This document shows positions 1 to 64,000 of a stretch of 64,000 bases of DNA, piece after piece. Location: positions 1-64,000 of the forward strand of contig NZ_CAMBNZ010000006.1 in the NCBI RefSeq assembly GCF_945869175.1, in the 5' to 3' direction. Origin of the DNA: Limnohabitans sp. Rim8. Lineage in GTDB: Bacteria; Pseudomonadota; Gammaproteobacteria; Burkholderiales; Burkholderiaceae_C. The first letter of the stretch is position 1, and every line of letters starts with the position of its first letter. The notes under the pieces are model-generated. The model made no database searches and was not told the origin of the DNA. It worked only from the letters and a program-made list of their open reading frames with translations. The position numbers and the translations under genes are program-made.

Positions 1-100
1 CGATTTCCTGGCCAACGTCCGCAGCAATCTGTTCTACTTTAATTTTTTCGCCAGCGACAACACGATACTGTTTGCCACCGGTTTTTATGACCGCGTACAT
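1..100 (-). CDS. rplU: 50S ribosomal protein L21 (5' end only)
   Basis: The reverse strand encodes [20 protein letters not shown] and about 13 further residues before the left edge. This is the characteristic N-terminus of ribosomal protein L21, which binds 23S rRNA in the large subunit. The ATG is preceded six bases upstream by AGAGG (107-111), a good ribosome binding site. Only about a third of the protein is inside the window. In most bacteria rpmA (L27) follows rplU, and here it would lie beyond the left edge. The gene diverges from ispB, the usual arrangement in proteobacteria. Confidence 0.95.
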
Positions 101-153
101 AAATGACCTCTTTGAATGGAAGTTTCCAAGGGCTAATCCCCAAGGAACCGGAG

Positions 154-183
154 ATTCTAGCATGAGGCATGGCCAGCAGACAA
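154..183 (-). promoter_or_regulatory. Probable sigma-70 promoter of rplU
   Basis: On the reverse strand a -35 box TTGTCT (178-183) is followed after 18 bp by TAGAAT (154-159), which is preceded by TGC in extended -10 style. Transcription would start near 147, giving a leader of about 47 bases before the rplU start. Found by eye; no start-site data. Confidence 0.5.
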
Positions 184-233
184 ATGGACAGGCAATCTTC
201 GCCGCGAACAGCAGCGCTGACGGGCACGGTCCC

Positions 234-239
234 TATAAT
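234..239 (+). promoter_or_regulatory. Candidate -10 box for ispB
   Basis: A perfect TATAAT lies about 80 bases upstream of the proposed ispB start. No convincing -35 hexamer sits 16-18 bp upstream, so this is only a candidate. Confidence 0.3.
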
Positions 240-317
240 GGCTTCACTTGTTATTGGCGCTTGAAACAGTGCTCTTGTCGCTCCGGTTCAGCCGGGCAAC
301 CCAGCCGGATACTCCAT

Positions 318-1301
318 TTGTCTGCTTCTCACAACAGCACTGCCACCGTTCTCGCATTGGTGGCCCCCGACATGGCCGAAGTCGATCGGGTGATTGCCCA
401 ACGGCTCGATTCCGGTGTGCCCTTGGTGGGTGAAGTGGCTCGCTACATCATTTCTGCTGGGGGTAAACGCATTCGGCCCGTCCTTTTGCTGCTGACCTGC
501 GGTGCTTTGGCTTACACCGGCAGCCAGCGCCACAATTTGGCGGCTGTCGTTGAATTCATTCACACCGCGACTTTGCTGCACGACGATGTGGTGGATGAAT
601 CCACCCTGCGGCGCGGCCGCCCCACCGCCAACGAAAGCTTTGGCAACCCGGCCAGTGTGTTGGTCGGCGACTTTTTGTACTCGCGCGCCTTTCAGATGAT
701 GGTGGATGCCCAGAGCATGCGGGTGATGCAAACCTTGGCCGATGCCACCAACGTGATCGCTGAAGGCGAGGTTCTGCAACTGATGAACATGCACGACGCC
801 TCACTGGACGAAGAAGGCTATTTGCGTGTCATTCGATCCAAAACCGCCAAATTGTTTGAAGCCAGTGCTCGCCTGGGTGCCATTTTGGCGGGCAGCCCCA
901 CAGACATCGAGAACGCCTGCGCAGATTACGGCCAAGCCCTTGGTACCGCTTTTCAGGTGATCGACGATGTGCTGGACTACGACGGCAATGCCGTCGAAAT
1001 GGGCAAAAACCTAGGCGACGACTTGCGCGAAGGCAAGGCCACACTGCCCCTGATTTTGGCCATGCAGCGCGGCAGCGAAGCCCAAAGCCGGACTTTGCGT
1101 GAAGCGATAGAAACCGGCAGCGTGGCCCGTTTGAGCGAGATCGTGACCATCGTTCGTGAAACAGGGGCCTTGGAGGCAACGCGTGATGCCGCTGCATCAG
1201 AGGCGCAGCGGGCCATTGATTCAGCCATGAAATTGCCAGACAACGTCCACCGCCAAGCCATGGTGGCACTGGCTTCTCAACTGCTGGGCCGCAGGACTTG
1301 A
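318..1301 (+). CDS. ispB: Octaprenyl (polyprenyl) diphosphate synthase
   Basis: Trans-type polyprenyl synthase that elongates farnesyl diphosphate with isopentenyl diphosphate to make the ubiquinone side chain. With the TTG start at 318 the protein has 327 residues, close to the usual size. It shows GGKRIRP (48-54), the first aspartate-rich motif HDDVVD (88-93) and the second DDVLD (216-220). The reading frame stays open back to about position 72, but that part has no family resemblance, so a TTG start giving MSASHNSTAT or an ATG at 372 is preferred. The TTG has a weak ribosome binding site. The chain length of the product cannot be read from sequence. It diverges from rplU. Confidence 0.9.
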   Translation: MSASHNSTATVLALVAPDMAEVDRVIAQRLDSGVPLVGEVARYIISAGGKRIRPVLLLLTCGALAYTGSQRHNLAAVVEFIHTATLLHDDVVDESTLRRGRPTANESFGNPASVLVGDFLYSRAFQMMVDAQSMRVMQTLADATNVIAEGEVLQLMNMHDASLDEEGYLRVIRSKTAKLFEASARLGAILAGSPTDIENACADYGQALGTAFQVIDDVLDYDGNAVEMGKNLGDDLREGKATLPLILAMQRGSEAQSRTLREAIETGSVARLSEIVTIVRETGALEATRDAAASEAQRAIDSAMKLPDNVHRQAMVALASQLLGRRT

Positions 1302-1363
1302 TAGACCTTGACCACTTTCGGCATCACAGGTCTGGCTCAGCCTCTTTTTTTTCCACTCCAACC

Positions 1364-1765
1364 ATGAAGCTCAGCCCATTCATTTCTTTGGCAGTTTTAA
1401 CTTGGTCTTTTGTTGCGGGCTCCTTGGCCAATGCCAAGCCCAAGTGGGAGCCCATCATGACCAACGACCAAGGTTTGTTTTACATCGACACCAATTCGGT
1501 CACCCAAGAAGACGGTCGAAAAACGGTGCAGAGCGTCCTGGATTACAAAAAACCTCAGACCACCAGCAAGGGGAAGAATTACCTGTCGTTGCAGTCCCAA
1601 GTTGAAGTCGATTGCAAAAAGAAGATGGCCCGTGTTTTGCACATGACCTATTTCTCCGGCGCCATGCTGACGGGGCAAACGGTCTACCGCCAAGGCATGT
1701 TGCACGAGTGGATGGCGATCGATCCAAGTTCTCCCATTCACAAAATTGCACGAAAGATTTGCTGA
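1364..1765 (+). CDS. Secreted protein of the surface-adhesin E-like type
   Basis: A 133-residue protein with a cleavable signal peptide (MKLSPFISLAVLTWSFVAGS, cut probably after LANA). The short mature domain starts KWEPI and has a Cys in the middle (EVDCKKK) and another at the C-terminus (ARKIC), a likely disulfide pair. The layout, a tryptophan near the N-terminus, a YIDTNSV segment, then a VDC and a late Cys, matches the small periplasmic family annotated as surface-adhesin protein E in beta- and gammaproteobacteria, where its role is poorly defined. The start at 1364 is chosen because the signal peptide begins there. It converges on plsC with only eight bases between the stops. Confidence 0.6.
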   Translation: MKLSPFISLAVLTWSFVAGSLANAKPKWEPIMTNDQGLFYIDTNSVTQEDGRKTVQSVLDYKKPQTTSKGKNYLSLQSQVEVDCKKKMARVLHMTYFSGAMLTGQTVYRQGMLHEWMAIDPSSPIHKIARKIC

Positions 1766-1773
1766 GTGATGGC

Positions 1774-2532
1774 TTAACTTGGCAAGCGCCAGCCACTGGC
1801 ATCACGCAAACGGATCACCTCTGTGCGCAGATCCTGGGCCCATTGACGGCGATCGCGCCCGTTGGCATGTTGTAAATCACCAAAATGAACCACTGCAATG
1901 ATGCTGGGGGCTTTCAGGGTTCGCCACATGGAGCCCAGCAAGGTGTCATCGCCAATGTAACAAGGCGCCAAAGTGGTTTCACCTGTTTGTGCGTCCAGAA
2001 ATTGAAGTGACATGGGCTGGACAGGGGCTTGAGCATGGATCGCTGACTGGATCAAATTGGCATGAAAAGGCAGCAAGTCCAGGCCATCACTGGTGGTTCC
2101 CTCCGGGAAAATGGCTACCACATCGCCTTCTTGCATGGCACTGGCCATGTCTTTGACCATGCGCAGCGCATCTTTTCGATTGGTCCGTTCAATGTACAGC
2201 GTGCCAGCCCCCGTGGCCAACATGCCCACCAAGGGCCAATCTCGGATGTCAGACTTGGAGACGAAGCGGCAGTGCCGCGCCGAGTGGATGACCACGATAT
2301 CCAGCCACGAGATGTGGTTGGCCACCAAAAGCGCCGGACCCTGGCGCACGGGCTGGCCCATCACCTTCAGGTGAATTTTCCAAAGCGCCAAAAATTGCAG
2401 CGCCCAGGCTTGCACGTGCATTTCTCGATGCTCGGGATTGAGCTGTGGAAAGCGCATATAAATCACCCACATGCCCATGAAGACATGCCAAAGACCGCGC
2501 AGGAATTTCCAGATGGCTTTGAAAGAATGCAT
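1774..2532 (-). CDS. plsC: 1-acyl-sn-glycerol-3-phosphate acyltransferase
   Basis: A 252-residue membrane-associated acyltransferase that makes phosphatidate from lysophosphatidate. The family's catalytic HX4D motif is present as NHISWLD (72-78), and FPEGTTSDG (142-150) is the substrate-binding FPEG block. An N-terminal hydrophobic stretch (about residues 8-26) fits inner-membrane attachment. It is the last gene of the leftward yqgE-ruvX-pyrR-pyrB-pyrC' group and begins 28 bases after the pyrC' stop, so it is probably cotranscribed. Confidence 0.9.
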   Translation of the reverse strand: MHSFKAIWKFLRGLWHVFMGMWVIYMRFPQLNPEHREMHVQAWALQFLALWKIHLKVMGQPVRQGPALLVANHISWLDIVVIHSARHCRFVSKSDIRDWPLVGMLATGAGTLYIERTNRKDALRMVKDMASAMQEGDVVAIFPEGTTSDGLDLLPFHANLIQSAIHAQAPVQPMSLQFLDAQTGETTLAPCYIGDDTLLGSMWRTLKAPSIIAVVHFGDLQHANGRDRRQWAQDLRTEVIRLRDASGWRLPS

Positions 2533-2560
2533 ACCTGAGCAACCCTCTCATTGAGAGCGC

Positions 2561-3856
2561 TTAAGGGGCTTCGAAGGCCACTTGCCCACCAACCAACGTG
2601 GTCAGAACCCGGCCGGGCAGTTCATAGCCCGAAAACGGCGTGCTCTTGCCCTGACTGTGTAAGGCCGCCGCCGTCACGGGCCAGTGGCCTTCGGTCGACA
2701 AGACACACACGTCGGCCAAGCCGCCCAGGGCCAAATGGCCCACCGAGTCCTGCAATGGACCCAAAGCGGTGCCCAACACCCGGGCTGGATCGGACGTGAT
2801 GCGCGAGAGCACTTGTGGCAGTGGCAGACCGGCTTCTTGGCCCCATTTGAGCGCCAGGCTCCAGAGCAGTTCCACGCCCGTGGCACCGGGCTGGGCCTCA
2901 GCAAAAGGCAAGGCCTTGGCATCCGAATCGACCGGGGCGTGGTCCGATACCAGCACATCCAGGGTGCCGTCGGCCAAGCCTGCACGCAGCGCATCTCGGT
3001 CGCGCTGCTGCCGAAGCACCGGCGTGAGGCGCGCACGGCTGTCAAAGTAGCCCATGTCGGCATCGGTCAGGTGCAACGAGTTGATGCTCACATCGGCGGT
3101 AACAGGCAGACCCTCGGCCTTGGCCTGGCGCACCAGTGCCACACCCGCAGCACTGCTGATGCGGCACAAATGCACTCGGGCTTGCGTGGACCGAACCAGT
3201 TCAAAAATGGTGTGCAAGGCGATGGTCTCGGCAGCCACCGACACACTGGACAACCCCATGCGCGTGGCCAGCGGGCCGCTGGCGGCCACACCTTTGCCCA
3301 GGTGCAGCTCTTGTGGGCGCAGCCACACGGCATAGCCAAAGGTGCTGGCGTATTGCAGTGCGCGCTGCAGCACTTGTGTGCTGGGGATCGGCACCTCGGC
3401 TTGGCTGAAGCCCACGCAACCGGCGGCAGTCAGCTGGCCCATTTCAGTCAGCACATCGCCTTTCAGACCCACGGTGAGTGCGCCCAAGGGCAGCACACGG
3501 GCCTGGTGCAGTTTTTCAGCGCGGTAGCGCAGCATCTCCACCAGACCGGGCTCGTCGAGCACCGGCTCGGTGTCGGGCGGACACACCAGGCTGGTCACGC
3601 CACCGGCAACCGCGGCCGCCATTTCACTCTCGAGCATGCCCGCGTGCTCCTGCCCGGGTTCGCGCAGGCGCGCCGCCAAGTCGACCAAGCCAGGGGCCAC
3701 GATACAGCCTGTTGCATCGATCACACGGTTAGGGGTGAAGTCGGCAGGCACTTGGCCCACCGCCACAATGCGTCCCGCAGCGACGGCCACATCGGCCATT
3801 TGGTCAAAGCCGCTGGCGGGGTCCAGCACACGGCCGTTTTGAATCAGGATTTTCAT
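2561..3856 (-). CDS. pyrC: Non-catalytic dihydroorotase homologue (PyrC'/PyrX)
   Basis: A 431-residue amidohydrolase-fold protein aligned with dihydroorotase but lacking its metal ligands. The canonical D-x-H-x-H-LREPG becomes DLAARLREPG (59-68), so both histidines are lost. The usual HxCHVS becomes HLCRISS, and the usual TDHAPH becomes SDHAPV. This is the known picture of the pseudo-dihydroorotase that in Pseudomonas and relatives forms a PyrB-PyrC' dodecamer and is needed to assemble active aspartate transcarbamoylase. The ATG at 3856 is chosen for its GAGGGGAA ribosome site; it starts 15 bases after the pyrB stop. A true dihydroorotase must be encoded elsewhere. Confidence 0.9.
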   Translation of the reverse strand: MKILIQNGRVLDPASGFDQMADVAVAAGRIVAVGQVPADFTPNRVIDATGCIVAPGLVDLAARLREPGQEHAGMLESEMAAAVAGGVTSLVCPPDTEPVLDEPGLVEMLRYRAEKLHQARVLPLGALTVGLKGDVLTEMGQLTAAGCVGFSQAEVPIPSTQVLQRALQYASTFGYAVWLRPQELHLGKGVAASGPLATRMGLSSVSVAAETIALHTIFELVRSTQARVHLCRISSAAGVALVRQAKAEGLPVTADVSINSLHLTDADMGYFDSRARLTPVLRQQRDRDALRAGLADGTLDVLVSDHAPVDSDAKALPFAEAQPGATGVELLWSLALKWGQEAGLPLPQVLSRITSDPARVLGTALGPLQDSVGHLALGGLADVCVLSTEGHWPVTAAALHSQGKSTPFSGYELPGRVLTTLVGGQVAFEAP

Positions 3857-3870
3857 GTTGCTTATTCCCC

Positions 3871-4836
3871 TCAAGCCTCGTTACCGGCCACGATGCTCAT
3901 CACCGCCATGCGCACAGCGATGCCAAAAGTCACTTGCGGCAAGATCACGCTTTGCTGGCCATCGACCACCGCCGAGTCGATCTCGACCCCGCGGTTGATC
4001 GGGCCCGGGTGCATGACGATGGCGTCGGGTTTGGCCAACTGCAGTTTTTCGGGCGTGAGGCCAAAACTCTCAAAGTATTCCTGACTGGAGGGCAGCAGCG
4101 CGCCGCTCATGCGCTCATTTTGCAGGCGCAGCATGATCACCACGTCGCAGCCCTGAATGCCTTCTTCGAGATTGTTGAAGACCCGCACGCCCATCTGGGC
4201 CATGTCGGCGGGCACCAAGGTTTTAGGCCCGACCACCCGCACCTCGGCGCAGCCCAGCGTGGTCAGCGCATGGATGTCCGAACGCGCCACACGCGAGTGC
4301 AACACATCGCCCACGATGGCCACGGTGAGGTTGGCAAAGTCTTTTTTGTAGTGCCGGATGGTGTACATGTCCAGCAGCGCCTGGGTGGGGTGGGCGTGGC
4401 GTCCGTCTCCCGCGTTGACCACATGCACATGGGGCGCGACATGCTGTGCGATCAGGTACGGAGCACCCGATTCGCTGTGCCGAACCACAAAAATGTCGGC
4501 GGCCATGGCGCTCAGATTGGCGATGGTGTCGAGCAGCGATTCCCCCTTGCTGGCTGAAGATCGCGCGATGTCGAGCGTGTAGACGTCGGCCGATAGGCGG
4601 GTGGCCGCGATGTCGAAAGTGGTGCGGGTGCGGGTGCTGTTCTCGAAAAACAGGTTGAACACGCTCTTGCCGCGCAAGAGGGGCACTTTTTTCACTTCGC
4701 GATCGCTCACGCTGACAAAACTCGACGCGGTATCGAGGATGTGCGTGAGGATGTCTTTGGACAAGCCTTCTGTGGAGAGCAGGTGGATCAGCTCGCCGTT
4801 CTTGTTGAGTTGGGGGTTGTTGCGTTTGTAGAGCAT
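3871..4836 (-). CDS. pyrB: Aspartate carbamoyltransferase catalytic chain
   Basis: A 321-residue enzyme for the first committed pyrimidine step (carbamoyl phosphate plus aspartate to carbamoyl aspartate). It shows the carbamoyl-phosphate loop STRTR (67-71), the HPTQ motif (149-152) and a late [11 protein letters not shown] segment lining the aspartate site. No pyrI regulatory chain is nearby. Together with the downstream inactive dihydroorotase homologue this points to the PyrB-PyrC' class of transcarbamoylase. It follows pyrR after 33 bases. Confidence 0.97.
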
Positions 4837-4869
4837 GTTGTTCTCACCTCGTGGCTTTGGGCTGCGCTT

Positions 4870-5379
4870 TCAAGAAAGTGGGGCTTTGGTCTCCACTTCA
4901 AAACTGAAACGACCCTCTGCGTCGCGGGCCAGCGCCAGCGATTGCGTCTCTGGCAGGGTCACACGGGCAGCAGCGTAGTCGGCTTGCACGGGCAACTGAC
5001 GCCCGCCGCGGTCCACCAGCACAGCCAGCTGCACGCGATCGGGACGGCCGTAATCAAAAATTTCGTTCAGCACGGCGCGGATCGTACGCCCTGTGTAAAG
5101 CACGTCGTCGAGCACCAAAATGTCAGCACCATCGACCTCGAAGGGCAAGCTGGTTTGGCCACCTGCCGAGAGACCGCGCTGAGCAAAATCGTCACGGTGC
5201 ATGACCGAAGACACTTGGCCCGAATGACCCGCCAGGCCCAGGTCGCGCTGCAGTCGCTCGGCCAGCCAAGCACCGCCCGAAGTGATGCCCACCAATCGTG
5301 TATCCGCCTGGCAGAGGCTGCGCACGCCGCGCAGCAGTTCTTGGTACAACGCCTCGGCGTTGAGAGCGAGGGCACTCAT
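4870..5379 (-). CDS. pyrR: PyrR bifunctional protein: pyr regulator / uracil phosphoribosyltransferase
   Basis: A 169-residue type I phosphoribosyltransferase with the PRPP-binding loop ILVLDDVLYTGRTI (87-100). PyrR converts uracil and PRPP to UMP, and in some bacteria it also binds pyr mRNA to control attenuation. I see no clear antiterminator/terminator pair in the 33-base gap before pyrB, so RNA-binding control is unproven here. It overlaps ruvX by four bases and precedes pyrB, the usual order in this group. Confidence 0.93.
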   Translation of the reverse strand: MSALALNAEALYQELLRGVRSLCQADTRLVGITSGGAWLAERLQRDLGLAGHSGQVSSVMHRDDFAQRGLSAGGQTSLPFEVDGADILVLDDVLYTGRTIRAVLNEIFDYGRPDRVQLAVLVDRGGRQLPVQADYAAARVTLPETQSLALARDAEGRFSFEVETKAPLS

Positions 5380-5804
5380 GGGAGGTTCCTTAAAAATTGT
5401 TCAAGAATGATGGCCGCAGCCGCCGCGTCGGCGTCTTTCGCCCCTTGCGAATGCGCTTCGGTCGTGGTGTAGCGCTCATCCACCTCGTACACTGCCAAGC
5501 CAAAGCGACCACGCAATTGGCGGCCGAACTTGCGCGCGCGCAAGGTGTTTTCGTGCTCGCCGCCATCGGGGTGGGTGGGCACACCGATGACCAGTGCATC
5601 GGGTTGCCATTCCTGGATGCGTTTGGCGATGTGCTCAAACCGAGCGTCGCCCTCGGCGGCAATCGTGCCTTGTGGTGTGGCCGACTTCATCAGCCGGTTG
5701 CCCACGGCCACACCCGTTCGCTTGAGTCCATAGTCAAAGGCCAAAAAAGTTTGCTGAGTGGCTGGCACCGCCATGTCGGCAGACAGGTGGGGCACAGAGC
5801 TCAT
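5376..5804 (-). CDS. ruvX: Putative pre-16S rRNA nuclease / Holliday junction resolvase-like YqgF
   Basis: A 142-residue RNase H-fold protein with the YqgF family pattern: FDYGLKRTG with the first acidic residue (about 24), a central VIGVP strand, and the late DERYTTTEA motif (109-117) with a final conserved Asp in AKDADA. The family processes the 5' end of 16S rRNA in E. coli and was earlier proposed as a resolvase. It overlaps yqgE upstream and pyrR downstream by four bases each, so the three are translationally coupled. Confidence 0.92.
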   Translation of the reverse strand: MSSVPHLSADMAVPATQQTFLAFDYGLKRTGVAVGNRLMKSATPQGTIAAEGDARFEHIAKRIQEWQPDALVIGVPTHPDGGEHENTLRARKFGRQLRGRFGLAVYEVDERYTTTEAHSQGAKDADAAAAAIILEQFLRNLP

Positions 5805-6400
5805 CCGTGCCCCGCTTCTGGCGAAAGCATCCAGCTTTTGAGCCCCAACAAGTCCAAGGCGCGGTCATAACGCTCGGCCATGGGCACATCAAAAATCACA
5901 TCGGCAGAGGCCGGTACCGTGAGCCATGTGTTTTCTCCCAGTTCCGACTCGAGCTGCCCCTCCCCCCAGGAGGAATAGCCCAAGGTGACCAGCACCCGGC
6001 GCGGGCCTGCCCCAGATGACAACGCTTCGAGGACGTCACGCGAGGTGGTCATCTCCAGCCCACCCGGCACCGCCAGGGTTGAGGCGTAAATCGAACCATC
6101 GCCTTCCTGGGGTATCTCCATGCGGACTGGATCGTGCAAGACAAAACCGCGATCGGTCTGCACTGGACCACCGTTTGACACCAAGTTGTGCGCCAGGTCC
6201 TCTCGAAGCAGCGGCAAATCCACTTTGTCAAACAACAGGCGCATGCTGATGTCGGCAGGCTTGTTGATGATCAGGCCCATCGCCCCACGGGCACTGTGTT
6301 CGCACATGTAAATGACGCTGCGGGAAAAAGTCTCGTCCTCTAACCCGGGCATGGCGATCAGAAAATGATGCTTGAGGTCGATAGAGGCACAATCTGTCAT
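5801..6400 (-). CDS. yqgE: UPF0301/AlgH family protein YqgE
   Basis: A 199-residue cytoplasmic protein of the YqgE/AlgH family. Typical segments are HFLIAMPGLEDETFSRSVIY near the N-terminus, GAMGLIINKP, and VLVTLGYSSWGEGQLESELG near the C-terminus. The biochemical function is unknown; it is nearly always next to ruvX, as here. It is the first gene of the leftward yqgE-ruvX-pyrR-pyrB-pyrC'-plsC unit and diverges from the photolyase gene, so the operon promoter should lie in 6401-6474. Confidence 0.92.
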   Translation of the reverse strand: MTDCASIDLKHHFLIAMPGLEDETFSRSVIYMCEHSARGAMGLIINKPADISMRLLFDKVDLPLLREDLAHNLVSNGGPVQTDRGFVLHDPVRMEIPQEGDGSIYASTLAVPGGLEMTTSRDVLEALSSGAGPRRVLVTLGYSSWGEGQLESELGENTWLTVPASADVIFDVPMAERYDRALDLLGLKSWMLSPEAGHG

Positions 6401-6474
6401 GCATCGATTTTAGCGTTTTGGCCCCGTGGGGTTCGAGCCCAGGTGCATGGACAGACCCAAACCCTCAAACCCTG

Positions 6475-7950
6475 ATGCAAACCCCTTTTTCTTGTGGCCT
6501 GGTCTGGTTGCGGCGCGATTTGCGCGTGAGCGACCATGCGGCACTGCACCAAGCCCTCACGCACTGCCAACGTGTGCATGTGGTGTTCGTTTTTGACACC
6601 GACATTCTGGATGCCCTGCCCAGAGTCGACCGCCGGGTGGAATTCATCCGGGAATCGCTGGTCGAGGTGAACCAACAACTGCGTGAATTGGCAGGTCACC
6701 CCCAAGCGGGTCTGATCGTGCGCCACGGCGTGGCCAAAGACAAAATCGTGAAACTGGCCCAGCATTTGCAGGCCCAAGCCGTGTTCGCCAACCACGATGA
6801 CGAGCCGATGGCTTTGGCCAGGGACATCCAGGTGCGCGGCCACCTGGCCGACCACGGCATCGTGCTGCACACCTACAAGGACCATGTGGTGTTTGAGCGC
6901 AATGAGGTGCTGACCCAGATGGCCAAGCCCTTCAGTGTGTTCACGCCCTACAAAAACGCTTGGCTGAAAAAACTCACGCAACAAGACCTGCAAGCTTGGC
7001 CCATCGCCCCCTTGGCCTCGCGTTTGGCTGCTCGACCCGATGACCTGGCCCAACCCGTTCCCGAATTGCAGGACCTGGACTTTGCAGCCAGCAACCTCAA
7101 GGCCCTGAAAATCCCGACTGGCGAATCCGGTGCCCAAGCCCTGCTGCAAGACTTTTTGAAGCGCATTGACCAGTACGAAGACACCCGCAATTTTCCGGCC
7201 ATCAAAGGTCCCAGTTACCTCAGCGTGCATTTGCGCTTTGGCACCGTGTCGGTCCGGCAGTTGGCCCGGGAGGCCCACGCGCGCATGTTGGCGGGCAGCC
7301 CGGGAGCAGCGGTTTGGTTGTCTGAGCTGATTTGGCGCGACTTTTATGTGCAGGTGCTGCACAACTATGCCCATGTGGGTCAGGGCAAGAGCTTCAAACC
7401 CGACTACGACGCCATCCAGTGGGAGCACGGCCCGCATGCCCACAAGCTTTTTGACGCTTGGTGCGAGGCCCGCACCGGTTACCCACTGGTGGACGCGGCC
7501 ATGCGACAACTCAACCAAACGGGCTACATGCACAACCGGCTGCGCATGGTGGTGGCCAGCTTTTTGGTCAAGGACTTGGGGATAGACTGGCGCTGGGGTG
7601 AAAAGTACTTTGCCACCCACCTGAACGACTTTGACTTGTCGGCCAACAATGGCGGCTGGCAATGGGCCAGTTCCAGCGGGTGCGATGCGCAGCCCTATTT
7701 CCGCATCTTCAACCCCATCAGCCAAAGCGAAAAGTTCGACCCTGAGGGCAAATTCGTTCGCCGGTACTTGCCCGAACTGGCCGCTTTATCGAACCAAGAC
7801 CTGCACGCACCTTGGTTGGCCAAGCCTCTGGCGTTGCAAGAGGCAGGCGTGGTCATTGGTAAAACCTATCCAGCACCTGTGGTCGACCATGCCCAAGCCC
7901 GCGAAAAAACACTCTTGCGCTATGCGGTGGTCAAAAAAAGCAGTGCGTGA
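6475..7950 (+). CDS. phrB: Deoxyribodipyrimidine photolyase
   Basis: A 491-residue light-driven DNA repair enzyme (class I CPD photolyase/cryptochrome family). The N-terminal antenna domain opens LVWLRRDLRVSDHAAL. The C-terminal FAD domain has LSVHLRFGTVSVRQL, SELIWRDFYVQ, MRQLNQTGYMHNRLRMVVAS and FDLSANNGGWQWASSSGCDAQPYFRIFNP (cited in part). The ATG at 6475 is chosen because the fold begins directly there; an upstream in-frame TTG at 6418 adds only unconserved residues. It ends against the rubredoxin gene, the two stops forming TGATCA. Confidence 0.95.
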   Translation: MQTPFSCGLVWLRRDLRVSDHAALHQALTHCQRVHVVFVFDTDILDALPRVDRRVEFIRESLVEVNQQLRELAGHPQAGLIVRHGVAKDKIVKLAQHLQAQAVFANHDDEPMALARDIQVRGHLADHGIVLHTYKDHVVFERNEVLTQMAKPFSVFTPYKNAWLKKLTQQDLQAWPIAPLASRLAARPDDLAQPVPELQDLDFAASNLKALKIPTGESGAQALLQDFLKRIDQYEDTRNFPAIKGPSYLSVHLRFGTVSVRQLAREAHARMLAGSPGAAVWLSELIWRDFYVQVLHNYAHVGQGKSFKPDYDAIQWEHGPHAHKLFDAWCEARTGYPLVDAAMRQLNQTGYMHNRLRMVVASFLVKDLGIDWRWGEKYFATHLNDFDLSANNGGWQWASSSGCDAQPYFRIFNPISQSEKFDPEGKFVRRYLPELAALSNQDLHAPWLAKPLALQEAGVVIGKTYPAPVVDHAQAREKTLLRYAVVKKSSA

Positions 7951-8121
7951 TCAGATGGCCACCATCTCAAAGTCTTCTTTTCGGGCTGCGCACTCGGGAC
8001 AGGTCCAGTTCATGGGCACGTCTTCCCATTTGGTGCCGGGCGCAAGTCCGTGCTCGGGGTCGCCAGTGGCTTCGTCGTAGATCCAGCCGCAAATCAGGCA
8101 CATCCAGGTTTTGTGTTCCAT
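7951..8121 (-). CDS. rubA: Rubredoxin
   Basis: A 56-residue one-iron electron carrier. Two CxxC knuckles bind the iron: CLIC (8-11) and CPEC (41-44). The typical GWIYDEATGDPEHGLAPGT segment lies between them. The frame is open further upstream, but the start MEHKTWMC at 8121 gives the normal length. It diverges from thiD and converges on phrB, an arrangement common in Comamonadaceae. The redox partner cannot be told from the window. Confidence 0.95.
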   Translation of the reverse strand: MEHKTWMCLICGWIYDEATGDPEHGLAPGTKWEDVPMNWTCPECAARKEDFEMVAI

Positions 8122-8224
8122 CACAGTGTCGCAATCAGAGAGTCGAATAGAATGATTTGATTGTATCGGGCCCCGTCGAGTGCCCGGCTTAAGATGTTCT
8201 GAAGCCTCCTGCCATTCGCCTTTC

Positions 8225-9172
8225 ATGACCGATCACAACCCCGAATTGCCACCTGAAAACGGCATCGCCGATGACGCTGAAGCATCCGCCAGCTTGGCTT
8301 GCGTCTTATCCTTCAATGCCAACGACCCCAGCGGCGCGGGCGGTTTGACCTGCGACGCCACCGCCATGGCCTCGGTTGGCGCGCATTGTCTGCCGGTCTG
8401 CACCGGTGCCTATGTGCGAGACACCAGCAGCATCACCGACTTTTTCCCTCTCGACGATGAAGCGGTGAATGACCAGGCCCGCGCCGTGGCCGAAGATGTG
8501 CCTGTTCAAGTCATCAAGGTCGGCTTTGTGGGCACCCCCGAGAGCCTGGCCATCGTTGCCGCACTCGCCGACGACTACGACGGCGTGCCGGTGGTGGCCT
8601 ACATGCCCAATTTGTCATGGTGGGAAGACGACAAGATCGACGCCTATCTGGACGCCTTTCGCGAACTGTTACTCCCGCAAACCAGCGTTCTGGTGGGTCA
8701 CCACAGCACCCTGCGGCGATGGCTTTTGCCCGAATGGACCGGCCAGCGCAACCCCGGACCCCGCGACATCGCCAAAGCCGCCGCAGAGTTGGGTGTGCCA
8801 TTCACCTTGGTCACTGGCCTGCCACTGCCAGACCAACACATCGACAACGTGCTGGCCTCACCCGAAACCGTGTTGGCCCACGAAAAATTCGAGCGCATCG
8901 AAGCGGTTTTTGCCGGCGCAGGCGATACCCTCGCCGCCGCTTTGGCGGCTCTGTTGGCCACAGGCATGGACCTGCCCGAAGCCACCAGCGAAGCCTTGAA
9001 CTACCTTGACCGTTGCTTGGACGAAGGCTTCAGGCCCGGCATGGGTCAAGTCATTCCTGACCGCTTGTTCTGGGCTTTACCGGATGAAGAAGACATGGAC
9101 ACTGAAGATCAGCCCGATGCGCATCCCGGCCTCGACCACTTTGAAGTGCCCTTCAACGAAACGAAACACTGA
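8225..9172 (+). CDS. thiD: ThiD-like hydroxymethylpyrimidine/phosphomethylpyrimidine kinase
   Basis: A 315-residue ribokinase-fold protein. The N-terminal [20 protein letters not shown] corresponds to the ThiD block that usually reads SDSSGGAGIQADLK, and [16 protein letters not shown] near the C-terminus is the PfkB-type anion hole with the catalytic Asp. ThiD phosphorylates HMP and HMP-P in thiamine synthesis. The substrate-side residues diverge (GGLTCDAT instead of GIQADLK) and there is an acidic N- and C-terminal extension, so the exact substrate is less certain than the fold. It stops eight bases before hemL and is probably cotranscribed with it. Confidence 0.75.
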
Positions 9173-9180
9173 GAACTGCC

Positions 9181-10476
9181 ATGACCAACCGCAACCAAGA
9201 ACTGTTTGACCGTGCTGCCCAAGTGATCCCTGGCGGCGTGAACTCCCCTGTGCGTGCGTTTCGCGCCGTGGGGGGAACACCCCGCTTTGTGCAGCGCGCA
9301 CAAGGCGCTTATTTTTGGGACGCGAACGGCCAAAAATACATCGACTACATCGGCTCTTGGGGCCCCATGATCCTGGGACACGGCCACCCTGCCGTGCTCG
9401 AAGCGGTGCAAAAAGCGGCACTGGATGGCTTCTCTTTCGGTGCCCCCACCGAACGCGAGATCGAGTTGGCCGAAGAAATTCTGAAGCATGTGCCCTCAAT
9501 GGAAATGGTGCGTTTGGTCAGCTCGGGCACCGAAGCGGGCATGAGTGCTCTGCGCTTGGCACGGGGTGCGACGGGCCGCAGCAAGTTCATCAAGTTTGAA
9601 GGCTGCTACCACGGCCACGCCGACGCCCTGTTGGTCAAGGCCGGCTCGGGCCTGGCCACCTTTGGCAACCCGACCAGTGCAGGTGTTCCACCTGAAGTGG
9701 TGCGCGACACCTTGGTGCTGGAGTACAACAACATCACGCAACTCGAAGAAGCCTTTGCCCTGCACGGCAAGGAACTGGCCTGCGTGATGATCGAGCCGAT
9801 TGCGGGCAACATGAACTTTGTCCGGGCCAGCGTGCCCTTCATGAAGCGCTGCCGCGAGCTGTGCACCGAATACGGCGCTTTGCTGGTGTTTGACGAAGTC
9901 ATGTCCGGCTTTCGCGTGGCATTGGGCAGCGCTCAAAGTGTGTACGCCAAGGCCATTCCTGGCTTCAAACCCGACATGACGGTGCTGGGCAAGGTGATTG
10001 GCGGCGGCATGCCGCTGGCCGCTTTCGGGGGCCCCCGTGAGATCATGCGCCACTGGGCGCCCACTGGCCCGGTTTACCAAGCGGGCACCTTGAGTGGCAA
10101 CCCGGTGGCCACCGCCTGCGGCCTGACCACGCTGCGTGAGATCGCCAAACCTGGCTTTTTTGATGCGCTGAGTGCTCGCACGCAAAGCTTGGTGAATGGC
10201 CTGACGGGTGCTGCTGCGGCGGCAGGCGTGCCCTTTGTGGGCGATTGCCAGGGCGGGATGTTTGGCTTTTTCCTGCTGCCCGAATTGCCACAAAACTACG
10301 CCAAGGTCATGACCAGCGACAGCCCCAAGTTCAACCAACTGTTCCACGGCCTGCTGGACGGGGGCGTTTACATTGCGCCCGCTTTGTACGAAGCCGGTTT
10401 TGTCAGCGCAGCCCATACCGAAGCCGACATCGCCGAGACAGTACAGGTGGCGGCGGACGTGTTCAAAACACTATGA
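9181..10476 (+). CDS. hemL: Glutamate-1-semialdehyde 2,1-aminomutase
   Basis: A 431-residue PLP enzyme that converts glutamate-1-semialdehyde to 5-aminolevulinate, the C5 route to heme. Recognisable segments are [19 protein letters not shown] at the N-terminus, [51 protein letters not shown], and [15 protein letters not shown], which holds the PLP-binding lysine at about residue 265-270. Length and motifs are fully canonical. The stop overlaps the next start as ATGA. Confidence 0.98.
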
Positions 10477-10949
10477 CACGTCACATGAAACGCTGGATTG
10501 GCCTTGGTTTGCTGGGACTGAGCCTGTCGGCCCATGCCGACTTGCAAGCAGATCGTCTGTGGGTGAATGCCGGTTTTTACTCGGCGCACTTTGACACCGA
10601 CAAAGGCTTGCGCAACGCCAACCCCGGCATCGGCTTTGAATACCGACTGGACGACACCTGGTCTGCGACAGCTGGGCGATTTCGCAACAGCAACGACGCC
10701 AATTCAAGTTATGTGGGCGTCTACTGCCAGCCCTGGACCTGGGCGGGCATGAAGCTGGGCGTGGTGGCCGGCGCTTTCAACGGCTACCCCAATGCCAAAA
10801 ATGGTGGCTGGTTTCCAGCCCTTATTCCCACCGCCAGTCTGGAACGTGGGCACTGGGGCCTGAATGTAGCGCTTGTGCCACCCCTCAAAGATCGCTTGTA
10901 CGGTGCGGTGAGCTTTCAGCTCAAGTACCGCTTTCAATCTGTGCAGTGA
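10473..10949 (+). CDS. Small secreted protein, possible outer-membrane beta-barrel
   Basis: A 158-residue protein starting [20 protein letters not shown] with a signal peptide that ends at about AHA. The rest alternates aromatic/aliphatic and polar residues with many Gly and Tyr ([36 protein letters not shown]) and ends in an aromatic-rich final strand, which suggests a small eight-stranded outer-membrane barrel. I do not recognise a named family. It overlaps hemL by four bases; a second ATG at 10485 is an alternative start. Function unknown. Confidence 0.65.
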
Positions 10950-11024
10950 TCCCCAGCAAACCAGCGATAATCCGCCCCTGCATTGACGTCCGGACCGGGC
11001 GATTGCCCAGTGACCGAGAACCCC

Positions 11025-11366
11025 ATGAAAAAGAACTTCCTCCTGCAAGCCGAAGGCAAGCACCCCGACCGCGTGCTCGAAGCTGTCAAGCACGACATCC
11101 GCAAATACTTCAAACGCGAACGCAACCGCGATGTGCCCAAGGGCGTGGATTTTTGGGACTTTGACTGCAAAGTGGGCCTGAGCGCCGACACCGCTGAAGT
11201 CGTGCGCGTGAGCGCCGTGATCGAAGCGGTGGACGCTGCGGCCAAAACGGGTGCCACCTCGGTGTACGTTGAAATATTGAGCAAACATGGGGTGCGCGTG
11301 CTTGGCGCATCCCCGGCACCCAGCGATGCCGAACAGGGTGATGTGGACTCGTCCCAAGTCCCATGA
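11025..11366 (+). CDS. DUF6172 family protein
   Basis: A 113-residue cytoplasmic protein starting MKKNFLLQAEGKHPDRVLEA. KHDIRKYFKRERNRDVPKG and VDFWDFDCKVG are typical of a small, widely conserved proteobacterial family known to me as DUF6172, whose function is unknown. The start at 11025 is chosen as the beginning of conservation; the frame is open 14 codons further upstream. It converges on the LysR gene with only six bases between the stops. Confidence 0.75.
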   Translation: MKKNFLLQAEGKHPDRVLEAVKHDIRKYFKRERNRDVPKGVDFWDFDCKVGLSADTAEVVRVSAVIEAVDAAAKTGATSVYVEILSKHGVRVLGASPAPSDAEQGDVDSSQVP

Positions 11367-11372
11367 ATTGCT

Positions 11373-12317
11373 TCAGGCGATGAAGACACCCTCTGGTGTT
11401 TGGCGTCTTCTTGTGAATAAGCGCTCGATCAAGCCCCGCATCCACTGCTGATCGGAATCTTGCTCAGTGCTGCTGTGCCAGACCATGTGGACCTCATACA
11501 CCGGGGCATCTTCCAATGCCCACATTTGCAGCTGAAAGCGCTGACTCAAATCGCGGGCATACATCTCGGGCACGATGCACAGCAAATCGGTGTTTTGGGC
11601 CAATTCTGCAATCGATCCAAAATGCCGAGGTCTCACCTGGATGCGGTCTTGCAATTTCATGGCCATCAGCATTTTTTCGACGCTGCCGTGAAAGGTGGCC
11701 GTTGGCGATACCACCACGAATCGGGCCTGGACCAGTTGCATCTGACTGAGGGTGTTGCCACGACCTGGAGGCGATGGTGACCAGTCTTGAGAAGAAATCG
11801 CCATATAACGCTCCTTGAACAGCAACTGGCTGCGAATGCCCCGGTGTTGCGGTTTCAAAATGCCAATGGCCATATCGATGTCACGCGCTTCAAGTGCTGC
11901 AGCCACCTGGGCGGCATCCACAGACACATTGGACAGGCGCGCCTGCGGAGATTCGTGGCGCAAGGCAGAAGCCAAGCGCGGCAAAAACAAAATCTCACCC
12001 AAGTCTGACAGCGACAGCCGCCAATGACGTTGACTGCTCAGAGCGTCAAAAGGCTGGTGGTTCAGCACCAGGCTTTCCATGGCCAGTAACTGTGCCTGCA
12101 TGGCCGGCGCCAGCTGCTCGCACAGGCGGGTGGGCTGCAATCCTGCCGGTGAACGCACAAACAACTCATCGGCGAAAAATTCACGCAAGCGGGCCAAAGC
12201 GTTGCTGGTGGCGGGTTGCGACAAAGCCAGCGCTTTACCTGCCGCCGTGACAGAGCGGGTGCGGTGAATCGCCACCAACACGCGCAACAGATTCAAGTCG
12301 AGTTGTCGAAAAATCAT
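11373..12317 (-). CDS. LysR-family transcriptional regulator
   Basis: A 314-residue regulator. The N-terminal winged helix has LDLNLLRVLVAIHRTRSV, then AAGKALALSQPATSNALARL. The remainder is a periplasmic-binding-protein-like effector domain (WRLSLSDLGEILFLPRLAS). The LNLLR and LSQPATSNAL wording resembles the NodD/NahR/PcpR-like branch. It diverges from the indolepyruvate oxidoreductase genes with 162 bases between the starts, so it may control them; this is inferred from position only. Confidence 0.9.
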   Translation of the reverse strand: MIFRQLDLNLLRVLVAIHRTRSVTAAGKALALSQPATSNALARLREFFADELFVRSPAGLQPTRLCEQLAPAMQAQLLAMESLVLNHQPFDALSSQRHWRLSLSDLGEILFLPRLASALRHESPQARLSNVSVDAAQVAAALEARDIDMAIGILKPQHRGIRSQLLFKERYMAISSQDWSPSPPGRGNTLSQMQLVQARFVVVSPTATFHGSVEKMLMAMKLQDRIQVRPRHFGSIAELAQNTDLLCIVPEMYARDLSQRFQLQMWALEDAPVYEVHMVWHSSTEQDSDQQWMRGLIERLFTRRRQTPEGVFIA

Positions 12318-12395
12318 CGCTCAGCCATGTTTGAAATGAATAAGGGTTCCTACTAATCATTCACGACATCAATGTACCGCATTGAAAGAATCCAT

Positions 12396-12424
12396 TTGCA
12401 GCTGCGCCTGTGCTGACCTAAATT
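12396..12424 (+). promoter_or_regulatory. Candidate promoter of the iorA-like gene
   Basis: TTGCAG (12396-12401), 17 bp, then TAAATT (12419-12424) gives a plausible sigma-70 promoter with a leader of about 50 bases before the ATG at 12480. It lies in the 162-base gap shared with the divergent LysR gene. No clear LysR T-N11-A dyad was singled out. Confidence 0.35.
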
Positions 12425-12479
12425 GGGTCTCAACGTCAGATGGCTCTATGGGGACAAATGCCCATGAAAGGTTTTGTGC

Positions 12480-14635
12480 ATGGCTGAACGGTCATTTTTG
12501 CAAGAAGTGCAAAAGCTGCGCTTGGGCGATGGCGATGAGTTCCATGGCGAAGGCATTTTGGCCGTCACCAAGGCTTTGCTGCAGTCGGGCGTGTCGTATG
12601 TGGCGGGCTACCAAGGCGCGCCCATCTCACACCTGATGGATGTTCTGACCGACGCGAACGACATCTTGCAAGAGTTGGGCGTGCACTTTGAACACAGCGC
12701 CTCGGAGGCCACGGCGGCGGCCACCTTGGCCGCATCGGTCAACTACCCCTTGCGCGGCGCGGTCACTTTCAAATCCACCGTGGGCACCAATGTGGCCTCT
12801 GACGCGCTGGCCAATTTGGCTTCAGGCGGGGTCACCGGTGGTGCCTTGCTGATCGTGGGCGAAGACTACGGCGAAGGCTCGAGCATCATGCAAGAGCGGT
12901 CGCACGCTTTCGCCATGAAGTCGCAAATTTGGTTGATCGACCCGCGCCCCAACCTGCCGAGCATCGTGCATGCGGTGGAAAAAGCCTTTGAGTTGTCTGA
13001 GGCCAGCCACACACCGGTGATGCTGGAGTTGCGCATCCGCGCCTGCCATGTGCATGGCCGCTTTCCAACCCGCAACAATGTGCGGCCCAGCTTCACGCTC
13101 AAAGACGCCATCGAAAACCCCAAGCGCGATGTCAACCGCATCGTGTTGCCGCCCGCCAGTTACCTGCACGAACAGGAAAAAACCCACAAACGCTGGCCCG
13201 CGGCCCTCAAGTTCATTCAGGAACACCATCTCAACGAATTTTTCTCAGAAGACGCGAACGACTTGGGCATCGTGATGCAAGGTGGCCTGTACAACGGTGT
13301 GGTGCGTGCACTGCAATTGCTGGGCTTGGCCGACGACTTCGGGCAAACCGACATCCCGCTGTATGTGCTGAACATCACCTACCCGTTGGTGGACGATGAA
13401 TTCAAGCGCTTTTGCGCTGGCAAGCGCGGCCTGCTGGTGGTGGAAGAAGGCCAGCCCGATTTCATCGAACAAAACATCCGCAGCATCCTGCACAAGGCTG
13501 AACTGAAGACCCAAGTGCACGGCAAGGATGTGTTGCCCATGGGCGGTGAATACACCGGCGGTGTTTTGCTGCAAGGCATCCGGGCCTTCGTCGGTCAATT
13601 TGCGCCGCATCTGCTGCCTGCAACCCAGGACCAAAACCAAGACCTGGCCCAAACCGATAAGCGTCTGGCGATTCTTGAAGCGGTGGCCCAGGTTCACCCC
13701 CGTCCACCTTCGTTTTGTACCGGTTGCCCGGAAAGGCCGATTTTCACGGCCATCAAGATGATCGAGAAAGAACTGGGCCAGCACCATGTGAGCTGCGACA
13801 TCGGCTGCCACCTGTTTTCGATCCTGCCGCCCTTCAACATCGGTGCCACCACCATGGGTTATGGCCTGGGCTGGGCGGGCGCTTCGGCCTTCAACACCAG
13901 CGAAACCAGCAAACGCACCATTTCCATCATGGGAGACGGTGGCTTCTGGCACAACGGCCTGACCAGCGGCGTGGGCAACGCCGTGTTCAACCAATCGGAT
14001 AACCTGCTGCTGCTGGTGGACAACGGCTACTCGGCGGCGACGGGCGGTCAGGACGTGCTCTCGTCTAAAGCCATCAACCCGATTCGCAACACCAACAACC
14101 CGATTGAAAAAGCCGTGCGCGGGGTGGGGGTCGAATGGGTCCAAACCGTGACCCACACCTACAGCCTGGACCAGATGCGCCAGTCCTTGCGGGAAGCATT
14201 GACGACCCAGCAAAAAGGCCCGAAGGTCATCGTGGCGCAAAGCGAGTGCATGCTCAACCGCCAGCGCCGCGTGAAGCCCTTGATTCGCCAAAGCATTCAA
14301 AATGGAGAACGCGTGGTGCGCGAGCGCTTTGGCATCGACCCGGACACCTGCACGGGTGATCACTCCTGCATCCGCCTCTCGGGCTGCCCCTCACTGAGCA
14401 TCAAGCCCAACCCGGATCCACTGCGCCAGGACCCTGTGGCGGCTGTGTCCGACAGCTGTGTGGGCTGTGGGCTTTGTGGTGAGGTCTCTCATGCTGCGGT
14501 GTTGTGCCCCTCGTTTTACAGGGCGGAAATCATCCACAACCCCAGCACATGGGACCGGTTCAAACAAGGTCTGCGCCAACGTGTGATTGGCTGGTTGCAA
14601 ACCCGCATTGAGCAGCGACTCGAAGGCATTGCCGC

Positions 14636-14639
<4 letters not shown>
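12480..14639 (+). CDS. iorA: Indolepyruvate ferredoxin oxidoreductase, alpha (TPP) subunit
   Basis: A 719-residue subunit of the 2-oxoacid:ferredoxin oxidoreductase family, which decarboxylates aryl pyruvates (indole-, phenylpyruvate) to aryl-acetyl-CoA. The N-terminal pyrimidine-binding half has GYQGAPISHLMDVL and FEHSASEATAAATLAAS. The C-terminal half has the thiamine-diphosphate motif MGDGGFWHNGL. The tail carries two Fe-S cysteine clusters, CTGDHSCIRLSGC and CVGCGLCGEVSHAAVLC. The ATG at 12480 is preceded by AAAGG at a good distance. It overlaps the next gene by four bases. Confidence 0.88.
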
Positions 14640-17753
<3,114 letters not shown>

Positions 17754-17796
17754 ATCTGTTCCAAATGTTTTTATTTTTCTCGTCTGGAGTCTGCAC

Positions 17797-19116
17797 ATGA
17801 GCAGTTGGCCAATCGCAGCCTGGTTGATGCTGGGCGGCTCCACCTTGCTGCTGTTCATGGGCATGCCCGTGGCCCTCACGTTTTTGGGGGTCAACATCAT
17901 CGGGGCCGTGCTTTACATGGGTGGCGAGCCTGGTTTGGTGCAGTTGGTGCGCAACAGCGTGAGTTCGGTCACGGCCTTTGCGCTCACGCCCATCCCCCTC
18001 TTTGTGCTGATGGGCGAAATTTTGTTCCACACCGGTTTGGCCGTGAGGGTGATCGACGGGGTGGAGCGTTTGATCGTTCGGGTGCCTGGGCGCTTGGCGG
18101 TGGTCGCGGTGGTGGCGGGCACGGTGTTTTCAGCCATCTCGGGCTCCACCATTGCCACCACGGCCATGCTGGGCGCCCTGATGCTGCCTGTGATGCTGGC
18201 ACGCGGCTACCAGCCCACCATGGCCACAGGTCCGATCATGGCCATCGGCGCGGTGGACATGCTGATTCCACCTTCGGCCCTGACCGTTTTGCTGGGTTCG
18301 CTCTCGGGCATATCGATTTCAAAGCTGCTTTTAGGCGGCGTTGTTCCTGGATTGCTGCTGTCCGTGGCGTTTGTGGCCTGGATCATTGTGCGGGTGCGCA
18401 TCAGTCCCCACCTGGCACCCACCGACACCGAGGCCGTTCAGCACCAAGGCTGGGACCGCTGGCAACCGCTGTGTGCCTACGTCTTGCCCACCTTATCGAT
18501 TTTTGGTGTGGTGGTGGGGGCACTCGCAGCGGGTTGGGCCACGCCCACCGAGTGCGCGGCGCTTGGAGCGTTTGCCACCATGCTGCTGGCCGCGCTTTAC
18601 CGCGCCCTGCGCTGGGAAGCGGTGCTCAAGGCCCTCAAGGGCACGGCGGGCATTTCTGGCATGATTTTGTTCATCATTTTGGGAGCCACCACCTTTGCGC
18701 AGATTTTGTCTTTTTCGGGTGCCAGCTCTGGTTTGGTACAACTCATCACTGATCAAGGGTTGTCTGCCAACCAGATCCTGCTTGGCATGATGGTCTTTCT
18801 GATTTTTCTGGGCATTTTTGTCGACCAGGTCAGCATGATGATGATCACCCTGCCCATCTTCATGCCCATCGTGAATGCCCTGGGCATCGACCCCGTATGG
18901 TTTGGTGTGCTGTTCCTCATCTGCATGCAAATGGGTCTGCTCTTGCCGCCCCATGGCTTGCTGCTCATGACCATGCGTGGCGTGGCCCCGCCCTCGGTCA
19001 CCATGACGCACATTTTCTTGGCGGTCACGCCTTATTTGGCGATGAGCGTGTTGCTGCTGGTGGCTGTCTTCTTGGTGCCCGGCATCGCCACCTGGTTGCC
19101 GGGCTGGATGGCTTAA
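17797..19116 (+). CDS. TRAP transporter large permease (DctM family)
   Basis: A 439-residue membrane protein with about twelve hydrophobic segments and DctM hallmarks: FMGMPVALTFLGVNIIG near the N-terminus, ISGSTIATTAMLGALMLPVM, and IPPSALTVLLGSLSGISISK. It begins 43 bases after dctQ. Together with the upstream P and Q genes this is a complete TRAP system. The substrate is unknown; a 2-oxo or aromatic acid would fit the neighbouring oxidoreductase, but that is only position-based. The stop shares TTAA with the convergent helicase stop. Confidence 0.93.
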   Translation: MSSWPIAAWLMLGGSTLLLFMGMPVALTFLGVNIIGAVLYMGGEPGLVQLVRNSVSSVTAFALTPIPLFVLMGEILFHTGLAVRVIDGVERLIVRVPGRLAVVAVVAGTVFSAISGSTIATTAMLGALMLPVMLARGYQPTMATGPIMAIGAVDMLIPPSALTVLLGSLSGISISKLLLGGVVPGLLLSVAFVAWIIVRVRISPHLAPTDTEAVQHQGWDRWQPLCAYVLPTLSIFGVVVGALAAGWATPTECAALGAFATMLLAALYRALRWEAVLKALKGTAGISGMILFIILGATTFAQILSFSGASSGLVQLITDQGLSANQILLGMMVFLIFLGIFVDQVSMMMITLPIFMPIVNALGIDPVWFGVLFLICMQMGLLLPPHGLLLMTMRGVAPPSVTMTHIFLAVTPYLAMSVLLLVAVFLVPGIATWLPGWMA

Positions 19117-20357
19117 GGTCCATCGTTTGCAGCCGCTGCCCTCAACTTGTCCTTCTTGCTCAGCCGTGAACCCTTGATGCCGCCGTTGCCGGGCGACGGT
19201 GGTGGCGGGGTTTCGGTGGGCTCAAAGCCCGACACTTGCTCCAAGGGCAGCACCAGGCTTTCGCGTTTCTGAATCAGCTGCCAATGCGCCAATGCGGCGG
19301 CGGTCACAAAACTCAGCGCGTCGCCATGCGCCCCTGCCCTGCCCGTGCGACCGATGCGGTGGGTGTAGTCGGTGGCCGAGCGCGGCAAGTCGTAGTTCAC
19401 CACCACGGGCAACATGGCGATGTCAATGCCGCGTGAGGCCAGGTCGGTGGTGACCAACACGTCCCAGCGGCCGGCCTTGAATTCGCTCAACACCTCTTGC
19501 CTCGCGCCCTGGCTCATCTCGCCGTGAAAAGGCGTGGCAAACACACCTGCTTTGTACAGCTTGCCCGCCACATGCTCACACGCATAGCGCGTGGCCACAA
19601 ACACCAGCACTTGTTTCCAGCCGTTTTCAGTGATCAGGTGGCGCAGCAAGGCTGTACGGCTTTTCTCGTCCACGGCAATGGCGCGTTGGGTGATATCGGG
19701 CTTGTGGCCTTCAAAGGCTTCCACGGTGATGCGCACCGGCTCGCGCAGCAACTTGGCGGCCAGTGCTTGAACTTCGGGGGCGAAGGTGGCCGAGAACAAC
19801 AAGGTTTGGCGCTTCGAGGGCAAAAGGGCCAGCACGCGCTGCAGTTCCTCGGCAAAGCCCAGATCCAGCAGGCGGTCGGCTTCGTCCAGCACCAGGTGTT
19901 GCACATCGGCCAGGCGTAAAGCGTTTTGGTCCACCAGGTCAAGCAAACGCCCTGGCGTGGCCACCACGATGTCGGCGCCGCCGCGCAGCGCCATCATTTG
20001 CGGGTTGACCGAGACGCCGCCAAACACGGTGTTCACCTTCAATGACTGCGGCAGTTTGTAGGCCAGATGGGCCAACACATCGCCCACTTGCACCGCCAGC
20101 TCGCGCGTGGGCACCAGCACCAAGGTGCGTATGGGACGACGGAAATTGGTCTGACGCGGTGCGGCCAGTAAATGCTGCAAAAGCGGCAAAGCAAAGGCGA
20201 GTGTCTTGCCCGAACCGGTGGGCGCAGTGGCCCAGACATCGGTGGACTTCAGGACGGCCGGAATCGCCTCGGCCTGGATGGGGGTGGGGGCATACAAGCC
20301 CATGTCACCCACAGCGCGCAAGAGCGCCGGAGCCAGTCCCAGTTGTTCAAAGTTCAA
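19113..20357 (-). CDS. DEAD-box RNA helicase (RhlE-like)
   Basis: A 414-residue ATP-dependent RNA helicase. All core motifs are visible: the Q motif GLYAPTPIQ (20-28), motif [11 protein letters not shown] (43-52), PTRELA, DEAD within [14 protein letters not shown] within [18 protein letters not shown] and [10 protein letters not shown]. It ends in a short basic tail typical of RhlE-type enzymes. The start is taken as TTG at 20357 (MNFEQLGL) because it follows the purH stop by ten bases and has AGGA upstream; longer forms would run through purH and are rejected. Confidence 0.9.
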
Positions 20358-20367
20358 AACAATCCTA

Positions 20368-21993
20368 TCAATGGCGGAAGTGGCGCACGCCGGTAAACAC
20401 CATCGCCACGCCATGCTCGTTGGCAGCGTCAATGACTTCTTGGTCGCGCATCGAGCCACCGGGCTGGGCCACGCAGGTGGCGCCCGCATCTACCACCACG
20501 TCGAGGCCGTCGCGGAAGGGGAAGAAGGCGTCGCTGGCGACCACGGTGTTTTGCAGGCTGAGTTGGGCAGCTTCGGCCTTGATGCTGGCGATGCGGGCAG
20601 AATCCAAGCGGCTCATTTGGCCTGCGCCCACACCCATGGTCATGCCGTTTTTACAGAACACGATGGCGTTGGATTTGACAAACTTGGCCACTTTCCAGGC
20701 GAACAACAAATCGTTGAGTTCTTCAGGGGTGGGCTGTTTGAAGGTGACGATTTTCAAATCGGCCAAAGCCAACTCGTGGTTGTCCGCGCTTTGCAACAGC
20801 AGACCTGAGCCCACGCGTTTGGTTTCCAAGGCGTTGCGCACATCGCTGTAATGGGCAGGCAGCGCGATTTTCATCAAGCGCACGTTGACTTTGCTCTTGA
20901 ACACTTCGAGGGCTTCGGCGCTGAAGTCGGGGGCCATCAGCACCTCGACGAATTGCTTGCTCACAGCTTCAGCCGCGGCTTTGTCCACGGGTCGGTTGAA
21001 GGCGATGATGCCGCCAAACGCGCTGGTGGGGTCGGTCTGGAAGGCTTTGCTGTAGGCCTCGAGCGGGTTGGCACCCACGGCCACACCGCAAGGGTTGGCG
21101 TGTTTGACGATGACACAGGCAGCGGTGTCAAAACTCTTGACACATTCCCAAGCCGCGTCCGCATCGGCGATGTTGTTGTAGCTGAGTTCTTTGCCTTGCA
21201 GTTGCACGCCTGTGGCCAAAGAGCCGGCGGCAGGGGCCAGATCGCTGTACCAAGCCGCTTGCTGGTGGCTGTTTTCACCATAGCGCAGGTCTTGCACCTT
21301 CACGTACTGCTCGTTGAACTGGCCGCTGAATTGGGCGCGCTCGGGCACGTAGGTTTCGCTCAGCTTCTCGGCTTCGAAGTTCACGCTGGAGAGGTAGTTG
21401 CTGATCGCGCCGTCGTATTGGCTGATGCGGTTGAACGCCGCCACAGCCAAAGCGAAACGCAGTGGGTCGCTCAGTTTGCATTGGCCTTGAGCGTGTGATG
21501 CCTTCAATTCGGCCATCACGTCTGCGTATTGGCTGGCGTCGGTGACGATGCCCACGTCTTTCCAGTTCTTGGCGGCGGAGCGCACCATGGCAGGGCCACC
21601 AATGTCGATGTTTTCAATCGCATCGGCCAGCGTGCAACCGGGCTTGGCCACGGAGGCTTCAAAGGGGTAGAGGTTGACAATGAGCAAGTCAATGGTATCG
21701 ATGTGGTGCGCTTTCAAAGCCGCCATGTGTTCGGGCGTGTCGCGTCGCGCCAGCAGGCCACCGTGCACTTTGGGGTGCAAGGTTTTCACACGGCCGTCGA
21801 GCATTTCGGGGAAACCGGTGACCTCGGCCACTTCGGTCACGGGCAAACCTTGTTCGGCCAAGAGTTTGGCGGTACCGCCAGTAGAGATCAAGCCCACGCC
21901 CAGGGCGTGCAGTGCTTTGGCCAGGTCAACGATGCCGGTTTTGTCAAAGACGGAAATGAGGGCTCTCATGGACATACTTTCTTCAAAATTCAT
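20368..21993 (-). CDS. purH: AICAR transformylase / IMP cyclohydrolase
   Basis: A bifunctional enzyme for the last two steps of IMP synthesis. The N-terminal cyclohydrolase domain opens with [19 protein letters not shown], and STGGTAKLL follows. The C-terminal transformylase domain has the catalytic Lys-His pair within [15 protein letters not shown]. The first ATG (21993) overlaps the fis stop as ATGA and gives 541 residues; ATG codons at 21975 and 21969 give lengths closer to relatives and are real alternatives. The gene sits in a dusB-fis-purH-helicase series. Confidence 0.96.
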
Positions 21994-22229
21994 TTCAGCA
22001 AATCGTGCTCAAGCAACTTTTTGCGCAAGGTGTTGCGGTTCAGCCCCAGCCATTCGGCCGCACGTGACTGGTTTTGACCCGACTGGATCATCACCACCTC
22101 GAGCAAGGGCTTTTCGACCAGCTTGACCAGCATGTCGTACATGTCCGTCGGCTCGGTGCCGTCCAGGTCACGGAAATAGGTTTCCAGGTTGTCGCGGATG
22201 CAGTTTTCTATCGATTGAGGTTCGCTCAT
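21990..22229 (-). CDS. fis: Fis family DNA-binding regulator
   Basis: A 79-residue small DNA-bending protein. The C-terminal helix-turn-helix is textbook Fis: [20 protein letters not shown] followed by [11 protein letters not shown]. The start at 22229 overlaps the dusB stop as ATGA, reproducing the dusB-fis pair known from many proteobacteria, where dusB translation feeds fis expression. Fis acts on rRNA promoters, recombination and nucleoid shape in enterics; its role in this group is less studied. Confidence 0.93.
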
Positions 22230-23257
22230 TGCAGTGTCTCCCATACCGTCTGCGCACGCTGCGCGGGCAAGCGGTCCATCTGACTGGCCAATTCGTCCAG
22301 GTAATGGGCCACCGCGGCCAGTTGCAGCGGGGCCGTGTCCAACGTGTTCATGTGTTCACGAAATGCATCGCCACCCGGCAGGTCACGCACATACCAGCCG
22401 ATATGCTTGCGGGCCGAGCGCACGCCGGTGTATTCGCCGTACAAACCATAGTGGTCTTGCAGGTGCTCGAGCAGGGCACGGCGCACCTCGGCCACCAAGG
22501 GCGGGGCCAGGTGTTCGCCCGTGGCCAAGAAGTGGCCAATTTCCCGAAAGATCCAAGGGCTGCCTTGTGCAGCGCGGCCGATCATGACCGCATCGGCCTT
22601 GGTGAACATGAGCACGTCACGGGCTTTTTCAGGCGAGTCGATGTCGCCATTGGCCACCACAGGAATACGCAATGCGGCTTTCACGGAGGCGACAGTGTTG
22701 TATTCGGCCAAGCCTCTGTAACCCTGCTCGCGGGTGCGACCATGCACAGTGACCATCTGAACCCCTGCGGCTTCAGCGGCGCGGGCCAGACTCAGGGCAT
22801 TCTTTTCGCTGTCACACCAGCCCGTGCGCATTTTCAATGTGACGGGCACACCATGGGGCAAAGCCGCCTCGACCACCGCGCTGATGATCTGAAGCGCCAG
22901 CGGTTCGTCTTGCATCAGGGCCGAGCCGGCCCATTTGTTGCAAACTTTTTTGGCGGGGCAACCCATGTTGATGTCGATGATCTGCGCACCCCGATCGATG
23001 TTGTAGCGCGTGGCGTCGGCCATCATCTGCGGCTCGGTGCCCGCGATCTGCACCGCGATAGGACCGGGTTCACCCTCATGGTTGGCGCGGCGCGAAGTTT
23101 TGAGCGAAGCCCACAAATCAGGGCGAGAGGTCACCATTTCGCTCACCGCATAGCCCGCACCAAACTGCCTGCACAATTGGCGAAACGGCCGATCGGTCAC
23201 CCCCGCCATAGGGGCAGCAAACAAATTGTTCGGCAATGGGTGAGGGCCAATCTGCAT
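22226..23257 (-). CDS. dusB: tRNA-dihydrouridine synthase B
   Basis: A 343-residue flavoenzyme that reduces uridine to dihydrouridine in the tRNA D-loop. N-terminal LFAAPMAGVTDRPFRQLCR, the catalytic cysteine within NMGCPAKKVCNKWAGSAL, and VTLKMRTGW are all present. The typical FMN-binding VVANGDIDSPEKA and GRAAQGSPWIF segments follow. It is the first gene of the dusB-fis-purH-helicase unit; the promoter should lie in 23258-23409, shared with the divergent YqaA-like gene. Confidence 0.95.
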   Translation of the reverse strand: MQIGPHPLPNNLFAAPMAGVTDRPFRQLCRQFGAGYAVSEMVTSRPDLWASLKTSRRANHEGEPGPIAVQIAGTEPQMMADATRYNIDRGAQIIDINMGCPAKKVCNKWAGSALMQDEPLALQIISAVVEAALPHGVPVTLKMRTGWCDSEKNALSLARAAEAAGVQMVTVHGRTREQGYRGLAEYNTVASVKAALRIPVVANGDIDSPEKARDVLMFTKADAVMIGRAAQGSPWIFREIGHFLATGEHLAPPLVAEVRRALLEHLQDHYGLYGEYTGVRSARKHIGWYVRDLPGGDAFREHMNTLDTAPLQLAAVAHYLDELASQMDRLPAQRAQTVWETLQ

Positions 23258-23409
23258 GACTGGGAGGCGGGTATTTCAGGGGGTTTGCGGTTGGAGAGGA
23301 GAGATTGTAGTTGCTTAATATTTCAGCACCTGACACGGGAATGTGCTAAGAAATGGCAGCGCAGGTCGTCGGCGACCGCGTGCCACATGACAAGCGCTAA
23401 ACTGCTTGG

Positions 23410-23895
23410 ATGGACCTCTGGATGGATCAATGGCTGCAATGGTTGGCGTTGCCTCAACATGGCTTGAGCACCGTGTTTGTGGTGGCCTTCATATCGGCCA
23501 CCTTGCTGCCCATGGGTTCAGAGCCGGTGCTGTTTGGCCTGGTCAAACTCAACCCCGACTTGTTTTGGCCAGCGATCTTGGTGGCGACGGCGGGCAACAC
23601 CTTGGGCGGCATGTTCAGTTGGTGGATGGGCTGGGGAACACACCAGGCCGTCAACCGCCTGCGGCCCTCCAGCTCTGACAAGCAAGCCCTGAAATGGCTT
23701 GAAAAGCTGGGGCCCAAAGCTTGCCTGCTGTCTTGGCTGCCCGTGGTGGGCGACCCGATTTGCGCGCTGGCAGGTTGGCTCCACATGCCGTTTTGGCACT
23801 GCAGCATTTACATGGCCATTGGCAAATTTTTACGCTACCTGATCATGACCGCTGCACTGCTCTGGGTTTTTCCTGCGCAATGGCCACTGGCTTAA
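23410..23895 (+). CDS. YqaA-type DedA/SNARE-associated membrane protein
   Basis: A 161-residue inner-membrane protein starting MDLWMDQWLQWLALPQHGLS. It has hydrophobic segments at about residues 22-45, 55-75, 105-130 and 138-158 and a GNTLGGMFSWWMGWG loop typical of the YqaA branch of the DedA superfamily. DedA proteins are linked to lipid-carrier flipping and membrane homeostasis; the YqaA branch is uncharacterised. It converges on the 2-hydroxyacid dehydrogenase gene, the two TAA stops sharing TTAA. Confidence 0.82.
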   Translation: MDLWMDQWLQWLALPQHGLSTVFVVAFISATLLPMGSEPVLFGLVKLNPDLFWPAILVATAGNTLGGMFSWWMGWGTHQAVNRLRPSSSDKQALKWLEKLGPKACLLSWLPVVGDPICALAGWLHMPFWHCSIYMAIGKFLRYLIMTAALLWVFPAQWPLA

Positions 23896-24899
23896 GCCGC
23901 TCCATGTGTCAACGCATCCGGGCCTGCCCAGTGCCGGAGGTTGTCTAAAAACATCTGGCCCACGCGTTGCTCATTGCCGTCAGAATGCCCAGCCGCGTGC
24001 GGCGTCACCATCACCTGAGGCATTGCCCACAAGGCCGAATCCACTGGCAAAGGCTCGTGGGTGAAGACATCCAAAAACGCACCGCCCAAGTGACCGCTTT
24101 GCAAGGCAGCGACCAAAGCAGGCTCATCGACCACTTCACCCCGCGCCACATTGATCAGGTGCGCGCCTTGTGGCAACAAGGACAAAGCATGCGCATTGAC
24201 CAATTGCCGCGTTTTGTGCGTCAAAGGACACGCCAAGACCAACCAGTCGGTTTGAGGCAAGACCTGGTGCCAATCCGCAAAAGTCACCATCGCCACACGC
24301 GCCTGCGCTTGGTCGGGCTTGGTGTCCAACTGCTGCCGTACCGCCACCACATGCATCCCCAAGGCCTGCAGCAAACTGCCCAGCTTCTGACCAATGGGCC
24401 CCCAACCCACGATGGTGGCCGTCTGGCCGGGCAAATCCCGAGGCATGCGTTCGCCCAACATCGGACGCCACTGCCTGGCTTGCTGCTCGGCCCACAACAG
24501 GGGGAATCGGCGGGCCAGTGCCAAGATGCCCGCCAACGCGACACTGGCGACCACTTGGGCGTTGGCCCCAGATGAGGTGAGCACTTTGACACCTCTGGCC
24601 TGAAGGTCCAGGTAAATTTGGCGATCCGCACCCGCCGAATGGATGTGCACCCATTGCAAGCCAGACGACATCCTCAGCAATTCATAGACTTTCTGCAAAG
24701 CCGGGTGGATTTCGTGTTTGGTCGAAGCACCCGTGACCTCTCGCGAGATGAAGGCCACATCGGCATCGGTGCGTTGCGTGGCCACCGCTTCTTCCAATGA
24801 AATCAGCTGATACGGACGCTGGCCCATCAAAGCCGAGACCGCTGCCCCCAAACGGTCAATGGACTGCTGGGACATGAGGATGCGCACTGTCGAGGTCAT
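23892..24899 (-). CDS. D-2-hydroxyacid dehydrogenase
   Basis: A 335-residue NAD(P)-dependent dehydrogenase of the D-isomer 2-hydroxyacid family (glyoxylate/hydroxypyruvate-reductase-like). The nucleotide-binding loop is VGWGPIGQKLGSLL. The catalytic Arg lies in INVARGEVVDEPAL, a Glu in the DVFTHEPLP region, and the catalytic His in VTPHAAGHSDG. Start ATG 24899 (MTSTVRIL) is preferred over an upstream TTG. It is the last gene of the leftward 23892-30736 operon, 24 bases after a Bug receptor gene, and could reduce a 2-oxo acid made by the pathway. Confidence 0.88.
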   Translation of the reverse strand: MTSTVRILMSQQSIDRLGAAVSALMGQRPYQLISLEEAVATQRTDADVAFISREVTGASTKHEIHPALQKVYELLRMSSGLQWVHIHSAGADRQIYLDLQARGVKVLTSSGANAQVVASVALAGILALARRFPLLWAEQQARQWRPMLGERMPRDLPGQTATIVGWGPIGQKLGSLLQALGMHVVAVRQQLDTKPDQAQARVAMVTFADWHQVLPQTDWLVLACPLTHKTRQLVNAHALSLLPQGAHLINVARGEVVDEPALVAALQSGHLGGAFLDVFTHEPLPVDSALWAMPQVMVTPHAAGHSDGNEQRVGQMFLDNLRHWAGPDALTHGAA

Positions 24900-24923
24900 G
24901 AATAGGACGTGGCCAGATGGCAA

Positions 24924-25898
24924 TCACTCGGCTTTGGCACCCGATTCACGGACAATCACGCGCCACTTGTCATGCTCGCGCTGAACAAATTGTCCAAACT
25001 GTGCCGGCGTCCCCCCCGCCGGGTCTGCGCCCTGCGCCACCATTTGCTGCTCAATGGCCGGCACTTGCAAAATGTCATTGACGGCTTTGTTCACCAAGGT
25101 GATCACCGCATCTGGCGTGCCCTTGGGGGCAAAAAACCCAAACCACGAACCGGCTTCAAATTGTGGGAATCCTTTTTCCACCACAGTGGGCACATCGGGC
25201 ATGGAACGTGAACGCTTGAGTGAACTGACCGCGATCGGCTTGAGTTTGCCCGCTGTGATGTGGGGCATGACCGATGGGATCGTGGCAAACATGAACTGGA
25301 TGCGGCCCGCCAACAGGTCTTTCAGTGCATCGGCACCCTTGTAGGGAATGTGCGTCGCCTCAAACCCCACCCGTTTGGACAGCATGAAGCTGGACAAATG
25401 GGACGAAGTGCCAATGCCGGTCGATCCGTAGTTGAGCTTGCCAGGATTGGCCTTGGCGTAGGCGACCAGCTCCTCCATGGTGTTGGCTGGCACCGAAGGG
25501 TGAATGACCAACACATTGGGAACATCCGCGATCTGGACAATGGGCACCAGATCGGTCAGAGGGTTGTAGGGCAACTTGCCGTACAAGGTGGGGTTGACGG
25601 CAATGGGTCCCACAGAATTGACGATCAAGGTGTACCCATCAGGCGCAGAGCGGACCACCAACTCGGTGCCCAAATTGCCACCCGCGCCGGGCTTGTTGTC
25701 GATGACAAAAGGCTGCTTGAGTTTTTCGGACAACTGCTGGGTGACGGTGCGCGCCAAGATGTCGGTGGTGCCGCCGGCCGTGAAGGCCACCACCACTTTG
25801 ACTGGTTTTTGGGGATAAGCCTGCGCCTGCGCCCAAGACGGCACCGTCATGGCCAAGGCAGAGAGGGTGGCGGCAAGCCAAAAAGATGGAGACGTCAT
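24924..25898 (-). CDS. Bug-family tripartite tricarboxylate transporter receptor
   Basis: A 324-residue periplasmic receptor with signal peptide MTSPSFWLAATLSALAMTVP cut at about AQA. The mature start YPQKPVKVVVAFTAGGTTD and the PGAGGNLGTELVVRSAPDGYTL block are diagnostic of the Bug/TctC family. A GYTLIVNSVGPIAVNPTLY region and a PYKGADALKDLLAGRIQFMF segment line the ligand site. Ligands in the family are mostly carboxylates or amides. No TctA/TctB permease is in this window. It lies between the class II aldolase and dehydrogenase genes of the GntR-adjacent operon. Confidence 0.92.
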   Translation of the reverse strand: MTSPSFWLAATLSALAMTVPSWAQAQAYPQKPVKVVVAFTAGGTTDILARTVTQQLSEKLKQPFVIDNKPGAGGNLGTELVVRSAPDGYTLIVNSVGPIAVNPTLYGKLPYNPLTDLVPIVQIADVPNVLVIHPSVPANTMEELVAYAKANPGKLNYGSTGIGTSSHLSSFMLSKRVGFEATHIPYKGADALKDLLAGRIQFMFATIPSVMPHITAGKLKPIAVSSLKRSRSMPDVPTVVEKGFPQFEAGSWFGFFAPKGTPDAVITLVNKAVNDILQVPAIEQQMVAQGADPAGGTPAQFGQFVQREHDKWRVIVRESGAKAE

Positions 25899-25933
25899 GC
25901 GGAACTTTCGATGGAGGTCAAGGGGCAATGGGT

Positions 25934-26722
25934 TCAGGTTTTGTAACTGGGGTCCATGCGATCGAGTTTGCGCAGCAAGGCCGGCCACTCCATCAAGCCA
26001 TAGGGTCTGCGGGTACTGGGTTGGTAGTTGTTCCAGGTTTCTTCCAGCACATCAGAGGCCAATTGGACGAAAGGTGCATTGCAAGCCATGGCCGCGAGTT
26101 GGGAGCGGCATGCCAACTCCAAGCGGTGCATCCAATTGAAGGCCTCACCCACGCTGCGGCCCACTGTCATGGCTCCGTGGTTGCGCAAAATAAGGGCTTC
26201 GCCCTGCCCCAAATCTTGAACCAATGACGCCTGCTCGGCCAGATCGAGCACCACCCCTTGGTAGTCGTGGTAGCCGATTTTCAAAAATCGCATGGCTGTT
26301 TGTGTCAGTGGCAGCAGGCCGCACTCAAGAGCAGACACCGCCATGGAGGCCCAACTGTGCGTGTGGATGACGCAATCGACTTCGGCTCGGGCAGCGTGCA
26401 CAGCACTGTGGATCACATAGCCGGCCTTGTTGATGCCGTAATTCAAATCACCAAAATCGGGCTTGGACAGGATGTTCCCTTCGTGGTCGATCTTGATCAG
26501 GCTCGACGCCGTGATCTCCTCGTACATCATGCCGTAGGCGTTGATGAGAAAAGCGCCGTCTTCGCCAGGCACACGAGAGGAGATGTGGTTGGCCATCATG
26601 TCCGACATGCCATAGTGGTCCACCAAGCGATAGCAGGCCGCCAAATTGACACGCGCTTGCCACTCTGCAGGGGTGCAACGGGACTGCATCGATTCGATTT
26701 TTAACATTCCGTTTTCAGACAT
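25934..26722 (-). CDS. Class II aldolase/adducin family protein
   Basis: A 262-residue protein of the fuculose-phosphate aldolase fold. Two metal-binding histidine sites are visible: VIHTHSWASM and ILRNHGAMTVG. DHYGMSDMMANHISSRVPG near the N-terminus matches the branch often annotated as class II aldolase/adducin in catabolic operons, where members act as aldolases, decarboxylases or epimerases. The substrate is unknown. It starts 15 bases after the preceding Bug gene in the same operon. Confidence 0.88.
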   Translation of the reverse strand: MSENGMLKIESMQSRCTPAEWQARVNLAACYRLVDHYGMSDMMANHISSRVPGEDGAFLINAYGMMYEEITASSLIKIDHEGNILSKPDFGDLNYGINKAGYVIHSAVHAARAEVDCVIHTHSWASMAVSALECGLLPLTQTAMRFLKIGYHDYQGVVLDLAEQASLVQDLGQGEALILRNHGAMTVGRSVGEAFNWMHRLELACRSQLAAMACNAPFVQLASDVLEETWNNYQPSTRRPYGLMEWPALLRKLDRMDPSYKT

Positions 26723-26737
26723 GGCAGCTCCATCGGG

Positions 26738-27709
26738 TCAGTCGAGTTTGACACCGGCGCTCTTGACAAGGTTCACCCAGAATTTGGCGTCTTCGTCCAA
26801 AAAAGTGGCAAATTGATCCGGCGAGGCGGATACGGACACATCGGTTCCTTCTCGCGCCAAAGCCGCTTTCACAGACGGCTGCGCCATGGCCGTTTGGGTG
26901 GCATCAAAAATCTTTTTGATCACAGCAGGCGGTGTGCCCACCGGTACAAACAAACCATACCAAAATTCAATCGCATATTCGGGCAGTTTGGCCTCTTGCA
27001 TGCCCGGCAGACCGGGAACCAAGGGCGTGCTGTTTTTGGTGCTGACGGCCAAGCCTTTCAAGCGAGCGGCCTGGATCATAGGCAAGACCGAAGGGGGGGT
27101 ACCGAAGGTCACTTGGGTGTCCCCGGCAATCACCGACTGAATGGCCGGCGCACCCCCGCGAAACGGGATGTGCACCATGTCCACACCAGTCAATTGGATG
27201 AACAAAGCCGCGCCCAAATGGGGGGCAGAGCCGTTGCCCGAGGTGGCGTAATTGATTTTTCCAGGCGCCTGTTTCGCACGCGAAATCAGGTCTTGCACCG
27301 AGTTGATGCCGATGTTGGGATTGACCGCAATCACCAAGGGCGATGCGGTGACTTTGGTGATCGGCACCAAATCTTTGGGGGTGTAGGTCAGCTTGGGGTT
27401 GAGCGCCGGATTGACCGAGATGCTGCTGGGGCTGGCCAACAACACGCTGTAACCATCCGGTGCCGCCTTGGCCACGTTTTCAGCGGCGATGCTGGAGCCG
27501 GCACCGGCCCTGTTCTCGACAATGACGGTTTGACCCAAGGACTTGCCCATGGCATCGCTGATGGCACGGGCCACATAGTCGGCCGCCCCGCCTGGCGCAA
27601 AGCCCACCACCAGCCGAATGGGTTTGTTCGGATAAGCCGTACCCTGGGCGTGCGCACCCCAAGTCAGGCATGAAATGAGCAAGGCGGACATCAGATTTCT
27701 TTTGTTCAT
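26738..27709 (-). CDS. Bug-family tripartite tricarboxylate transporter receptor
   Basis: A 323-residue periplasmic receptor; signal peptide MNKRNLMSALLISCLTWGAH cut at about HAQ. Typical Bug segments: YPNKPIRLVVGFAPGGAADY, RAGAGSSIAAENVAKAAPDG and PFRGGAPAIQSVIAGDTQVT. It is clearly a different paralogue from the receptor at 24924-25898, so this operon carries two receptors and no permease. It begins 35 bases after the MDR dehydrogenase stop. Confidence 0.92.
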   Translation of the reverse strand: MNKRNLMSALLISCLTWGAHAQGTAYPNKPIRLVVGFAPGGAADYVARAISDAMGKSLGQTVIVENRAGAGSSIAAENVAKAAPDGYSVLLASPSSISVNPALNPKLTYTPKDLVPITKVTASPLVIAVNPNIGINSVQDLISRAKQAPGKINYATSGNGSAPHLGAALFIQLTGVDMVHIPFRGGAPAIQSVIAGDTQVTFGTPPSVLPMIQAARLKGLAVSTKNSTPLVPGLPGMQEAKLPEYAIEFWYGLFVPVGTPPAVIKKIFDATQTAMAQPSVKAALAREGTDVSVSASPDQFATFLDEDAKFWVNLVKSAGVKLD

Positions 27710-27744
27710 GGTGTTGTCTCCAATTTGAAAGTTTTCAGGAAATT

Positions 27745-28728
27745 TCAATCCCGCTTGGCGATGCGCAGCACGATCTTACCGGTGTGCTGGTTGCTTTCCA
27801 TGCGGGCCTTGGCTTGGGCCAATTGCTCAAATTCAAACACTTGATCCAACAGGGGCTGGATGCGGCCATCGGCAAAGGCGGGCAGTATTTGCGCCGTGAA
27901 TTGGGCTATGCCATCGGCTCGCTGGGCGGGTGTGCGGTTTTTGTTGGACACGCCAAAAAGACACAGCCGCTTGGCGTGCAGGGCTTCCAGGTCAATGGTG
28001 GCACTCAACGTGTTGTCGACATAGCCCACAAAACCCAGACGGCCCTGAAAAGCCATGCAGCGCATGCTCTCGGAAAAAACACTTCCGCCGACGGTGTTGA
28101 CCACCAGGTTGGCCCCTTTTTGATCCGTCGCTTGCAACACCGCTTGGTGAAAATCAGGCGCACGGGTGCACAAGCCCACATCCAAGCCCAGCGGTTTCAA
28201 TGGGTCCAGCTTGGCCTGCGAGCCCGAGGTGCCAATCACCTTGGCCCCCAAGACCTTGGCCATTTGCAAACTGGCCACCCCCACCCCCGAAGACACCCCG
28301 TTGATCAAAAGCCATTGATCGGCTTGCAAGTGACCTTGCAACACCAGAAGGTCGTAGGTCACCAAAAAAGTCAGCGGAATGGCGGCCGCTTGTTCCAAGC
28401 TCAAGTTGTCTGGCACGCGCATGATTTCGCGCACATCCATCAAGGCGTATTCGGCAAAAGCACCAGGGCATCTGCCCATCACCCGATCGCCCAGCTGCCA
28501 AGCACCGGTGTCGCTGCCCAGCTGAGCGATCTGCCCGGCCCCTTCCATGCCTGCGGGCTTGCTGCCCCCTTTGCCGAGCAGGCCATGGCCCACAATCAAC
28601 TCGCCCCGATTCAGGGCAGCGGCGTGCAGCTTGACCAACACCTGGCCTGCGCCGGGCATGGGCAAGTCCACCTCGCGCAGGTCCATGGTGCCCAGACCCT
28701 CGTTGATGTTCATCCAATACGATTTCAT
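27745..28728 (-). CDS. MDR-superfamily NAD(P)H:quinone oxidoreductase-type dehydrogenase
   Basis: A 327-residue medium-chain dehydrogenase/reductase. The N-terminal GroES-like half has PGAGQVLVKLHAAALNRGEL. The Rossmann half has LLINGVSSGVGVASLQMAKV and GAKVIGTSGS. The zinc ligands of alcohol dehydrogenases are absent, which places it in the zinc-free quinone oxidoreductase/enoyl reductase branch. Start ATG 28728 (MKSYWMNINEG) lies seven bases after the crotonase stop. It may reduce an enoyl or keto intermediate of the CoA pathway encoded upstream. Confidence 0.88.
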   Translation of the reverse strand: MKSYWMNINEGLGTMDLREVDLPMPGAGQVLVKLHAAALNRGELIVGHGLLGKGGSKPAGMEGAGQIAQLGSDTGAWQLGDRVMGRCPGAFAEYALMDVREIMRVPDNLSLEQAAAIPLTFLVTYDLLVLQGHLQADQWLLINGVSSGVGVASLQMAKVLGAKVIGTSGSQAKLDPLKPLGLDVGLCTRAPDFHQAVLQATDQKGANLVVNTVGGSVFSESMRCMAFQGRLGFVGYVDNTLSATIDLEALHAKRLCLFGVSNKNRTPAQRADGIAQFTAQILPAFADGRIQPLLDQVFEFEQLAQAKARMESNQHTGKIVLRIAKRD

Positions 28729-28735
28729 GAGGACT

Positions 28736-29545
28736 TCATTCGCCTTTGAAGACGGGTTGGCGTTTTTCCATGAAGGCCTTGCGGCCTTCGGCATAGTCGG
28801 CACTGTCAAAACAGCCGCGAATGAGCTGGGTGCACACCTCCATGTCCAGCTCGGTCGAGGGTTTGAGGATTTCCCGGGTGATGGCCTTGGCCGCCTGAAT
28901 GGTCAAGGGCGCGTTGGCAGCCAAGGCGCTGGTGTATTCCGCCAGCAAATCGGGCAAGGCCTCGGGCGCACAGACCCGCGTGACCAACCCCAAGCTTTGT
29001 GCTTCTTGAGCATGGATTTTTCGTGCCGTGAAAAACAGGTCTTTGGCCGCACCAGGGCCGATCAGGTCGACCAGGTTTTTCATGGCCGAATAACGGTAAC
29101 CCAGGCCCAGACGGGCGGCAGGGACCGAGAACACCGCATCGCTGGCCGCAATGCGCATGTCACAGCTGATGGCCACGTTGACGCCACCACCGATGCAAAA
29201 GCCCCGGATGCAGGCCAGCGTGGGCTTGGAAAAATTGTAAATCCCCATGAGCGCCGTCTCGGCCATGTGCTCGTAGCGCGTGACGGCCTCGCGTGCGGCG
29301 CGCATGTCTTCAAATTGCGAAATATCGGCACCCGAAACAAAGGCTTTCTCGCCTGCACCCGAGAACACCACCAAGCGAACACGGGGGTCGTGTTCGGCCT
29401 GATTCAGCAGCACGGGCACAGCCTCCCACATGTCCACCGAGAGCGCGTTGTGCCGCACCACATTGTTGAATTGGACAAAGAGCGTACTGCCCTCCAGCCA
29501 GGTGTTGACCCGTTCGGTGGGCGAGGTGTAGACCACATCAGACAT
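28736..29545 (-). CDS. Crotonase-superfamily enzyme without the hydratase glutamates
   Basis: A 269-residue crotonase-fold protein (enoyl-CoA hydratase/isomerase family). The oxyanion-hole regions are intact (SGADISQFEDM; RGFCIGGGVNVAISCD). Where hydratases carry the two catalytic glutamates, this protein has Asn in GGGVNVAIS and Ala in FSVPAARLGLGY, so simple hydration is unlikely; isomerase, hydrolase or C-C lyase activity fits better. It abuts the CoA transferase stop with no gap, so it probably acts on the CoA thioester that enzyme forms. Confidence 0.88.
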   Translation of the reverse strand: MSDVVYTSPTERVNTWLEGSTLFVQFNNVVRHNALSVDMWEAVPVLLNQAEHDPRVRLVVFSGAGEKAFVSGADISQFEDMRAAREAVTRYEHMAETALMGIYNFSKPTLACIRGFCIGGGVNVAISCDMRIAASDAVFSVPAARLGLGYRYSAMKNLVDLIGPGAAKDLFFTARKIHAQEAQSLGLVTRVCAPEALPDLLAEYTSALAANAPLTIQAAKAITREILKPSTELDMEVCTQLIRGCFDSADYAEGRKAFMEKRQPVFKGE

Positions 29546-30736
29546 TCAGAACACTCCTTTGGATTTGAGTTGTTGGAGCGACTGGGCATCCAGCCCCAAT
29601 TCGCCCAAAATTTCTTCGCTGTGCTCGCCGCGGCGCGGCGCGGCGCGGGCAATGGTGCTGGGGGTGCGCTCCAGCTGCATGGGCTGTCCCACCAAGCGCT
29701 GCCTGCCTTGGTGCACCGACTCCACTTGTTTCACCATTTTCAGGTGCTGAATTTGCGGCTCATTGAACACCTCATCCATGCTGTTGATGAGGCCGCAGGC
29801 GACGCCACCGTCGTTGAGTCGTTCGATCCAATAGGCCCGGTCACGGTGGGCCAAACGCTCGTTGATCTCGGCGTTCAACGCGTCGCGGTGAACAGAACGG
29901 CTGGGCTTGTCGCGGTAACGGGGGTCGGTGACCCATTGCGGTGCTTCCAGGATGTCGCAAAACCGCTCCCAGATCTTGGAGCCAAACACCGCGATGTTCA
30001 TGTAACCGTCACGCGCCTTGTAGACCCCAGTGGGGATGCTGGTGGGGTGAAAGTTACCCGCCTGCTTCGCCACCTCTTCGTCGATCAGCCAGCGCGAGGT
30101 CTGGAAATCCATCATGTAAACCATGGACTCGAGCAGCGAGGTGTGCAGCCACTGGCCTTGTCCTGATTTTTCACGCTCCAGCAAGGCCACCAAAATGCCT
30201 TGCGCTGCAAAAATGCCCGCACACAAATCGGCAATCGGAATGCCCACGCGCATGGGGCCTTGCTCGGCCATGCCGGTGACCGACATCAGCCCGCCCATGC
30301 CCTGCGCAATCTGGTCAAAGCCCGGCCGACTGGCCAAAGGACCGGTTTGGCCAAAACCCGAAATGCTGGCATAGACCAGACCGGGGTTGTCGTGTTTCAA
30401 GCTGTCGTAGTCAATGCCCAAACGGAATTTCACGTCGGGGCGAAAGTTTTCGACGACCACATCGGCCTTGGCAATCAATTGTTTGAGCAACGCAATGCCC
30501 TCGGGCTCTTTCAGGTTGAGTGTGATCGAGCGCTTGTTGCGGTGGGTGTATTGGTAGTCAGAGCCTTCTTGCCCGCCCAGCGTGTCGTCCCCACGCATGT
30601 GCTCGGGCATTTGCACCTGCACCACATCGGCACCCCAGTCGGCCAACTGGCGGCAGGCGGTGGGGCCAGCACGCACTTGGGTCAAGTCGATCACCCGAAA
30701 ACGAGACAGCGCTTCAGAAGCGGGTTGGTGTGGCAT
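29546..30736 (-). CDS. CaiB/BaiF family CoA transferase (class III)
   Basis: A 396-residue enzyme that moves CoA between carboxylic acids, the likely first activation step of the pathway. Seen: FRVIDLTQVRAGPTACRQLA at the N-terminus, DVVVENFRPDVKFRLGIDYD, FGQTGPLASRPGFDQIAQG, and GQGQWLHTSLLESMVYMMDF. Start ATG 30736 (MPHQPASEAL) has AGGA eight bases upstream; the frame is open far upstream through the divergent GntR gene, but that part is not coding. It is the first gene of the leftward operon whose control region holds a perfect inverted repeat. Confidence 0.92.
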   Translation of the reverse strand: MPHQPASEALSRFRVIDLTQVRAGPTACRQLADWGADVVQVQMPEHMRGDDTLGGQEGSDYQYTHRNKRSITLNLKEPEGIALLKQLIAKADVVVENFRPDVKFRLGIDYDSLKHDNPGLVYASISGFGQTGPLASRPGFDQIAQGMGGLMSVTGMAEQGPMRVGIPIADLCAGIFAAQGILVALLEREKSGQGQWLHTSLLESMVYMMDFQTSRWLIDEEVAKQAGNFHPTSIPTGVYKARDGYMNIAVFGSKIWERFCDILEAPQWVTDPRYRDKPSRSVHRDALNAEINERLAHRDRAYWIERLNDGGVACGLINSMDEVFNEPQIQHLKMVKQVESVHQGRQRLVGQPMQLERTPSTIARAAPRRGEHSEEILGELGLDAQSLQQLKSKGVF

Positions 30737-30830
30737 GGGGAAAATCCTGGCTAAATGAGCGCGACTTGCACAAACACTGGCAGATTGGCAACGGTTGGTG
30801 ATCTGTCCAGTGTGGACGGGAGCCATAAAA

Positions 30831-30860
30831 GTGTCAACAATTTCCAATAATTGTTGACAC
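30831..30860. promoter_or_regulatory. Perfect inverted repeat, probable GntR/FCD operator
   Basis: A 12-bp arm gtgtcaacaatt (30831-30842) and its exact complement aattgttgacac (30849-30860) flank a 6-bp spacer. Each arm also contains a TGT-NN-ACA element (30832-30839 and 30852-30859), the half-palindrome favoured by FadR/FCD regulators. The two elements are centred 20 bp apart, about two helical turns. The site lies between the divergent CoA-transferase operon and a GntR/FCD gene, so that regulator is the likely binder. Confidence 0.7.
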
Positions 30861-30949
30861 ATTGGCGACGTATTGGGACTGATTTCGGCGATCTTCAGGT
30901 AGGATGACTTCATGATTAATGAGGCCCTTTCCCAGCGACCACGCCAGCC

Positions 30950-31630
30950 ATGAACGCAGCCCGAGAAAAGCCCGAGCAGGGTTTGCCCGTTTTTGTGGCA
31001 GACCAACTCAAGCAACTGATTTTCAGCGGTGAACTCAAGCCTGGTGATCGCCTGAACGAAGCGGCCTTGGCGCTGCGCATGGGCACCAGCCGAGGCCCGG
31101 TGCGAGAAGCGATCCGCATGCTGACGGGTTGGGGACTGGTCAGGGCGGTTCTCAATCGAGGGGTGTTTGTGCGCCAAATATCGGTGCGTGAAATGCTCGA
31201 GCTGTACGACCTGCGCGCCTTGGTGTTTGGTTTTGCCGCAGAACGCGCCACCGACCACTTGGGCGAGAGCCACAAAGCCCAGTTTGAGCAACTGCTTGAC
31301 AGCATGGACATGGCCTGCGAGACCGAGAACGCCAATCTCTATTACGAGCTGAACCTGAAATTCCATACGCTGGTGCTGTTGTTGGCCAACAACCAGCGGG
31401 CCCAAGCCGCCTATGACGATTACATCAAGGAAATGCACCTCTTCAGGCGAGCGTATTTCAATGCGCCGGGCAATATGCGCCAGTCCAACGCCGAACACCG
31501 CACTTTGTATGAAGCCATCGCCAAAGGTGCCAAGGCCAAAGCCAAATCAACGGCAGAACGCCATGTGCTCAAAGGCCGAGAACGGCTTTTGAGCAACATG
31601 AACAACGAAAACCACCTCTCCGGTCTTTGA
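30950..31630 (+). CDS. GntR-family transcriptional regulator, FCD subfamily
   Basis: A 226-residue regulator. The N-terminal winged helix has LKQLIFSGELKPGDRLNEAA then RMGTSRGPVREAIRMLTGWG (residues about 20-67). The C-terminal all-helical FCD domain carries the Asp/His ligand-site pattern (ELYDLRALVFGFAAERA; LNLKFHTLVLLLANN; SNAEHRTLYEAI). FCD regulators usually sense carboxylic acids and repress the adjacent catabolic operon. It is divergent from the CoA transferase operon over a perfect inverted repeat, and ends at a strong terminator. Confidence 0.93.
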   Translation: MNAAREKPEQGLPVFVADQLKQLIFSGELKPGDRLNEAALALRMGTSRGPVREAIRMLTGWGLVRAVLNRGVFVRQISVREMLELYDLRALVFGFAAERATDHLGESHKAQFEQLLDSMDMACETENANLYYELNLKFHTLVLLLANNQRAQAAYDDYIKEMHLFRRAYFNAPGNMRQSNAEHRTLYEAIAKGAKAKAKSTAERHVLKGRERLLSNMNNENHLSGL

Positions 31631-31654
31631 GGCCAATGGGTGTGCGCTGCACAT

Positions 31655-31684
31655 GAAAAAACCGCTCTGTTGAGCGGTTTTTTC
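31655..31684. terminator. Bidirectional rho-independent terminator
   Basis: Stem aaccgctc (31660-31667), loop tgtt, stem gagcggtt (31672-31679), flanked by A-run on the left and T-run on the right. It can stop both the rightward gntR transcript and the leftward ychF transcript. Confidence 0.9.
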
Positions 31685-31711
31685 TTGGGGCAGAGGGCCA
31701 ATGCGCGGTCT

Positions 31712-32803
31712 TCAAGAGCTGAACAAAAAGTTCATCACGTCACCATCTTTCACAACATAGTCCTTGCCTTCAGCGCGCATCTTGCCCGCGTCCTTGGCGC
31801 CTTGCTCACCCTTGAAGGTGATGAAGTCGTCAAACGCAATGGTCTGGGCGCGGATGTAGCCTTTTTCAAAGTCGGTGTGGATCACGCCAGCCGCTTGGGG
31901 ACCGGTGTCGCCCACATGAATGGTCCAGGCGCGCACCTCTTTCACGCCAGCGGTGAAATAGGTTTGCAAACCCAGCAAGGTGTAAGCCGATCGGATCAGG
32001 CGGTTCAAGCCGGGCTCGTCCTGGCCCAATTCCTTCAAAAACTCCAGCCGGTCAGCATCCTCCATCTCGGACAATTCGGCTTCAATCTTGGCGCAAATGG
32101 CCACCACGGGGGCGTTTTGCTTGGCAGCAAACGCCTTCAAGCGGTCCAGGAAAGGGTTGTTCTCAAAGCCGTCTTCCGACACGTTGGCCACAAACATGGC
32201 GGGCTTGGCCGTGATGAAGAAGAACTGTTTGAGTTCGACACGTTCTTCTTTGCTGAAGTCGATGGTGCGCACCGGCTGGGTGTCGTTCAGGGCGGTCTGG
32301 CATTTCTCCAAAATCGCCATTTGCTTGACGGCTTCCTTGTCGCCAGAACGGGCAATCTTGCTCACGCGGTGAATGGCTTTTTCGACAGCGGCCAAATCGG
32401 CCAGGCACAACTCGGTCTGGATCACCTCGATGTCGGCAATCGGGTCCACCTTGTTGGCCACGTGGATCACGTTGTCGTCTTCAAAACAGCGCACCACGTT
32501 GACGATGGCGTCGGTTTCTCGGATGTGGGCCAAAAACTTGTTGCCCAGGCCTTCACCCGTGCTGGCCCCTGCCACCAAACCTGCAATATCCACAAATTCG
32601 ACAATGGCAGGCACGATGCGCTCTGGCGTGATGATGTCGGCCAATTGCTGCAGGCGCGGGTCGGGCACCTCGACCACGCCAGTGTTGGGTTCGATCGTGC
32701 AAAAGGGGTAATTTTCCGCAGCAATACCGGCTTTGGTCAGGGCGTTGAAAAGGGTGGACTTGCCCACATTGGGCAAACCCACAATGCCACATTTGAGGCT
32801 CAT
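31712..32803 (-). CDS. ychF: Redox-regulated ribosome-associated GTPase/ATPase YchF
   Basis: A 363-residue Obg-family P-loop protein. Seen: the P-loop [18 protein letters not shown] (about 8-25), the switch region [37 protein letters not shown] (G3), the NKVDP site and the C-terminal TGS domain ending [18 protein letters not shown]. YchF/OLA1 binds ribosomes and prefers ATP. The usual upstream partner pth is not visible on this side. Start 32803 is chosen at the beginning of the G domain. Confidence 0.97.
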
Positions 32804-32924
32804 GGAAGACTTTCGGTGATTCGGAAGGTAACCAGCGATTTTAACGGCTGGCCCACCCAGCCCTGGCGCCACCCCAAAGTCCTCTGCCACCGGGCGAGAT
32901 GGCCGGCCTCCTTACAATGCCCCC

Positions 32925-34103
32925 ATGGCATCTCAACACGATATCTGCATCCGTGGCGCTGGCATTGTGGGCCGGACCTTGGCCCTTTTGTTGGCCCGCG
33001 AAAGGTTCAAGGTGGCTCTGGTCGATTCGCCCTCCACGCCGGGCGTCGATGTGCGCGCCTACTCGCTCAACGGCGAGGCCATGGCCCTGCTGCAAGACCT
33101 CCGTTGCTGGCCCGACCGTCCCGCTGTCACGCCGGTGCACCAGATGCAGATTTGGGGTGACCACGGCGGCCATTTGAAATTCGATGCCCGCGAACAGGGC
33201 GTGGGCGAGCTCAATTGGATGGTGGACGTTCCGGTGCTCCAATCCCTTTTGGCACAAGCCGTGCAATTTCAGCCGCAAATTGAGGTGGTGCAAGCGCCGG
33301 TCGCCGTACCGCTCACCGTGGTGTGCGAAGGCCGTGCCAGCCAGACTCGCACCGAGCTGGGCGTGCATTTCGAGATCACGCATTACGAACAACACGCGGT
33401 GGCCACCCGCCTGCAGTGCGAACGCCCACACGAGGGCATGGCAAGGCAATGGTTTGGCTGGAGCCAGGCACCAGGATTGACCAAGCCCCAGGCCGAAGTG
33501 TTGGCCTTGCTCCCTTTGGGCGGTGAAGGCGGACGGGAAGTCGCGCTGGTTTGGTCGGTGCACCCGCTTCGGGCTCAAGCGCTTGTCGATATGCCTGCTC
33601 AAGCGTTTGTCGACGAGTTAGCACAAGCCTGCGGCCAAGCTTTGGGCCCCATGCAGCTGTCGGCAGATCGGTCGGTTTGGCCACTTCAACTGGCACGTGC
33701 CAAAGGCTGGACTGGGCCCATGCCTGGCGTAAACAAACAGTCGTTCGCCTTGGCCGGGGACGCTGCGCACACGTTGCACCCTCTGGCAGGCCAGGGCCTG
33801 AACGTGGGCTTGGCCGATGTGGCCGAACTGGTGAAAGTGATCCGGGCCAAAGAGTTTTGGCGGCCCCTGCACGACCTCAAACTGCTGCGCCGTTACGAGC
33901 GGGCCCGTCAAACCGATGTGCAGGCCATGGGCTTGGTGACCGATGGCCTGCAGCGCCTGTTTGCCCAGCCCGGCCCTGTGTGGCAAAACTTGCGCAACTG
34001 GGGCATGCGCGGCTTTGACCGCAGCGGCCCCTTGAAACACTGGATGACGCAGCGCGCCATGGGTGAAAGTGCCAATCGCCCTTCTGCCAAAAACCACAGC
34101 TGA
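32925..34103 (+). CDS. UbiH/UbiF/COQ6-family FAD monooxygenase
   Basis: A 392-residue flavoprotein hydroxylase. The FAD Rossmann motif is IRGAGIVGRTLALLLARE near the N-terminus. The second FAD motif is ALAGDAAHTLHPLAGQGLN, the ubiquinone-hydroxylase signature, followed by GLADVAELVKVI. It is likely to add one of the ring hydroxyls in ubiquinone synthesis, but which carbon cannot be told. The middle is less conserved than in E. coli UbiH. It is followed 38 bases later by dsbC, a neighbour pair I associate with Comamonadaceae. Confidence 0.88.
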   Translation: MASQHDICIRGAGIVGRTLALLLARERFKVALVDSPSTPGVDVRAYSLNGEAMALLQDLRCWPDRPAVTPVHQMQIWGDHGGHLKFDAREQGVGELNWMVDVPVLQSLLAQAVQFQPQIEVVQAPVAVPLTVVCEGRASQTRTELGVHFEITHYEQHAVATRLQCERPHEGMARQWFGWSQAPGLTKPQAEVLALLPLGGEGGREVALVWSVHPLRAQALVDMPAQAFVDELAQACGQALGPMQLSADRSVWPLQLARAKGWTGPMPGVNKQSFALAGDAAHTLHPLAGQGLNVGLADVAELVKVIRAKEFWRPLHDLKLLRRYERARQTDVQAMGLVTDGLQRLFAQPGPVWQNLRNWGMRGFDRSGPLKHWMTQRAMGESANRPSAKNHS

Positions 34104-34141
34104 TCCCTACTGACACAACTTTGAACCCGAAAGCGCCCCCG

Positions 34142-34855
34142 ATGAAGCCTGCACTCTCCAAAATGGCCCTGATGGTGGCCATCACATTGTCTTGGGGTGC
34201 CCTGATGGCACAAGAGGCCACCATCCGGAAAAACCTGAGCGAACGCCTGAGCAATTTACCCAAAATCGACGAAATCAGCAAAACGCCCATGAATGGCCTG
34301 TACGAAGTCCGCATGGGCAACGAGGTGATGTACAGCGATGCCGAAGGCAACTTTTTGATCCAAGGCTCGCTGATTGACGTCAAACAAAAACGCAATCTGA
34401 CCGAAGAGCGCATCGACAAGCTCTCGTCCATCCCCTTCGACCAACTGCCTCTGAAAACCGCCTTCACCCAGGTGCGTGGCAACGGCAAGCGCAAGCTGGC
34501 CGTGTTTGCCGACCCCAATTGCGGCTATTGCAAAAGGTTTGAAAAAGACCTGCAAAAACTGGACAACGTGACCATTTACCACTTTCTTTACCCCATCTTG
34601 GGCGAAGACTCGAAAACGAAATCCAAAAATATTTGGTGCGCCAAAGACAAGGCCAAAGTCTGGAACGACTGGATGATCCATGGCACGACACCGGCTACGG
34701 CCAACTGCGACGCAACGGCTGTAGACACCATCGTGGCTTTTGGCCAAAAAATGCGCATCACCGGCACGCCGATGATCTTGTTCGCCGATGGCACCCGCGT
34801 ACCCGGCGCTGTCTCCATGGCCCAAGTCGAAAAAATGCTGGCTGAAATCAAATGA
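34142..34855 (+). CDS. dsbC: Thiol:disulfide isomerase DsbC
   Basis: A 237-residue periplasmic disulfide isomerase. The signal peptide is about MKPALSKMALMVAITLSWGA. An N-terminal dimerisation domain (NGLYEVRMGNEVMYSDAEGN) is followed by a thioredoxin fold with the active site FADPNCGYCKRF (CGYC). A second structural cysteine pair, in NIWCAKDKAK and ATANCDAT, matches the structural disulfide of E. coli DsbC. The cis-proline loop is ITGTPMILFADG. The length matches the family. It overlaps the next gene by four bases. Confidence 0.94.
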   Translation: MKPALSKMALMVAITLSWGALMAQEATIRKNLSERLSNLPKIDEISKTPMNGLYEVRMGNEVMYSDAEGNFLIQGSLIDVKQKRNLTEERIDKLSSIPFDQLPLKTAFTQVRGNGKRKLAVFADPNCGYCKRFEKDLQKLDNVTIYHFLYPILGEDSKTKSKNIWCAKDKAKVWNDWMIHGTTPATANCDATAVDTIVAFGQKMRITGTPMILFADGTRVPGAVSMAQVEKMLAEIK

Positions 34856-35310
34856 TGAACACCCCCCAAGCCGAAGACCCCACCTGGCACCTGATCCGTC
34901 GCCTGGGCTATGCCGGTCTGATCCCGTTTGTGTTTTTTGCGCTGTGCCTTTGGCTGGTGGGCCCGGACTTGCACCCCTATGTGGCGCTGTCGATGCAGGG
35001 CTACGGCGCAGTGATCGTGTCGTTTTTGGGCGGTATCCATTGGGGTGTGGGTTTTCGCAATGCCTTGGTCACGCCCAGCGCACCGCGCATCCACTTCACC
35101 TGGGGTGTGGTCCCGTCCTTGCTGGCCTGGGTGGGCGTGATGATGCCGGCCTTCGCAGGCTTACCGCTCTTGGGCTTTGTGTTGATCGGCTGCTATGTGA
35201 TGGACCGCCGAACCTGGCCCGCAGCGGGCCTGGCCCCCTGGTTGCACATGCGTTTGCAACTGACCACCGTGGCCAGCCTGAGCTGCTTTTTGGCGGCTGG
35301 CGCCACCTGA
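34852..35310 (+). CDS. DUF3429 family inner-membrane protein
   Basis: A 152-residue protein with four to five hydrophobic segments (about residues 20-40, 48-65, 85-102, 104-120, 132-150). GYGAVIVSFLGGIHWGVGF is the signature of the DUF3429 (TMEM69-like) family, of unknown function. It starts within the dsbC stop (ATGA), so the two are translationally coupled. Confidence 0.85.
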   Translation: MMNTPQAEDPTWHLIRRLGYAGLIPFVFFALCLWLVGPDLHPYVALSMQGYGAVIVSFLGGIHWGVGFRNALVTPSAPRIHFTWGVVPSLLAWVGVMMPAFAGLPLLGFVLIGCYVMDRRTWPAAGLAPWLHMRLQLTTVASLSCFLAAGAT

Positions 35311-35322
35311 CCCACCACACCC

Positions 35323-37080
35323 ATGACCACCCTCCACTACCGCATTGAAGCCAGTGACCTGCATGCGCACCTGTTCCAGGTCACCCTGACGGTTGCTCAA
35401 CCGGCCGCAGAGCAAACCGTGTCCTTGCCCGTTTGGATTCCGGGCAGCTATCTGGTGCGTGAGTTTTCCAAAAACCTGCAAAACCTGCGTGCCCAACAAG
35501 GCCGACGCAAGGTCAACCTGACACAGCGTGACAAATGCACCTGGGTCATGGTCTGCAAGAGAGGCGAAGCTCTGGTCTTGAGCTACCAGGTCTACGCCTT
35601 CGACAACTCGGTGCGCACCGCATGGCTGGACAGCCAGCGCGGTTTTTTCAATGGCACCAGCCTGTGCTTGCGGGTGCACGGGCAAGAACAGCTGCCTCAT
35701 CAATTGCAATTGCCCCCGGTGAAAGGCCATGCCGACTGGCAGGTCGCCACAAGCTTGCAACCGGTCAAAACCGACCCAAAAGGCTTCGGCCTTTACCAAG
35801 CGAGCGACTACGACGAATTGGTGGATTGCCCGGTGGAATTGGGCACGTTCTGGTCAGGCAGCTTCACGGCCTGCGGCATTCCCCACCGATTTGTGGCGGC
35901 GGGTGCCTTGCCCTCGTTTGACGGCAAACGCCTGTTGGCCGACACGCAAAAAATATGCGAGGCAGCAATCCGCTTTTGGCACGGCAAGGGTCCCCAGGCG
36001 GGAAAGAAAGCCCCACACAGACATTATCTTTTCATGCTCAACGCCGTGCACGACGGCTACGGCGGGTTGGAGCACCGCAACAGCACCGCCTTGATTTGCA
36101 ACCGCGCCGACTTACCGCGGCAAACCAGCCCACGCACGGGCGAAGGCTACACCACGCTGCTGGGCCTGATCAGCCACGAATACTTCCACACCTGGAACGT
36201 CAAGCAACTGCGCCCCGATGCGTTTGCGCGCTACGACTACACCCAGGAAAACTACACGCAGCTGCTCTGGTTTTTTGAGGGTTTCACCAGTTACTACGAC
36301 GATTTGCTGCTGCGCCGTGCAGAACTGATCAACGACGCCACTTACCTCAAGCTGCTGGGCAAAACCATCGCCCAAGTCCAGCAAACCCCGGGCCGCCATG
36401 TGCAAAGCGTGGCGCAAGCCAGCTTGGATGCTTGGGTGAAGTACTACCGACAAGATGAAAACACCGTCAACGCCACAGTGAGTTACTACACCAAGGGCTC
36501 ACTGGTGGCGCTGTGTCTGGATCTGAAGTTGCGCCAGGAACACCATTCGCTGGACGCTGTGATGCGTGGTCTCTGGAAGCGCTGTCAAGCGGGGCCGGTG
36601 CTTGAGCAAGACCTGTTGGACGAGCTCCAAGCCCTGACCGGCCGCAACTGGCAAACCGAAATTCACGACTGGGTGCACAGCACGCATGACCTGCCCCTGC
36701 GCGAATTGCTGTCCGGGCAAGGCGTCAAGATCAGCGCCGAAATCGCCACCATGTCCCAACGTTTGGGCCTGCGCGTGAGCGAAGCCGGGAGCATTGTGCA
36801 GATCAGAGGCGTGTTGCGGGGCAGCGCCGCCGAAGCAGCAGGACTGGCGGCAGGCGACGAATGGCTGGGGCTGGAGGTGGGTGCCAAAGGCCAAGGCGGC
36901 AGCTGGCGACTGGGCAAACTGGACGATTTGCCCGCCCTGCTGGGCCAAGAGCACAAGCTCACGGCACTGGTTTCACGCGACAAACGGTTGTTGCGCCTGC
37001 CGCTCCAAGTGCCTGCGCAGGCCAGCGGCTGGACATTGGCGATGCCTGCTGACCGGAAAAAGGGATGGCCTGCGGCTTAA
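35323..37080 (+). CDS. M61-family metallopeptidase with PDZ domain
   Basis: A 585-residue peptidase of the glycyl-aminopeptidase family. An N-terminal beta domain (IEASDLHAHLFQVTLTV; LPVWIPGSYLVREFSKN) precedes a gluzincin catalytic domain with the zinc motif HEYFHTWN (HExxH, residues 285-289). The downstream glutamate lies in LLWFFEGFTSYYDDLLL. A PDZ domain follows near the C-terminus (VQIRGVLRGSAAEAAGLAAG). No signal peptide is evident, so it is probably cytoplasmic. It is convergent with paaK, the stops sharing TTAA. Confidence 0.92.
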   Translation: MTTLHYRIEASDLHAHLFQVTLTVAQPAAEQTVSLPVWIPGSYLVREFSKNLQNLRAQQGRRKVNLTQRDKCTWVMVCKRGEALVLSYQVYAFDNSVRTAWLDSQRGFFNGTSLCLRVHGQEQLPHQLQLPPVKGHADWQVATSLQPVKTDPKGFGLYQASDYDELVDCPVELGTFWSGSFTACGIPHRFVAAGALPSFDGKRLLADTQKICEAAIRFWHGKGPQAGKKAPHRHYLFMLNAVHDGYGGLEHRNSTALICNRADLPRQTSPRTGEGYTTLLGLISHEYFHTWNVKQLRPDAFARYDYTQENYTQLLWFFEGFTSYYDDLLLRRAELINDATYLKLLGKTIAQVQQTPGRHVQSVAQASLDAWVKYYRQDENTVNATVSYYTKGSLVALCLDLKLRQEHHSLDAVMRGLWKRCQAGPVLEQDLLDELQALTGRNWQTEIHDWVHSTHDLPLRELLSGQGVKISAEIATMSQRLGLRVSEAGSIVQIRGVLRGSAAEAAGLAAGDEWLGLEVGAKGQGGSWRLGKLDDLPALLGQEHKLTALVSRDKRLLRLPLQVPAQASGWTLAMPADRKKGWPAA

Positions 37081-38381
37081 TGCTGCCCGCGCAAGTCGAC
37101 CACGCGTTTGGCCTTGCCTTGGCTACGCTCCACGCCACCCTCCCCCTTGAGCTCGATCGCCACGCTCGAGCCGATGTAGACCTTGATCTCGTGCTGCAGC
37201 ATTTTGGCCGCAGCGCAGGCTTCGGTGCTGTCGGGTGACACGCCGGGCTTGGTCTCGACCAGCACCCTCAGATCGTCCATCGGTCCGTCACGGGTGAGCA
37301 CGCACTGGTAGTGCGGGGCCAGTTCGATGCGCTTCAAGATCAGTTCTTCAATCTGGCTGGGAAACACGTTCACGCCGCGAATGATCATCATGTCGTCGCT
37401 GCGGCCGGTGATCTTTTCCATGCGGCGCATGGTGCGCGCGGTGCCGGGTAAAAGGCGCGTCAGGTCGCGCGTGCGGTAGCGGATGATGGGCAGCGCTTCT
37501 TTGGTGAGGCTGGTGAAGACCAACTCCCCCATCTCGCCGTCGGCCACGGATTCGCCTGTTTCGGGGTGGATGATTTCGGGGTAAAAATGGTCTTCCCAGA
37601 TGGTCGGGCCGTCTTTGGTCTCGATGCACTCACTGGCCACACCTGGGCCCATCACTTCAGACAGGCCATAAATGTCCACCGCATCAATGGCCATGCGCTT
37701 TTCAATCGCGGTGCGCATGTCGTTCGTCCAGGGCTCGGCCCCGAAAATGCCGATGCGCAGCGAACTGGTCTGGGGGTCGATGCCTTGCCGCTCGAACTCA
37801 TCGGCAATGGCCAGCATGTAGCTGGGGGTGACCATGATGATGTTGGACTTGAAATCCTGGATCAACTGAACCTGGCGTTCGGTCTGGCCACCGCCAAAGG
37901 GCACGACCGTGAGGCCGAGTTTTTCGGCGCCATAGTGCGCGCCCATGCCCCCCGTGAACAGGCCATAGCCATAGCTCACATGGACCATGTCCCCCGGTTT
38001 GGCACCACCAGCGCGGATGCTGCGGGCGACCACGGTTGACCAGGTGTCGATGTCTTTCAAGGTGTAAGCCACCACCGTGGGCTTACCCGTGGTGCCACTC
38101 GAGGCATGAATGCGGGCGCAGTTTTCGCGCGGCACGGCCAACATGCCAAAGGGATAACTGTCACGCAGATCCGACTTGGTGGTGAAAGGGAACTTGGCGA
38201 TATCGGCCAGCGTTTTGCAATCACTCGGGTGCACACCTGCCGCGTCGAACTTGGCGCGGTACACCGGCGAATGGGCATAAGCGTGCTGCAAGGTCTGCTG
38301 CAGACGCTTGAGCTGCAGGCTGCGCAACTCGTCGATGCTGGCCTTTTCAATCGGCTCCAGGGGGAAAGCTTTGGGGCTCAT
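37077..38381 (-). CDS. paaK: Phenylacetate-CoA ligase
   Basis: A 434-residue adenylate-forming ligase that makes phenylacetyl-CoA from phenylacetate, CoA and ATP. Seen: the AMP-binding loop IHASSGTTGKPTVVAYT, SYGYGLFTGGMGAHYG, the DIYGLSEVMGPGVASECIE block, YRTRDLTRLLPG, and the C-terminal RSDDMMIIRGVNVFPSQIE hinge region. The length is typical of PaaK. It is the last gene of the leftward paaG-paaI-paaK group, about 60 bases after paaI, and needs phenylacetate import or synthesis upstream. Confidence 0.95.
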   Translation of the reverse strand: MSPKAFPLEPIEKASIDELRSLQLKRLQQTLQHAYAHSPVYRAKFDAAGVHPSDCKTLADIAKFPFTTKSDLRDSYPFGMLAVPRENCARIHASSGTTGKPTVVAYTLKDIDTWSTVVARSIRAGGAKPGDMVHVSYGYGLFTGGMGAHYGAEKLGLTVVPFGGGQTERQVQLIQDFKSNIIMVTPSYMLAIADEFERQGIDPQTSSLRIGIFGAEPWTNDMRTAIEKRMAIDAVDIYGLSEVMGPGVASECIETKDGPTIWEDHFYPEIIHPETGESVADGEMGELVFTSLTKEALPIIRYRTRDLTRLLPGTARTMRRMEKITGRSDDMMIIRGVNVFPSQIEELILKRIELAPHYQCVLTRDGPMDDLRVLVETKPGVSPDSTEACAAAKMLQHEIKVYIGSSVAIELKGEGGVERSQGKAKRVVDLRGQH

Positions 38382-38441
38382 TCAACACTCCACTTGATCA
38401 GCGAAAGACGGCGCTGGACACCCGACTTCCAATTGATGGGT

Positions 38442-38876
38442 TTATTGCGGGACCACAGTGCCCGCGATCTGGGCGCTCTTGCCACGGAACATCGCGATCA
38501 CCTCGCCGTTTTGGTTGGTGACTTTCATGTCGTAAATGCCGTGGCGTCCGCTCAGGGTCTGCTCCCTGCCTTCGCAGGTCAACACGTCGCCCAGCTTGCC
38601 GGGCTTCAAAAACTCAATGCTGCAGCCCGCCGCCACCGCGTTCTTGTTGTAGCTGTTGCAGGCGAAGGCAAAGGTCGAGTCGGCCAGGGTGAAGATGAAG
38701 CCGCCGTGGCAGATTTGATGCCCGTTCAGATGCAGTGCTTTGATCTCCATGCGGATCACAGCGCGGCCAGGCTCGCAGGCCAGCAGTTCCATGCCCATGG
38801 TGTCCTTGGAAGCCACGTCCACCGCGAACATGGTCTCGCCCACCAACTGGGCCAGTGCTTTGGGGTCGCTCATCAC
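38442..38876 (-). CDS. paaI: Hydroxyphenylacetyl-CoA thioesterase PaaI
   Basis: A 144-residue hotdog-fold thioesterase that clears dead-end CoA esters in the phenylacetate pathway. The HGGFIFTLADSTFAFACNSY segment carries the helix and catalytic Asp typical of PaaI, preceded by NGHQIC. It overlaps the paaG stop by four bases, so the three paa genes are one unit. Confidence 0.93.
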   Translation of the reverse strand: MMSDPKALAQLVGETMFAVDVASKDTMGMELLACEPGRAVIRMEIKALHLNGHQICHGGFIFTLADSTFAFACNSYNKNAVAAGCSIEFLKPGKLGDVLTCEGREQTLSGRHGIYDMKVTNQNGEVIAMFRGKSAQIAGTVVPQ

Positions 38877-39676
38877 TCGCCTTTGAATTGAGCCGGACGC
38901 TTTTCAAGGAAGGCTTGCACCCCCTCAAAGTAATCGTGTGTGCGGCCCAAGTCTGACTGGGTGTCCCGCTCAGCATCCAACTGCTGGGACAGCGTGCGGG
39001 TGGTGGCCGATTGCAGCAGGGCGCGAGTAGCCACCAAGGCCTTGGTGGGCATTTGTGCCAAGCGCTCGGCCATCGCCAAACTGGCCGCCAATGCGTCGTC
39101 AGCCACCTCCCAAATCATGCCCCACTCCTTGGCTTTTTCAGCTGTGAGTTTGTCGCCTGTCATGGCCAGCGCCATGGCGCGGGCCAGGCCCAAGCGCTCG
39201 ACCAGCAGCCAACTCCCCCCCGCGTCGGGAATCAAGCCGATCTTGCTGAAGGCCTGAATGAAACTGGCACCTGGCGCGGCAACCACGATGTCACACGCCA
39301 TGGCCATTGAAGCGCCCGCACCTGCGGCCACACCATTGACGGCGGCGATGGTGGGCATGCGCAGCGATTGCAAACGGCGTGTGCTCGGGTTGAAGGCCTG
39401 CTCGATGATGGGGCCAGGATCGGCCCGTTGGACACGATCGGGGCCGGGCGTGAAATCAAAGTCCGACAAATCAGCACCTGCGCAAAAACCACGACCAGCA
39501 CCCGTGATCACGGCGGCGCGCACAAGAGGATTGGCTTCGGCCTTGTCCAAGGCCGCCCACAGGTCCTTGTGCATCTGGCGCGTGAAACTGTTGAGCGCTG
39601 CGGGCCGGTTGAAGGTGATCACGGCAACAGCACCGCGCTCTTCGTACAGCACAGTGGGCATCGCAGATTCGGTCAT
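38873..39676 (-). CDS. paaG: Ring 1,2-epoxyphenylacetyl-CoA isomerase PaaG
   Basis: A 267-residue crotonase-fold isomerase that turns the phenylacetyl-CoA epoxide into the oxepin. Seen: VITFNRPAALNSFTRQMH, GRGFCAGADLSDFDFTPGPD and VAAGAGASMAMACDIV. The general-acid Asp of PaaG is present in KIGLIPDAGGSWLL, and the two hydratase glutamates are absent, as expected for PaaG. A strong AAGGAG site precedes the ATG at 39676. It is the first gene of the leftward unit and faces a TetR-type palindrome. Confidence 0.93.
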   Translation of the reverse strand: MTESAMPTVLYEERGAVAVITFNRPAALNSFTRQMHKDLWAALDKAEANPLVRAAVITGAGRGFCAGADLSDFDFTPGPDRVQRADPGPIIEQAFNPSTRRLQSLRMPTIAAVNGVAAGAGASMAMACDIVVAAPGASFIQAFSKIGLIPDAGGSWLLVERLGLARAMALAMTGDKLTAEKAKEWGMIWEVADDALAASLAMAERLAQMPTKALVATRALLQSATTRTLSQQLDAERDTQSDLGRTHDYFEGVQAFLEKRPAQFKGE

Positions 39677-39706
39677 GGCATTTCTCCTTAGCTGGTGAAT
39701 TTACCA

Positions 39707-39730
39707 TTAACCGACCGATCGGTTGGCTAA
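39707..39730. promoter_or_regulatory. Imperfect 24-bp palindrome, probable TetR-type (PaaR) operator
   Basis: The half ttaaccgaccga (39707-39718) matches the complement of tcggttggctaa (39719-39730) at 10 of 12 positions, with a perfect accgatcggt core. It lies between the divergent paaG and enoyl-CoA hydratase starts. Betaproteobacterial paa genes are often controlled by a TetR-family PaaR with operators of this style. No paaR gene is in the window. Confidence 0.65.
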
Positions 39731-39848
39731 TGTTTTCCCCTAGTGGGCCACTTTTTTGAGCCCTGGACTGCGCTTTGTTTGACAGCAACGCGGCCTGTGC
39801 TCTGGTTATAGTGGCTTTTGAATTTGAAATCCTTTTTTGGAGAAGTCC

Positions 39849-40628
39849 GTGAGCTACGAAACCATCGAAGTCCGCACCGAAGGCGGCCAAGTCGGCATCA
39901 TCACTTTGAACCGTCCCAAGGCACTCAATGCCCTGAACAGCCAGCTCATGGACGAGCTGGGCAGCGCACTGAAGGCCTTCGACGCCGACGAGGCGATTGG
40001 CTGCATGATCATCACAGGCAGTGAAAAAGCCTTTGCCGCTGGGGCCGACATCTCGGCCATGGCCAAGTACAACTTCAACGAGGTCTACAAGCAAGACTTC
40101 ATCACCCGCAATTGGGAAACCATCCGCAGCATCCGCAAACCTGTGATCGCGGCCGTGAGTGGGTTCGCACTGGGTGGCGGCTGCGAACTGGCCATGATGT
40201 GCGACTTCATCATCGCTGCCGACAACGCCAAGTTCGGTCAACCGGAAATCAAAATCGGCATCATTCCCGGCGCAGGTGGTACGCAGCGCTTGCCGCGGGC
40301 CTTGGGCAAGTCCAAGGCCATGGACCTGGTACTGACTGGCCGCATGATGGACGCCGCCGAGGCCGAACGCGGTGGCTTGGTCAGCCGCGTGGTGCCGCTG
40401 GACAAATTGATGGACGAAGCCCTGGGTGCCGCCCTGATGGTCTGTGGCTACGGCCAACTGTCGGTGATGGCGGCCAAGGAAAGCGTCAACCGCGCCTTTG
40501 AAAGCGGACTGACCGATGGGGTGATGTTTGAGCGCCGACTGTTTCACGGCTTGTTCGCCACGACCGACCAAAAAGAAGGCATGGACGCATTTTTGAACAA
40601 ACGCGCGCCACAATTTGTCAACCGTTGA
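39849..40628 (+). CDS. Enoyl-CoA hydratase
   Basis: A 259-residue canonical crotonase. Both catalytic glutamates are present, in [15 protein letters not shown] and [20 protein letters not shown], and the oxyanion segment [11 protein letters not shown] is intact. Start GTG 39849 ([10 protein letters not shown]) has GGAG seven bases upstream. It is divergent from paaG and could supply the PaaF hydratase step of phenylacetate degradation, or act in general fatty-acid oxidation. Its transcript ends at the terminator near 40660. Confidence 0.93.
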
Positions 40629-40653
40629 GACATTCTGGCAAAGGCCAAAAACC

Positions 40654-40687
40654 AAAAAACCCACAGTCGCAAAACTGTGGGCTTTTG
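40654..40687. terminator. Rho-independent terminator shared by enoyl-CoA hydratase and tRNA-Met
   Basis: Stem cccacag (40660-40666) and ctgtggg (40675-40681) around an 8-base loop. A-run on the left and T-rich tract on the right let it serve the rightward hydratase and the leftward tRNA transcript. Confidence 0.85.
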
Positions 40688-40690
40688 ATT

Positions 40691-40767
40691 TGGTGGTGAT
40701 AGGTGGATTTGAACCACCGACATCAGCATTATGAATGCTGCGCTCTAACCAACTGAGCTATATCACC
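40691..40767 (-). tRNA. tRNA-Met (anticodon CAU)
   Basis: A 77-base cloverleaf on the reverse strand. The acceptor stem pairs GGTGATA with TATCACC. The D-arm is AGCTCAGTTGGTTAGAGC. The anticodon stem CAGCA/TGCTG encloses loop TTCATAA (anticodon CAT). The T-arm is GGTGG TTCAAAT CCACC. The 3' ACCA is encoded. The three G-C pairs of an initiator anticodon stem are absent, so it is an elongator Met tRNA; the CAU tRNA-Ile2, read after lysidine modification, is the alternative. Confidence 0.93.
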
Positions 40768-40828
40768 AAGAACTGTTCACTTTCAAACCCATTGTTTGAA
40801 GTGGATGACCAGCGTCACCAAGCCCGAA

Positions 40829-40834
40829 ATTATA
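40829..40834 (-). promoter_or_regulatory. Candidate -10 box of the tRNA-Met gene
   Basis: On the reverse strand a perfect TATAAT lies about 60 bases upstream of the mature tRNA 5' end, followed by a G/C-containing discriminator (TTCGGG). No good -35 is evident. Confidence 0.35.
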
Positions 40835-40880
40835 CACAAAATTCAGTGCGCCTTTCTTTGAAAGACGCAACAATACACAA

Positions 40881-41708
40881 ATGACAACACCCACAAATCC
40901 GACATCCAGTGCCGCCTCTCCAAGCCAACAAGCGGCCCAAATGGTTTGGGCGCAATGGCAGTCAGAGCAGGTCTTCCCCAGTTTTCCAGAAAACTGCAGG
41001 CCTTTGACGCCGATGCAAGGCTACCAAGCGCAGGCGCATTTGCCTGCTGTGTCGGGCCGCCAGGTCATCGGTTGGAAAATCGCTGCCACCAGCCGCAATG
41101 GGCAAGCCCACATCAACGTCAGCGGCCCTTTGGCGGGGCGCTTGTTGTCAGGCCAAGTGTTTGAAAGCGGTGCCACCGTGCCTTCAGCGGGCAACCGCAT
41201 GCGCGTGGCCGAACCGGAGTTCGCCTTCACCATGGGGCAAGATTTGCTGCCACAAACCACCCCTTTCAGCCTGCCTGAAGTCATGGCCGCTGTGGCCACA
41301 CTGCACCCGGCCATCGAAATCCCTGACTCGCGACTCGCGCCCTTCACAGAAGCGGGAGAAGCCCAATTGTTGGCCGACAATGCCTGTGCCCGTCATTTCG
41401 TGCTGGGTCCTCCAGCACCGGAGAGTTGGCGCCAGTTGGACTTGAGCACCCATGCGGTTGAGGCACAAGTCCATCAAGGCGCAAACGTTCGTTACAGCCG
41501 AACAGGCTCCGGCGCTTGGGTACTCGGTGATCCGCGCATCGCCTTGACTTGGCTAGCGAACCAACTTTCGAGTTTGAGCATCACCTTGGAAAAAGGGCAT
41601 GTGGTCACCACGGGCACCTGCATGGTCCCGTTGGAGTTGGTCCCCGCAGACTCGGCGAAGGCGGACTTCGGGGAGTTGGGTCAAGTCAGCATGCATTTTT
41701 CGGTCTAG
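40881..41708 (+). CDS. 2-keto-4-pentenoate hydratase family protein (MhpD-like)
   Basis: A 275-residue member of the hydratase/decarboxylase group that handles 2-hydroxypenta-2,4-dienoate or 4-oxalocrotonate in meta-cleavage pathways. Seen: QVIGWKIAATSRNGQAHINV, MRVAEPEFAFTMGQDL with the acidic metal-site motif EPEFAF, AVATLHPAIEIPDSR, and GSGAWVLGDPRIALTWLANQ. A roughly 20-residue Ser/Gln-rich N-terminus precedes the fold. The substrate is not determined; no meta-cleavage dioxygenase is nearby. It converges on an MFS gene. Confidence 0.87.
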   Translation: MTTPTNPTSSAASPSQQAAQMVWAQWQSEQVFPSFPENCRPLTPMQGYQAQAHLPAVSGRQVIGWKIAATSRNGQAHINVSGPLAGRLLSGQVFESGATVPSAGNRMRVAEPEFAFTMGQDLLPQTTPFSLPEVMAAVATLHPAIEIPDSRLAPFTEAGEAQLLADNACARHFVLGPPAPESWRQLDLSTHAVEAQVHQGANVRYSRTGSGAWVLGDPRIALTWLANQLSSLSITLEKGHVVTTGTCMVPLELVPADSAKADFGELGQVSMHFSV

Positions 41709-41746
41709 GCCCAGCACCTTGCTGGCCAAGCGAACCTCTGGCCCGG

Positions 41747-42937
41747 CTAAAGGGCCAGGCGAGCGGGTCTTTGAGTCCAAAACAAAACGGTGCCGCTGAT
41801 GCAGGCCATCACCATCAGACCGACAAAACCCGCACGGTAAGTGCCAAACAGGCTCGACAAAGCCCCGAACATGGGCGGACCCAAAACGACGCCCAAAAAA
41901 GTGAAGGCCAATGTGCCGCCTGTGGCCATACTGGCCAGTCCTGCAGGCGCACGGCGAGCCACTTCGGCAAGGTACACGCCATTCCAGCCGATGGCCGAAG
42001 CGCCAAAAGCCACCAAAATGGCGACCACCACGCTTTGCGGTGTATCGGGGGTCAAAAATGCCGAGGCCATGGCCCCCAAAGCCATCATGCTGGCCAACAG
42101 CAGCAGCATGCGCCCTGCCCCCAGCCAACGGTCGGCCACATAACCCCACACCACGCGCCCGCCAATGCCGCCCAACTGCGTCACTGACAGGGCCAAACCT
42201 GCGGCCACCAAACCATATGACAAGTCTTCATGCAAAAAAGTGACCAGGTAAGTGGTCAAAGACAGCTGGACCATGGCAAACATGAACGAGCAAGACGCCA
42301 TGGTGAACAAAGCGCGGTGCGCCACCACCAAACGAATGGGCTGGATCCAACTGCCCCAATGGATGGTTGCCCCGGCTTGACGGTCACTGTCGAGTTCAAG
42401 CCGCAAAGACTGTGACACTGCAGCGCACACCAGGCACAGCGCTGCCACAAACACCATGCTCAGCTGCCATTGGATGAACAAGGCCAAAGGCGGCACCACT
42501 GCGCCCGCGAGCATGCTGCCCAGTGGCACGCCCGTTTGCTTGATCGAAAACACCAGCGACATCTGGTTCTTGGGCGTGGTGCGTGCCAGCAAGTGCGAGC
42601 TGGCCGGGGTGATCGGGCCGTAACCCAAACCGATCAGTACTGCTCCTAAAAACATGGCGGGTAGCCAAGGTACAGCACACAAAATCAAGCCCAAAGCGCA
42701 CAAGACCAAGCCCCACTGACTGACACGTATCGCCCCCATGCGGGCCACCGTGGCACCGCCCATCAAGGTGGCCACCATGGCCCCGGCATAGGTCACCGAG
42801 ACATACAAGCCCACCAGCGCAGGCGACACCGCCAGGGCTTGGGCCACCACAGGGGCCATGACCGGTAAAGTCAGCAAGGCCATGGCCACCATGGCCTGGA
42901 TCACCAAAGTCAGCAGCAAGGGCCACCAGTTTTTCAT
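41747..42937 (-). CDS. Major facilitator superfamily transporter
   Basis: A 396-residue inner-membrane protein with twelve hydrophobic segments. An MFS signature lies after helix 2 (MGGATVARMGAIRVSQWGLV). GLGYGPITPASSHLLARTTP and the helix 7-12 half with GGIGGRVVWGYVADRWLGAG repeat the pattern. The start at 42937 begins directly with helix 1 (WWPLLLTLVIQAMVAMALLT). It is last in a leftward group of carboxymuconolactone-decarboxylase-like gene, Bug receptor and MFS, so it may export or import the same organic acid. Confidence 0.9.
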   Translation of the reverse strand: MKNWWPLLLTLVIQAMVAMALLTLPVMAPVVAQALAVSPALVGLYVSVTYAGAMVATLMGGATVARMGAIRVSQWGLVLCALGLILCAVPWLPAMFLGAVLIGLGYGPITPASSHLLARTTPKNQMSLVFSIKQTGVPLGSMLAGAVVPPLALFIQWQLSMVFVAALCLVCAAVSQSLRLELDSDRQAGATIHWGSWIQPIRLVVAHRALFTMASCSFMFAMVQLSLTTYLVTFLHEDLSYGLVAAGLALSVTQLGGIGGRVVWGYVADRWLGAGRMLLLLASMMALGAMASAFLTPDTPQSVVVAILVAFGASAIGWNGVYLAEVARRAPAGLASMATGGTLAFTFLGVVLGPPMFGALSSLFGTYRAGFVGLMVMACISGTVLFWTQRPARLAL

Positions 42938-42997
42938 CGTTTCATCTCCTGAACAAGCGAGACTCACACCCATGGGCCCCAACCACTGAGCGGGCTG

Positions 42998-43975
42998 TCA
43001 ATTGGCTTTGACGCCCGCCTTGACCAACAAGCCTCCCAAGGTATCGATTTCGTATTTCAAATGGGCCCTCAGCGCATCGGGTCTGGCCTGGTCCAGGTTC
43101 ACCGCCGTGATGCCCATGGCCTCCAGGCGCTGACGCACCTCGGCATCACCCACTGACTTTTGCAAAGCCGAGGTCAACTGCTCGATCACAGGTTTGGGCA
43201 AACCTTTGGGGGCGTACAAGCCAAAAGAAATATTGATGTCAAAGCCCTCCACGCCCGCTTCTGAAATGGCCGGCACATCTGGCAATTGCGGCAGGCGCGC
43301 TTTGCCCGCCGAAGCATAAGCCTTGATCTTGCCGGTTTTGACCGAAGGCACCGTGCCCGAAGTTTGATCACACAAGATATCCACTTGCCCGCCCATCAAA
43401 TCGGTGAGGGCTGGACCTGTGCCTTTGTAGGGAATTTCGTTGAGCTTGACGTTCAGGGCGTTCATCATCATCAAGCCACACAGGTGCGAAGCCGATCCCA
43501 CACCCGCATGGGCCAAGCTGACCTTGGGACCATTGGCTTTCACGTAGGCCACAAACTCGTTGAGATTTTTGGCAGGGAAATCGTTGCGCGTCACAATGAC
43601 CATCGGGCCGCTGGTGGCCCGACCAATCGGGTCGAAGTCATCCACCGGGTGGTAGGGCAGGCTTTTGTACATGGCCACGTTGGTGGCATGGCTTACATGG
43701 ATCATCAGCAAAGTGTATCCGTCGGGTTTGGCACGGGCCACCTTGGCCGTTCCGATCGAGCCCGATGCGCCTGCGGTGTTGTCCACCACAATTTGCTGGC
43801 CCAAATGCTTTTGCATGGCCCCGGCAAACACGCGGGTGATGGTGTCACCCGGTCCACCCGGGGCATAGGGCATGACCATGGTGATGGCGCGGCTTGGAAA
43901 GTCCTGCGCCGAAATCTGCAAGACACTGGCGGCCAGCAAAAAGGCCAAACCCGAACGAATGAAACGCATGCCCAT
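42998..43975 (-). CDS. Bug-family tripartite tricarboxylate transporter receptor
   Basis: A 325-residue periplasmic receptor. The signal peptide is MGMRFIRSGLAFLLAASVLQ, cut at about ISAQ. Diagnostic Bug segments: ITMVMPYAPGGPGDTITRVF, NTAGASGSIGTAKVARAKPD and PYKGTGPALTDLMGGQVDIL. Start 43975 has GGAG seven bases upstream; an ATG two codons later is also possible. It sits between the carboxymuconolactone-decarboxylase-like gene and the MFS gene; no TctAB permease accompanies it. Confidence 0.92.
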   Translation of the reverse strand: MGMRFIRSGLAFLLAASVLQISAQDFPSRAITMVMPYAPGGPGDTITRVFAGAMQKHLGQQIVVDNTAGASGSIGTAKVARAKPDGYTLLMIHVSHATNVAMYKSLPYHPVDDFDPIGRATSGPMVIVTRNDFPAKNLNEFVAYVKANGPKVSLAHAGVGSASHLCGLMMMNALNVKLNEIPYKGTGPALTDLMGGQVDILCDQTSGTVPSVKTGKIKAYASAGKARLPQLPDVPAISEAGVEGFDINISFGLYAPKGLPKPVIEQLTSALQKSVGDAEVRQRLEAMGITAVNLDQARPDALRAHLKYEIDTLGGLLVKAGVKAN

Positions 43976-44014
43976 GGGGGTCTCCTTTTCCCTTGAAACG
44001 ATCGACATGTCTGT

Positions 44015-44605
44015 TCAAGCCAGCAAGCGCTGGCGAATTTCCAGCGGGCTCAAGACCTGCAAGGGCTCGGCGTTGCCATCCGGAATGCCCACCTGCGTGG
44101 CATTGAGCAACATGGACACCATGACATAGGTGCCCGACAACACCGTCAGGTCCACCACAGCTTGTTCACCCATCTGGGCCACGGCTTCTTGCCAAAGATC
44201 GTCGGGGACGCGGTGGTTGAGCGACAACTGAACGCAATAGTCATACACCAGGCGCTCATCGGCCTGCATGCTTTGGGGGCGTTGGCATTGCTGCAATTCG
44301 CGCATCAAGGCGTCGGACAAGCCGGCTTTGCGGGCAATTCGCTCATGCGCCCACCACTCGAATTGCGCATTGGCAATGCGTGCCTGAATCAAGATCGCCA
44401 ATTCGTTCAGGCGCAGATTGACCGAGGTCTTGAAACGCAAGTAATCCAGAAAATCAAAGGCACGCCTGGCCATTTCGGGGCTGCGCAACAAAGCGTTGTA
44501 GGGCCCACCCAAGCCAGCACTGGAGACCCGCAAAATGTCATCGGCCAACGGCCGCACCTCAGGCGCCAAGGATTCGTAGGCAATTTGGGTGAATCTTTCG
44601 GTCAT
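44015..44605 (-). CDS. Carboxymuconolactone decarboxylase-like protein
   Basis: A 196-residue all-helical protein of the CMD/AhpD superfamily. Seen: SVNLRLNELAILIQARIANA, then QFEWWAHERIARKAGLSD, the E-W-x-x-H pattern of CMD-like proteins, and AVVDLTVLSGTYVMVSMLLN. The CxxC pair of the AhpD peroxidase branch is missing, so it is not a peroxidase. True gamma-carboxymuconolactone decarboxylase is shorter, so the substrate is uncertain. Start 44605 (MTERFTQIAY) is chosen over in-frame upstream codons without homology. Confidence 0.78.
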   Translation of the reverse strand: MTERFTQIAYESLAPEVRPLADDILRVSSAGLGGPYNALLRSPEMARRAFDFLDYLRFKTSVNLRLNELAILIQARIANAQFEWWAHERIARKAGLSDALMRELQQCQRPQSMQADERLVYDYCVQLSLNHRVPDDLWQEAVAQMGEQAVVDLTVLSGTYVMVSMLLNATQVGIPDGNAEPLQVLSPLEIRQRLLA

Positions 44606-44706
44606 GGGAGCGTCTGATCTATAGGAAATGGGGTTGGCAAGAAGCGACAAAGTTAACCGCATGGCTGAGCCCTTCCAGTCACCCACATGACTGCTTGACA
44701 ACGAAC

Positions 44707-45780
44707 TCAGTGGCGGAACCACCGCATGGACAAGGCCAGCGCCAACAGGGTCAACGCAAAGGCCAAAGCAGCGAACAAGGCGGTGATTTCGGTGTCACGG
44801 CGCTCCAATGTGAATTTGGAGGAGAGATGCTGGTAGATGGAAGCAAGTTCACTGGCGTTGGTGGCCCGAAAAAACTCTGCGCCGGTGGTGGCAGCCACAT
44901 CTTGCAGGGCTTCTTCATCCACCTTGGCATAAAAAGAAAAACCCTCCAAACCCGGAATGAAACCATTGGGGGTGCCAAAGGCCACGGTGTAAACACGCAC
45001 CCCTTTGGATGCGGCCCACTTGGCCACCTCTGAAGGGTCTGGACCGACGGTTCGCCGTCCGTCTGACAGCAAAATCACCGCCCCCGCGGTGTACGAGCCG
45101 ACCGGCGCTGGTTTGTCAGTGGCGGGCGCTGCTTTGTCTGAGCGTTGGTCCAATGAACGTCCTGCACCTGGGCCGCCTTGTGGACGCAATTGCCCCAACT
45201 TGAACTCGGCACCGTACAACACCGTCTCCAGATCAATGGCCGATTCGGGCAACAAGGTGTTGAGCGCTACCAGCAAGCCACTGCCGGTGGCCGTGCCCCG
45301 TTGCAGCTGAAAACCGTCGATGGCCGCCAACAAACTTTCTTTTTGGTCCGTGGCCGATTGCACCAATTGCGCATTGGCCGCAAAAGTCACCACGGCCACA
45401 CGCACATGGGCAGGCAAATCTTGCAAAAACGTTTTGGCTGCCTGTTGTGCCGCCACAATTCGGCTCGGTGGCACATCCTCGGCCCGCATGCTGCGCGAGA
45501 CATCCATGGCCAAGACCAACGTCATGTAATCGGCGGGCAAACTCACCCGCGCACTGGGGCGGGCTGCCCCTAAAAGAACAAGGGTCAATGCGACGAGCAA
45601 CAACGCAGGGGGGATGTGTCGCCGAATCCGGCTGCTGGCACCCAATGCGGGTCGAATCAATCCCAAGCTCGGGTACTGCACCGTCACGGTACGTTGGCGG
45701 CGCAAAGCCCAGATGTACCCCGCCACCAACAGGGGGATCAACAGCAATAGCCAAAGCCCCTCGGGCCAGATAAAGTGCAT
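44707..45780 (-). CDS. VWA-domain membrane protein (BatA/BatB-like), reverse copy
   Basis: A 357-residue protein: two N-terminal membrane helices (about 5-24 and 55-73), a von Willebrand A domain, and a C-terminal helix (about 330-352). The MIDAS metal motif is AMDVSRSMRAEDVPPSRI. A Gly/Ala/Pro-rich insert (about residues 180-220) interrupts the domain before AGAVILLSDGRRTVG. It is a paralogue of the protein at 48874-49962 (same topology, same MIDAS context) but on the opposite strand, divergent from the protease gene. Confidence 0.85.
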   Translation of the reverse strand: MHFIWPEGLWLLLLIPLLVAGYIWALRRQRTVTVQYPSLGLIRPALGASSRIRRHIPPALLLVALTLVLLGAARPSARVSLPADYMTLVLAMDVSRSMRAEDVPPSRIVAAQQAAKTFLQDLPAHVRVAVVTFAANAQLVQSATDQKESLLAAIDGFQLQRGTATGSGLLVALNTLLPESAIDLETVLYGAEFKLGQLRPQGGPGAGRSLDQRSDKAAPATDKPAPVGSYTAGAVILLSDGRRTVGPDPSEVAKWAASKGVRVYTVAFGTPNGFIPGLEGFSFYAKVDEEALQDVAATTGAEFFRATNASELASIYQHLSSKFTLERRDTEITALFAALAFALTLLALALSMRWFRH

Positions 45781-45837
45781 GTTGTGTGGCAGGATGGATG
45801 CAGATTTGTCACTGTATCACCGAAGGCCACGCCACCC

Positions 45838-46722
45838 ATGAAACGCGCCGCACTTTACAGCCGACCACCCCCTGCACCCTTGACCGGCCAAGGGTCCGCT
45901 GCCCTGCCCAAGTCGTTTTGGCATGCAGCAACAATTCAACGTTTGCCTTTGTGGGTGGCTTTTTTCTGGATGGCGGTGGTCTCGGCCGTGCTCACCTGGG
46001 CCTTGACCCGCCTTGCCCAACCTGCACAGGCCATCACGCAAGACGACATCCATGCCGCGGTATTGCACACCTTGAACACGCAAGAGTTGCCCTCCCGCGC
46101 AGCCCGCGCAGCGCTGCGGATCGCACCTGCCGTGGTGCGCGTGCGCACGCAAGACGAAGACAAGAAAAATCCACAGGGTGGATTGCAAGACAGCGGGGTC
46201 GGCTCGGGCGTGGTCATCTCTGAAGAAGGCATCATCCTGACCAACTTGCATGTGGTTCAAGGGGCCAAGCGCATTCAAGTGACTTTTGCCGATGGTCTGG
46301 AGTCGGATGCACAGGTGATCGCCGTTCAACCCCACAACGACCTGGCCGTGATCAAGGCCAGTCGCCTGCCCGATGACTTGCAGCCCGCCACCTTGGGCAG
46401 CAGCCAAAATCTGCAGCCGGGAGACGAAGTGGCGGCGGTTGGTTTTCCATTTGGTATTGGCCCTTCGGTGTCGGCCGGCGTGGTTTCGGGCCTGAACCGA
46501 CAATTCGGCTCGGAAGGCAAAACCATGATGCGCGGTTTGATCCAAGCCGATGCCGCAGCCAACCCGGGCAATTCCGGTGGCCCCCTCATCAACATGGCCG
46601 GCGAAGTGGTGGGCATTGTCACCGCCATCTTGAACCCCACATCGGACCGCACTTTCATCGGCATTGTGTTTGCGGCCACCATTGAAAGCGCGGGGTCCAG
46701 CCTGGGCATTCCCCCATTTTGA
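45838..46722 (+). CDS. Membrane-anchored trypsin-like serine protease (S1C/HtrA-type, no PDZ)
   Basis: A 294-residue protease. One transmembrane helix (about residues 38-57, LPLWVAFFWMAVVSAVLTWA) anchors a periplasmic chymotrypsin-fold domain. The catalytic triad is visible: His in ILTNLHVVQG, Asp in PHNDLAVIKA and Ser in ANPGNSGGPLINM. The protein stops soon after the protease domain (ESAGSSLGIPPF), so it lacks the PDZ domains of DegP/DegS/DegQ. It stands between divergent VWA genes and just upstream of moxR, which suggests a shared envelope function. Confidence 0.87.
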   Translation: MKRAALYSRPPPAPLTGQGSAALPKSFWHAATIQRLPLWVAFFWMAVVSAVLTWALTRLAQPAQAITQDDIHAAVLHTLNTQELPSRAARAALRIAPAVVRVRTQDEDKKNPQGGLQDSGVGSGVVISEEGIILTNLHVVQGAKRIQVTFADGLESDAQVIAVQPHNDLAVIKASRLPDDLQPATLGSSQNLQPGDEVAAVGFPFGIGPSVSAGVVSGLNRQFGSEGKTMMRGLIQADAAANPGNSGGPLINMAGEVVGIVTAILNPTSDRTFIGIVFAATIESAGSSLGIPPF

Positions 46723-46774
46723 TCGCCCCGATGGATGACCCTTCTCAACCCCCCGATCTTGAAAGGCCTTGTGC

Positions 46775-47824
46775 ATGAACCCCTCTGAATTGGCTTGGAA
46801 CCAGGGCCAGACGCCCCCCACTTCCAGCGTGAATGCTGCACTCATGGAGCGTGTGCTCTACGAAGTCAAACGCGTGGTGGTCGGCCAGGACGCGTTTTTG
46901 GAAAGGATCTTGGTGGCCATCTTGGCACAGGGGCATCTTCTCATCGAAGGGGTGCCCGGGCTGGCCAAAACCCTGACCGTCAACACCCTGGCGAAGGCCG
47001 TGCGCGGCAGCTTCAAAAGAATCCAGTTCACCCCTGACTTGCTACCGGCTGATCTGGTGGGCACGCGCATGTACAACCAAAAAACCAGCGAGTTCAGCAC
47101 CGTTTTAGGACCGGTTTTTGCCAATTTACTGTTGGCCGACGAGATCAACCGCGCCCCCGCCAAAGTGCAAAGCGCCTTGCTCGAGGTGATGCAGGAAAGA
47201 CAGGTCACGATTGCCGGCGAAACCCACGCTGTACCACGGCCTTTTTTGGTCATGGCCACCCAAAACCCGATCGAGACCGAAGGCACCTACCCCTTGCCAG
47301 AAGCGCAGGTGGACCGCTTCATGATGAAAGTGCTGGTGGGCTACCCCACTGAAGAAGAGGAGTTTGTAATCGTGCAACGCGTCACCGGCATGCCGGCGAC
47401 AGCCGCCGCGGTGGTCGACACCGACCAGCTGATGGCCTTGCAAGCCCAGTGCCGTCAAGGTTATGTGGACCCCGCCTTGGTGCAGTACGCGGTCAAACTG
47501 GTCTCGGCCACACGCGATCCGGTGCGCTGCGGTTTGCCGCAATTGGCCTCTTACTTGACCTTTGGCGCCAGCCCGCGCGCCACCATCAGCCTGATTGAAG
47601 GGGCACGGGCATTGGCATTCTTGCGTGGGCGACCTTACGCCTTGCCACAAGACCTGATCGACCTGGTGCCTGACGTGCTGCGTCATCGCTTGGTGCTGTC
47701 TTATGAAGCACTGTCTGAAGGCATGACGGCCGATGGACTGATTCTGAAAATATTGCAGGCTGTGCCTGCACCCGAGAAACCTTTGGACCGCCATGTTCAA
47801 ATTCCTGTTTCGCAAACGCACTGA
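46775..47824 (+). CDS. MoxR-family AAA+ ATPase
   Basis: A 349-residue AAA+ ATPase: Walker A GVPGLAKTLTVNTLAKA, Walker B LLLADEINRAPAKVQSALLE, sensor 1 MATQNPIETEGTYPLPEAQ, arginine finger region DRFMMKVLVGYP, and sensor 2 GASPRATISLIEGARALA. MoxR ATPases work with VWA proteins in metal insertion or envelope stress. The Walker A has Ala for the usual Gly (GLAKT), normal for this family. Start ATG 46775. Its 3' end overlaps the DUF58 gene by 32 bases. Confidence 0.95.
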   Translation: MNPSELAWNQGQTPPTSSVNAALMERVLYEVKRVVVGQDAFLERILVAILAQGHLLIEGVPGLAKTLTVNTLAKAVRGSFKRIQFTPDLLPADLVGTRMYNQKTSEFSTVLGPVFANLLLADEINRAPAKVQSALLEVMQERQVTIAGETHAVPRPFLVMATQNPIETEGTYPLPEAQVDRFMMKVLVGYPTEEEEFVIVQRVTGMPATAAAVVDTDQLMALQAQCRQGYVDPALVQYAVKLVSATRDPVRCGLPQLASYLTFGASPRATISLIEGARALAFLRGRPYALPQDLIDLVPDVLRHRLVLSYEALSEGMTADGLILKILQAVPAPEKPLDRHVQIPVSQTH

Positions 47825-48881
47825 AACGCCCACCCCGCCCAAGACCGCTGGGCAGCAGGGGACCCCCCCATCGGGGCTTGCGGCCATGTCTGATGCCACG
47901 CAATGGCTGCAAAGGCTGGAATGGACGGTGCTCAAGCGGCTGGATGGCCAATTGCAAGGCGATTACCGAAGCCTCTTTCGCGGTACAGGCTTGATATTGG
48001 CCGATCTGCGTGAATACCAAGCTCACGACGATGTGCGTCACATCGACTGGAACGTGACCGCGCGCATGCAAACGCCCTATGTCCGAGAGCACCAAGAAGA
48101 CCGCGAAGTGGCGGCTTGGTTTGTGGTGGATTTGTCGGGATCGACAAGTTTCGGCTCCGGCGGCACCAGCAAACGCGAACGGGCCTGCGAAGCGGTGGCC
48201 CTTTTAGGCCAGATGCTGACAAGGCATGGCAACCGCGTGGGCGCTTTGGTCTTCAATGGCCAAACCCAAGCCCACTGCGTGTTGCCAGCGCGAAGCGGGC
48301 GGCGTCACCTGCTGCACCTGGTCCACACCTTGCTCAAGACCACCCCGTCAAAGGATGCATCGACCTCTGCACAGTGCTCCGCACTGTCCCTGTGGTTGGC
48401 ACAAACCCTGTCGGTGGTGCGGCGTCGCTCGGTGGTGTTTGTGGTCTCTGACTTCATCAGCGAGCCCGGCTGGGAAAAACCACTGGCCATGTTGGCACGG
48501 CGCCATGATGTCGTGGCGCTGCGCTTGCAAGACCCCTTGGAGCTGGAATTGCCCAATGTGGGCATGCTGTGGTTACAAGATGCGGAAACCGGTGATCAAT
48601 TGTTGGTGGATGCCAACGATGCCGGTTTTCGCAAGCGCTTTGCCGATTTGGCCCAAAAAAGAGAGGCTGCGCTGCGCATGGGCTTGGCCCAAGCCGGTGT
48701 CGATGGTTTGGTGCTGCGCACAGACGAGGCGCTGGACCTGTCCTTGCTGCGGTTTGCACAACTGCGCAAACGCGTCAGCCAAATGGGCGCGGGCGTGAAC
48801 GCAAGCGTCAGCTCGGGAGCCATGGCACCTGCGGGCGCGGTAGATTGGGCTGCACGCAACCCTGGGGGCTTGCATGCCTGA
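47793..48881 (+). CDS. DUF58 family protein (MoxR-associated)
   Basis: A 362-residue protein with the DUF58 core GDYRSLFRGTGLILADLREY, then DDVRHIDWNVTARMQTPYVR and REHQEDREVAAWFVVDLSGS, the last being a VWA-like beta strand with a DLSGS metal motif. DUF58 proteins nearly always follow a moxR gene, as here, and are thought to bridge the ATPase and the VWA membrane protein. It overlaps both neighbours (32 bases with moxR, eight with the VWA gene). Confidence 0.92.
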   Translation: MFKFLFRKRTETPTPPKTAGQQGTPPSGLAAMSDATQWLQRLEWTVLKRLDGQLQGDYRSLFRGTGLILADLREYQAHDDVRHIDWNVTARMQTPYVREHQEDREVAAWFVVDLSGSTSFGSGGTSKRERACEAVALLGQMLTRHGNRVGALVFNGQTQAHCVLPARSGRRHLLHLVHTLLKTTPSKDASTSAQCSALSLWLAQTLSVVRRRSVVFVVSDFISEPGWEKPLAMLARRHDVVALRLQDPLELELPNVGMLWLQDAETGDQLLVDANDAGFRKRFADLAQKREAALRMGLAQAGVDGLVLRTDEALDLSLLRFAQLRKRVSQMGAGVNASVSSGAMAPAGAVDWAARNPGGLHA

Positions 48882-49962
48882 ATGGCACTCGGTCCAATTT
48901 GTCTGGCCCCGCCTGCTTTGGGCACTGGCCATCATGCCGGTGGTCTGGGGACTGTACCTGGCTTGGCTGCGAAATAAGAGACGCCCCACCAGCGCTTGGC
49001 TTGGCCTGGATGCCCAAGTCACAGGCGCCAAAAACTGGCGCCGCCATGCCCCAGCGGCGCTGCAATGGCTGGGGTTGACAATCTTGTTGGTGGCCATTGC
49101 CAGGCCTCAAGCCATTTTGTTGTTGCCCAGCCGAATGGACACCGTCATGTTGGCCATCGACAGTTCTGGCAGCATGCGCGCCGGCGATGTACCACCGAGT
49201 CGGATCGAGGCGGCGCAAGCGGCCGCCAGGAATTTTGTTTTGGGACAAACAGGCCAAGTCAAATTGGGCCTGGTCAGTGTGGCAGGCGCTGCGGCTTTGG
49301 TGCAAGCGCCCACCGATCAACGCGATTTGGTGCTGCAGGCCATCGACAGCCTGAGTTTGCAACCGGGCTCTGCCATTGGCAGTGGCATTGTGATTGCACT
49401 GCAAGCCATGCTGCCAGGCTCGGGCCTGGATGTGCCTGGCCTGATCGAGGGTGAAAACCGCGCAGAGAACACCGGTACCCCCTTGGGCGGTTCAGCGGGT
49501 GGCTCTGCGTCAGCGACAGAAAAAACGAAAAAAAACCCTGCCTTGCCCAAAGTGCCCCCAGGCTCCAACACCTCAGCGGCCATTGTTTTGCTCAGCGATG
49601 GCCAAAGCAACATCGGTCCGGATGCCCTGAAAATGGCCAAAGTGGCTGCCGATTTGGGTGTGCGTGTGTACACCGTGGGTGTGGGCACAACACAAGGCAC
49701 AGTCCTCAAAGCCCAAGGCATGCAAATGCGTGTCAAGCTCGATGAAGACACCTTGAAAAAGATCGCCGAGATCACACGGGCAGAGTATTTCAGCGCCCAA
49801 AGCTCCCAAGAATTGAAGCAAATTTACGACTCGATCAGCACCCAAATTGTCCTCAAAAAACACCGCCTCACAGAAGTGTCTGCTTTGTGTGCCCTTTTGG
49901 GCATGCTGTTGGTCGCCTGCGGTGGAGCGATGGGTTGGTGGCGTCGAGGCAAGATCATTTGA
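48874..49962 (+). CDS. VWA-domain membrane protein (BatA/BatB-like), forward copy
   Basis: A 362-residue protein: two N-terminal helices (about 12-30 and 60-77), a VWA domain with MIDAS motif AIDSSGSMRAGDVPPSRI, and a C-terminal helix (about 335-355). A low-complexity Gly/Ser/Thr/Lys insert (about residues 190-230) interrupts the VWA domain before AIVLLSDGQSNIGPDALKMA. It follows DUF58 with an eight-base overlap, completing a moxR-DUF58-VWA unit. It is closely similar in design to the reverse-strand protein at 44707-45780. Confidence 0.87.
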   Translation: MPEWHSVQFVWPRLLWALAIMPVVWGLYLAWLRNKRRPTSAWLGLDAQVTGAKNWRRHAPAALQWLGLTILLVAIARPQAILLLPSRMDTVMLAIDSSGSMRAGDVPPSRIEAAQAAARNFVLGQTGQVKLGLVSVAGAAALVQAPTDQRDLVLQAIDSLSLQPGSAIGSGIVIALQAMLPGSGLDVPGLIEGENRAENTGTPLGGSAGGSASATEKTKKNPALPKVPPGSNTSAAIVLLSDGQSNIGPDALKMAKVAADLGVRVYTVGVGTTQGTVLKAQGMQMRVKLDEDTLKKIAEITRAEYFSAQSSQELKQIYDSISTQIVLKKHRLTEVSALCALLGMLLVACGGAMGWWRRGKII

Positions 49963-50002
49963 GTTGTTTGTTGCAGACGACCCCCAGCATTTCAAGTAAC
50001 GC

Positions 50003-50710
50003 ATGAACCTCACAGGTGGATGGCACTGGCACTGGCGCGCATGGCGATCTCAACAGCGCTGGGCCTCGGCATCGGCTCACATCGAAGCGTGGCTGCTGGC
50101 GCAAACCATGCCGCGCCAACAACTGGTGCTGATCGGTGCGAGCGCCGGGTGGATGATGCCCACGGCCTGGCTTGCACAATTCAAAACCATTCACGCCTGG
50201 GACATTGACCCCTTGGCTGCGCCCTTGTTTCGATGGCGCCATGGCACCACGTTGAAGCACCTTGGGGTGGCATTGCACATGCACACAGGCGATGGCCTGG
50301 CCCGTCTTCCTCAACTGGTGCAAGCCCATTCCGATGCGTTCTTCTGGTTTGACAATGTGCTGGGGCAATTGCGCTTCACAGGACCGGATTTATCGAGTGT
50401 CGAGTGGCAGTTGTACCAAATTCAAAAAAACATGCGCTCGGTGGCATGGGGCAGTGTGCATGACCGCATGTCAGGGCGCTGCGCACCCAAAGGTGCACTG
50501 CCATTACCCCAAGAGGGTCTTGCCCCCGTGGCCATGGACAGCCCTTCGGCCCAAACCTGGCTGCATCGCATGGGGGCCATCAGCCCCTGTCTGGACCACC
50601 TGACCGAGCATGTCTTGCCCAAGGGCACACCGGTCCAGCACACCGCCTGGGATTTCAAGCCAGGCTATGCGCACTGGCTTGAAATGGGCTGGTGCCCAGC
50701 CGGCCAATGA
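50003..50710 (+). CDS. Hypothetical protein with a methyltransferase-like N-terminal motif
   Basis: A 235-residue protein rich in Trp and His that I do not recognise as a named family. LVLIGASAGWMMPTAWLAQF followed by IHAWDIDPLAAPLFRWRHG resembles motif I and the acidic end of strand 2 of Rossmann-fold SAM-dependent methyltransferases, and FFWFDNVLGQL resembles motif IV. No signal peptide or membrane helix. It begins 40 bases after the VWA gene and may belong to that operon. Function unknown. Confidence 0.7.
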   Translation: MNLTGGWHWHWRAWRSQQRWASASAHIEAWLLAQTMPRQQLVLIGASAGWMMPTAWLAQFKTIHAWDIDPLAAPLFRWRHGTTLKHLGVALHMHTGDGLARLPQLVQAHSDAFFWFDNVLGQLRFTGPDLSSVEWQLYQIQKNMRSVAWGSVHDRMSGRCAPKGALPLPQEGLAPVAMDSPSAQTWLHRMGAISPCLDHLTEHVLPKGTPVQHTAWDFKPGYAHWLEMGWCPAGQ

Positions 50711-50763
50711 AACTGGTCAGTGCCCATTTCACACGCTTGTGACAGCACCGGTGAACTCAAGAT

Positions 50764-51312
50764 TCAACGAGCGCTTGTCAAAGCCTCCACGGAAAATTCA
50801 ATGATTTTTTTGTAATTGTCCAAAATTTGGCGCATCTCGACGACCAGGCTGCGCCTTGGCCATGCGCACCAAGTCGCTGGCCGATTTGATCCCCGTTTTG
50901 GGATGGGCCACCAACATCAAGGTACCTTAGGCCGTCATGCCAATCGGTGCAAAGTCGGTGATCGGGTTGTAACTGCTCTTGGCGGTCATTTGCGTGGCCA
51001 TCAGCATGGTGTTGGCCGTGATCAACAAGGTGTGCCATCAGGCGCCGACTTGGCCACAACATGCGAGCCTATATTGTCGCTGGCACCTGCCTGGTTTTGC
51101 ACCACCACCGGTTGGCCCAAACGCTCACTCAGCCGGGGCGCCACGGCACGGGCAATCGTGTCCATGCCTTTGCCTGGCATGAAAGGCACAATGATTTTGA
51201 TGGGCTGCGTGGGGTAAAACACAGCTGTCTGGGCTTGCGACGCAGCCATGACCACCAAGGCCGTGAAGCCCATCAGCCATCTGAGACCATGGCGAAGTGA
51301 AGGGAATGTCGT
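50764..51312 (-). pseudogene. Decayed Bug-family receptor gene
   Basis: The reverse strand reads as a Bug receptor with several lesions. The start is ACG (51310-51312) behind a good AGGAG site, then a signal peptide and FYPTQPIKIIVPFMPGKGMD in one frame. One base is missing near 51034 (the PDGHTLL region), shifting the frame. A TAA (50927-50929) follows within the next segment (ITDFAPIGMTA). After SDLVRMAKAQPG a large internal piece is gone and the frame shifts again, leaving only a C-terminus ending KKIIEFSVEALTSAR and TGA (50764-50766). About 180 codons remain of the usual 320. Confidence 0.85.
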
Positions 51313-51333
51313 GGAAGTCTCCTGTCGTTGAAT

Positions 51334-51819
51334 TTAAAGTTCGAGCGCCCAATACTGACCCACCAAATGGTGTCCGAACGAATGGTGCGGCTCTTCAGAC
51401 AGCAAGACAAAACCTGCCGTTTGGTAAATGTGCCTGGCCGCATGCAAGATGTCATTGGTCCACAAACTCAATTTTTGATAGCCGTGGTCTTTGGCAAATG
51501 CGATGCAGGTCTGCGTCAAACGCCGGCCCAAACCAGTGCCGCGCATCTCGGGCTCCACATACAACAGACGCAACTTGGCCTCTGTGTCTGAAACCTTGAC
51601 CACAAACACCGAACCCACCACCCGTCCATCGCACTCGGCGATCCAAGCGTTTTCCTTGGCCGGCTCGAAGTTTTTGACAAATTGCGCGGCAATTTCGGCC
51701 ACCATGGCCTCGAACGTGCTGTCCCAGCCGTATTCCTGCGCATACAAAATGCCCTGGCGGTGGGCTATCCAGCCGATGTCGCCCACTTGGAGGCCACGCA
51801 AAACAAGGCCGGAGGTCAT
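51334..51819 (-). CDS. GNAT-family N-acetyltransferase
   Basis: A 161-residue acetyltransferase. The acetyl-CoA pyrophosphate loop is RGTGLGRRLTQTCI, preceded by the central strand LRLLYVEPEM and followed by KLSLWTNDILHAARHIYQ and a GF motif (TAGFVLLSEE). The YGWDSTFEAMVAEIAAQF helix resembles the C-terminal acetyltransferase domain fused to some MarR proteins. It overlaps the lyase gene by four bases and is last in the long leftward catabolic unit; its substrate is unknown. Confidence 0.88.
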   Translation of the reverse strand: MTSGLVLRGLQVGDIGWIAHRQGILYAQEYGWDSTFEAMVAEIAAQFVKNFEPAKENAWIAECDGRVVGSVFVVKVSDTEAKLRLLYVEPEMRGTGLGRRLTQTCIAFAKDHGYQKLSLWTNDILHAARHIYQTAGFVLLSEEPHHSFGHHLVGQYWALEL

Positions 51820-52712
51820 GCATTGTTCCCGCTTTCGTAGCGTTGTCCCAAGGCCAGCAGCTGCGGCGTTTCAATCACCGCATTCAGGCCATCAAAGTCC
51901 AGCATCTGTGCTTGCCAAGGCCGTGTGGTCTGGTGTGTGTGCAAGCTGGCGTAATAGCCTTGCAGCATGTGCAACACTGCACGCGCTGTGCCACCGGGAA
52001 AGATCACGATTTTGAAACCGCGCTCACCCAGTTCGGCCGCACTTTGCACCGGCGTCTTGCCGCCCTCGACCATGTTGGCCAACAGCGGTACACGGTTGGC
52101 AAACTGTGCGCAGGCGCTGTTCATCTGCTCATCCGAGCGCAAAGCTTCGATGAACAAGGCATCAACGCCGCATTCCAAATAGCGCTCGGCCCGCTCCAAG
52201 GCGGCGTCCAGACCTTCCACAGCCACCGCATCGGTGCGGGCCAAAATCAAGGTGTTGGGGTCATGGCGGGCATCCAGCGCTGCACGCAGCTTGCCCTGCA
52301 TCTCGGCCACCGGCACCACACCTTTGCCGTCCAGGTGGCCGCAGCGTTTGGGGAAAGTCTGGTCTTCGATCTGGATCATCGCGGCCCCAGCCCGCTCAAA
52401 ATCACGCACGGTGCGCTGGGTATTGAGCGCATTGCCAAAGCCCGTGTCCGCGTCCACGATGACCGGAATGCTGACCCGGTCGGTGATGTGGGCCAGCGTC
52501 TGCGCCACTTCGGTGGCGGTGGTCAGGCCGATGTCTGAACGCCCCAAGCGTGTGTAAGCAATCGATGCGCCCGACAGGTACAAGGCTTCAAAACCCGCCT
52601 GCTGCGCGACCAACGCGGTGAGCGCGTCGTACACACCTGGCGCAAGCAAGGCCTGCTCTTGTTGCAAGCGCTGGGCCAAAAGGCATTGGGCCAAATTGTG
52701 GGGCTGGCTCAT
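51816..52712 (-). CDS. Isocitrate lyase/PEP mutase superfamily C-C lyase
   Basis: A 298-residue TIM-barrel lyase. Seen: APGVYDALTALVAQQAGFEA, IPVIVDADTGFGNALNTQRT with Mg-binding acids, QIEDQTFPKRCGHLDGKGVV containing the KRCGH catalytic-cysteine loop of isocitrate/methylisocitrate lyases, and LILARTDAVAVEGLDAALER. Members split 2-methylisocitrate, 2,3-dimethylmalate, oxaloacetate or related acids. The cysteine loop favours lyase over phosphonate mutase activity. It overlaps its neighbours by ATGA on both sides. Confidence 0.9.
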   Translation of the reverse strand: MSQPHNLAQCLLAQRLQQEQALLAPGVYDALTALVAQQAGFEALYLSGASIAYTRLGRSDIGLTTATEVAQTLAHITDRVSIPVIVDADTGFGNALNTQRTVRDFERAGAAMIQIEDQTFPKRCGHLDGKGVVPVAEMQGKLRAALDARHDPNTLILARTDAVAVEGLDAALERAERYLECGVDALFIEALRSDEQMNSACAQFANRVPLLANMVEGGKTPVQSAAELGERGFKIVIFPGGTARAVLHMLQGYYASLHTHQTTRPWQAQMLDFDGLNAVIETPQLLALGQRYESGNNA

Positions 52713-54124
52713 GGCGGCGAATCCTTCAAAAGTTGTTGTGCGGTGTGCGCCGCGATATGCCCGCCCGCCACGGCGCTGAGCAAGCCGTTGCCCGACAAAT
52801 AGCCCCACACCGCTTGGCCGGAAACGCCCCGGGCCGCGCCGCCTGCGGCCAGCAAATTGGGCAGTGGGGTGCCGTCTCCACGCAACACGCGGGCTTGTGC
52901 GTCAATGTCCAGGCCGCCTTGGGTGTGGAACAAAGCGCCGGTCACCTTGACGGCATGAAACGGCGCTTGCAGTGCACGTTTGAATGTGCGGCCCGTGGCT
53001 GTGTCGGTGCCCGGTTTCACTGCGTTCAATGTGGCCTGCAAAACTTCCAAAGGGCAACCGATCAGTTGAGCCAACTCAGCCGCATCGGCTGAATGTTGCA
53101 CCGCACCAGCGTTTTGCGCCGCCACAAAATCGGGGAACTCCTGCACAAAATTCAAGAGTGCACCGTCGAACACATTCCAAGCCACACGACCGGGCTGCGC
53201 CAGCACCTGCACGGCTGCTTCCGAGTAGCCCTGGGTTTCGTCGTGAAAGCGCTGGCCTTGGGCGTTGATCTGCACGCCACCTTCCATGATGAGCGCCCAC
53301 GAAATCAAAGCGCCTTGGGGCACCGCCCAAGAGCCATGCCCTTGGTACGCGCCCAAGTCAGCCAGGCGTGCGCCCAGTTGTTGGCCCCATGCAATGGCAC
53401 TGCCGTCGTTGCCCACATGGCCCGCATAGGTGGCCTCGGCCATCTCGGGCAACAAGTCTTGGACCATCGCGGTGGCCCCGCCAAAACCATTGCAGGCCAG
53501 CAACACCAAATCACAGCGGATGCGCTCGGTTTGCCCATCAGGACGCACAAAACCCACCCCGTGGAGGCGTTGCACACCATCGGCCCACAGCTCGGTCACC
53601 TGCGCTTGCGTCAAAACCACCACGCCTGCCGCATCGGCCGCCGCTTGCAGGCGACTCATCAATCCAGCACCGGTTTTTTCGGGTACGGCGTGCATGCGGT
53701 GGGCGCTGTGGCCGGGGTACAAAAAGTTGTCCAGCACCTGCCAGGGCAGACCGTGGTGGGTGGCCAGAGCATCCATGGCCGGACCGATGTGCTGGGCATA
53801 GGCCTGCACCAAATGCGGCGCAGCCTGACCATGGGCCTTGGCCTGAATGTCGGCGGCAAATGCTGCAACGCTGTCCTGGATGCCTTGGGCCTCTTGCGCC
53901 TGTGTGCAAGGCGCCGGAATGAACCCCGAAGACAAAGCCGTGGATCCAGCGGCAAATGCGTCACGCTCCAGCACCACGCAGGCCACACCCAAGCGGTGCA
54001 AAGCCAGCGCAGCGGTCAGACCACAAGCGCCAGCACCCACGATCACGACCGGTGTGTGGTCGTCGGCATGCACATGGGCTGAAAGTTCAGCAGCCGGGCG
54101 AACTTGCGGCAACGGCGCGTCCAT
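52709..54124 (-). CDS. FAD-dependent reductase/dehydrogenase (fumarate reductase flavoprotein-like)
   Basis: A 471-residue flavoprotein with the Rossmann FAD motif VVIVGAGACGLTAALALHRL (about 26-45), an ERDAFAAGSTALSSGF loop, a central substrate domain, and a closing FAD segment in LLAAGGAARGVSGQAVWGYL. This fits the FAD_binding_2 group, which includes soluble fumarate reductases, urocanate reductase and 3-ketosteroid dehydrogenases. No signal peptide or heme domain, so it is cytoplasmic. In this operon it could reduce or desaturate a C-C bond of the intermediate. Only four bases separate it from the amidohydrolase gene. Confidence 0.85.
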   Translation of the reverse strand: MDAPLPQVRPAAELSAHVHADDHTPVVIVGAGACGLTAALALHRLGVACVVLERDAFAAGSTALSSGFIPAPCTQAQEAQGIQDSVAAFAADIQAKAHGQAAPHLVQAYAQHIGPAMDALATHHGLPWQVLDNFLYPGHSAHRMHAVPEKTGAGLMSRLQAAADAAGVVVLTQAQVTELWADGVQRLHGVGFVRPDGQTERIRCDLVLLACNGFGGATAMVQDLLPEMAEATYAGHVGNDGSAIAWGQQLGARLADLGAYQGHGSWAVPQGALISWALIMEGGVQINAQGQRFHDETQGYSEAAVQVLAQPGRVAWNVFDGALLNFVQEFPDFVAAQNAGAVQHSADAAELAQLIGCPLEVLQATLNAVKPGTDTATGRTFKRALQAPFHAVKVTGALFHTQGGLDIDAQARVLRGDGTPLPNLLAAGGAARGVSGQAVWGYLSGNGLLSAVAGGHIAAHTAQQLLKDSPP

Positions 54125-54128
54125 GCCT

Positions 54129-54731
54129 TCAGCCCAGATGCTTCAAAAAAGTGGCGCTGTCCATCACATCACCCACCGAAGCCATGTCGGCCAGAGCCGC
54201 TTGGTGTGCGGCTTCGCTGAAGGCCGCACAACCGTCCGACAACACAATGGCGTGGTAATCGCGCACATGCGCATCACGCACCGTGCTGGCCACGCCGCCG
54301 TTCGTGACGATGCCGCACACCACCAAGGTGTCGATGCCCGATTTTTTGAGTACCCAATCAAGTTGCGTGTTGAAGAAGGCCGAATACGCCACCTTGAACA
54401 CCGACACATCGACCAAGGGCGCGAGCATGTCTACATTGGCCTGGCCCCGGCTGCCCGGTGCAAAGTCGCCTTGACGCAAAAACGGGCGGCGCTCTTTGAG
54501 GTGCGCCGAAATCATGGGCTCGCCCTGGGCATCTGGCCACAGGGTGAACAGGCTGGCCGTGACCAACCCACCGCGCCCCTTGATGGCACGCGCCACCGGT
54601 GCCATGCGCTCGGGCAACTTCACCGCTTCGGCGCTCAGGGTATTGCCCCGGGCATACGCACCGTCGGGGGCCAGAAAATCGTTTTGCAAGTCGACAATGA
54701 CCATGCCCAATTTCGCATTTTTCAAGTTCAT
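54129..54731 (-). CDS. Isochorismatase-fold cysteine amidohydrolase
   Basis: A 200-residue cysteine hydrolase. The Asp-Lys-Cys triad is visible: Asp in VIVDLQNDFLAPDGAYA, Lys in VFKVAYSAFFNT and Cys in LVVCGIVTNGGVASTVRDA. This branch contains N-carbamoylsarcosine amidase, maleamate amidase, nicotinamidase and ureidoacrylate hydrolase. Placed directly after hyuA, it could cleave the open-chain amide or carbamoyl product of the hydantoinase-type enzyme. It overlaps hyuA by four bases. Confidence 0.88.
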   Translation of the reverse strand: MNLKNAKLGMVIVDLQNDFLAPDGAYARGNTLSAEAVKLPERMAPVARAIKGRGGLVTASLFTLWPDAQGEPMISAHLKERRPFLRQGDFAPGSRGQANVDMLAPLVDVSVFKVAYSAFFNTQLDWVLKKSGIDTLVVCGIVTNGGVASTVRDAHVRDYHAIVLSDGCAAFSEAAHQAALADMASVGDVMDSATFLKHLG

Positions 54732-56800
54732 GCTGTGCGCTCCACCAAGAGGTTGCCCAGTTTGTCCACCCGGCCTTCAAAACCTGGCTCCAACCACACC
54801 GTGGTGTCGGGCTGCTCCAAAATGGCGGGGCCTTGCACCACGGTGCCCACAGGCAGGCTCAGGCGCTCGAAGCGCTGTGCCGTCCACCACTGGCCCTGGT
54901 GGTAGACCTGCTGCTGGCCCACCGGGGTGGTGCGGCCCTCGCCTTGCGGAGCCAGCACGGCCAGATCGAACTTGGGGCGCCGCCCGATGCGGGCATACCG
55001 CAGGTTCATCACACGGATCACCGGGCCCCGCAGCACGCGGCCAAAGGCATGCTGGTAAGCGGCTTCAAAAGCGGCCAGCAAGCCTGCCGCATGCAAAGCT
55101 TCAAGTTTCACCGGCACTTGCAGCGTGTGCGTTTGGCCCATGTAGAGCATGTCAAAGCTGATGACTTCATCCACCCGCACAAAGTTCACACCCGCAGAGT
55201 CCAAACGCACTTGGCAAGCTTCGGCCAAACCATCCACGCGTTGCAGCAAAGCAGGCCAGGACACATCGGCCAAGGCCACGTTCAGGGTCTGCACCGCATC
55301 GTGTCGCATGTCGGCCATGACACAGCCCAGCGCCGAGGTGACGCCCGGGTAACGCGGCACGATGCCGGTGGTGACACCCACCTCGCGCATCATGGCGCAC
55401 ACATGCAGGCCGCCGCCGCCGCCAAACGGCATGTAGGCAAATTGACGTGGGTCATGCCCACGCTCAATCGACACCACGCGGATCGCACCGGCCATGCGGG
55501 CATTGGCCACCGTCAAAATCGCTTCGGCCGCGGCCAACGCCGTCAAGCCCAAAGGCTCGGCCACATGCTGGGCAATGGCTTGCTCCGACAAACCCGAATC
55601 CAATTTCTGCAGCAGGCCACCGCCCAAAGGCCGGTCGGCCGCGATGCGGCCCAGCAGCACATTGGCATCGGTCACCGTGGGGCGGGTGTTGCCACGCCCA
55701 TAGCAGGCGGGGCCGGGAATGCTGCCTGCCGACTCGGGGCCGACTTGCAGCATGCCCCCCGCATCGACCGAGGCGATGGAGCCGCCACCGGCACCGATGG
55801 TCTCGATCTGGATCATGGGCGAGCGCACCACCAAGCCAAATTCAATAGAGGTTTGCGCAGCCAGTGCCGCTTCACCTCCAGCCACCAAGGACACATCAAA
55901 CGAAGTGCCGCCAATGTCGCCGGTGATGACGTTTTCAAAACCCGAAGCGCGGGCGATTTCGGCGCAGGCCATCACACCTGCAGCGGGGCCCGACAGTGCA
56001 GTGCGCACCGGCACATCGCAAGCAGTCTGGCGCGACATGACGCCGCCATTGCTTTGCACAATCAGCAGTTCACCACCAAAGCCCTGTGCACGCAAATCAC
56101 CCTCCAGGCGCTGTAAATAGCTGCCCACCACAGGCTGCAAAGCGGCATTGAGTGTGGCGGTGGAACAGCGCTCAAACTCGCGAATTTCGGGCAACACTTC
56201 GCTGGCCGCCGTCACGTAGCTGTTGGGCCAAATGGCCCGCACAGCGGCCACAGCGGCTTGTTCGTTACCGGGGTTGGCATAGGCGTGCACAAAGAACACG
56301 CAGACCGCCTCGCAGCCTTCGGCCAGCAAGGCGCGGGCCTGTTCGCGCACTTGGACCAGGTCCACAGGCGTGTGCAACTGGCCATCGGCCAGCACGCGCT
56401 CGTCCACTTCCAGACGCCAAGCTCGCGGCACCACGGGCGTGTAGCTGCCGCGCAGGCCCCAGGTTTGCGGGCGATCGCGGCGGCGCATCTCCAGCACATC
56501 GCGAAAACCGCGTGTGGTGATGATGCCGGTGCGGGCGATCTTGCGTTCCAGCAAGGCGTTGGTGCCCACCGTGGTGCCGTGCACGATGGTGGCGATGTCT
56601 TTGGCCCCTTCGGCCCCCGTGGCCCCGGTCACTTTGGCGATGCCATTCATGAACCCCCGGGCTTCTTCACCCCGGGTCGACGGCACTTTGACAATGCGGG
56701 CCTGGCCGGTTTTTTCGTCCAGCACAAACAGGTCAGTGAAGGTCCCACCCACGTCCACGCCAACGACCCAATGGGCTGGGTTCCATGATGGCTCGCTCAT
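54728..56800 (-). CDS. Hydantoinase/oxoprolinase subunit A (HyuA family)
   Basis: A 690-residue ATP-dependent subunit. The N-terminal VVGVDVGGTFTDLFVLDEKT is the actin-like phosphate-binding loop, followed by ERKIARTGIITTRGFRDVLE and RRRDRPQTWGLRGSYTPVVP. The middle has QSNGGVMSRQTACDVPVRTA, GDIGGTSFDVSLVAGGE and GNTRPTVTDANVLLGR. The family couples ATP hydrolysis to lactam/imide opening (5-oxoproline, N-methylhydantoin, caprolactam) or to carboxylation of ketones. The substrate here is unknown. It works with the adjacent B subunit, overlapping it by four bases. Confidence 0.93.
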   Translation of the reverse strand: MSEPSWNPAHWVVGVDVGGTFTDLFVLDEKTGQARIVKVPSTRGEEARGFMNGIAKVTGATGAEGAKDIATIVHGTTVGTNALLERKIARTGIITTRGFRDVLEMRRRDRPQTWGLRGSYTPVVPRAWRLEVDERVLADGQLHTPVDLVQVREQARALLAEGCEAVCVFFVHAYANPGNEQAAVAAVRAIWPNSYVTAASEVLPEIREFERCSTATLNAALQPVVGSYLQRLEGDLRAQGFGGELLIVQSNGGVMSRQTACDVPVRTALSGPAAGVMACAEIARASGFENVITGDIGGTSFDVSLVAGGEAALAAQTSIEFGLVVRSPMIQIETIGAGGGSIASVDAGGMLQVGPESAGSIPGPACYGRGNTRPTVTDANVLLGRIAADRPLGGGLLQKLDSGLSEQAIAQHVAEPLGLTALAAAEAILTVANARMAGAIRVVSIERGHDPRQFAYMPFGGGGGLHVCAMMREVGVTTGIVPRYPGVTSALGCVMADMRHDAVQTLNVALADVSWPALLQRVDGLAEACQVRLDSAGVNFVRVDEVISFDMLYMGQTHTLQVPVKLEALHAAGLLAAFEAAYQHAFGRVLRGPVIRVMNLRYARIGRRPKFDLAVLAPQGEGRTTPVGQQQVYHQGQWWTAQRFERLSLPVGTVVQGPAILEQPDTTVWLEPGFEGRVDKLGNLLVERTA

Positions 56801-58470
56801 GCTTGTTCCTTGGTGTATCCGAGTGCACTGTCCTTGGCGCGGTCTTGAACCGAGCGTTCCGCAGGCTCACCCCAGCCGCCGCCACCGGGTGTTTGCAGGC
56901 GCACACGGTCGCCCTTTTTCAATTGGATGCCCAGCATCTTCGAGACCATGGGCGGGGTCTTCCACGCGCCGCTCTGGCAATACTCAAACACATTGGGCAA
57001 TGCGGGTTGACCGCCGTGTATGCCTTTGGGCGCCGACTTGCCGCGCTCGCCAAAGATGAAGGCTTCGGCGCTGTCTTCGAGCAATTCGATCTCGTAGATC
57101 GCCCCTAGACCACCCCGGTGTTGGCCGTCGCCACCCGAGCCGGGGCGCAAGGCCCACTGGGTGAAACGCACCGGGTAGGCCGCTTCCAAAATTTCCATCG
57201 GCGGGATCGTGGCGGTGGAGATCGGCGCGTTGCCGTGTGACAGACCATCGCCATCCGAATGGCCGCCATGGCCGCCGCCAAAAAAGCTGAACATCACCCA
57301 GCGCTGGCCTTTGCGCTTCTCGTCCGTACGGTGGCCCGCGATCGACAAGGCGTTGATGGTGCCGTAGGCATGGGCCACGGCCCGCTGCGGATCGGCCAAG
57401 GCGGTGGCGCTGAAGATCACGTCGATCATGCGCAAAATGGTTTCGGTGTAACCGCCCACTGGACGGGGCCGCGAGGCGCTGATGACCAAGCCATCGGGGA
57501 TGATGAAGTCCACCGCATCGAGCACGCCTGCGTTGGCGGGCACATCGGGGAACACATGCTTCAAAGCCACGTAACAAGCGGCCACCGCCGTGGCCCGCGA
57601 GATGTTCACCGGGCCTGCGCACTGCGCCGAGGTTCGCGAAAAATCGAGCGTGAGACGGTCACCGTTCACCGTCATGTCGAGCGCGATGGTCAGCAACTCG
57701 TCTTTCACGCCGTCGTTGTCCAGCACGTCTTCAAAACTGTAACGGCCATCGGGCAAGCTGCCGATGTGCGAGCGCATCAAGCGCACAGCGCGTGTGCGCA
57801 GCTCGACCAAGGCTTGTGCCACTTTGGCATCGCCATATTCGTCCAGCAAACCATCGAGGCGGCGTGCGCCCAGCTCCAGCGCAGCCAACTGGCCGTTCAA
57901 ATCTCCCCACAGGCTGTCGGGCAGGCGGGTGTTCGCGCGCAAAATGGCCAGCACATCGTCGTCGAGCGCGCCGCCGCGCAAGATGCGCACCGGCGGGATC
58001 TGCACCGCTTCTTGCCAGCACTCGGTTGCGGCCGGGTTGTAGTTGCCGGGCACCGCACCGCCCACATCGTGCCAGTGCGCGGCCGAGGCCAAAAAGCAAT
58101 ACAACTGCCCCTGACGAAAGCAGGGCTTGACCAGTTTGAAGTCATTGGCGTGCGTGCCGCCCTCATACGGGTCGTTGAACAACCACACATCGCCCGGCTG
58201 CATGCCACCGCGCTCAGCGGCCACACGCATGGCTGCCCGTACGGCAAAAGCCATGGCCCCCACGAACACCGGCAAACCTGACTTACCCTGAATCAGGGTA
58301 TCGCCGGTGATGGCGTCGTACAGACCGTGGCAGGCGTCATGTGCTTCGGCAATGATGGGGTTGAAGGCGCTGCGGTACAGCGTCGCGTCCATCTCGTCCG
58401 CAATTTGTTCGAGCCGACCGCGCAGCACGGCAAGGGTCACAGGGTCCATCACTGTCTCGTTGGGATTCAT
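56797..58470 (-). CDS. Hydantoinase/oxoprolinase subunit B (HyuB family)
   Basis: A 557-residue partner of HyuA. Seen: AEHDACHGLYDAITG-like HDACHGLYDA, DVWLFNDPYEGGTHANDFKL, GAVPGNYNPAATECWQEAVQ, and the late RPGSGGDGQHRGGLGAIYEI with a final LQTPGGGGWGEP. These are the metal-site and glycine-rich signatures of the B subunit. Start 58470 (MNPNETVMDP) overlaps the leuD-like stop by four bases; codons upstream lack similarity. Confidence 0.93.
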   Translation of the reverse strand: MNPNETVMDPVTLAVLRGRLEQIADEMDATLYRSAFNPIIAEAHDACHGLYDAITGDTLIQGKSGLPVFVGAMAFAVRAAMRVAAERGGMQPGDVWLFNDPYEGGTHANDFKLVKPCFRQGQLYCFLASAAHWHDVGGAVPGNYNPAATECWQEAVQIPPVRILRGGALDDDVLAILRANTRLPDSLWGDLNGQLAALELGARRLDGLLDEYGDAKVAQALVELRTRAVRLMRSHIGSLPDGRYSFEDVLDNDGVKDELLTIALDMTVNGDRLTLDFSRTSAQCAGPVNISRATAVAACYVALKHVFPDVPANAGVLDAVDFIIPDGLVISASRPRPVGGYTETILRMIDVIFSATALADPQRAVAHAYGTINALSIAGHRTDEKRKGQRWVMFSFFGGGHGGHSDGDGLSHGNAPISTATIPPMEILEAAYPVRFTQWALRPGSGGDGQHRGGLGAIYEIELLEDSAEAFIFGERGKSAPKGIHGGQPALPNVFEYCQSGAWKTPPMVSKMLGIQLKKGDRVRLQTPGGGGWGEPAERSVQDRAKDSALGYTKEQA

Positions 58471-58970
58471 GCGGGCTTCCTTTGTTTGAGCAGGGGGAGC
58501 AAGCCCCCTGCGTCGACCATGTCCATCAAAAATTCGGGGATAGGCGCACAAGCCAGGCGCTGGCCATTGGCGCGCACCAACACGGGGGTGTCGCCATCCA
58601 ACAGCATGCCCAAGCGCTCGCCCTCTTGGATCTTGTCAGCGTCCAGGCAGGTCAAAAGCAACAGGCCTAAATTGAAAGCGTTGCGAAAATACAGGCCGCT
58701 GTATGAAGGTGCAATCACCGCCGCCAGGCCCAAGTGCTTCAGCACACCGGCGGCCTGCTCGCGCGATGAGCCGATGCCGAAGTTGGCCCCTGCCACGATC
58801 ACATCGCCCTCACGGACACCGGATGCGAAATCGCTGCGCACCGCCTCAAGGCAATGCCAGCCGATCACTTCCAGGCCATGCTTCATGTAAGCGCCCGGGG
58901 CCAGGGCATCGGTGTCCACATCGGCACCCAAGCGCCAAGCCCGTGCGTTGTGAAATGCGCGCTGCATCAT
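58467..58970 (-). CDS. LeuD-like small subunit of an aconitase-family hydro-lyase
   Basis: A 167-residue swivelling domain. Opening AWRLGADVDTDALAPGAYMK matches the LeuD start (usually W..G..IDTD.I.PG.Y). GANFGIGSSREQAAGVLKHL is the conserved substrate-carboxylate loop with SSREQA, and IAPSYSGLYFRNAFNLGL follows. Paired with the next gene upstream it forms a two-subunit hydratase of the isopropylmalate/homoaconitate/dimethylmaleate/maleate hydratase type. The catabolic neighbours make leucine synthesis unlikely as its role. Confidence 0.9.
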   Translation of the reverse strand: MMQRAFHNARAWRLGADVDTDALAPGAYMKHGLEVIGWHCLEAVRSDFASGVREGDVIVAGANFGIGSSREQAAGVLKHLGLAAVIAPSYSGLYFRNAFNLGLLLLTCLDADKIQEGERLGMLLDGDTPVLVRANGQRLACAPIPEFLMDMVDAGGLLPLLKQRKPA

Positions 58971-60247
58971 GCGAGCACCTCGCGCGCATCGCAGATGTGC
59001 CCGCGCAAAGCCGAGGCCGCCACTGTGTAGGGCGAGGCCAAATACACATTCACGCTGGCCGGCCCCATGCGGCCTTTGAAGTTGCGGGCAGTGGTCGAAA
59101 TCACCGTCGATCCTTCAGGGAAAGTTGCGCCATAGCCTGCGCACGCGCCGCAACTGTTGGGCAACACGATGGCCCCGGCATCTTGCAGAATTTGCATCAC
59201 GCCTTCTTGCGTGGCTTGCGCTTGTTCACGGGCACTGGCTGGGGCCACCATGAGTTGCACACCGGCAGCCACGCGATGGCCCTTGAGCACCGACGCGGCA
59301 GCACGCAGGTCTTCCAGCTTGGCCCCGGTGCAGGCACCGATGTAAGCAATGCTGGGTTGGATGTCAGAAAAATCGGCCACATCCCGTGTGTTGGCCGGGC
59401 TGTGCGGCGCGGCCACTTGGGGGTTCAAGCGGTTGGCATCAAAATTGTGCTGCTCAAACTCGGCATCTTCGTCGGTATGCCACTGCTGGGCCCGGGTCAA
59501 ATGCGACTTGTCCACGCCCACATCCTGCAGGTATTTCAAGGTGGTTTCATCGGCCGCGATCAGACCCGCCTGCGCGCCCATCTCTGCACTCATGTTGGAG
59601 AGGGTCATGCGCTCGGCCATGGACAGTGCCTGCACGGCAGAGCCCGCAAACTCAACCGCTTGGTATTGGCCACCGTTCATGCCAAAGCGGCCCACCATGT
59701 GCAGCATCATGTCCTTGGCCGACACGCCATGTTGCAAGCGGCCCGACCAGTGCATGCGCAATGTGCGCGGCACCTGCACCCAAATTTGGCCCGTCACACA
59801 CACGCCCAACATCTCGGTCGCGCCGATGCCAAACATGTAGCAACCAAAAGCACCACCTGTTGGCGAATGCGAGTCGCCGCCCACGCCAAACATGCCGGGC
59901 TTCAAATGGCCTCGCTCAGGCAGCACCACATGGCAAATGCCTTCGCTGTCGATCACATGCGGCAATTGCCATTGTTTGGCTGTGTCACGGGTGAGCTGGA
60001 TGATCTTTTGGGCATCGGCGTCTTGTGCAGGCACATAGTGATCCAACACCAGCACCACTTTGTTTTTGTCCCAAATTTCAGCCCCCAACTCGTCGAGCAT
60101 GGGCTTGAGCCGACGTGGGCCAGACGAGTCGTGGAACATGGCCAGGTCCACCTGGCAGGTGACCACCTCACCCACGGCCACATGGGCGCGCCCCGACGCT
60201 CGGGCAATGAGTTTTTGAGCCAGGGTTTGCGACACAGCAGCGTTCAT
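58967..60247 (-). CDS. LeuC-like large subunit of an aconitase-family hydro-lyase
   Basis: A 426-residue subunit that carries the [4Fe-4S] cluster. Cluster cysteines are in IAYIGACTGAKLEDLRAAA and in NSCGACAGYGATFPEG (CxxC). FGVGGDSHSPTGGAFGCYMF is the DSH(S/T) substrate segment, and STTARNFKGRMG holds the late arginine region. The size (about 420) matches the archaeal/anaerobe-type LeuC and dimethylmaleate hydratase large subunit rather than the roughly 470-residue biosynthetic LeuC. It overlaps both neighbours by four bases. Confidence 0.9.
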   Translation of the reverse strand: MNAAVSQTLAQKLIARASGRAHVAVGEVVTCQVDLAMFHDSSGPRRLKPMLDELGAEIWDKNKVVLVLDHYVPAQDADAQKIIQLTRDTAKQWQLPHVIDSEGICHVVLPERGHLKPGMFGVGGDSHSPTGGAFGCYMFGIGATEMLGVCVTGQIWVQVPRTLRMHWSGRLQHGVSAKDMMLHMVGRFGMNGGQYQAVEFAGSAVQALSMAERMTLSNMSAEMGAQAGLIAADETTLKYLQDVGVDKSHLTRAQQWHTDEDAEFEQHNFDANRLNPQVAAPHSPANTRDVADFSDIQPSIAYIGACTGAKLEDLRAAASVLKGHRVAAGVQLMVAPASAREQAQATQEGVMQILQDAGAIVLPNSCGACAGYGATFPEGSTVISTTARNFKGRMGPASVNVYLASPYTVAASALRGHICDAREVLA

Positions 60248-61236
60248 TCGGGTTTCGCTCCAGCGTACTGAACCACCTTGCGCCAGCGAACAATCTCGCT
60301 GTCCACAAACCGGGCAAATTCTTCAGGGCTGTTGCCCACAGGTGTGGCCCCTTCGTTTTCGATGCGCCGCTTCACCTCAGGCGACTGCACTGCGGCACGT
60401 GCTGCATCGGCCAACTTTTTGGCCACATCGGGGCTCATGCGACCCGGGCCAAACAGGCCAAACCAGGCGCTGGACTCGTAGCCTGGCAGGCTCTCGCCAA
60501 TCGCGGGCACATCGGGGAATGCCGCCAGACGCTTGGCGCTGGTGACCCCCAGGGCCTTGAGTTTGCCCGCCTTGATGTGCGACTGCACATTGCCGACTGC
60601 CGCAAACATCAGGTCCACCTGACCGGCCAGCACGTCTTGCACCGCAGGAGCCGTGCCCCGGTAAGGAATGTTGACGATGAAAACGCCTGCCTGCATCTTG
60701 AACGCGTCGCCCGCCATGTGCAGCGACGAGCCCAGAGCCCCAATGGCAAAGTTCAGCTGGCCCGGCTTGGTTTTAGCCAGTTTGACCAACTCGGCCGCGT
60801 TGTTGGCGGACACCTTAGGGTGGGCCACCAAAATCGATGGCGAAGTGGACACCATGGTCAAGGGCGTGAAGTCTTTCACCGGATCGAAGGGCAAACTGGG
60901 GTACAGCGAAGCATTGATGGCATGGCTGGTGAAGCTCATGAGCAAGGTGTTGCCATCGGGTGCGGCCTTGGCCACGGCATCAGCAGCCAGATTGCCGCCC
61001 GCACCAGGCTTGTTTTCGACCACCACCGTGCGGCCCAGTTGCGAACCCAACACCTGCGCCAGGGTGCGGGCCATGGTGTCGGTGGTGCCGCCTGCGGGGG
61101 CACCCACCAAAATTTTGATGGGCGGTTGCGACTGGGCCTGAGCCCCTGCCGCCCAAGTGGCACCAACCAGAAACGTGCCCAACACCAACGCACGGCGCAT
61201 GGTCTTGGTTTGCTGCAAAGCAGATGTATGTGTCAT
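60244..61236 (-). CDS. Bug-family tripartite tricarboxylate transporter receptor
   Basis: A 330-residue periplasmic receptor with an N-terminal export signal (MRRALVLGTFLVGATWAAGA, cut at about AQAQ). Diagnostic Bug segments: IKILVGAPAGGTTDTMARTL, NKPGAGGNLAADAVAKAAPD and PYRGTAPAVQDVLAGQVDLM. The ATG at 61236 (MTHTSALQQT) has AAGGA seven bases upstream; an ATG at 61200 would start directly at the signal peptide. It is translationally coupled to the LeuC-like gene, so uptake and catabolism are expressed together. Confidence 0.92.
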   Translation of the reverse strand: MTHTSALQQTKTMRRALVLGTFLVGATWAAGAQAQSQPPIKILVGAPAGGTTDTMARTLAQVLGSQLGRTVVVENKPGAGGNLAADAVAKAAPDGNTLLMSFTSHAINASLYPSLPFDPVKDFTPLTMVSTSPSILVAHPKVSANNAAELVKLAKTKPGQLNFAIGALGSSLHMAGDAFKMQAGVFIVNIPYRGTAPAVQDVLAGQVDLMFAAVGNVQSHIKAGKLKALGVTSAKRLAAFPDVPAIGESLPGYESSAWFGLFGPGRMSPDVAKKLADAARAAVQSPEVKRRIENEGATPVGNSPEEFARFVDSEIVRWRKVVQYAGAKPE

Positions 61237-61324
61237 AAGGCTGTCCTTCGTGTCTTCCAATCCATCAGGTCCCTGCGGCAGGGGAACCCCAATGCCCTCA
61301 ATGCCCTCAAAGCACAATCTGGCC

Positions 61325-62035
61325 TCACATGCCCAGATAGGCTTGCCGCAGCGTGTCACTGGCCAACAACTGGGCCGGTGTGCCGCTGAAACGGATTTGC
61401 CCGTTTTCCATCACGTAAGCCCGGTCAGCGATGTCGAGCGACTGGCCCACGTTTTGCTCCACCAGCAAGATCGCCAGACCGCTGCTGCGCAGCTGAGCGA
61501 TCAGGCCAAACAACTCTTCCACCAACAAGGGGGACAAACCCAGCGATGGTTCGTCCAGAATCAACAAGCGCGGCTCGGCCATCAGACCCCGGCCAATGGC
61601 CAGCATCTGCTGCTCACCACCGCTCAAAGTGCCTGCCAACTGGGCCACGCGCTCTTTCAATCGTGGAAAGGTCTCGTAGACCTTGTCCAGGTTTTGCGCC
61701 CGCCGCTCACGGCCACGCGTGAAGGCACCCAGCTCCAGGTTCTCGTGCACGCTCAGGTTGGGAAACACCTTGCGGCCTTCGGGCACCTGGATCAGGCCGT
61801 GCTTGACCACCTGCCGTGAATGCAGTCCGGTGATGTCTTGACCGTTGAAAGCCACTTGTCCTGCGCGCGCGGCCACCAAGCCGCTGAGTGTGAGATTGAG
61901 CGTGGTCTTGCCCGCGCCGTTGCTCCCCAACAGCGCGACCAGTTCGCCGGGCATGACCTGCAGCGCCACACCGCGCAAGACCTCGACCACACCGTAGCCG
62001 GATTTGAGTCCCTGAACATTCAACAAAGCGTTCAT
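61325..62035 (-). CDS. livF: Branched-chain amino acid-type ABC transporter ATPase LivF
   Basis: A 236-residue ABC ATPase. Walker A GSNGAGKTTLNLTLSGL, the Q-loop region IQVPEGRKVFPNLSVHENLE, signature TLSGGEQQMLAIGRGLM, Walker B LLILDEPSLGLSPLLVEELF and the switch His position occupied by Gln in LLVEQNVGQSLDIADRAYVM, usual for LivF. Start 62035 (MNALLNVQGL) overlaps the livG stop by ATGA. It is the second ATPase of a LIV-type importer whose substrate need not be an amino acid. Confidence 0.93.
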   Translation of the reverse strand: MNALLNVQGLKSGYGVVEVLRGVALQVMPGELVALLGSNGAGKTTLNLTLSGLVAARAGQVAFNGQDITGLHSRQVVKHGLIQVPEGRKVFPNLSVHENLELGAFTRGRERRAQNLDKVYETFPRLKERVAQLAGTLSGGEQQMLAIGRGLMAEPRLLILDEPSLGLSPLLVEELFGLIAQLRSSGLAILLVEQNVGQSLDIADRAYVMENGQIRFSGTPAQLLASDTLRQAYLGM

Positions 62036-62808
62036 GCCTGAACCTCCTGGGCGGACTGCGCATGGGCTGTGTTCTTGTGCAAACGCTCGGCCGTGCCGTG
62101 GCCCAGATAAGCCTCGATCACAGCAGGGTTGTGGGTGACCTCGGCCGGGGTGCCCTGGGCAATCAGTTGTCCTTGGGCCAGCACCCAGACCTCTTGGGCC
62201 AGGCTCATCACCGCTTGCATGACGTGCTCGATCATCAGCACCGTCACACCGCTTTGTGCAATGCCTTGCACCACCGGGATCATCTCGGCGATTTCTTGCG
62301 GGTTCAATCCGGCCAGCACCTCGTCGAGCAGCAGCAAGCGGGGCCTCGTGGCCAATGCACGCGCCAGCTCCAGCCGCTTGCGCCCGGCCACCGTGAGGTC
62401 GCTGGCCAATTTGTCGAGCTGAGGCGTCAAGCCCACTTGCAGCGCGACCGACTCGGCAAATTCGAGCGCTTGCGAGCGGCCAGGCCAATGCAGGTGCGCC
62501 CCGACCGCGATGTTTTCGCGCACGGTTTGTGCTGCAAAGGGCTGCACGATCTGAAAAGTTCGCGTCAGGCCCATGCGGGCATTCAGGTGCGGTGGCTGGC
62601 CGGTGATGTCCTGACCGGTAAACAATACACGGCCCATGTCAGGGGTGAGAAAACCCGACATGAGCGCAAACAAGGTGGTCTTGCCCGCTCCGTTGGGGCC
62701 AATCAGGGCGCTCAAGCGCCCTTCGGTGACCGACATGCTCACGTTTTGCACCGCCTTGAGGCCACCAAAAGACTTGCCTAAGCCCTCGAGTTGCAGCAGC
62801 GTGCTCAT
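62032..62808 (-). CDS. livG: Branched-chain amino acid-type ABC transporter ATPase LivG
   Basis: A 258-residue ABC ATPase: Walker A GPNGAGKTTLFALMSGFLTP, GLTRTFQIVQPFAAQTVREN, the family's altered signature SDLTVAGRKRLELARALATR, Walker B LLLLDEVLAGLNPQEIAEMI and the switch MIEHVMQAVMSLAQEVWVL. The LDEVLAGL wording is seen in a LivG subgroup from catabolic operons. Start 62808 overlaps the livM stop by four bases. Confidence 0.93.
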   Translation of the reverse strand: MSTLLQLEGLGKSFGGLKAVQNVSMSVTEGRLSALIGPNGAGKTTLFALMSGFLTPDMGRVLFTGQDITGQPPHLNARMGLTRTFQIVQPFAAQTVRENIAVGAHLHWPGRSQALEFAESVALQVGLTPQLDKLASDLTVAGRKRLELARALATRPRLLLLDEVLAGLNPQEIAEMIPVVQGIAQSGVTVLMIEHVMQAVMSLAQEVWVLAQGQLIAQGTPAEVTHNPAVIEAYLGHGTAERLHKNTAHAQSAQEVQA

Positions 62809-63782
62809 GGTTTTTCTCCACCAGACTTGCCGCCACGCAGCCACTGCAGTGGTGTGATGGTGCCCAGCCCCGCAATGCCGCGCGGCAGGAACATCACGAT
62901 CACGATCAGCACCACGCCATATATCACCATATTGATGCCGGGCAACTGGCCAAACAGATTACGTGTCAGGTCGGCCAGGATGTGCAAGCTGACGGCCCCC
63001 AAAAGCGGCCCCCACAACGTGCCCAATCCGCCCACGATCGCGCCCACCAGGGCCTCGACCGAAGTGTGTGAACCAAATGCAATGGCCGGGTCGATGTACT
63101 GAAAGACCTGTACATAAAAAGCGCCACCAGCACCCATCAGGCCACCCGACAAAATGGTGGCGATCAGCTTGACGCTGAAGGGGTTCACGCCAATGGCTCG
63201 GGCCGCGTCTTCGTTGTCGCGCACGGCTTGCAGGTATGCGCCAAAGCGAGAGTGGCGCAGCCATGCAGTGATGCACAAGGCCAAGGCCACCAGCCCCAAC
63301 ATCAACCAAATGAACCCGGCGCGGCTGCCAAATTGCATATTGGACGCCGACTCCTTGAGCGGAAGCATCAAACCCACACCTGCGCCGGTAAAGGGCACCG
63401 AGGTGGCCAAAATCCTGAACACCTCGGCAAAGGCCAATGTGACCAAAGCAAAGTACGAACCCTTGAGCCCATATCGGAAAGAGGCTGCGCCCACGAAGGC
63501 GCCCACACCCGCCGCAAAGCCCATGGCCAAGGGCAAAGCCACCCAGGGGCTCAGACCCCACTGCATTTGCGCAATGGCTTGAACATAAGCACCGGTGCCA
63601 AAAAACAGCGCATGGCCAAACGAAAACTGTCCGCCATACCCCCCCAAGATGTTCCATGCTTGCGACAACAAACAGGCGTAAAGCGAGGTCATGACAAAGT
63701 TGAGCATCACCCCCGATTGCGTGAAAAAGGGCACCGCACCGACCACCACCACAAACAGCGCAATGTTGCGAAAGTCTTTCAT
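62805..63782 (-). CDS. livM: Branched-chain amino acid-type ABC transporter permease LivM
   Basis: A 325-residue permease with nine to ten hydrophobic segments. The family EAA-like stretch is AYLQAVRDNEDAARAIGVNP, followed by FSVKLIATILSGGLMGAGGA. SLYACLLSQAWNILGGYGGQFSFGHALFFG (cited in part as WNILGGYGGQFSFGHA) is the N-terminal LivM signature. It overlaps livH upstream and livG downstream by four bases each. Confidence 0.94.
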   Translation of the reverse strand: MKDFRNIALFVVVVGAVPFFTQSGVMLNFVMTSLYACLLSQAWNILGGYGGQFSFGHALFFGTGAYVQAIAQMQWGLSPWVALPLAMGFAAGVGAFVGAASFRYGLKGSYFALVTLAFAEVFRILATSVPFTGAGVGLMLPLKESASNMQFGSRAGFIWLMLGLVALALCITAWLRHSRFGAYLQAVRDNEDAARAIGVNPFSVKLIATILSGGLMGAGGAFYVQVFQYIDPAIAFGSHTSVEALVGAIVGGLGTLWGPLLGAVSLHILADLTRNLFGQLPGINMVIYGVVLIVIVMFLPRGIAGLGTITPLQWLRGGKSGGEKP

Positions 63783-64000
63783 GCCTTCGCTCCAAAAAAT
63801 CCTTGCGGTCTGAGCAAAAGTACCACAATGAAAATCACAAAAATGCCCACTTGGCCCAGGGACTCGCCCAACAGCAACCCCCCCAGCGACTCCACCACAC
63901 CAATCAGCAAACCACCCAGCAATGCGCCGGCAAAACTGCCCATGCCACCCAACACCACGATGGTGAAGGCCACCAAGACAAAACCATTGCCGACCTGCGG
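63779..64000 (-). CDS. livH: Branched-chain amino acid-type ABC transporter permease LivH (3' end only)
   Basis: The last 73 codons of a permease gene that continues past the right edge. The segment FTIVVLGGMGSFAGALLGGL followed by GVVESLGGLLLGESLGQVGI and LLLRPQGFFGAKA is the typical LivH C-terminus. The frame is open to the window edge. It overlaps livM by four bases. Whether a livK receptor gene lies upstream cannot be seen. Confidence 0.9.
   Translation of the reverse strand, partial: PQVGNGFVLVAFTIVVLGGMGSFAGALLGGLLIGVVESLGGLLLGESLGQVGIFVIFIVVLLLRPQGFFGAKA

Follow-up and report, generated by a model that had tools for sequence, protein, structure and literature searches.

A conserved two-module gene cluster of Limnohabitans and its relatives, possibly an operon for the breakdown of cyclic imides

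Introduction

The nicotinate fermentation of Eubacterium barkeri ends with the dimethylmaleate hydratase DmdAB, followed by 2,3-dimethylmalate lyase. The methylcitrate cycle (AcnD/PrpD, PrpB) likewise adds water first and afterwards splits the product, giving a 2-oxo acid and a carboxylate. Cyclic amides are opened by ATP-dependent hydantoinase, 5-oxoprolinase and caprolactamase (HyuAB, CapAB), and HyuAB-type genes of Ti plasmids have been proposed to open lactam opines (PMC6733357). RutB, biuret hydrolase (BiuH) and maleamate amidase are amidases with a nucleophilic cysteine; EntB, PhzD and VibB are biosynthetic isochorismatases. An isochorismatase acts on a vinyl ether, by protonation and then water. 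PhzD and VibB hold the pyruvyl carboxylate by main-chain amides, including that of Gly156 (S. maltophilia EntB numbering), the isochorismate pocket of SmEntB contains Gln79, Arg88, Tyr152 and Gly156, and isochorismatases have a conserved lysine (PMC12210187).

Here we describe a locus of Limnohabitans sp. Rim8 in which relatives of these enzymes stand in one run of genes beside transport genes. An initial sequence-only reading knew of no described pathway with exactly this gene set, and searches of an open-licence library, a scope outside which most subscription journals lie, gave none.

Results

The window that we analysed comprises 64,000 nucleotides (contig NZ_CAMBNZ010000006.1, 1 to 64,000), with the unit at 51,334 to 64,000 (Table 1). 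Coordinates, strand and spacing, checked directly, bear out the thirteen leftward genes and the overlaps and gaps that the sequence-only reading had listed. ATGA overlaps join livH/livM, livM/livG, livG/livF, Bug/leuC, leuC/leuD, leuD/hyuB, hyuB/hyuA, hyuA/isochorismatase-fold, flavoprotein/lyase and lyase/GNAT; 88 bases lie between livF and Bug, and 4 between the isochorismatase-fold and flavoprotein genes. The leftward run stands, but thirteen is too low a count for the unit: the contig ends at 65,991, and beyond the window the unit continues into livH and a Liv-type binding protein gene. This makes fourteen genes, or fifteen if a GntR-like regulator is a member; the 29 C-terminal residues encoded upstream of the binding-protein gene are identical to those of the GntR-like gene heading the cluster in locus L014. 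The GNAT gene, also counted as a member, is present here but is an optional passenger, found in 15 of the 66 lyase-bearing loci among the best 80 of 307 relatives.

Table 1. Genes of the unit in order of transcription, with start-stop overlaps per readable junction across loci (L112, L113 and L123 left out)
Gene and product	Coordinates	Strand	Basis or remark	Overlap with next gene
Liv-type binding protein gene	65880-64678	(-)	open frame beyond window edge, same contig	
livH, permease	64651-63779	(-)	window edge cuts 63779..64000; complete on contig	49/61
livM, ABC permease	62805..63782	(-)	adjoins the enzyme genes in relatives	41/58
livG, ABC ATP-binding protein	62032..62808	(-)		64/68
livF, ABC ATP-binding protein	61325..62035	(-)		11/52
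Bug/TctC-type periplasmic binding protein	60244..61236	(-)	Pfam TctC, 244.5 bits	55/55
leuC-like, Fe-S hydro-lyase large subunit (homoaconitase/IPM-isomerase family)	58967..60247	(-)	NCBIfam subfamily models	87/87
leuD-like, small subunit (LeuD/DmdB family)	58467..58970	(-)	TIGR02087	34/71
hyuB, metal subunit of putative ATP-dependent cyclic-amide hydrolase	56797..58470	(-)	Pfam Hydantoinase_B, 552.9 bits	66/67
hyuA, ATP subunit of putative ATP-dependent cyclic-amide hydrolase	54728..56800	(-)	Pfam; solved relatives	48/66
Isochorismatase-fold protein without nucleophilic cysteine	54129..54731	(-)	D14, K113, TNGG at 143-146	23/62
FAD flavoprotein, fumarate-reductase/flavocytochrome c type	52709..54124	(-)	Tyr300 replaces catalytic Arg	40/70
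Lyase, isocitrate lyase/PEP mutase superfamily	51816..52712	(-)	nearest is methylisocitrate lyase	16/16
GNAT acetyltransferase, optional accessory	51334..51819	(-)	Pfam	

The unit is likely transcribed as one message. A consensus scan of 50700-64000 gave 0 sigma-70-like promoters against 2.6 expected in shuffles, and 20 terminator-like sites against 16.9 shuffled, which is about equal; both counts are weak evidence. In L002, L014 and L087 no Rfam family reached its gathering score.

Homologues stand together rather than scattered, as expected of one conserved unit. The seven enzymes keep a single order in 51/51 loci that hold all seven, in a set of 80 loci, those ranking highest by leuC similarity among 307 confirmed relatives, many of them close kin and several cut at contig ends. 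Carriers are freshwater Limnohabitans and other Burkholderiales, including Paraburkholderia, Variovorax and Acidovorax; nine plasmids from Alphaproteobacteria carry looser versions, with Azospirillum and marine Sulfitobacter among the hosts. The cluster was found in 14/399 genomes of a family-level sample, used in place of a class-wide one that proved too thin to inform (1/274, the window's own genome). Within the genus, hyuA (E <= 1e-150) and the isochorismatase-fold gene (E <= 1e-30) occur in the same 33/60 genomes, by sets compiled by hand from search matches and a Fisher test that ignores kinship; one of the 33 (G005) shows hyuA as a fragment only. All 33 have the lyase. Among the 60 genomes, some of them incomplete, the leuC-like gene has no match in 18 and the lyase none in 16. 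Two genomes have a lyase match without a leuC match: G029 keeps just a fragment, and in G071 the lyase sits at a contig end. L112, L113 and L123, whose contigs equal those of L048, L049 and L058 in length, were left out of the leuC tree and of the junction, motif and ATP-motif counts, and alignment A1 excludes row L040. Gene starts of neighbours in relatives come from a codon-usage gene caller and are approximate.

HyuAB has the sequence features of an ATP-dependent cyclic-amide hydrolase, with ATP motifs in HyuA and an Asp-His-Asp-His metal site in HyuB, and is alike to hydantoinase, 5-oxoprolinase and CapAB in having both subunits and these motifs. The best solved relative of HyuA is an N-methylhydantoinase (422.5 bits). 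Its ATP motifs were each found in 64/64 sequences, the first counted after extending cut matches; the HyuB metal-site motifs HxxD and AHxxD occur in 67/67 and the Asp motif in 66/67. What sets the pair apart from the described enzymes is its other partner genes and its scores with the caprolactamase equivalog models, which at 507 and 274.5 bits lie below the cut-off of 1000. The motifs and the conserved linkage support, as a predicted role, the ATP-driven opening of a cyclic amide paired with transport that had been suggested at the outset. As the putative substrate of HyuAB, an imide is not separated by sequence from a lactam, hydantoin or enamide. We rejected a hydantoin route (by way of a carbamoyl amino acid to an amino acid) and a simple lactam, both of which would require a transaminase or deaminase; the unit has none.

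The leuC-like protein passes the cut-offs of NCBIfam subfamily models, hacA_fam included, and falls short of the leuC equivalogs TIGR00170 (247 bits, cut-off 560.25) and TIGR02083 (354.2, cut-off 610.65). Its GxCT and CxxC motifs are present in 89/89 sequences and GSSRE of the leuD-like protein in 85/85. With Fe-S cysteines in the large subunit and 139.1 bits for the small subunit against TIGR02087 (cut-off 108.95), the pair falls within the LeuCD/DmdAB hydro-lyases. The lyase belongs to the isocitrate lyase/PEP mutase superfamily by the motif K[RK]CGH (72/72). It scores 292.5 bits with the methylisocitrate lyase PrpB equivalog TIGR02317, under the cut-off of 354.4, and 159.7 bits with a solved chain named 2,3-dimethylmalate lyase, below methylisocitrate lyases. 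Families, motifs and linkage support hydration and C-C cleavage as predicted steps.

These genes resemble the end of the E. barkeri pathway in combining a LeuCD-family hydratase with a lyase of the same superfamily, and in a leuD-like protein that passes the LeuD/DmdB model. The unit differs in that enamidase, cobalamin mutase and methylitaconate isomerase are all absent from it, in its putative feed by HyuAB and the isochorismatase-fold protein, and in its freshwater, soil and marine hosts. Neither methyleneglutarate mutase nor methylitaconate isomerase was found among nine scanned genes of the unit, and a whole nicotinate fermentation was rejected for its missing feeder genes. With the methylcitrate cycle the unit shares its predicted order of hydration and cleavage, and MmgE/PrpD relatives adjoin the lyase in L130 and L131; against it, the unit has no citrate-synthase homologue and the lyase stays under the prpB cut-off. 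Leucine biosynthesis and the methylcitrate cycle were set aside on the equivalog cut-offs, and plain maleate or malate on the lyase chemistry, for which they are unfit.

The amide hydrolysis by an amidohydrolase that the sequence-only reading had proposed is doubtful as written. The protein in question (model pLDDT 91.1) has BiuH, RutB and maleamate amidase among its Foldseek PDB neighbours, with TM-scores over the query of 0.72-0.81 in the 50 matches listed. It shares fold, Asp and Lys with the cysteine amidases (RutB, NicF, BiuH, maleamate amidase) but has Gly146 at the nucleophilic cysteine of their TN-x-C motif. TNGG is found in 65/65 genomic homologues, as are the catalytic Asp and Lys motifs; among plasmid homologues glycine replaces cysteine in 10/11, the exception (L137) being a 31%-identity outgroup with cysteines there. 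An alignment of 18 homologues shows no change at Asp14, at Lys113 or at many further positions. Automatic annotation labels homologues 'cysteine hydrolase' or RutB. Since the closest folds are cysteine-using amidases, maleamate amidases included, it would be unusual for an amidase to work without one, and the protein could catalyse another reaction or none. In a comparison with the SmEntB pocket that covers the glycine only, by motif, Gly146 seems to correspond to Gly156, which presumably occupies the place of the RutB cysteine. The protein thereby appears alike to EntB, PhzD and VibB in this glycine of the substrate-carboxylate loop (position by motif); it differs in its weaker sequence match, its other neighbours and a unit that, unlike theirs, is not biosynthetic.

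Variant loci suggest how the cluster is put together. leuC-leuD-lyase without hyuAB occurs in three separate branches of the leuC tree (90 rows; L120 and L121 gave none). Four reduced loci (L038, L039, L078, L093) lack both hyuAB and the flavoprotein; L038 and L039 retain Bug beside leuCD-lyase, L078 and L093 do not, and the neighbours in L038 and L093 match those of full-cluster relatives (first residues or blastp). In a variant B, leuCD-flavoprotein-lyase is joined to SDR, DUF4387 and AtuA genes in place of hyuAB. Its loci L079, L082 and L089 (the last assigned by hand) carry an extra CoA-transferase gene, which in L082 has succinate-glutarate CoA-transferase as its best NCBIfam match (257.4 bits, cut-off 750). 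Because hyuA pairs with the isochorismatase-fold gene, leuCD and the lyase form branches on their own, and other enzymes feed variant B, the cluster is modular, with leuCD and the lyase looking like a tail, and hyuAB and the isochorismatase-fold protein like a feeder.

On three Sulfitobacter plasmids leuCD is collinear with genes for a TRAP transporter whose annotation names C4-dicarboxylates. The hyuBA unit of Sulfitobacter begins with a tautomerase-domain gene, and close to the cluster of Sulfitobacter S190 lies a gene with the annotation 6-hydroxynicotinate reductase. The hydratase of the alphaproteobacterial loci is a more distant LeuC (35-39% identity), and in L131, where no LeuC was found, the unit includes an MmgE/PrpD protein; an indispensable hydration would lead one to expect this. 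In Tistrella L128 hyuAB and the isochorismatase-fold gene are present with no lyase or flavoprotein match, Allorhizobium L136 (no annotation) has no LeuC or flavoprotein match, and L121 has the isochorismatase-fold gene without hyuAB; from these gene contents, the feeder product may not always enter this tail.

The reduction or desaturation step suggested by the sequence-only reading calls for a correction. Tyr and Gly stand at the two substrate-side arginines of flavocytochrome c, which we take to be the catalytic Arg and the second substrate-binding Arg; both are missing. GYSEA (Tyr300) is found in 70/70 homologues, and Tyr300, Gly441, His263 and His400 are invariant in 17 aligned rows, five from plasmid loci. 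The residue-mapping alignment includes the window's own gene once or twice; conservation counts come from other sets. Fumarate-type reduction was rejected on the absent catalytic Arg. Two Paraburkholderia/Burkholderia loci have hyuAB and no flavoprotein gene. Given this, the replaced arginines and the absence of the flavoprotein along with hyuAB from the four reduced loci, a role ahead of ring opening, or alongside it, is more likely for the flavoprotein than one in converting the dicarboxylate.

Discussion

From the observed gene content, order, conservation, module structure and motifs we infer reactions, their order and a substrate class. Our proposal, which we regard as evenly poised between right and wrong, is a two-module catabolic operon for a cyclic imide. 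The Liv ABC transporter would import a small cyclic imide (or close cyclic amide), HyuAB would open the ring using ATP, and the cysteine-less isochorismatase-fold protein would free ammonia from the half-amide. The product would be an unsaturated, probably alkyl-substituted, maleate-type dicarboxylate, hydrated by the LeuCD-like hydro-lyase; the lyase would then cleave the hydroxy-dicarboxylate, yielding pyruvate or glyoxylate as the 2-oxo acid along with a second carboxylate. The free dicarboxylate may enter by way of Bug, and the flavoprotein most likely works on the ring, e.g. interconverting saturated and unsaturated forms. An imide is preferred because two hydrolyses give a dicarboxylate and no transaminase or aldehyde dehydrogenase is needed; the unit has none. 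Carboxyl-assisted hydrolysis of substituted maleamic acids was reportedly described by Kirby and Lancaster in 1972 (cited in PMC6384577), and the cis carboxylate of a maleamic-acid-type half-amide could supply the nucleophile here, explaining the missing cysteine.

Alternatively, HyuAB could open a cyclic enamide or lactam and the isochorismatase-fold protein hydrolyse the resulting enamine (or enol ether) in isochorismatase fashion, the tail taking a later product. We consider this rather unlikely. It would suit the seeming equivalence of Gly146, by motif, to the carboxylate-binding glycine of PhzD, VibB and EntB (PMC12210187), the Sulfitobacter tautomerase-domain gene, the 6-hydroxynicotinate reductase annotation near the S190 cluster and the lactam-opine opening proposed for the Ti plasmid genes (PMC6733357). 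However, the unit holds no dehydrogenase or transaminase to turn such a product into a dicarboxylate, and in both sequence and fold the protein is matched best by cysteine hydrolases such as RutB, BiuH and maleamate amidases, not by isochorismatases. Less probable still, the protein might be catalytically dead and assist HyuAB in a structural or regulatory role, the half-amide being hydrolysed spontaneously or by another enzyme. The consistent loss of the cysteine (65/65 genomic, 10/11 plasmid homologues) and its strict co-occurrence with hyuA across the sampled genus genomes would agree with that, whereas the invariant Asp14, Lys113 and many other positions suggest a kept active site, and L121 has the gene without hyuAB.

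HyuAB is also homologous to acetone and acetophenone carboxylases (family scores; PMC8453981), and the pair could be such a carboxylase, with no ring opened. This is very unlikely: hydantoinase, oxoprolinase and caprolactamase families score above the carboxylases, and the third carboxylase subunit is absent from the unit. HyuA has Asp, not Lys, after the second phosphate motif in 64/64 sequences, at a position taken from PMC8453981, whose authors state that the difference leaves the mechanism unsettled. That ordinary leucine-biosynthesis or methylcitrate-cycle genes merely lie beside a transporter is scarcely credible; leuC/leuD and prpB are the closest of the familiar housekeeping genes, but the leuC and prpB equivalog cut-offs are not reached, the leuC-like gene and the lyase have no match in 18/60 and 16/60 genus genomes (some incomplete), and the linkage to hyuAB is fixed.

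Within the cyclic-imide proposal, food for speculation comes from tetrapyrroles, which yield hematinic acid imide and methyl-ethyl- and methyl-vinyl-maleimide. The route might take up and mineralise disubstituted maleimides from oxidised chlorophyll, haem or bilins, which we think improbable; the link to tetrapyrroles is a guess. HyuAB would open the imide, the substrate's own cis carboxylate would attack the amide in the cysteine-free amidase, and LeuCD and the lyase would yield pyruvate and glutarate or butyrate. This would agree with hosts whose habitats adjoin those of phototrophs, with a tail whose closest known chemistry is that of 2-methylisocitrate and with the CoA-transferase of L079, L082 and L089.

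The analysis defines a sharply bounded subfamily of cysteine-less isochorismatase-fold proteins tied to HyuAB. If the cyclic-imide proposal is right, the cluster would encode a hitherto undescribed way of degrading one class of nitrogen rings, its parts naturally sorted into feeder and tail, and both the route and the subfamily would be approachable in culturable strains.

Extent and conservation of the unit

A direct coordinate check bore out all thirteen leftward genes described by the sequence-only reading, from livH to the GNAT gene, together with their strand and spacing. The contig continues for 1,991 bases past the window end, where the rest of livH and a gene for a Liv-type substrate-binding protein are both open, and the contig end encodes the C-terminal 29 residues of a protein that, over this piece, is identical to the GntR-like gene heading the cluster of a relative (L014). 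Relatives carry a GntR-like gene, the binding protein and livH at the front of their clusters, and the natural unit therefore probably reads GntR-SBP-livHMGF-Bug-leuC-leuD-hyuB-hyuA-isochorismatase-fold-flavoprotein-lyase(-GNAT). The window also holds the remnant of a second Bug gene (see table), whose pieces correspond to positions 1-81 and 82-239 of the second Bug of locus L018 (317 residues), the end of which is unmatched. In L018, L022 and L041 this gene is open just after GNAT (36-37% identity to the first Bug) and is followed by a putative flavin monooxygenase gene, as read by eye.

Among the best 80 of 307 leuC relatives, typed by tblastn with identity thresholds, 63 loci have hyuA or hyuB or both (type A), 11 have a different feeder (type B; L089 was assigned by hand), three are reduced to leuCD-lyase, two of them with Bug, and three were not typable. 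All seven enzymes occur together in 51 loci, which are not independent since many are near relatives, and order and strand are identical in 51/51. Start-stop overlaps are kept at leuC/leuD (87/87 readable junctions), Bug/leuC (55/55) and hyuB/hyuA (66/67); the remaining junctions vary, livF/Bug being lowest (11/52). In L065, a PuuE-like/racemase pair joins another cyclic-amide hydrolase family to the unit. In L070, L071 and L091 the gene after the lyase, on the opposite strand, is presumably a ferrochelatase, judging from its first residues; this is probably one shared neighbourhood and not independent tetrapyrrole evidence.

Of 60 genus genomes, 42 carry the leuC-like gene (E <= 1e-100), 44 carry the lyase (E <= 1e-70), which is fragmentary in one, and 33 carry the isochorismatase-fold gene (E <= 1e-30). 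The lyase accompanies the isochorismatase-fold gene in 33/33 genomes, leuC in 32/33 and hyuA orthologues (at least 80% identity, E <= 1e-150) in 32/33, the 33rd (G005) having a hyuA fragment. Neither hyuA nor the isochorismatase-fold gene reaches these thresholds in the other 27 genomes, save a 45% hyuA paralogue in G031, and there are also paralogues of greater distance; leuC and lyase without the feeder are found in nine genomes. In the family sample, 14 of 399 genomes, the window's own included, carry the isochorismatase-fold gene (E <= 1e-25), and the lowest identity of 65% argues that the subfamily is sharply bounded there. Twelve of the 13 other carriers were extended (G616 was left out), three of them probably duplicating records in the 80-locus set. 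Ten hold leuCD-hyuBA-isochorismatase-fold-flavoprotein-lyase in order, although in one of these (L117) MmgE/PrpD and a second Bug interrupt the series; in L120 the contig ends inside hyuA, and in L121 the isochorismatase-fold gene stands with no hyuAB. By similarity or eye, the L121 neighbours comprise Bug, arylmalonate-decarboxylase-like, flavin monooxygenase-like, HMG-CoA-lyase-like and CoA-transferase genes and distant leuCD, the monooxygenase-like protein being 55% identical to its counterpart adjoining the type-B cluster of L086.

Features of the window and of fetched loci
Locus	Coordinates	Strand	Feature
Window	50546-51276	minus	second Bug remnant directly after GNAT, split into two pieces of differing frame
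Window	46769-49959	plus	in-line MoxR-type AAA ATPase, DUF58 and VWA genes; no apparent link with the operon
L065	18403-20030		PuuE-like and Asp/Glu/hydantoin racemase genes in line after lyase
L084 (Burkholderia)	11784-13452		hyuB in two pieces, possibly broken
L121	9021-9638		isochorismatase-fold gene with TNGG; no hyuAB within fetched 19.9 kb
L130 (Roseomonas)	6005-7402		MmgE/PrpD gene directly before lyase
L131 (Neorhizobium)	5838-7268		MmgE/PrpD gene directly before lyase
L135	16691-22546		molybdenum hydroxylase genes and annotated 6-hydroxynicotinate reductase, a few genes past Sulfitobacter S190 cluster
L074, L076, L077, L079-L083, L085, L086, L089, L096			type B: leuCD-flavoprotein-lyase with SDR, DUF4387 and AtuA; some cut by contig ends

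A tail and its feeders

A leuC tree of 90 rows, built with a short search, places the reduced loci on three distinct branches: L038 with L039, L093 beside the full L060 as its sister, and L078 within a set of Paraburkholderia and Burkholderia loci. Only L038 and L039 of these keep Bug. At L038 and L093 the flanking genes correspond to those around the full clusters of relatives, which makes loss in place likely at both. L075, L084 and the plasmid locus L132 keep hyuAB and the isochorismatase-fold gene and have no flavoprotein. Several type-B loci have allantoinase-PuuE-like and MmgE/PrpD genes upstream and divergent; across the type, an MmgE/PrpD, PuuE-like, CoA-transferase or arylmalonate-decarboxylase-like gene is present in some clusters. 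L074 is a hybrid: its genes are of type B, and its lyase and GNAT share 94% and 78% identity, respectively, with those of the window, suggesting that the lyase acts on one substrate in both types. Taken together, the reduced, flavoprotein-less, type-B and hybrid loci argue that leuCD plus lyase is a tail able to stand alone, and hyuAB plus the isochorismatase-fold protein one of at least two feeders.

The plasmid tblastn gave 31 records at E <= 1e-15, of which 11 were examined. Ten (at least 49% identity; nine alphaproteobacterial, and L132 from Paraburkholderia) combine TNGG with hyuB and hyuA; nine have the lyase, seven the flavoprotein and eight a LeuC relative (35-39% identity, 69% in L132), that of L130 being divergent and cut by the stretch end. 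The eleventh, Novosphingobium L137 (31% identity), carries cysteines at this motif and gave no further match. No LeuC match was found in the fetched stretch of L131, where MmgE/PrpD may therefore replace LeuCD. On three Sulfitobacter plasmids, leuC-leuD-TRAP transporter lie on one side of a GntR gene, and on its other side are a tautomerase or DUF4440 gene and then hyuB, hyuA, isochorismatase-fold, lyase and flavoprotein. In Tistrella L128, an acyl-CoA dehydrogenase gene and a CoA-transferase gene separate the isochorismatase-fold gene from leuC, and neither lyase nor flavoprotein was matched there. The L135 neighbours possibly hint at an N-heterocycle.

Enzymes and proposed route

The nearest solved structures to HyuA are N-methylhydantoinase and 5-oxoprolinase, with acetophenone and acetone carboxylases behind. 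HyuA/HyuB carry the ATP and metal motifs described for caprolactamase (PMC8453981). The leuC and leuD products passed family-level models and failed leucine-specific ones; the lyase scores below the prpB cut-off, and another PrpB-like match (261.9 bits) lies elsewhere in the genome. The flavoprotein can be aligned with flavocytochrome c and differs from it at both arginine positions: Tyr300 replaces the catalytic Arg (GYSEA, 70/70) and Gly441 the second. Both residues and two histidines are invariant across 17 aligned rows.

The predicted model of the isochorismatase-fold protein (pLDDT 91.1) resembles biuret hydrolase, RutB and maleamate amidases most closely. The protein keeps Asp14 and Lys113, but the cysteine of these enzymes is glycine here, TN-x-C reading TNGG in 65/65 genomic homologues. 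It is possible that such a protein is catalytically dead, or that it hydrolyses an enamine. In true isochorismatases, a glycine main-chain amide binds the substrate carboxylate (PMC12210187). By motif, that glycine seems to sit at the amidases' cysteine position. With a substrate carboxylate in that place, the carboxylate might be the nucleophile towards a cis amide, a possible mechanism for the deamidation. Substituted maleamic acids are a known case of carboxylate-assisted catalysis (Kirby and Lancaster, 1972, as cited in PMC6384577).

The chemistry first proposed stands in its main lines, with doubt cast on the amidase step by TNGG and the flavin step moved to the ring. Following family knowledge of the enzymes, a cyclic imide would be imported, optionally modified on the ring by the flavoprotein, opened at the expense of ATP, deamidated without a cysteine, hydrated and cleaved to a 2-oxo acid and a carboxylate; we put the chances of this route at about even. 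The type-B context may help to assign roles to AtuA and DUF4387, and the unit itself would be a conserved orphan pathway, built from known kinds of enzyme with one odd member.
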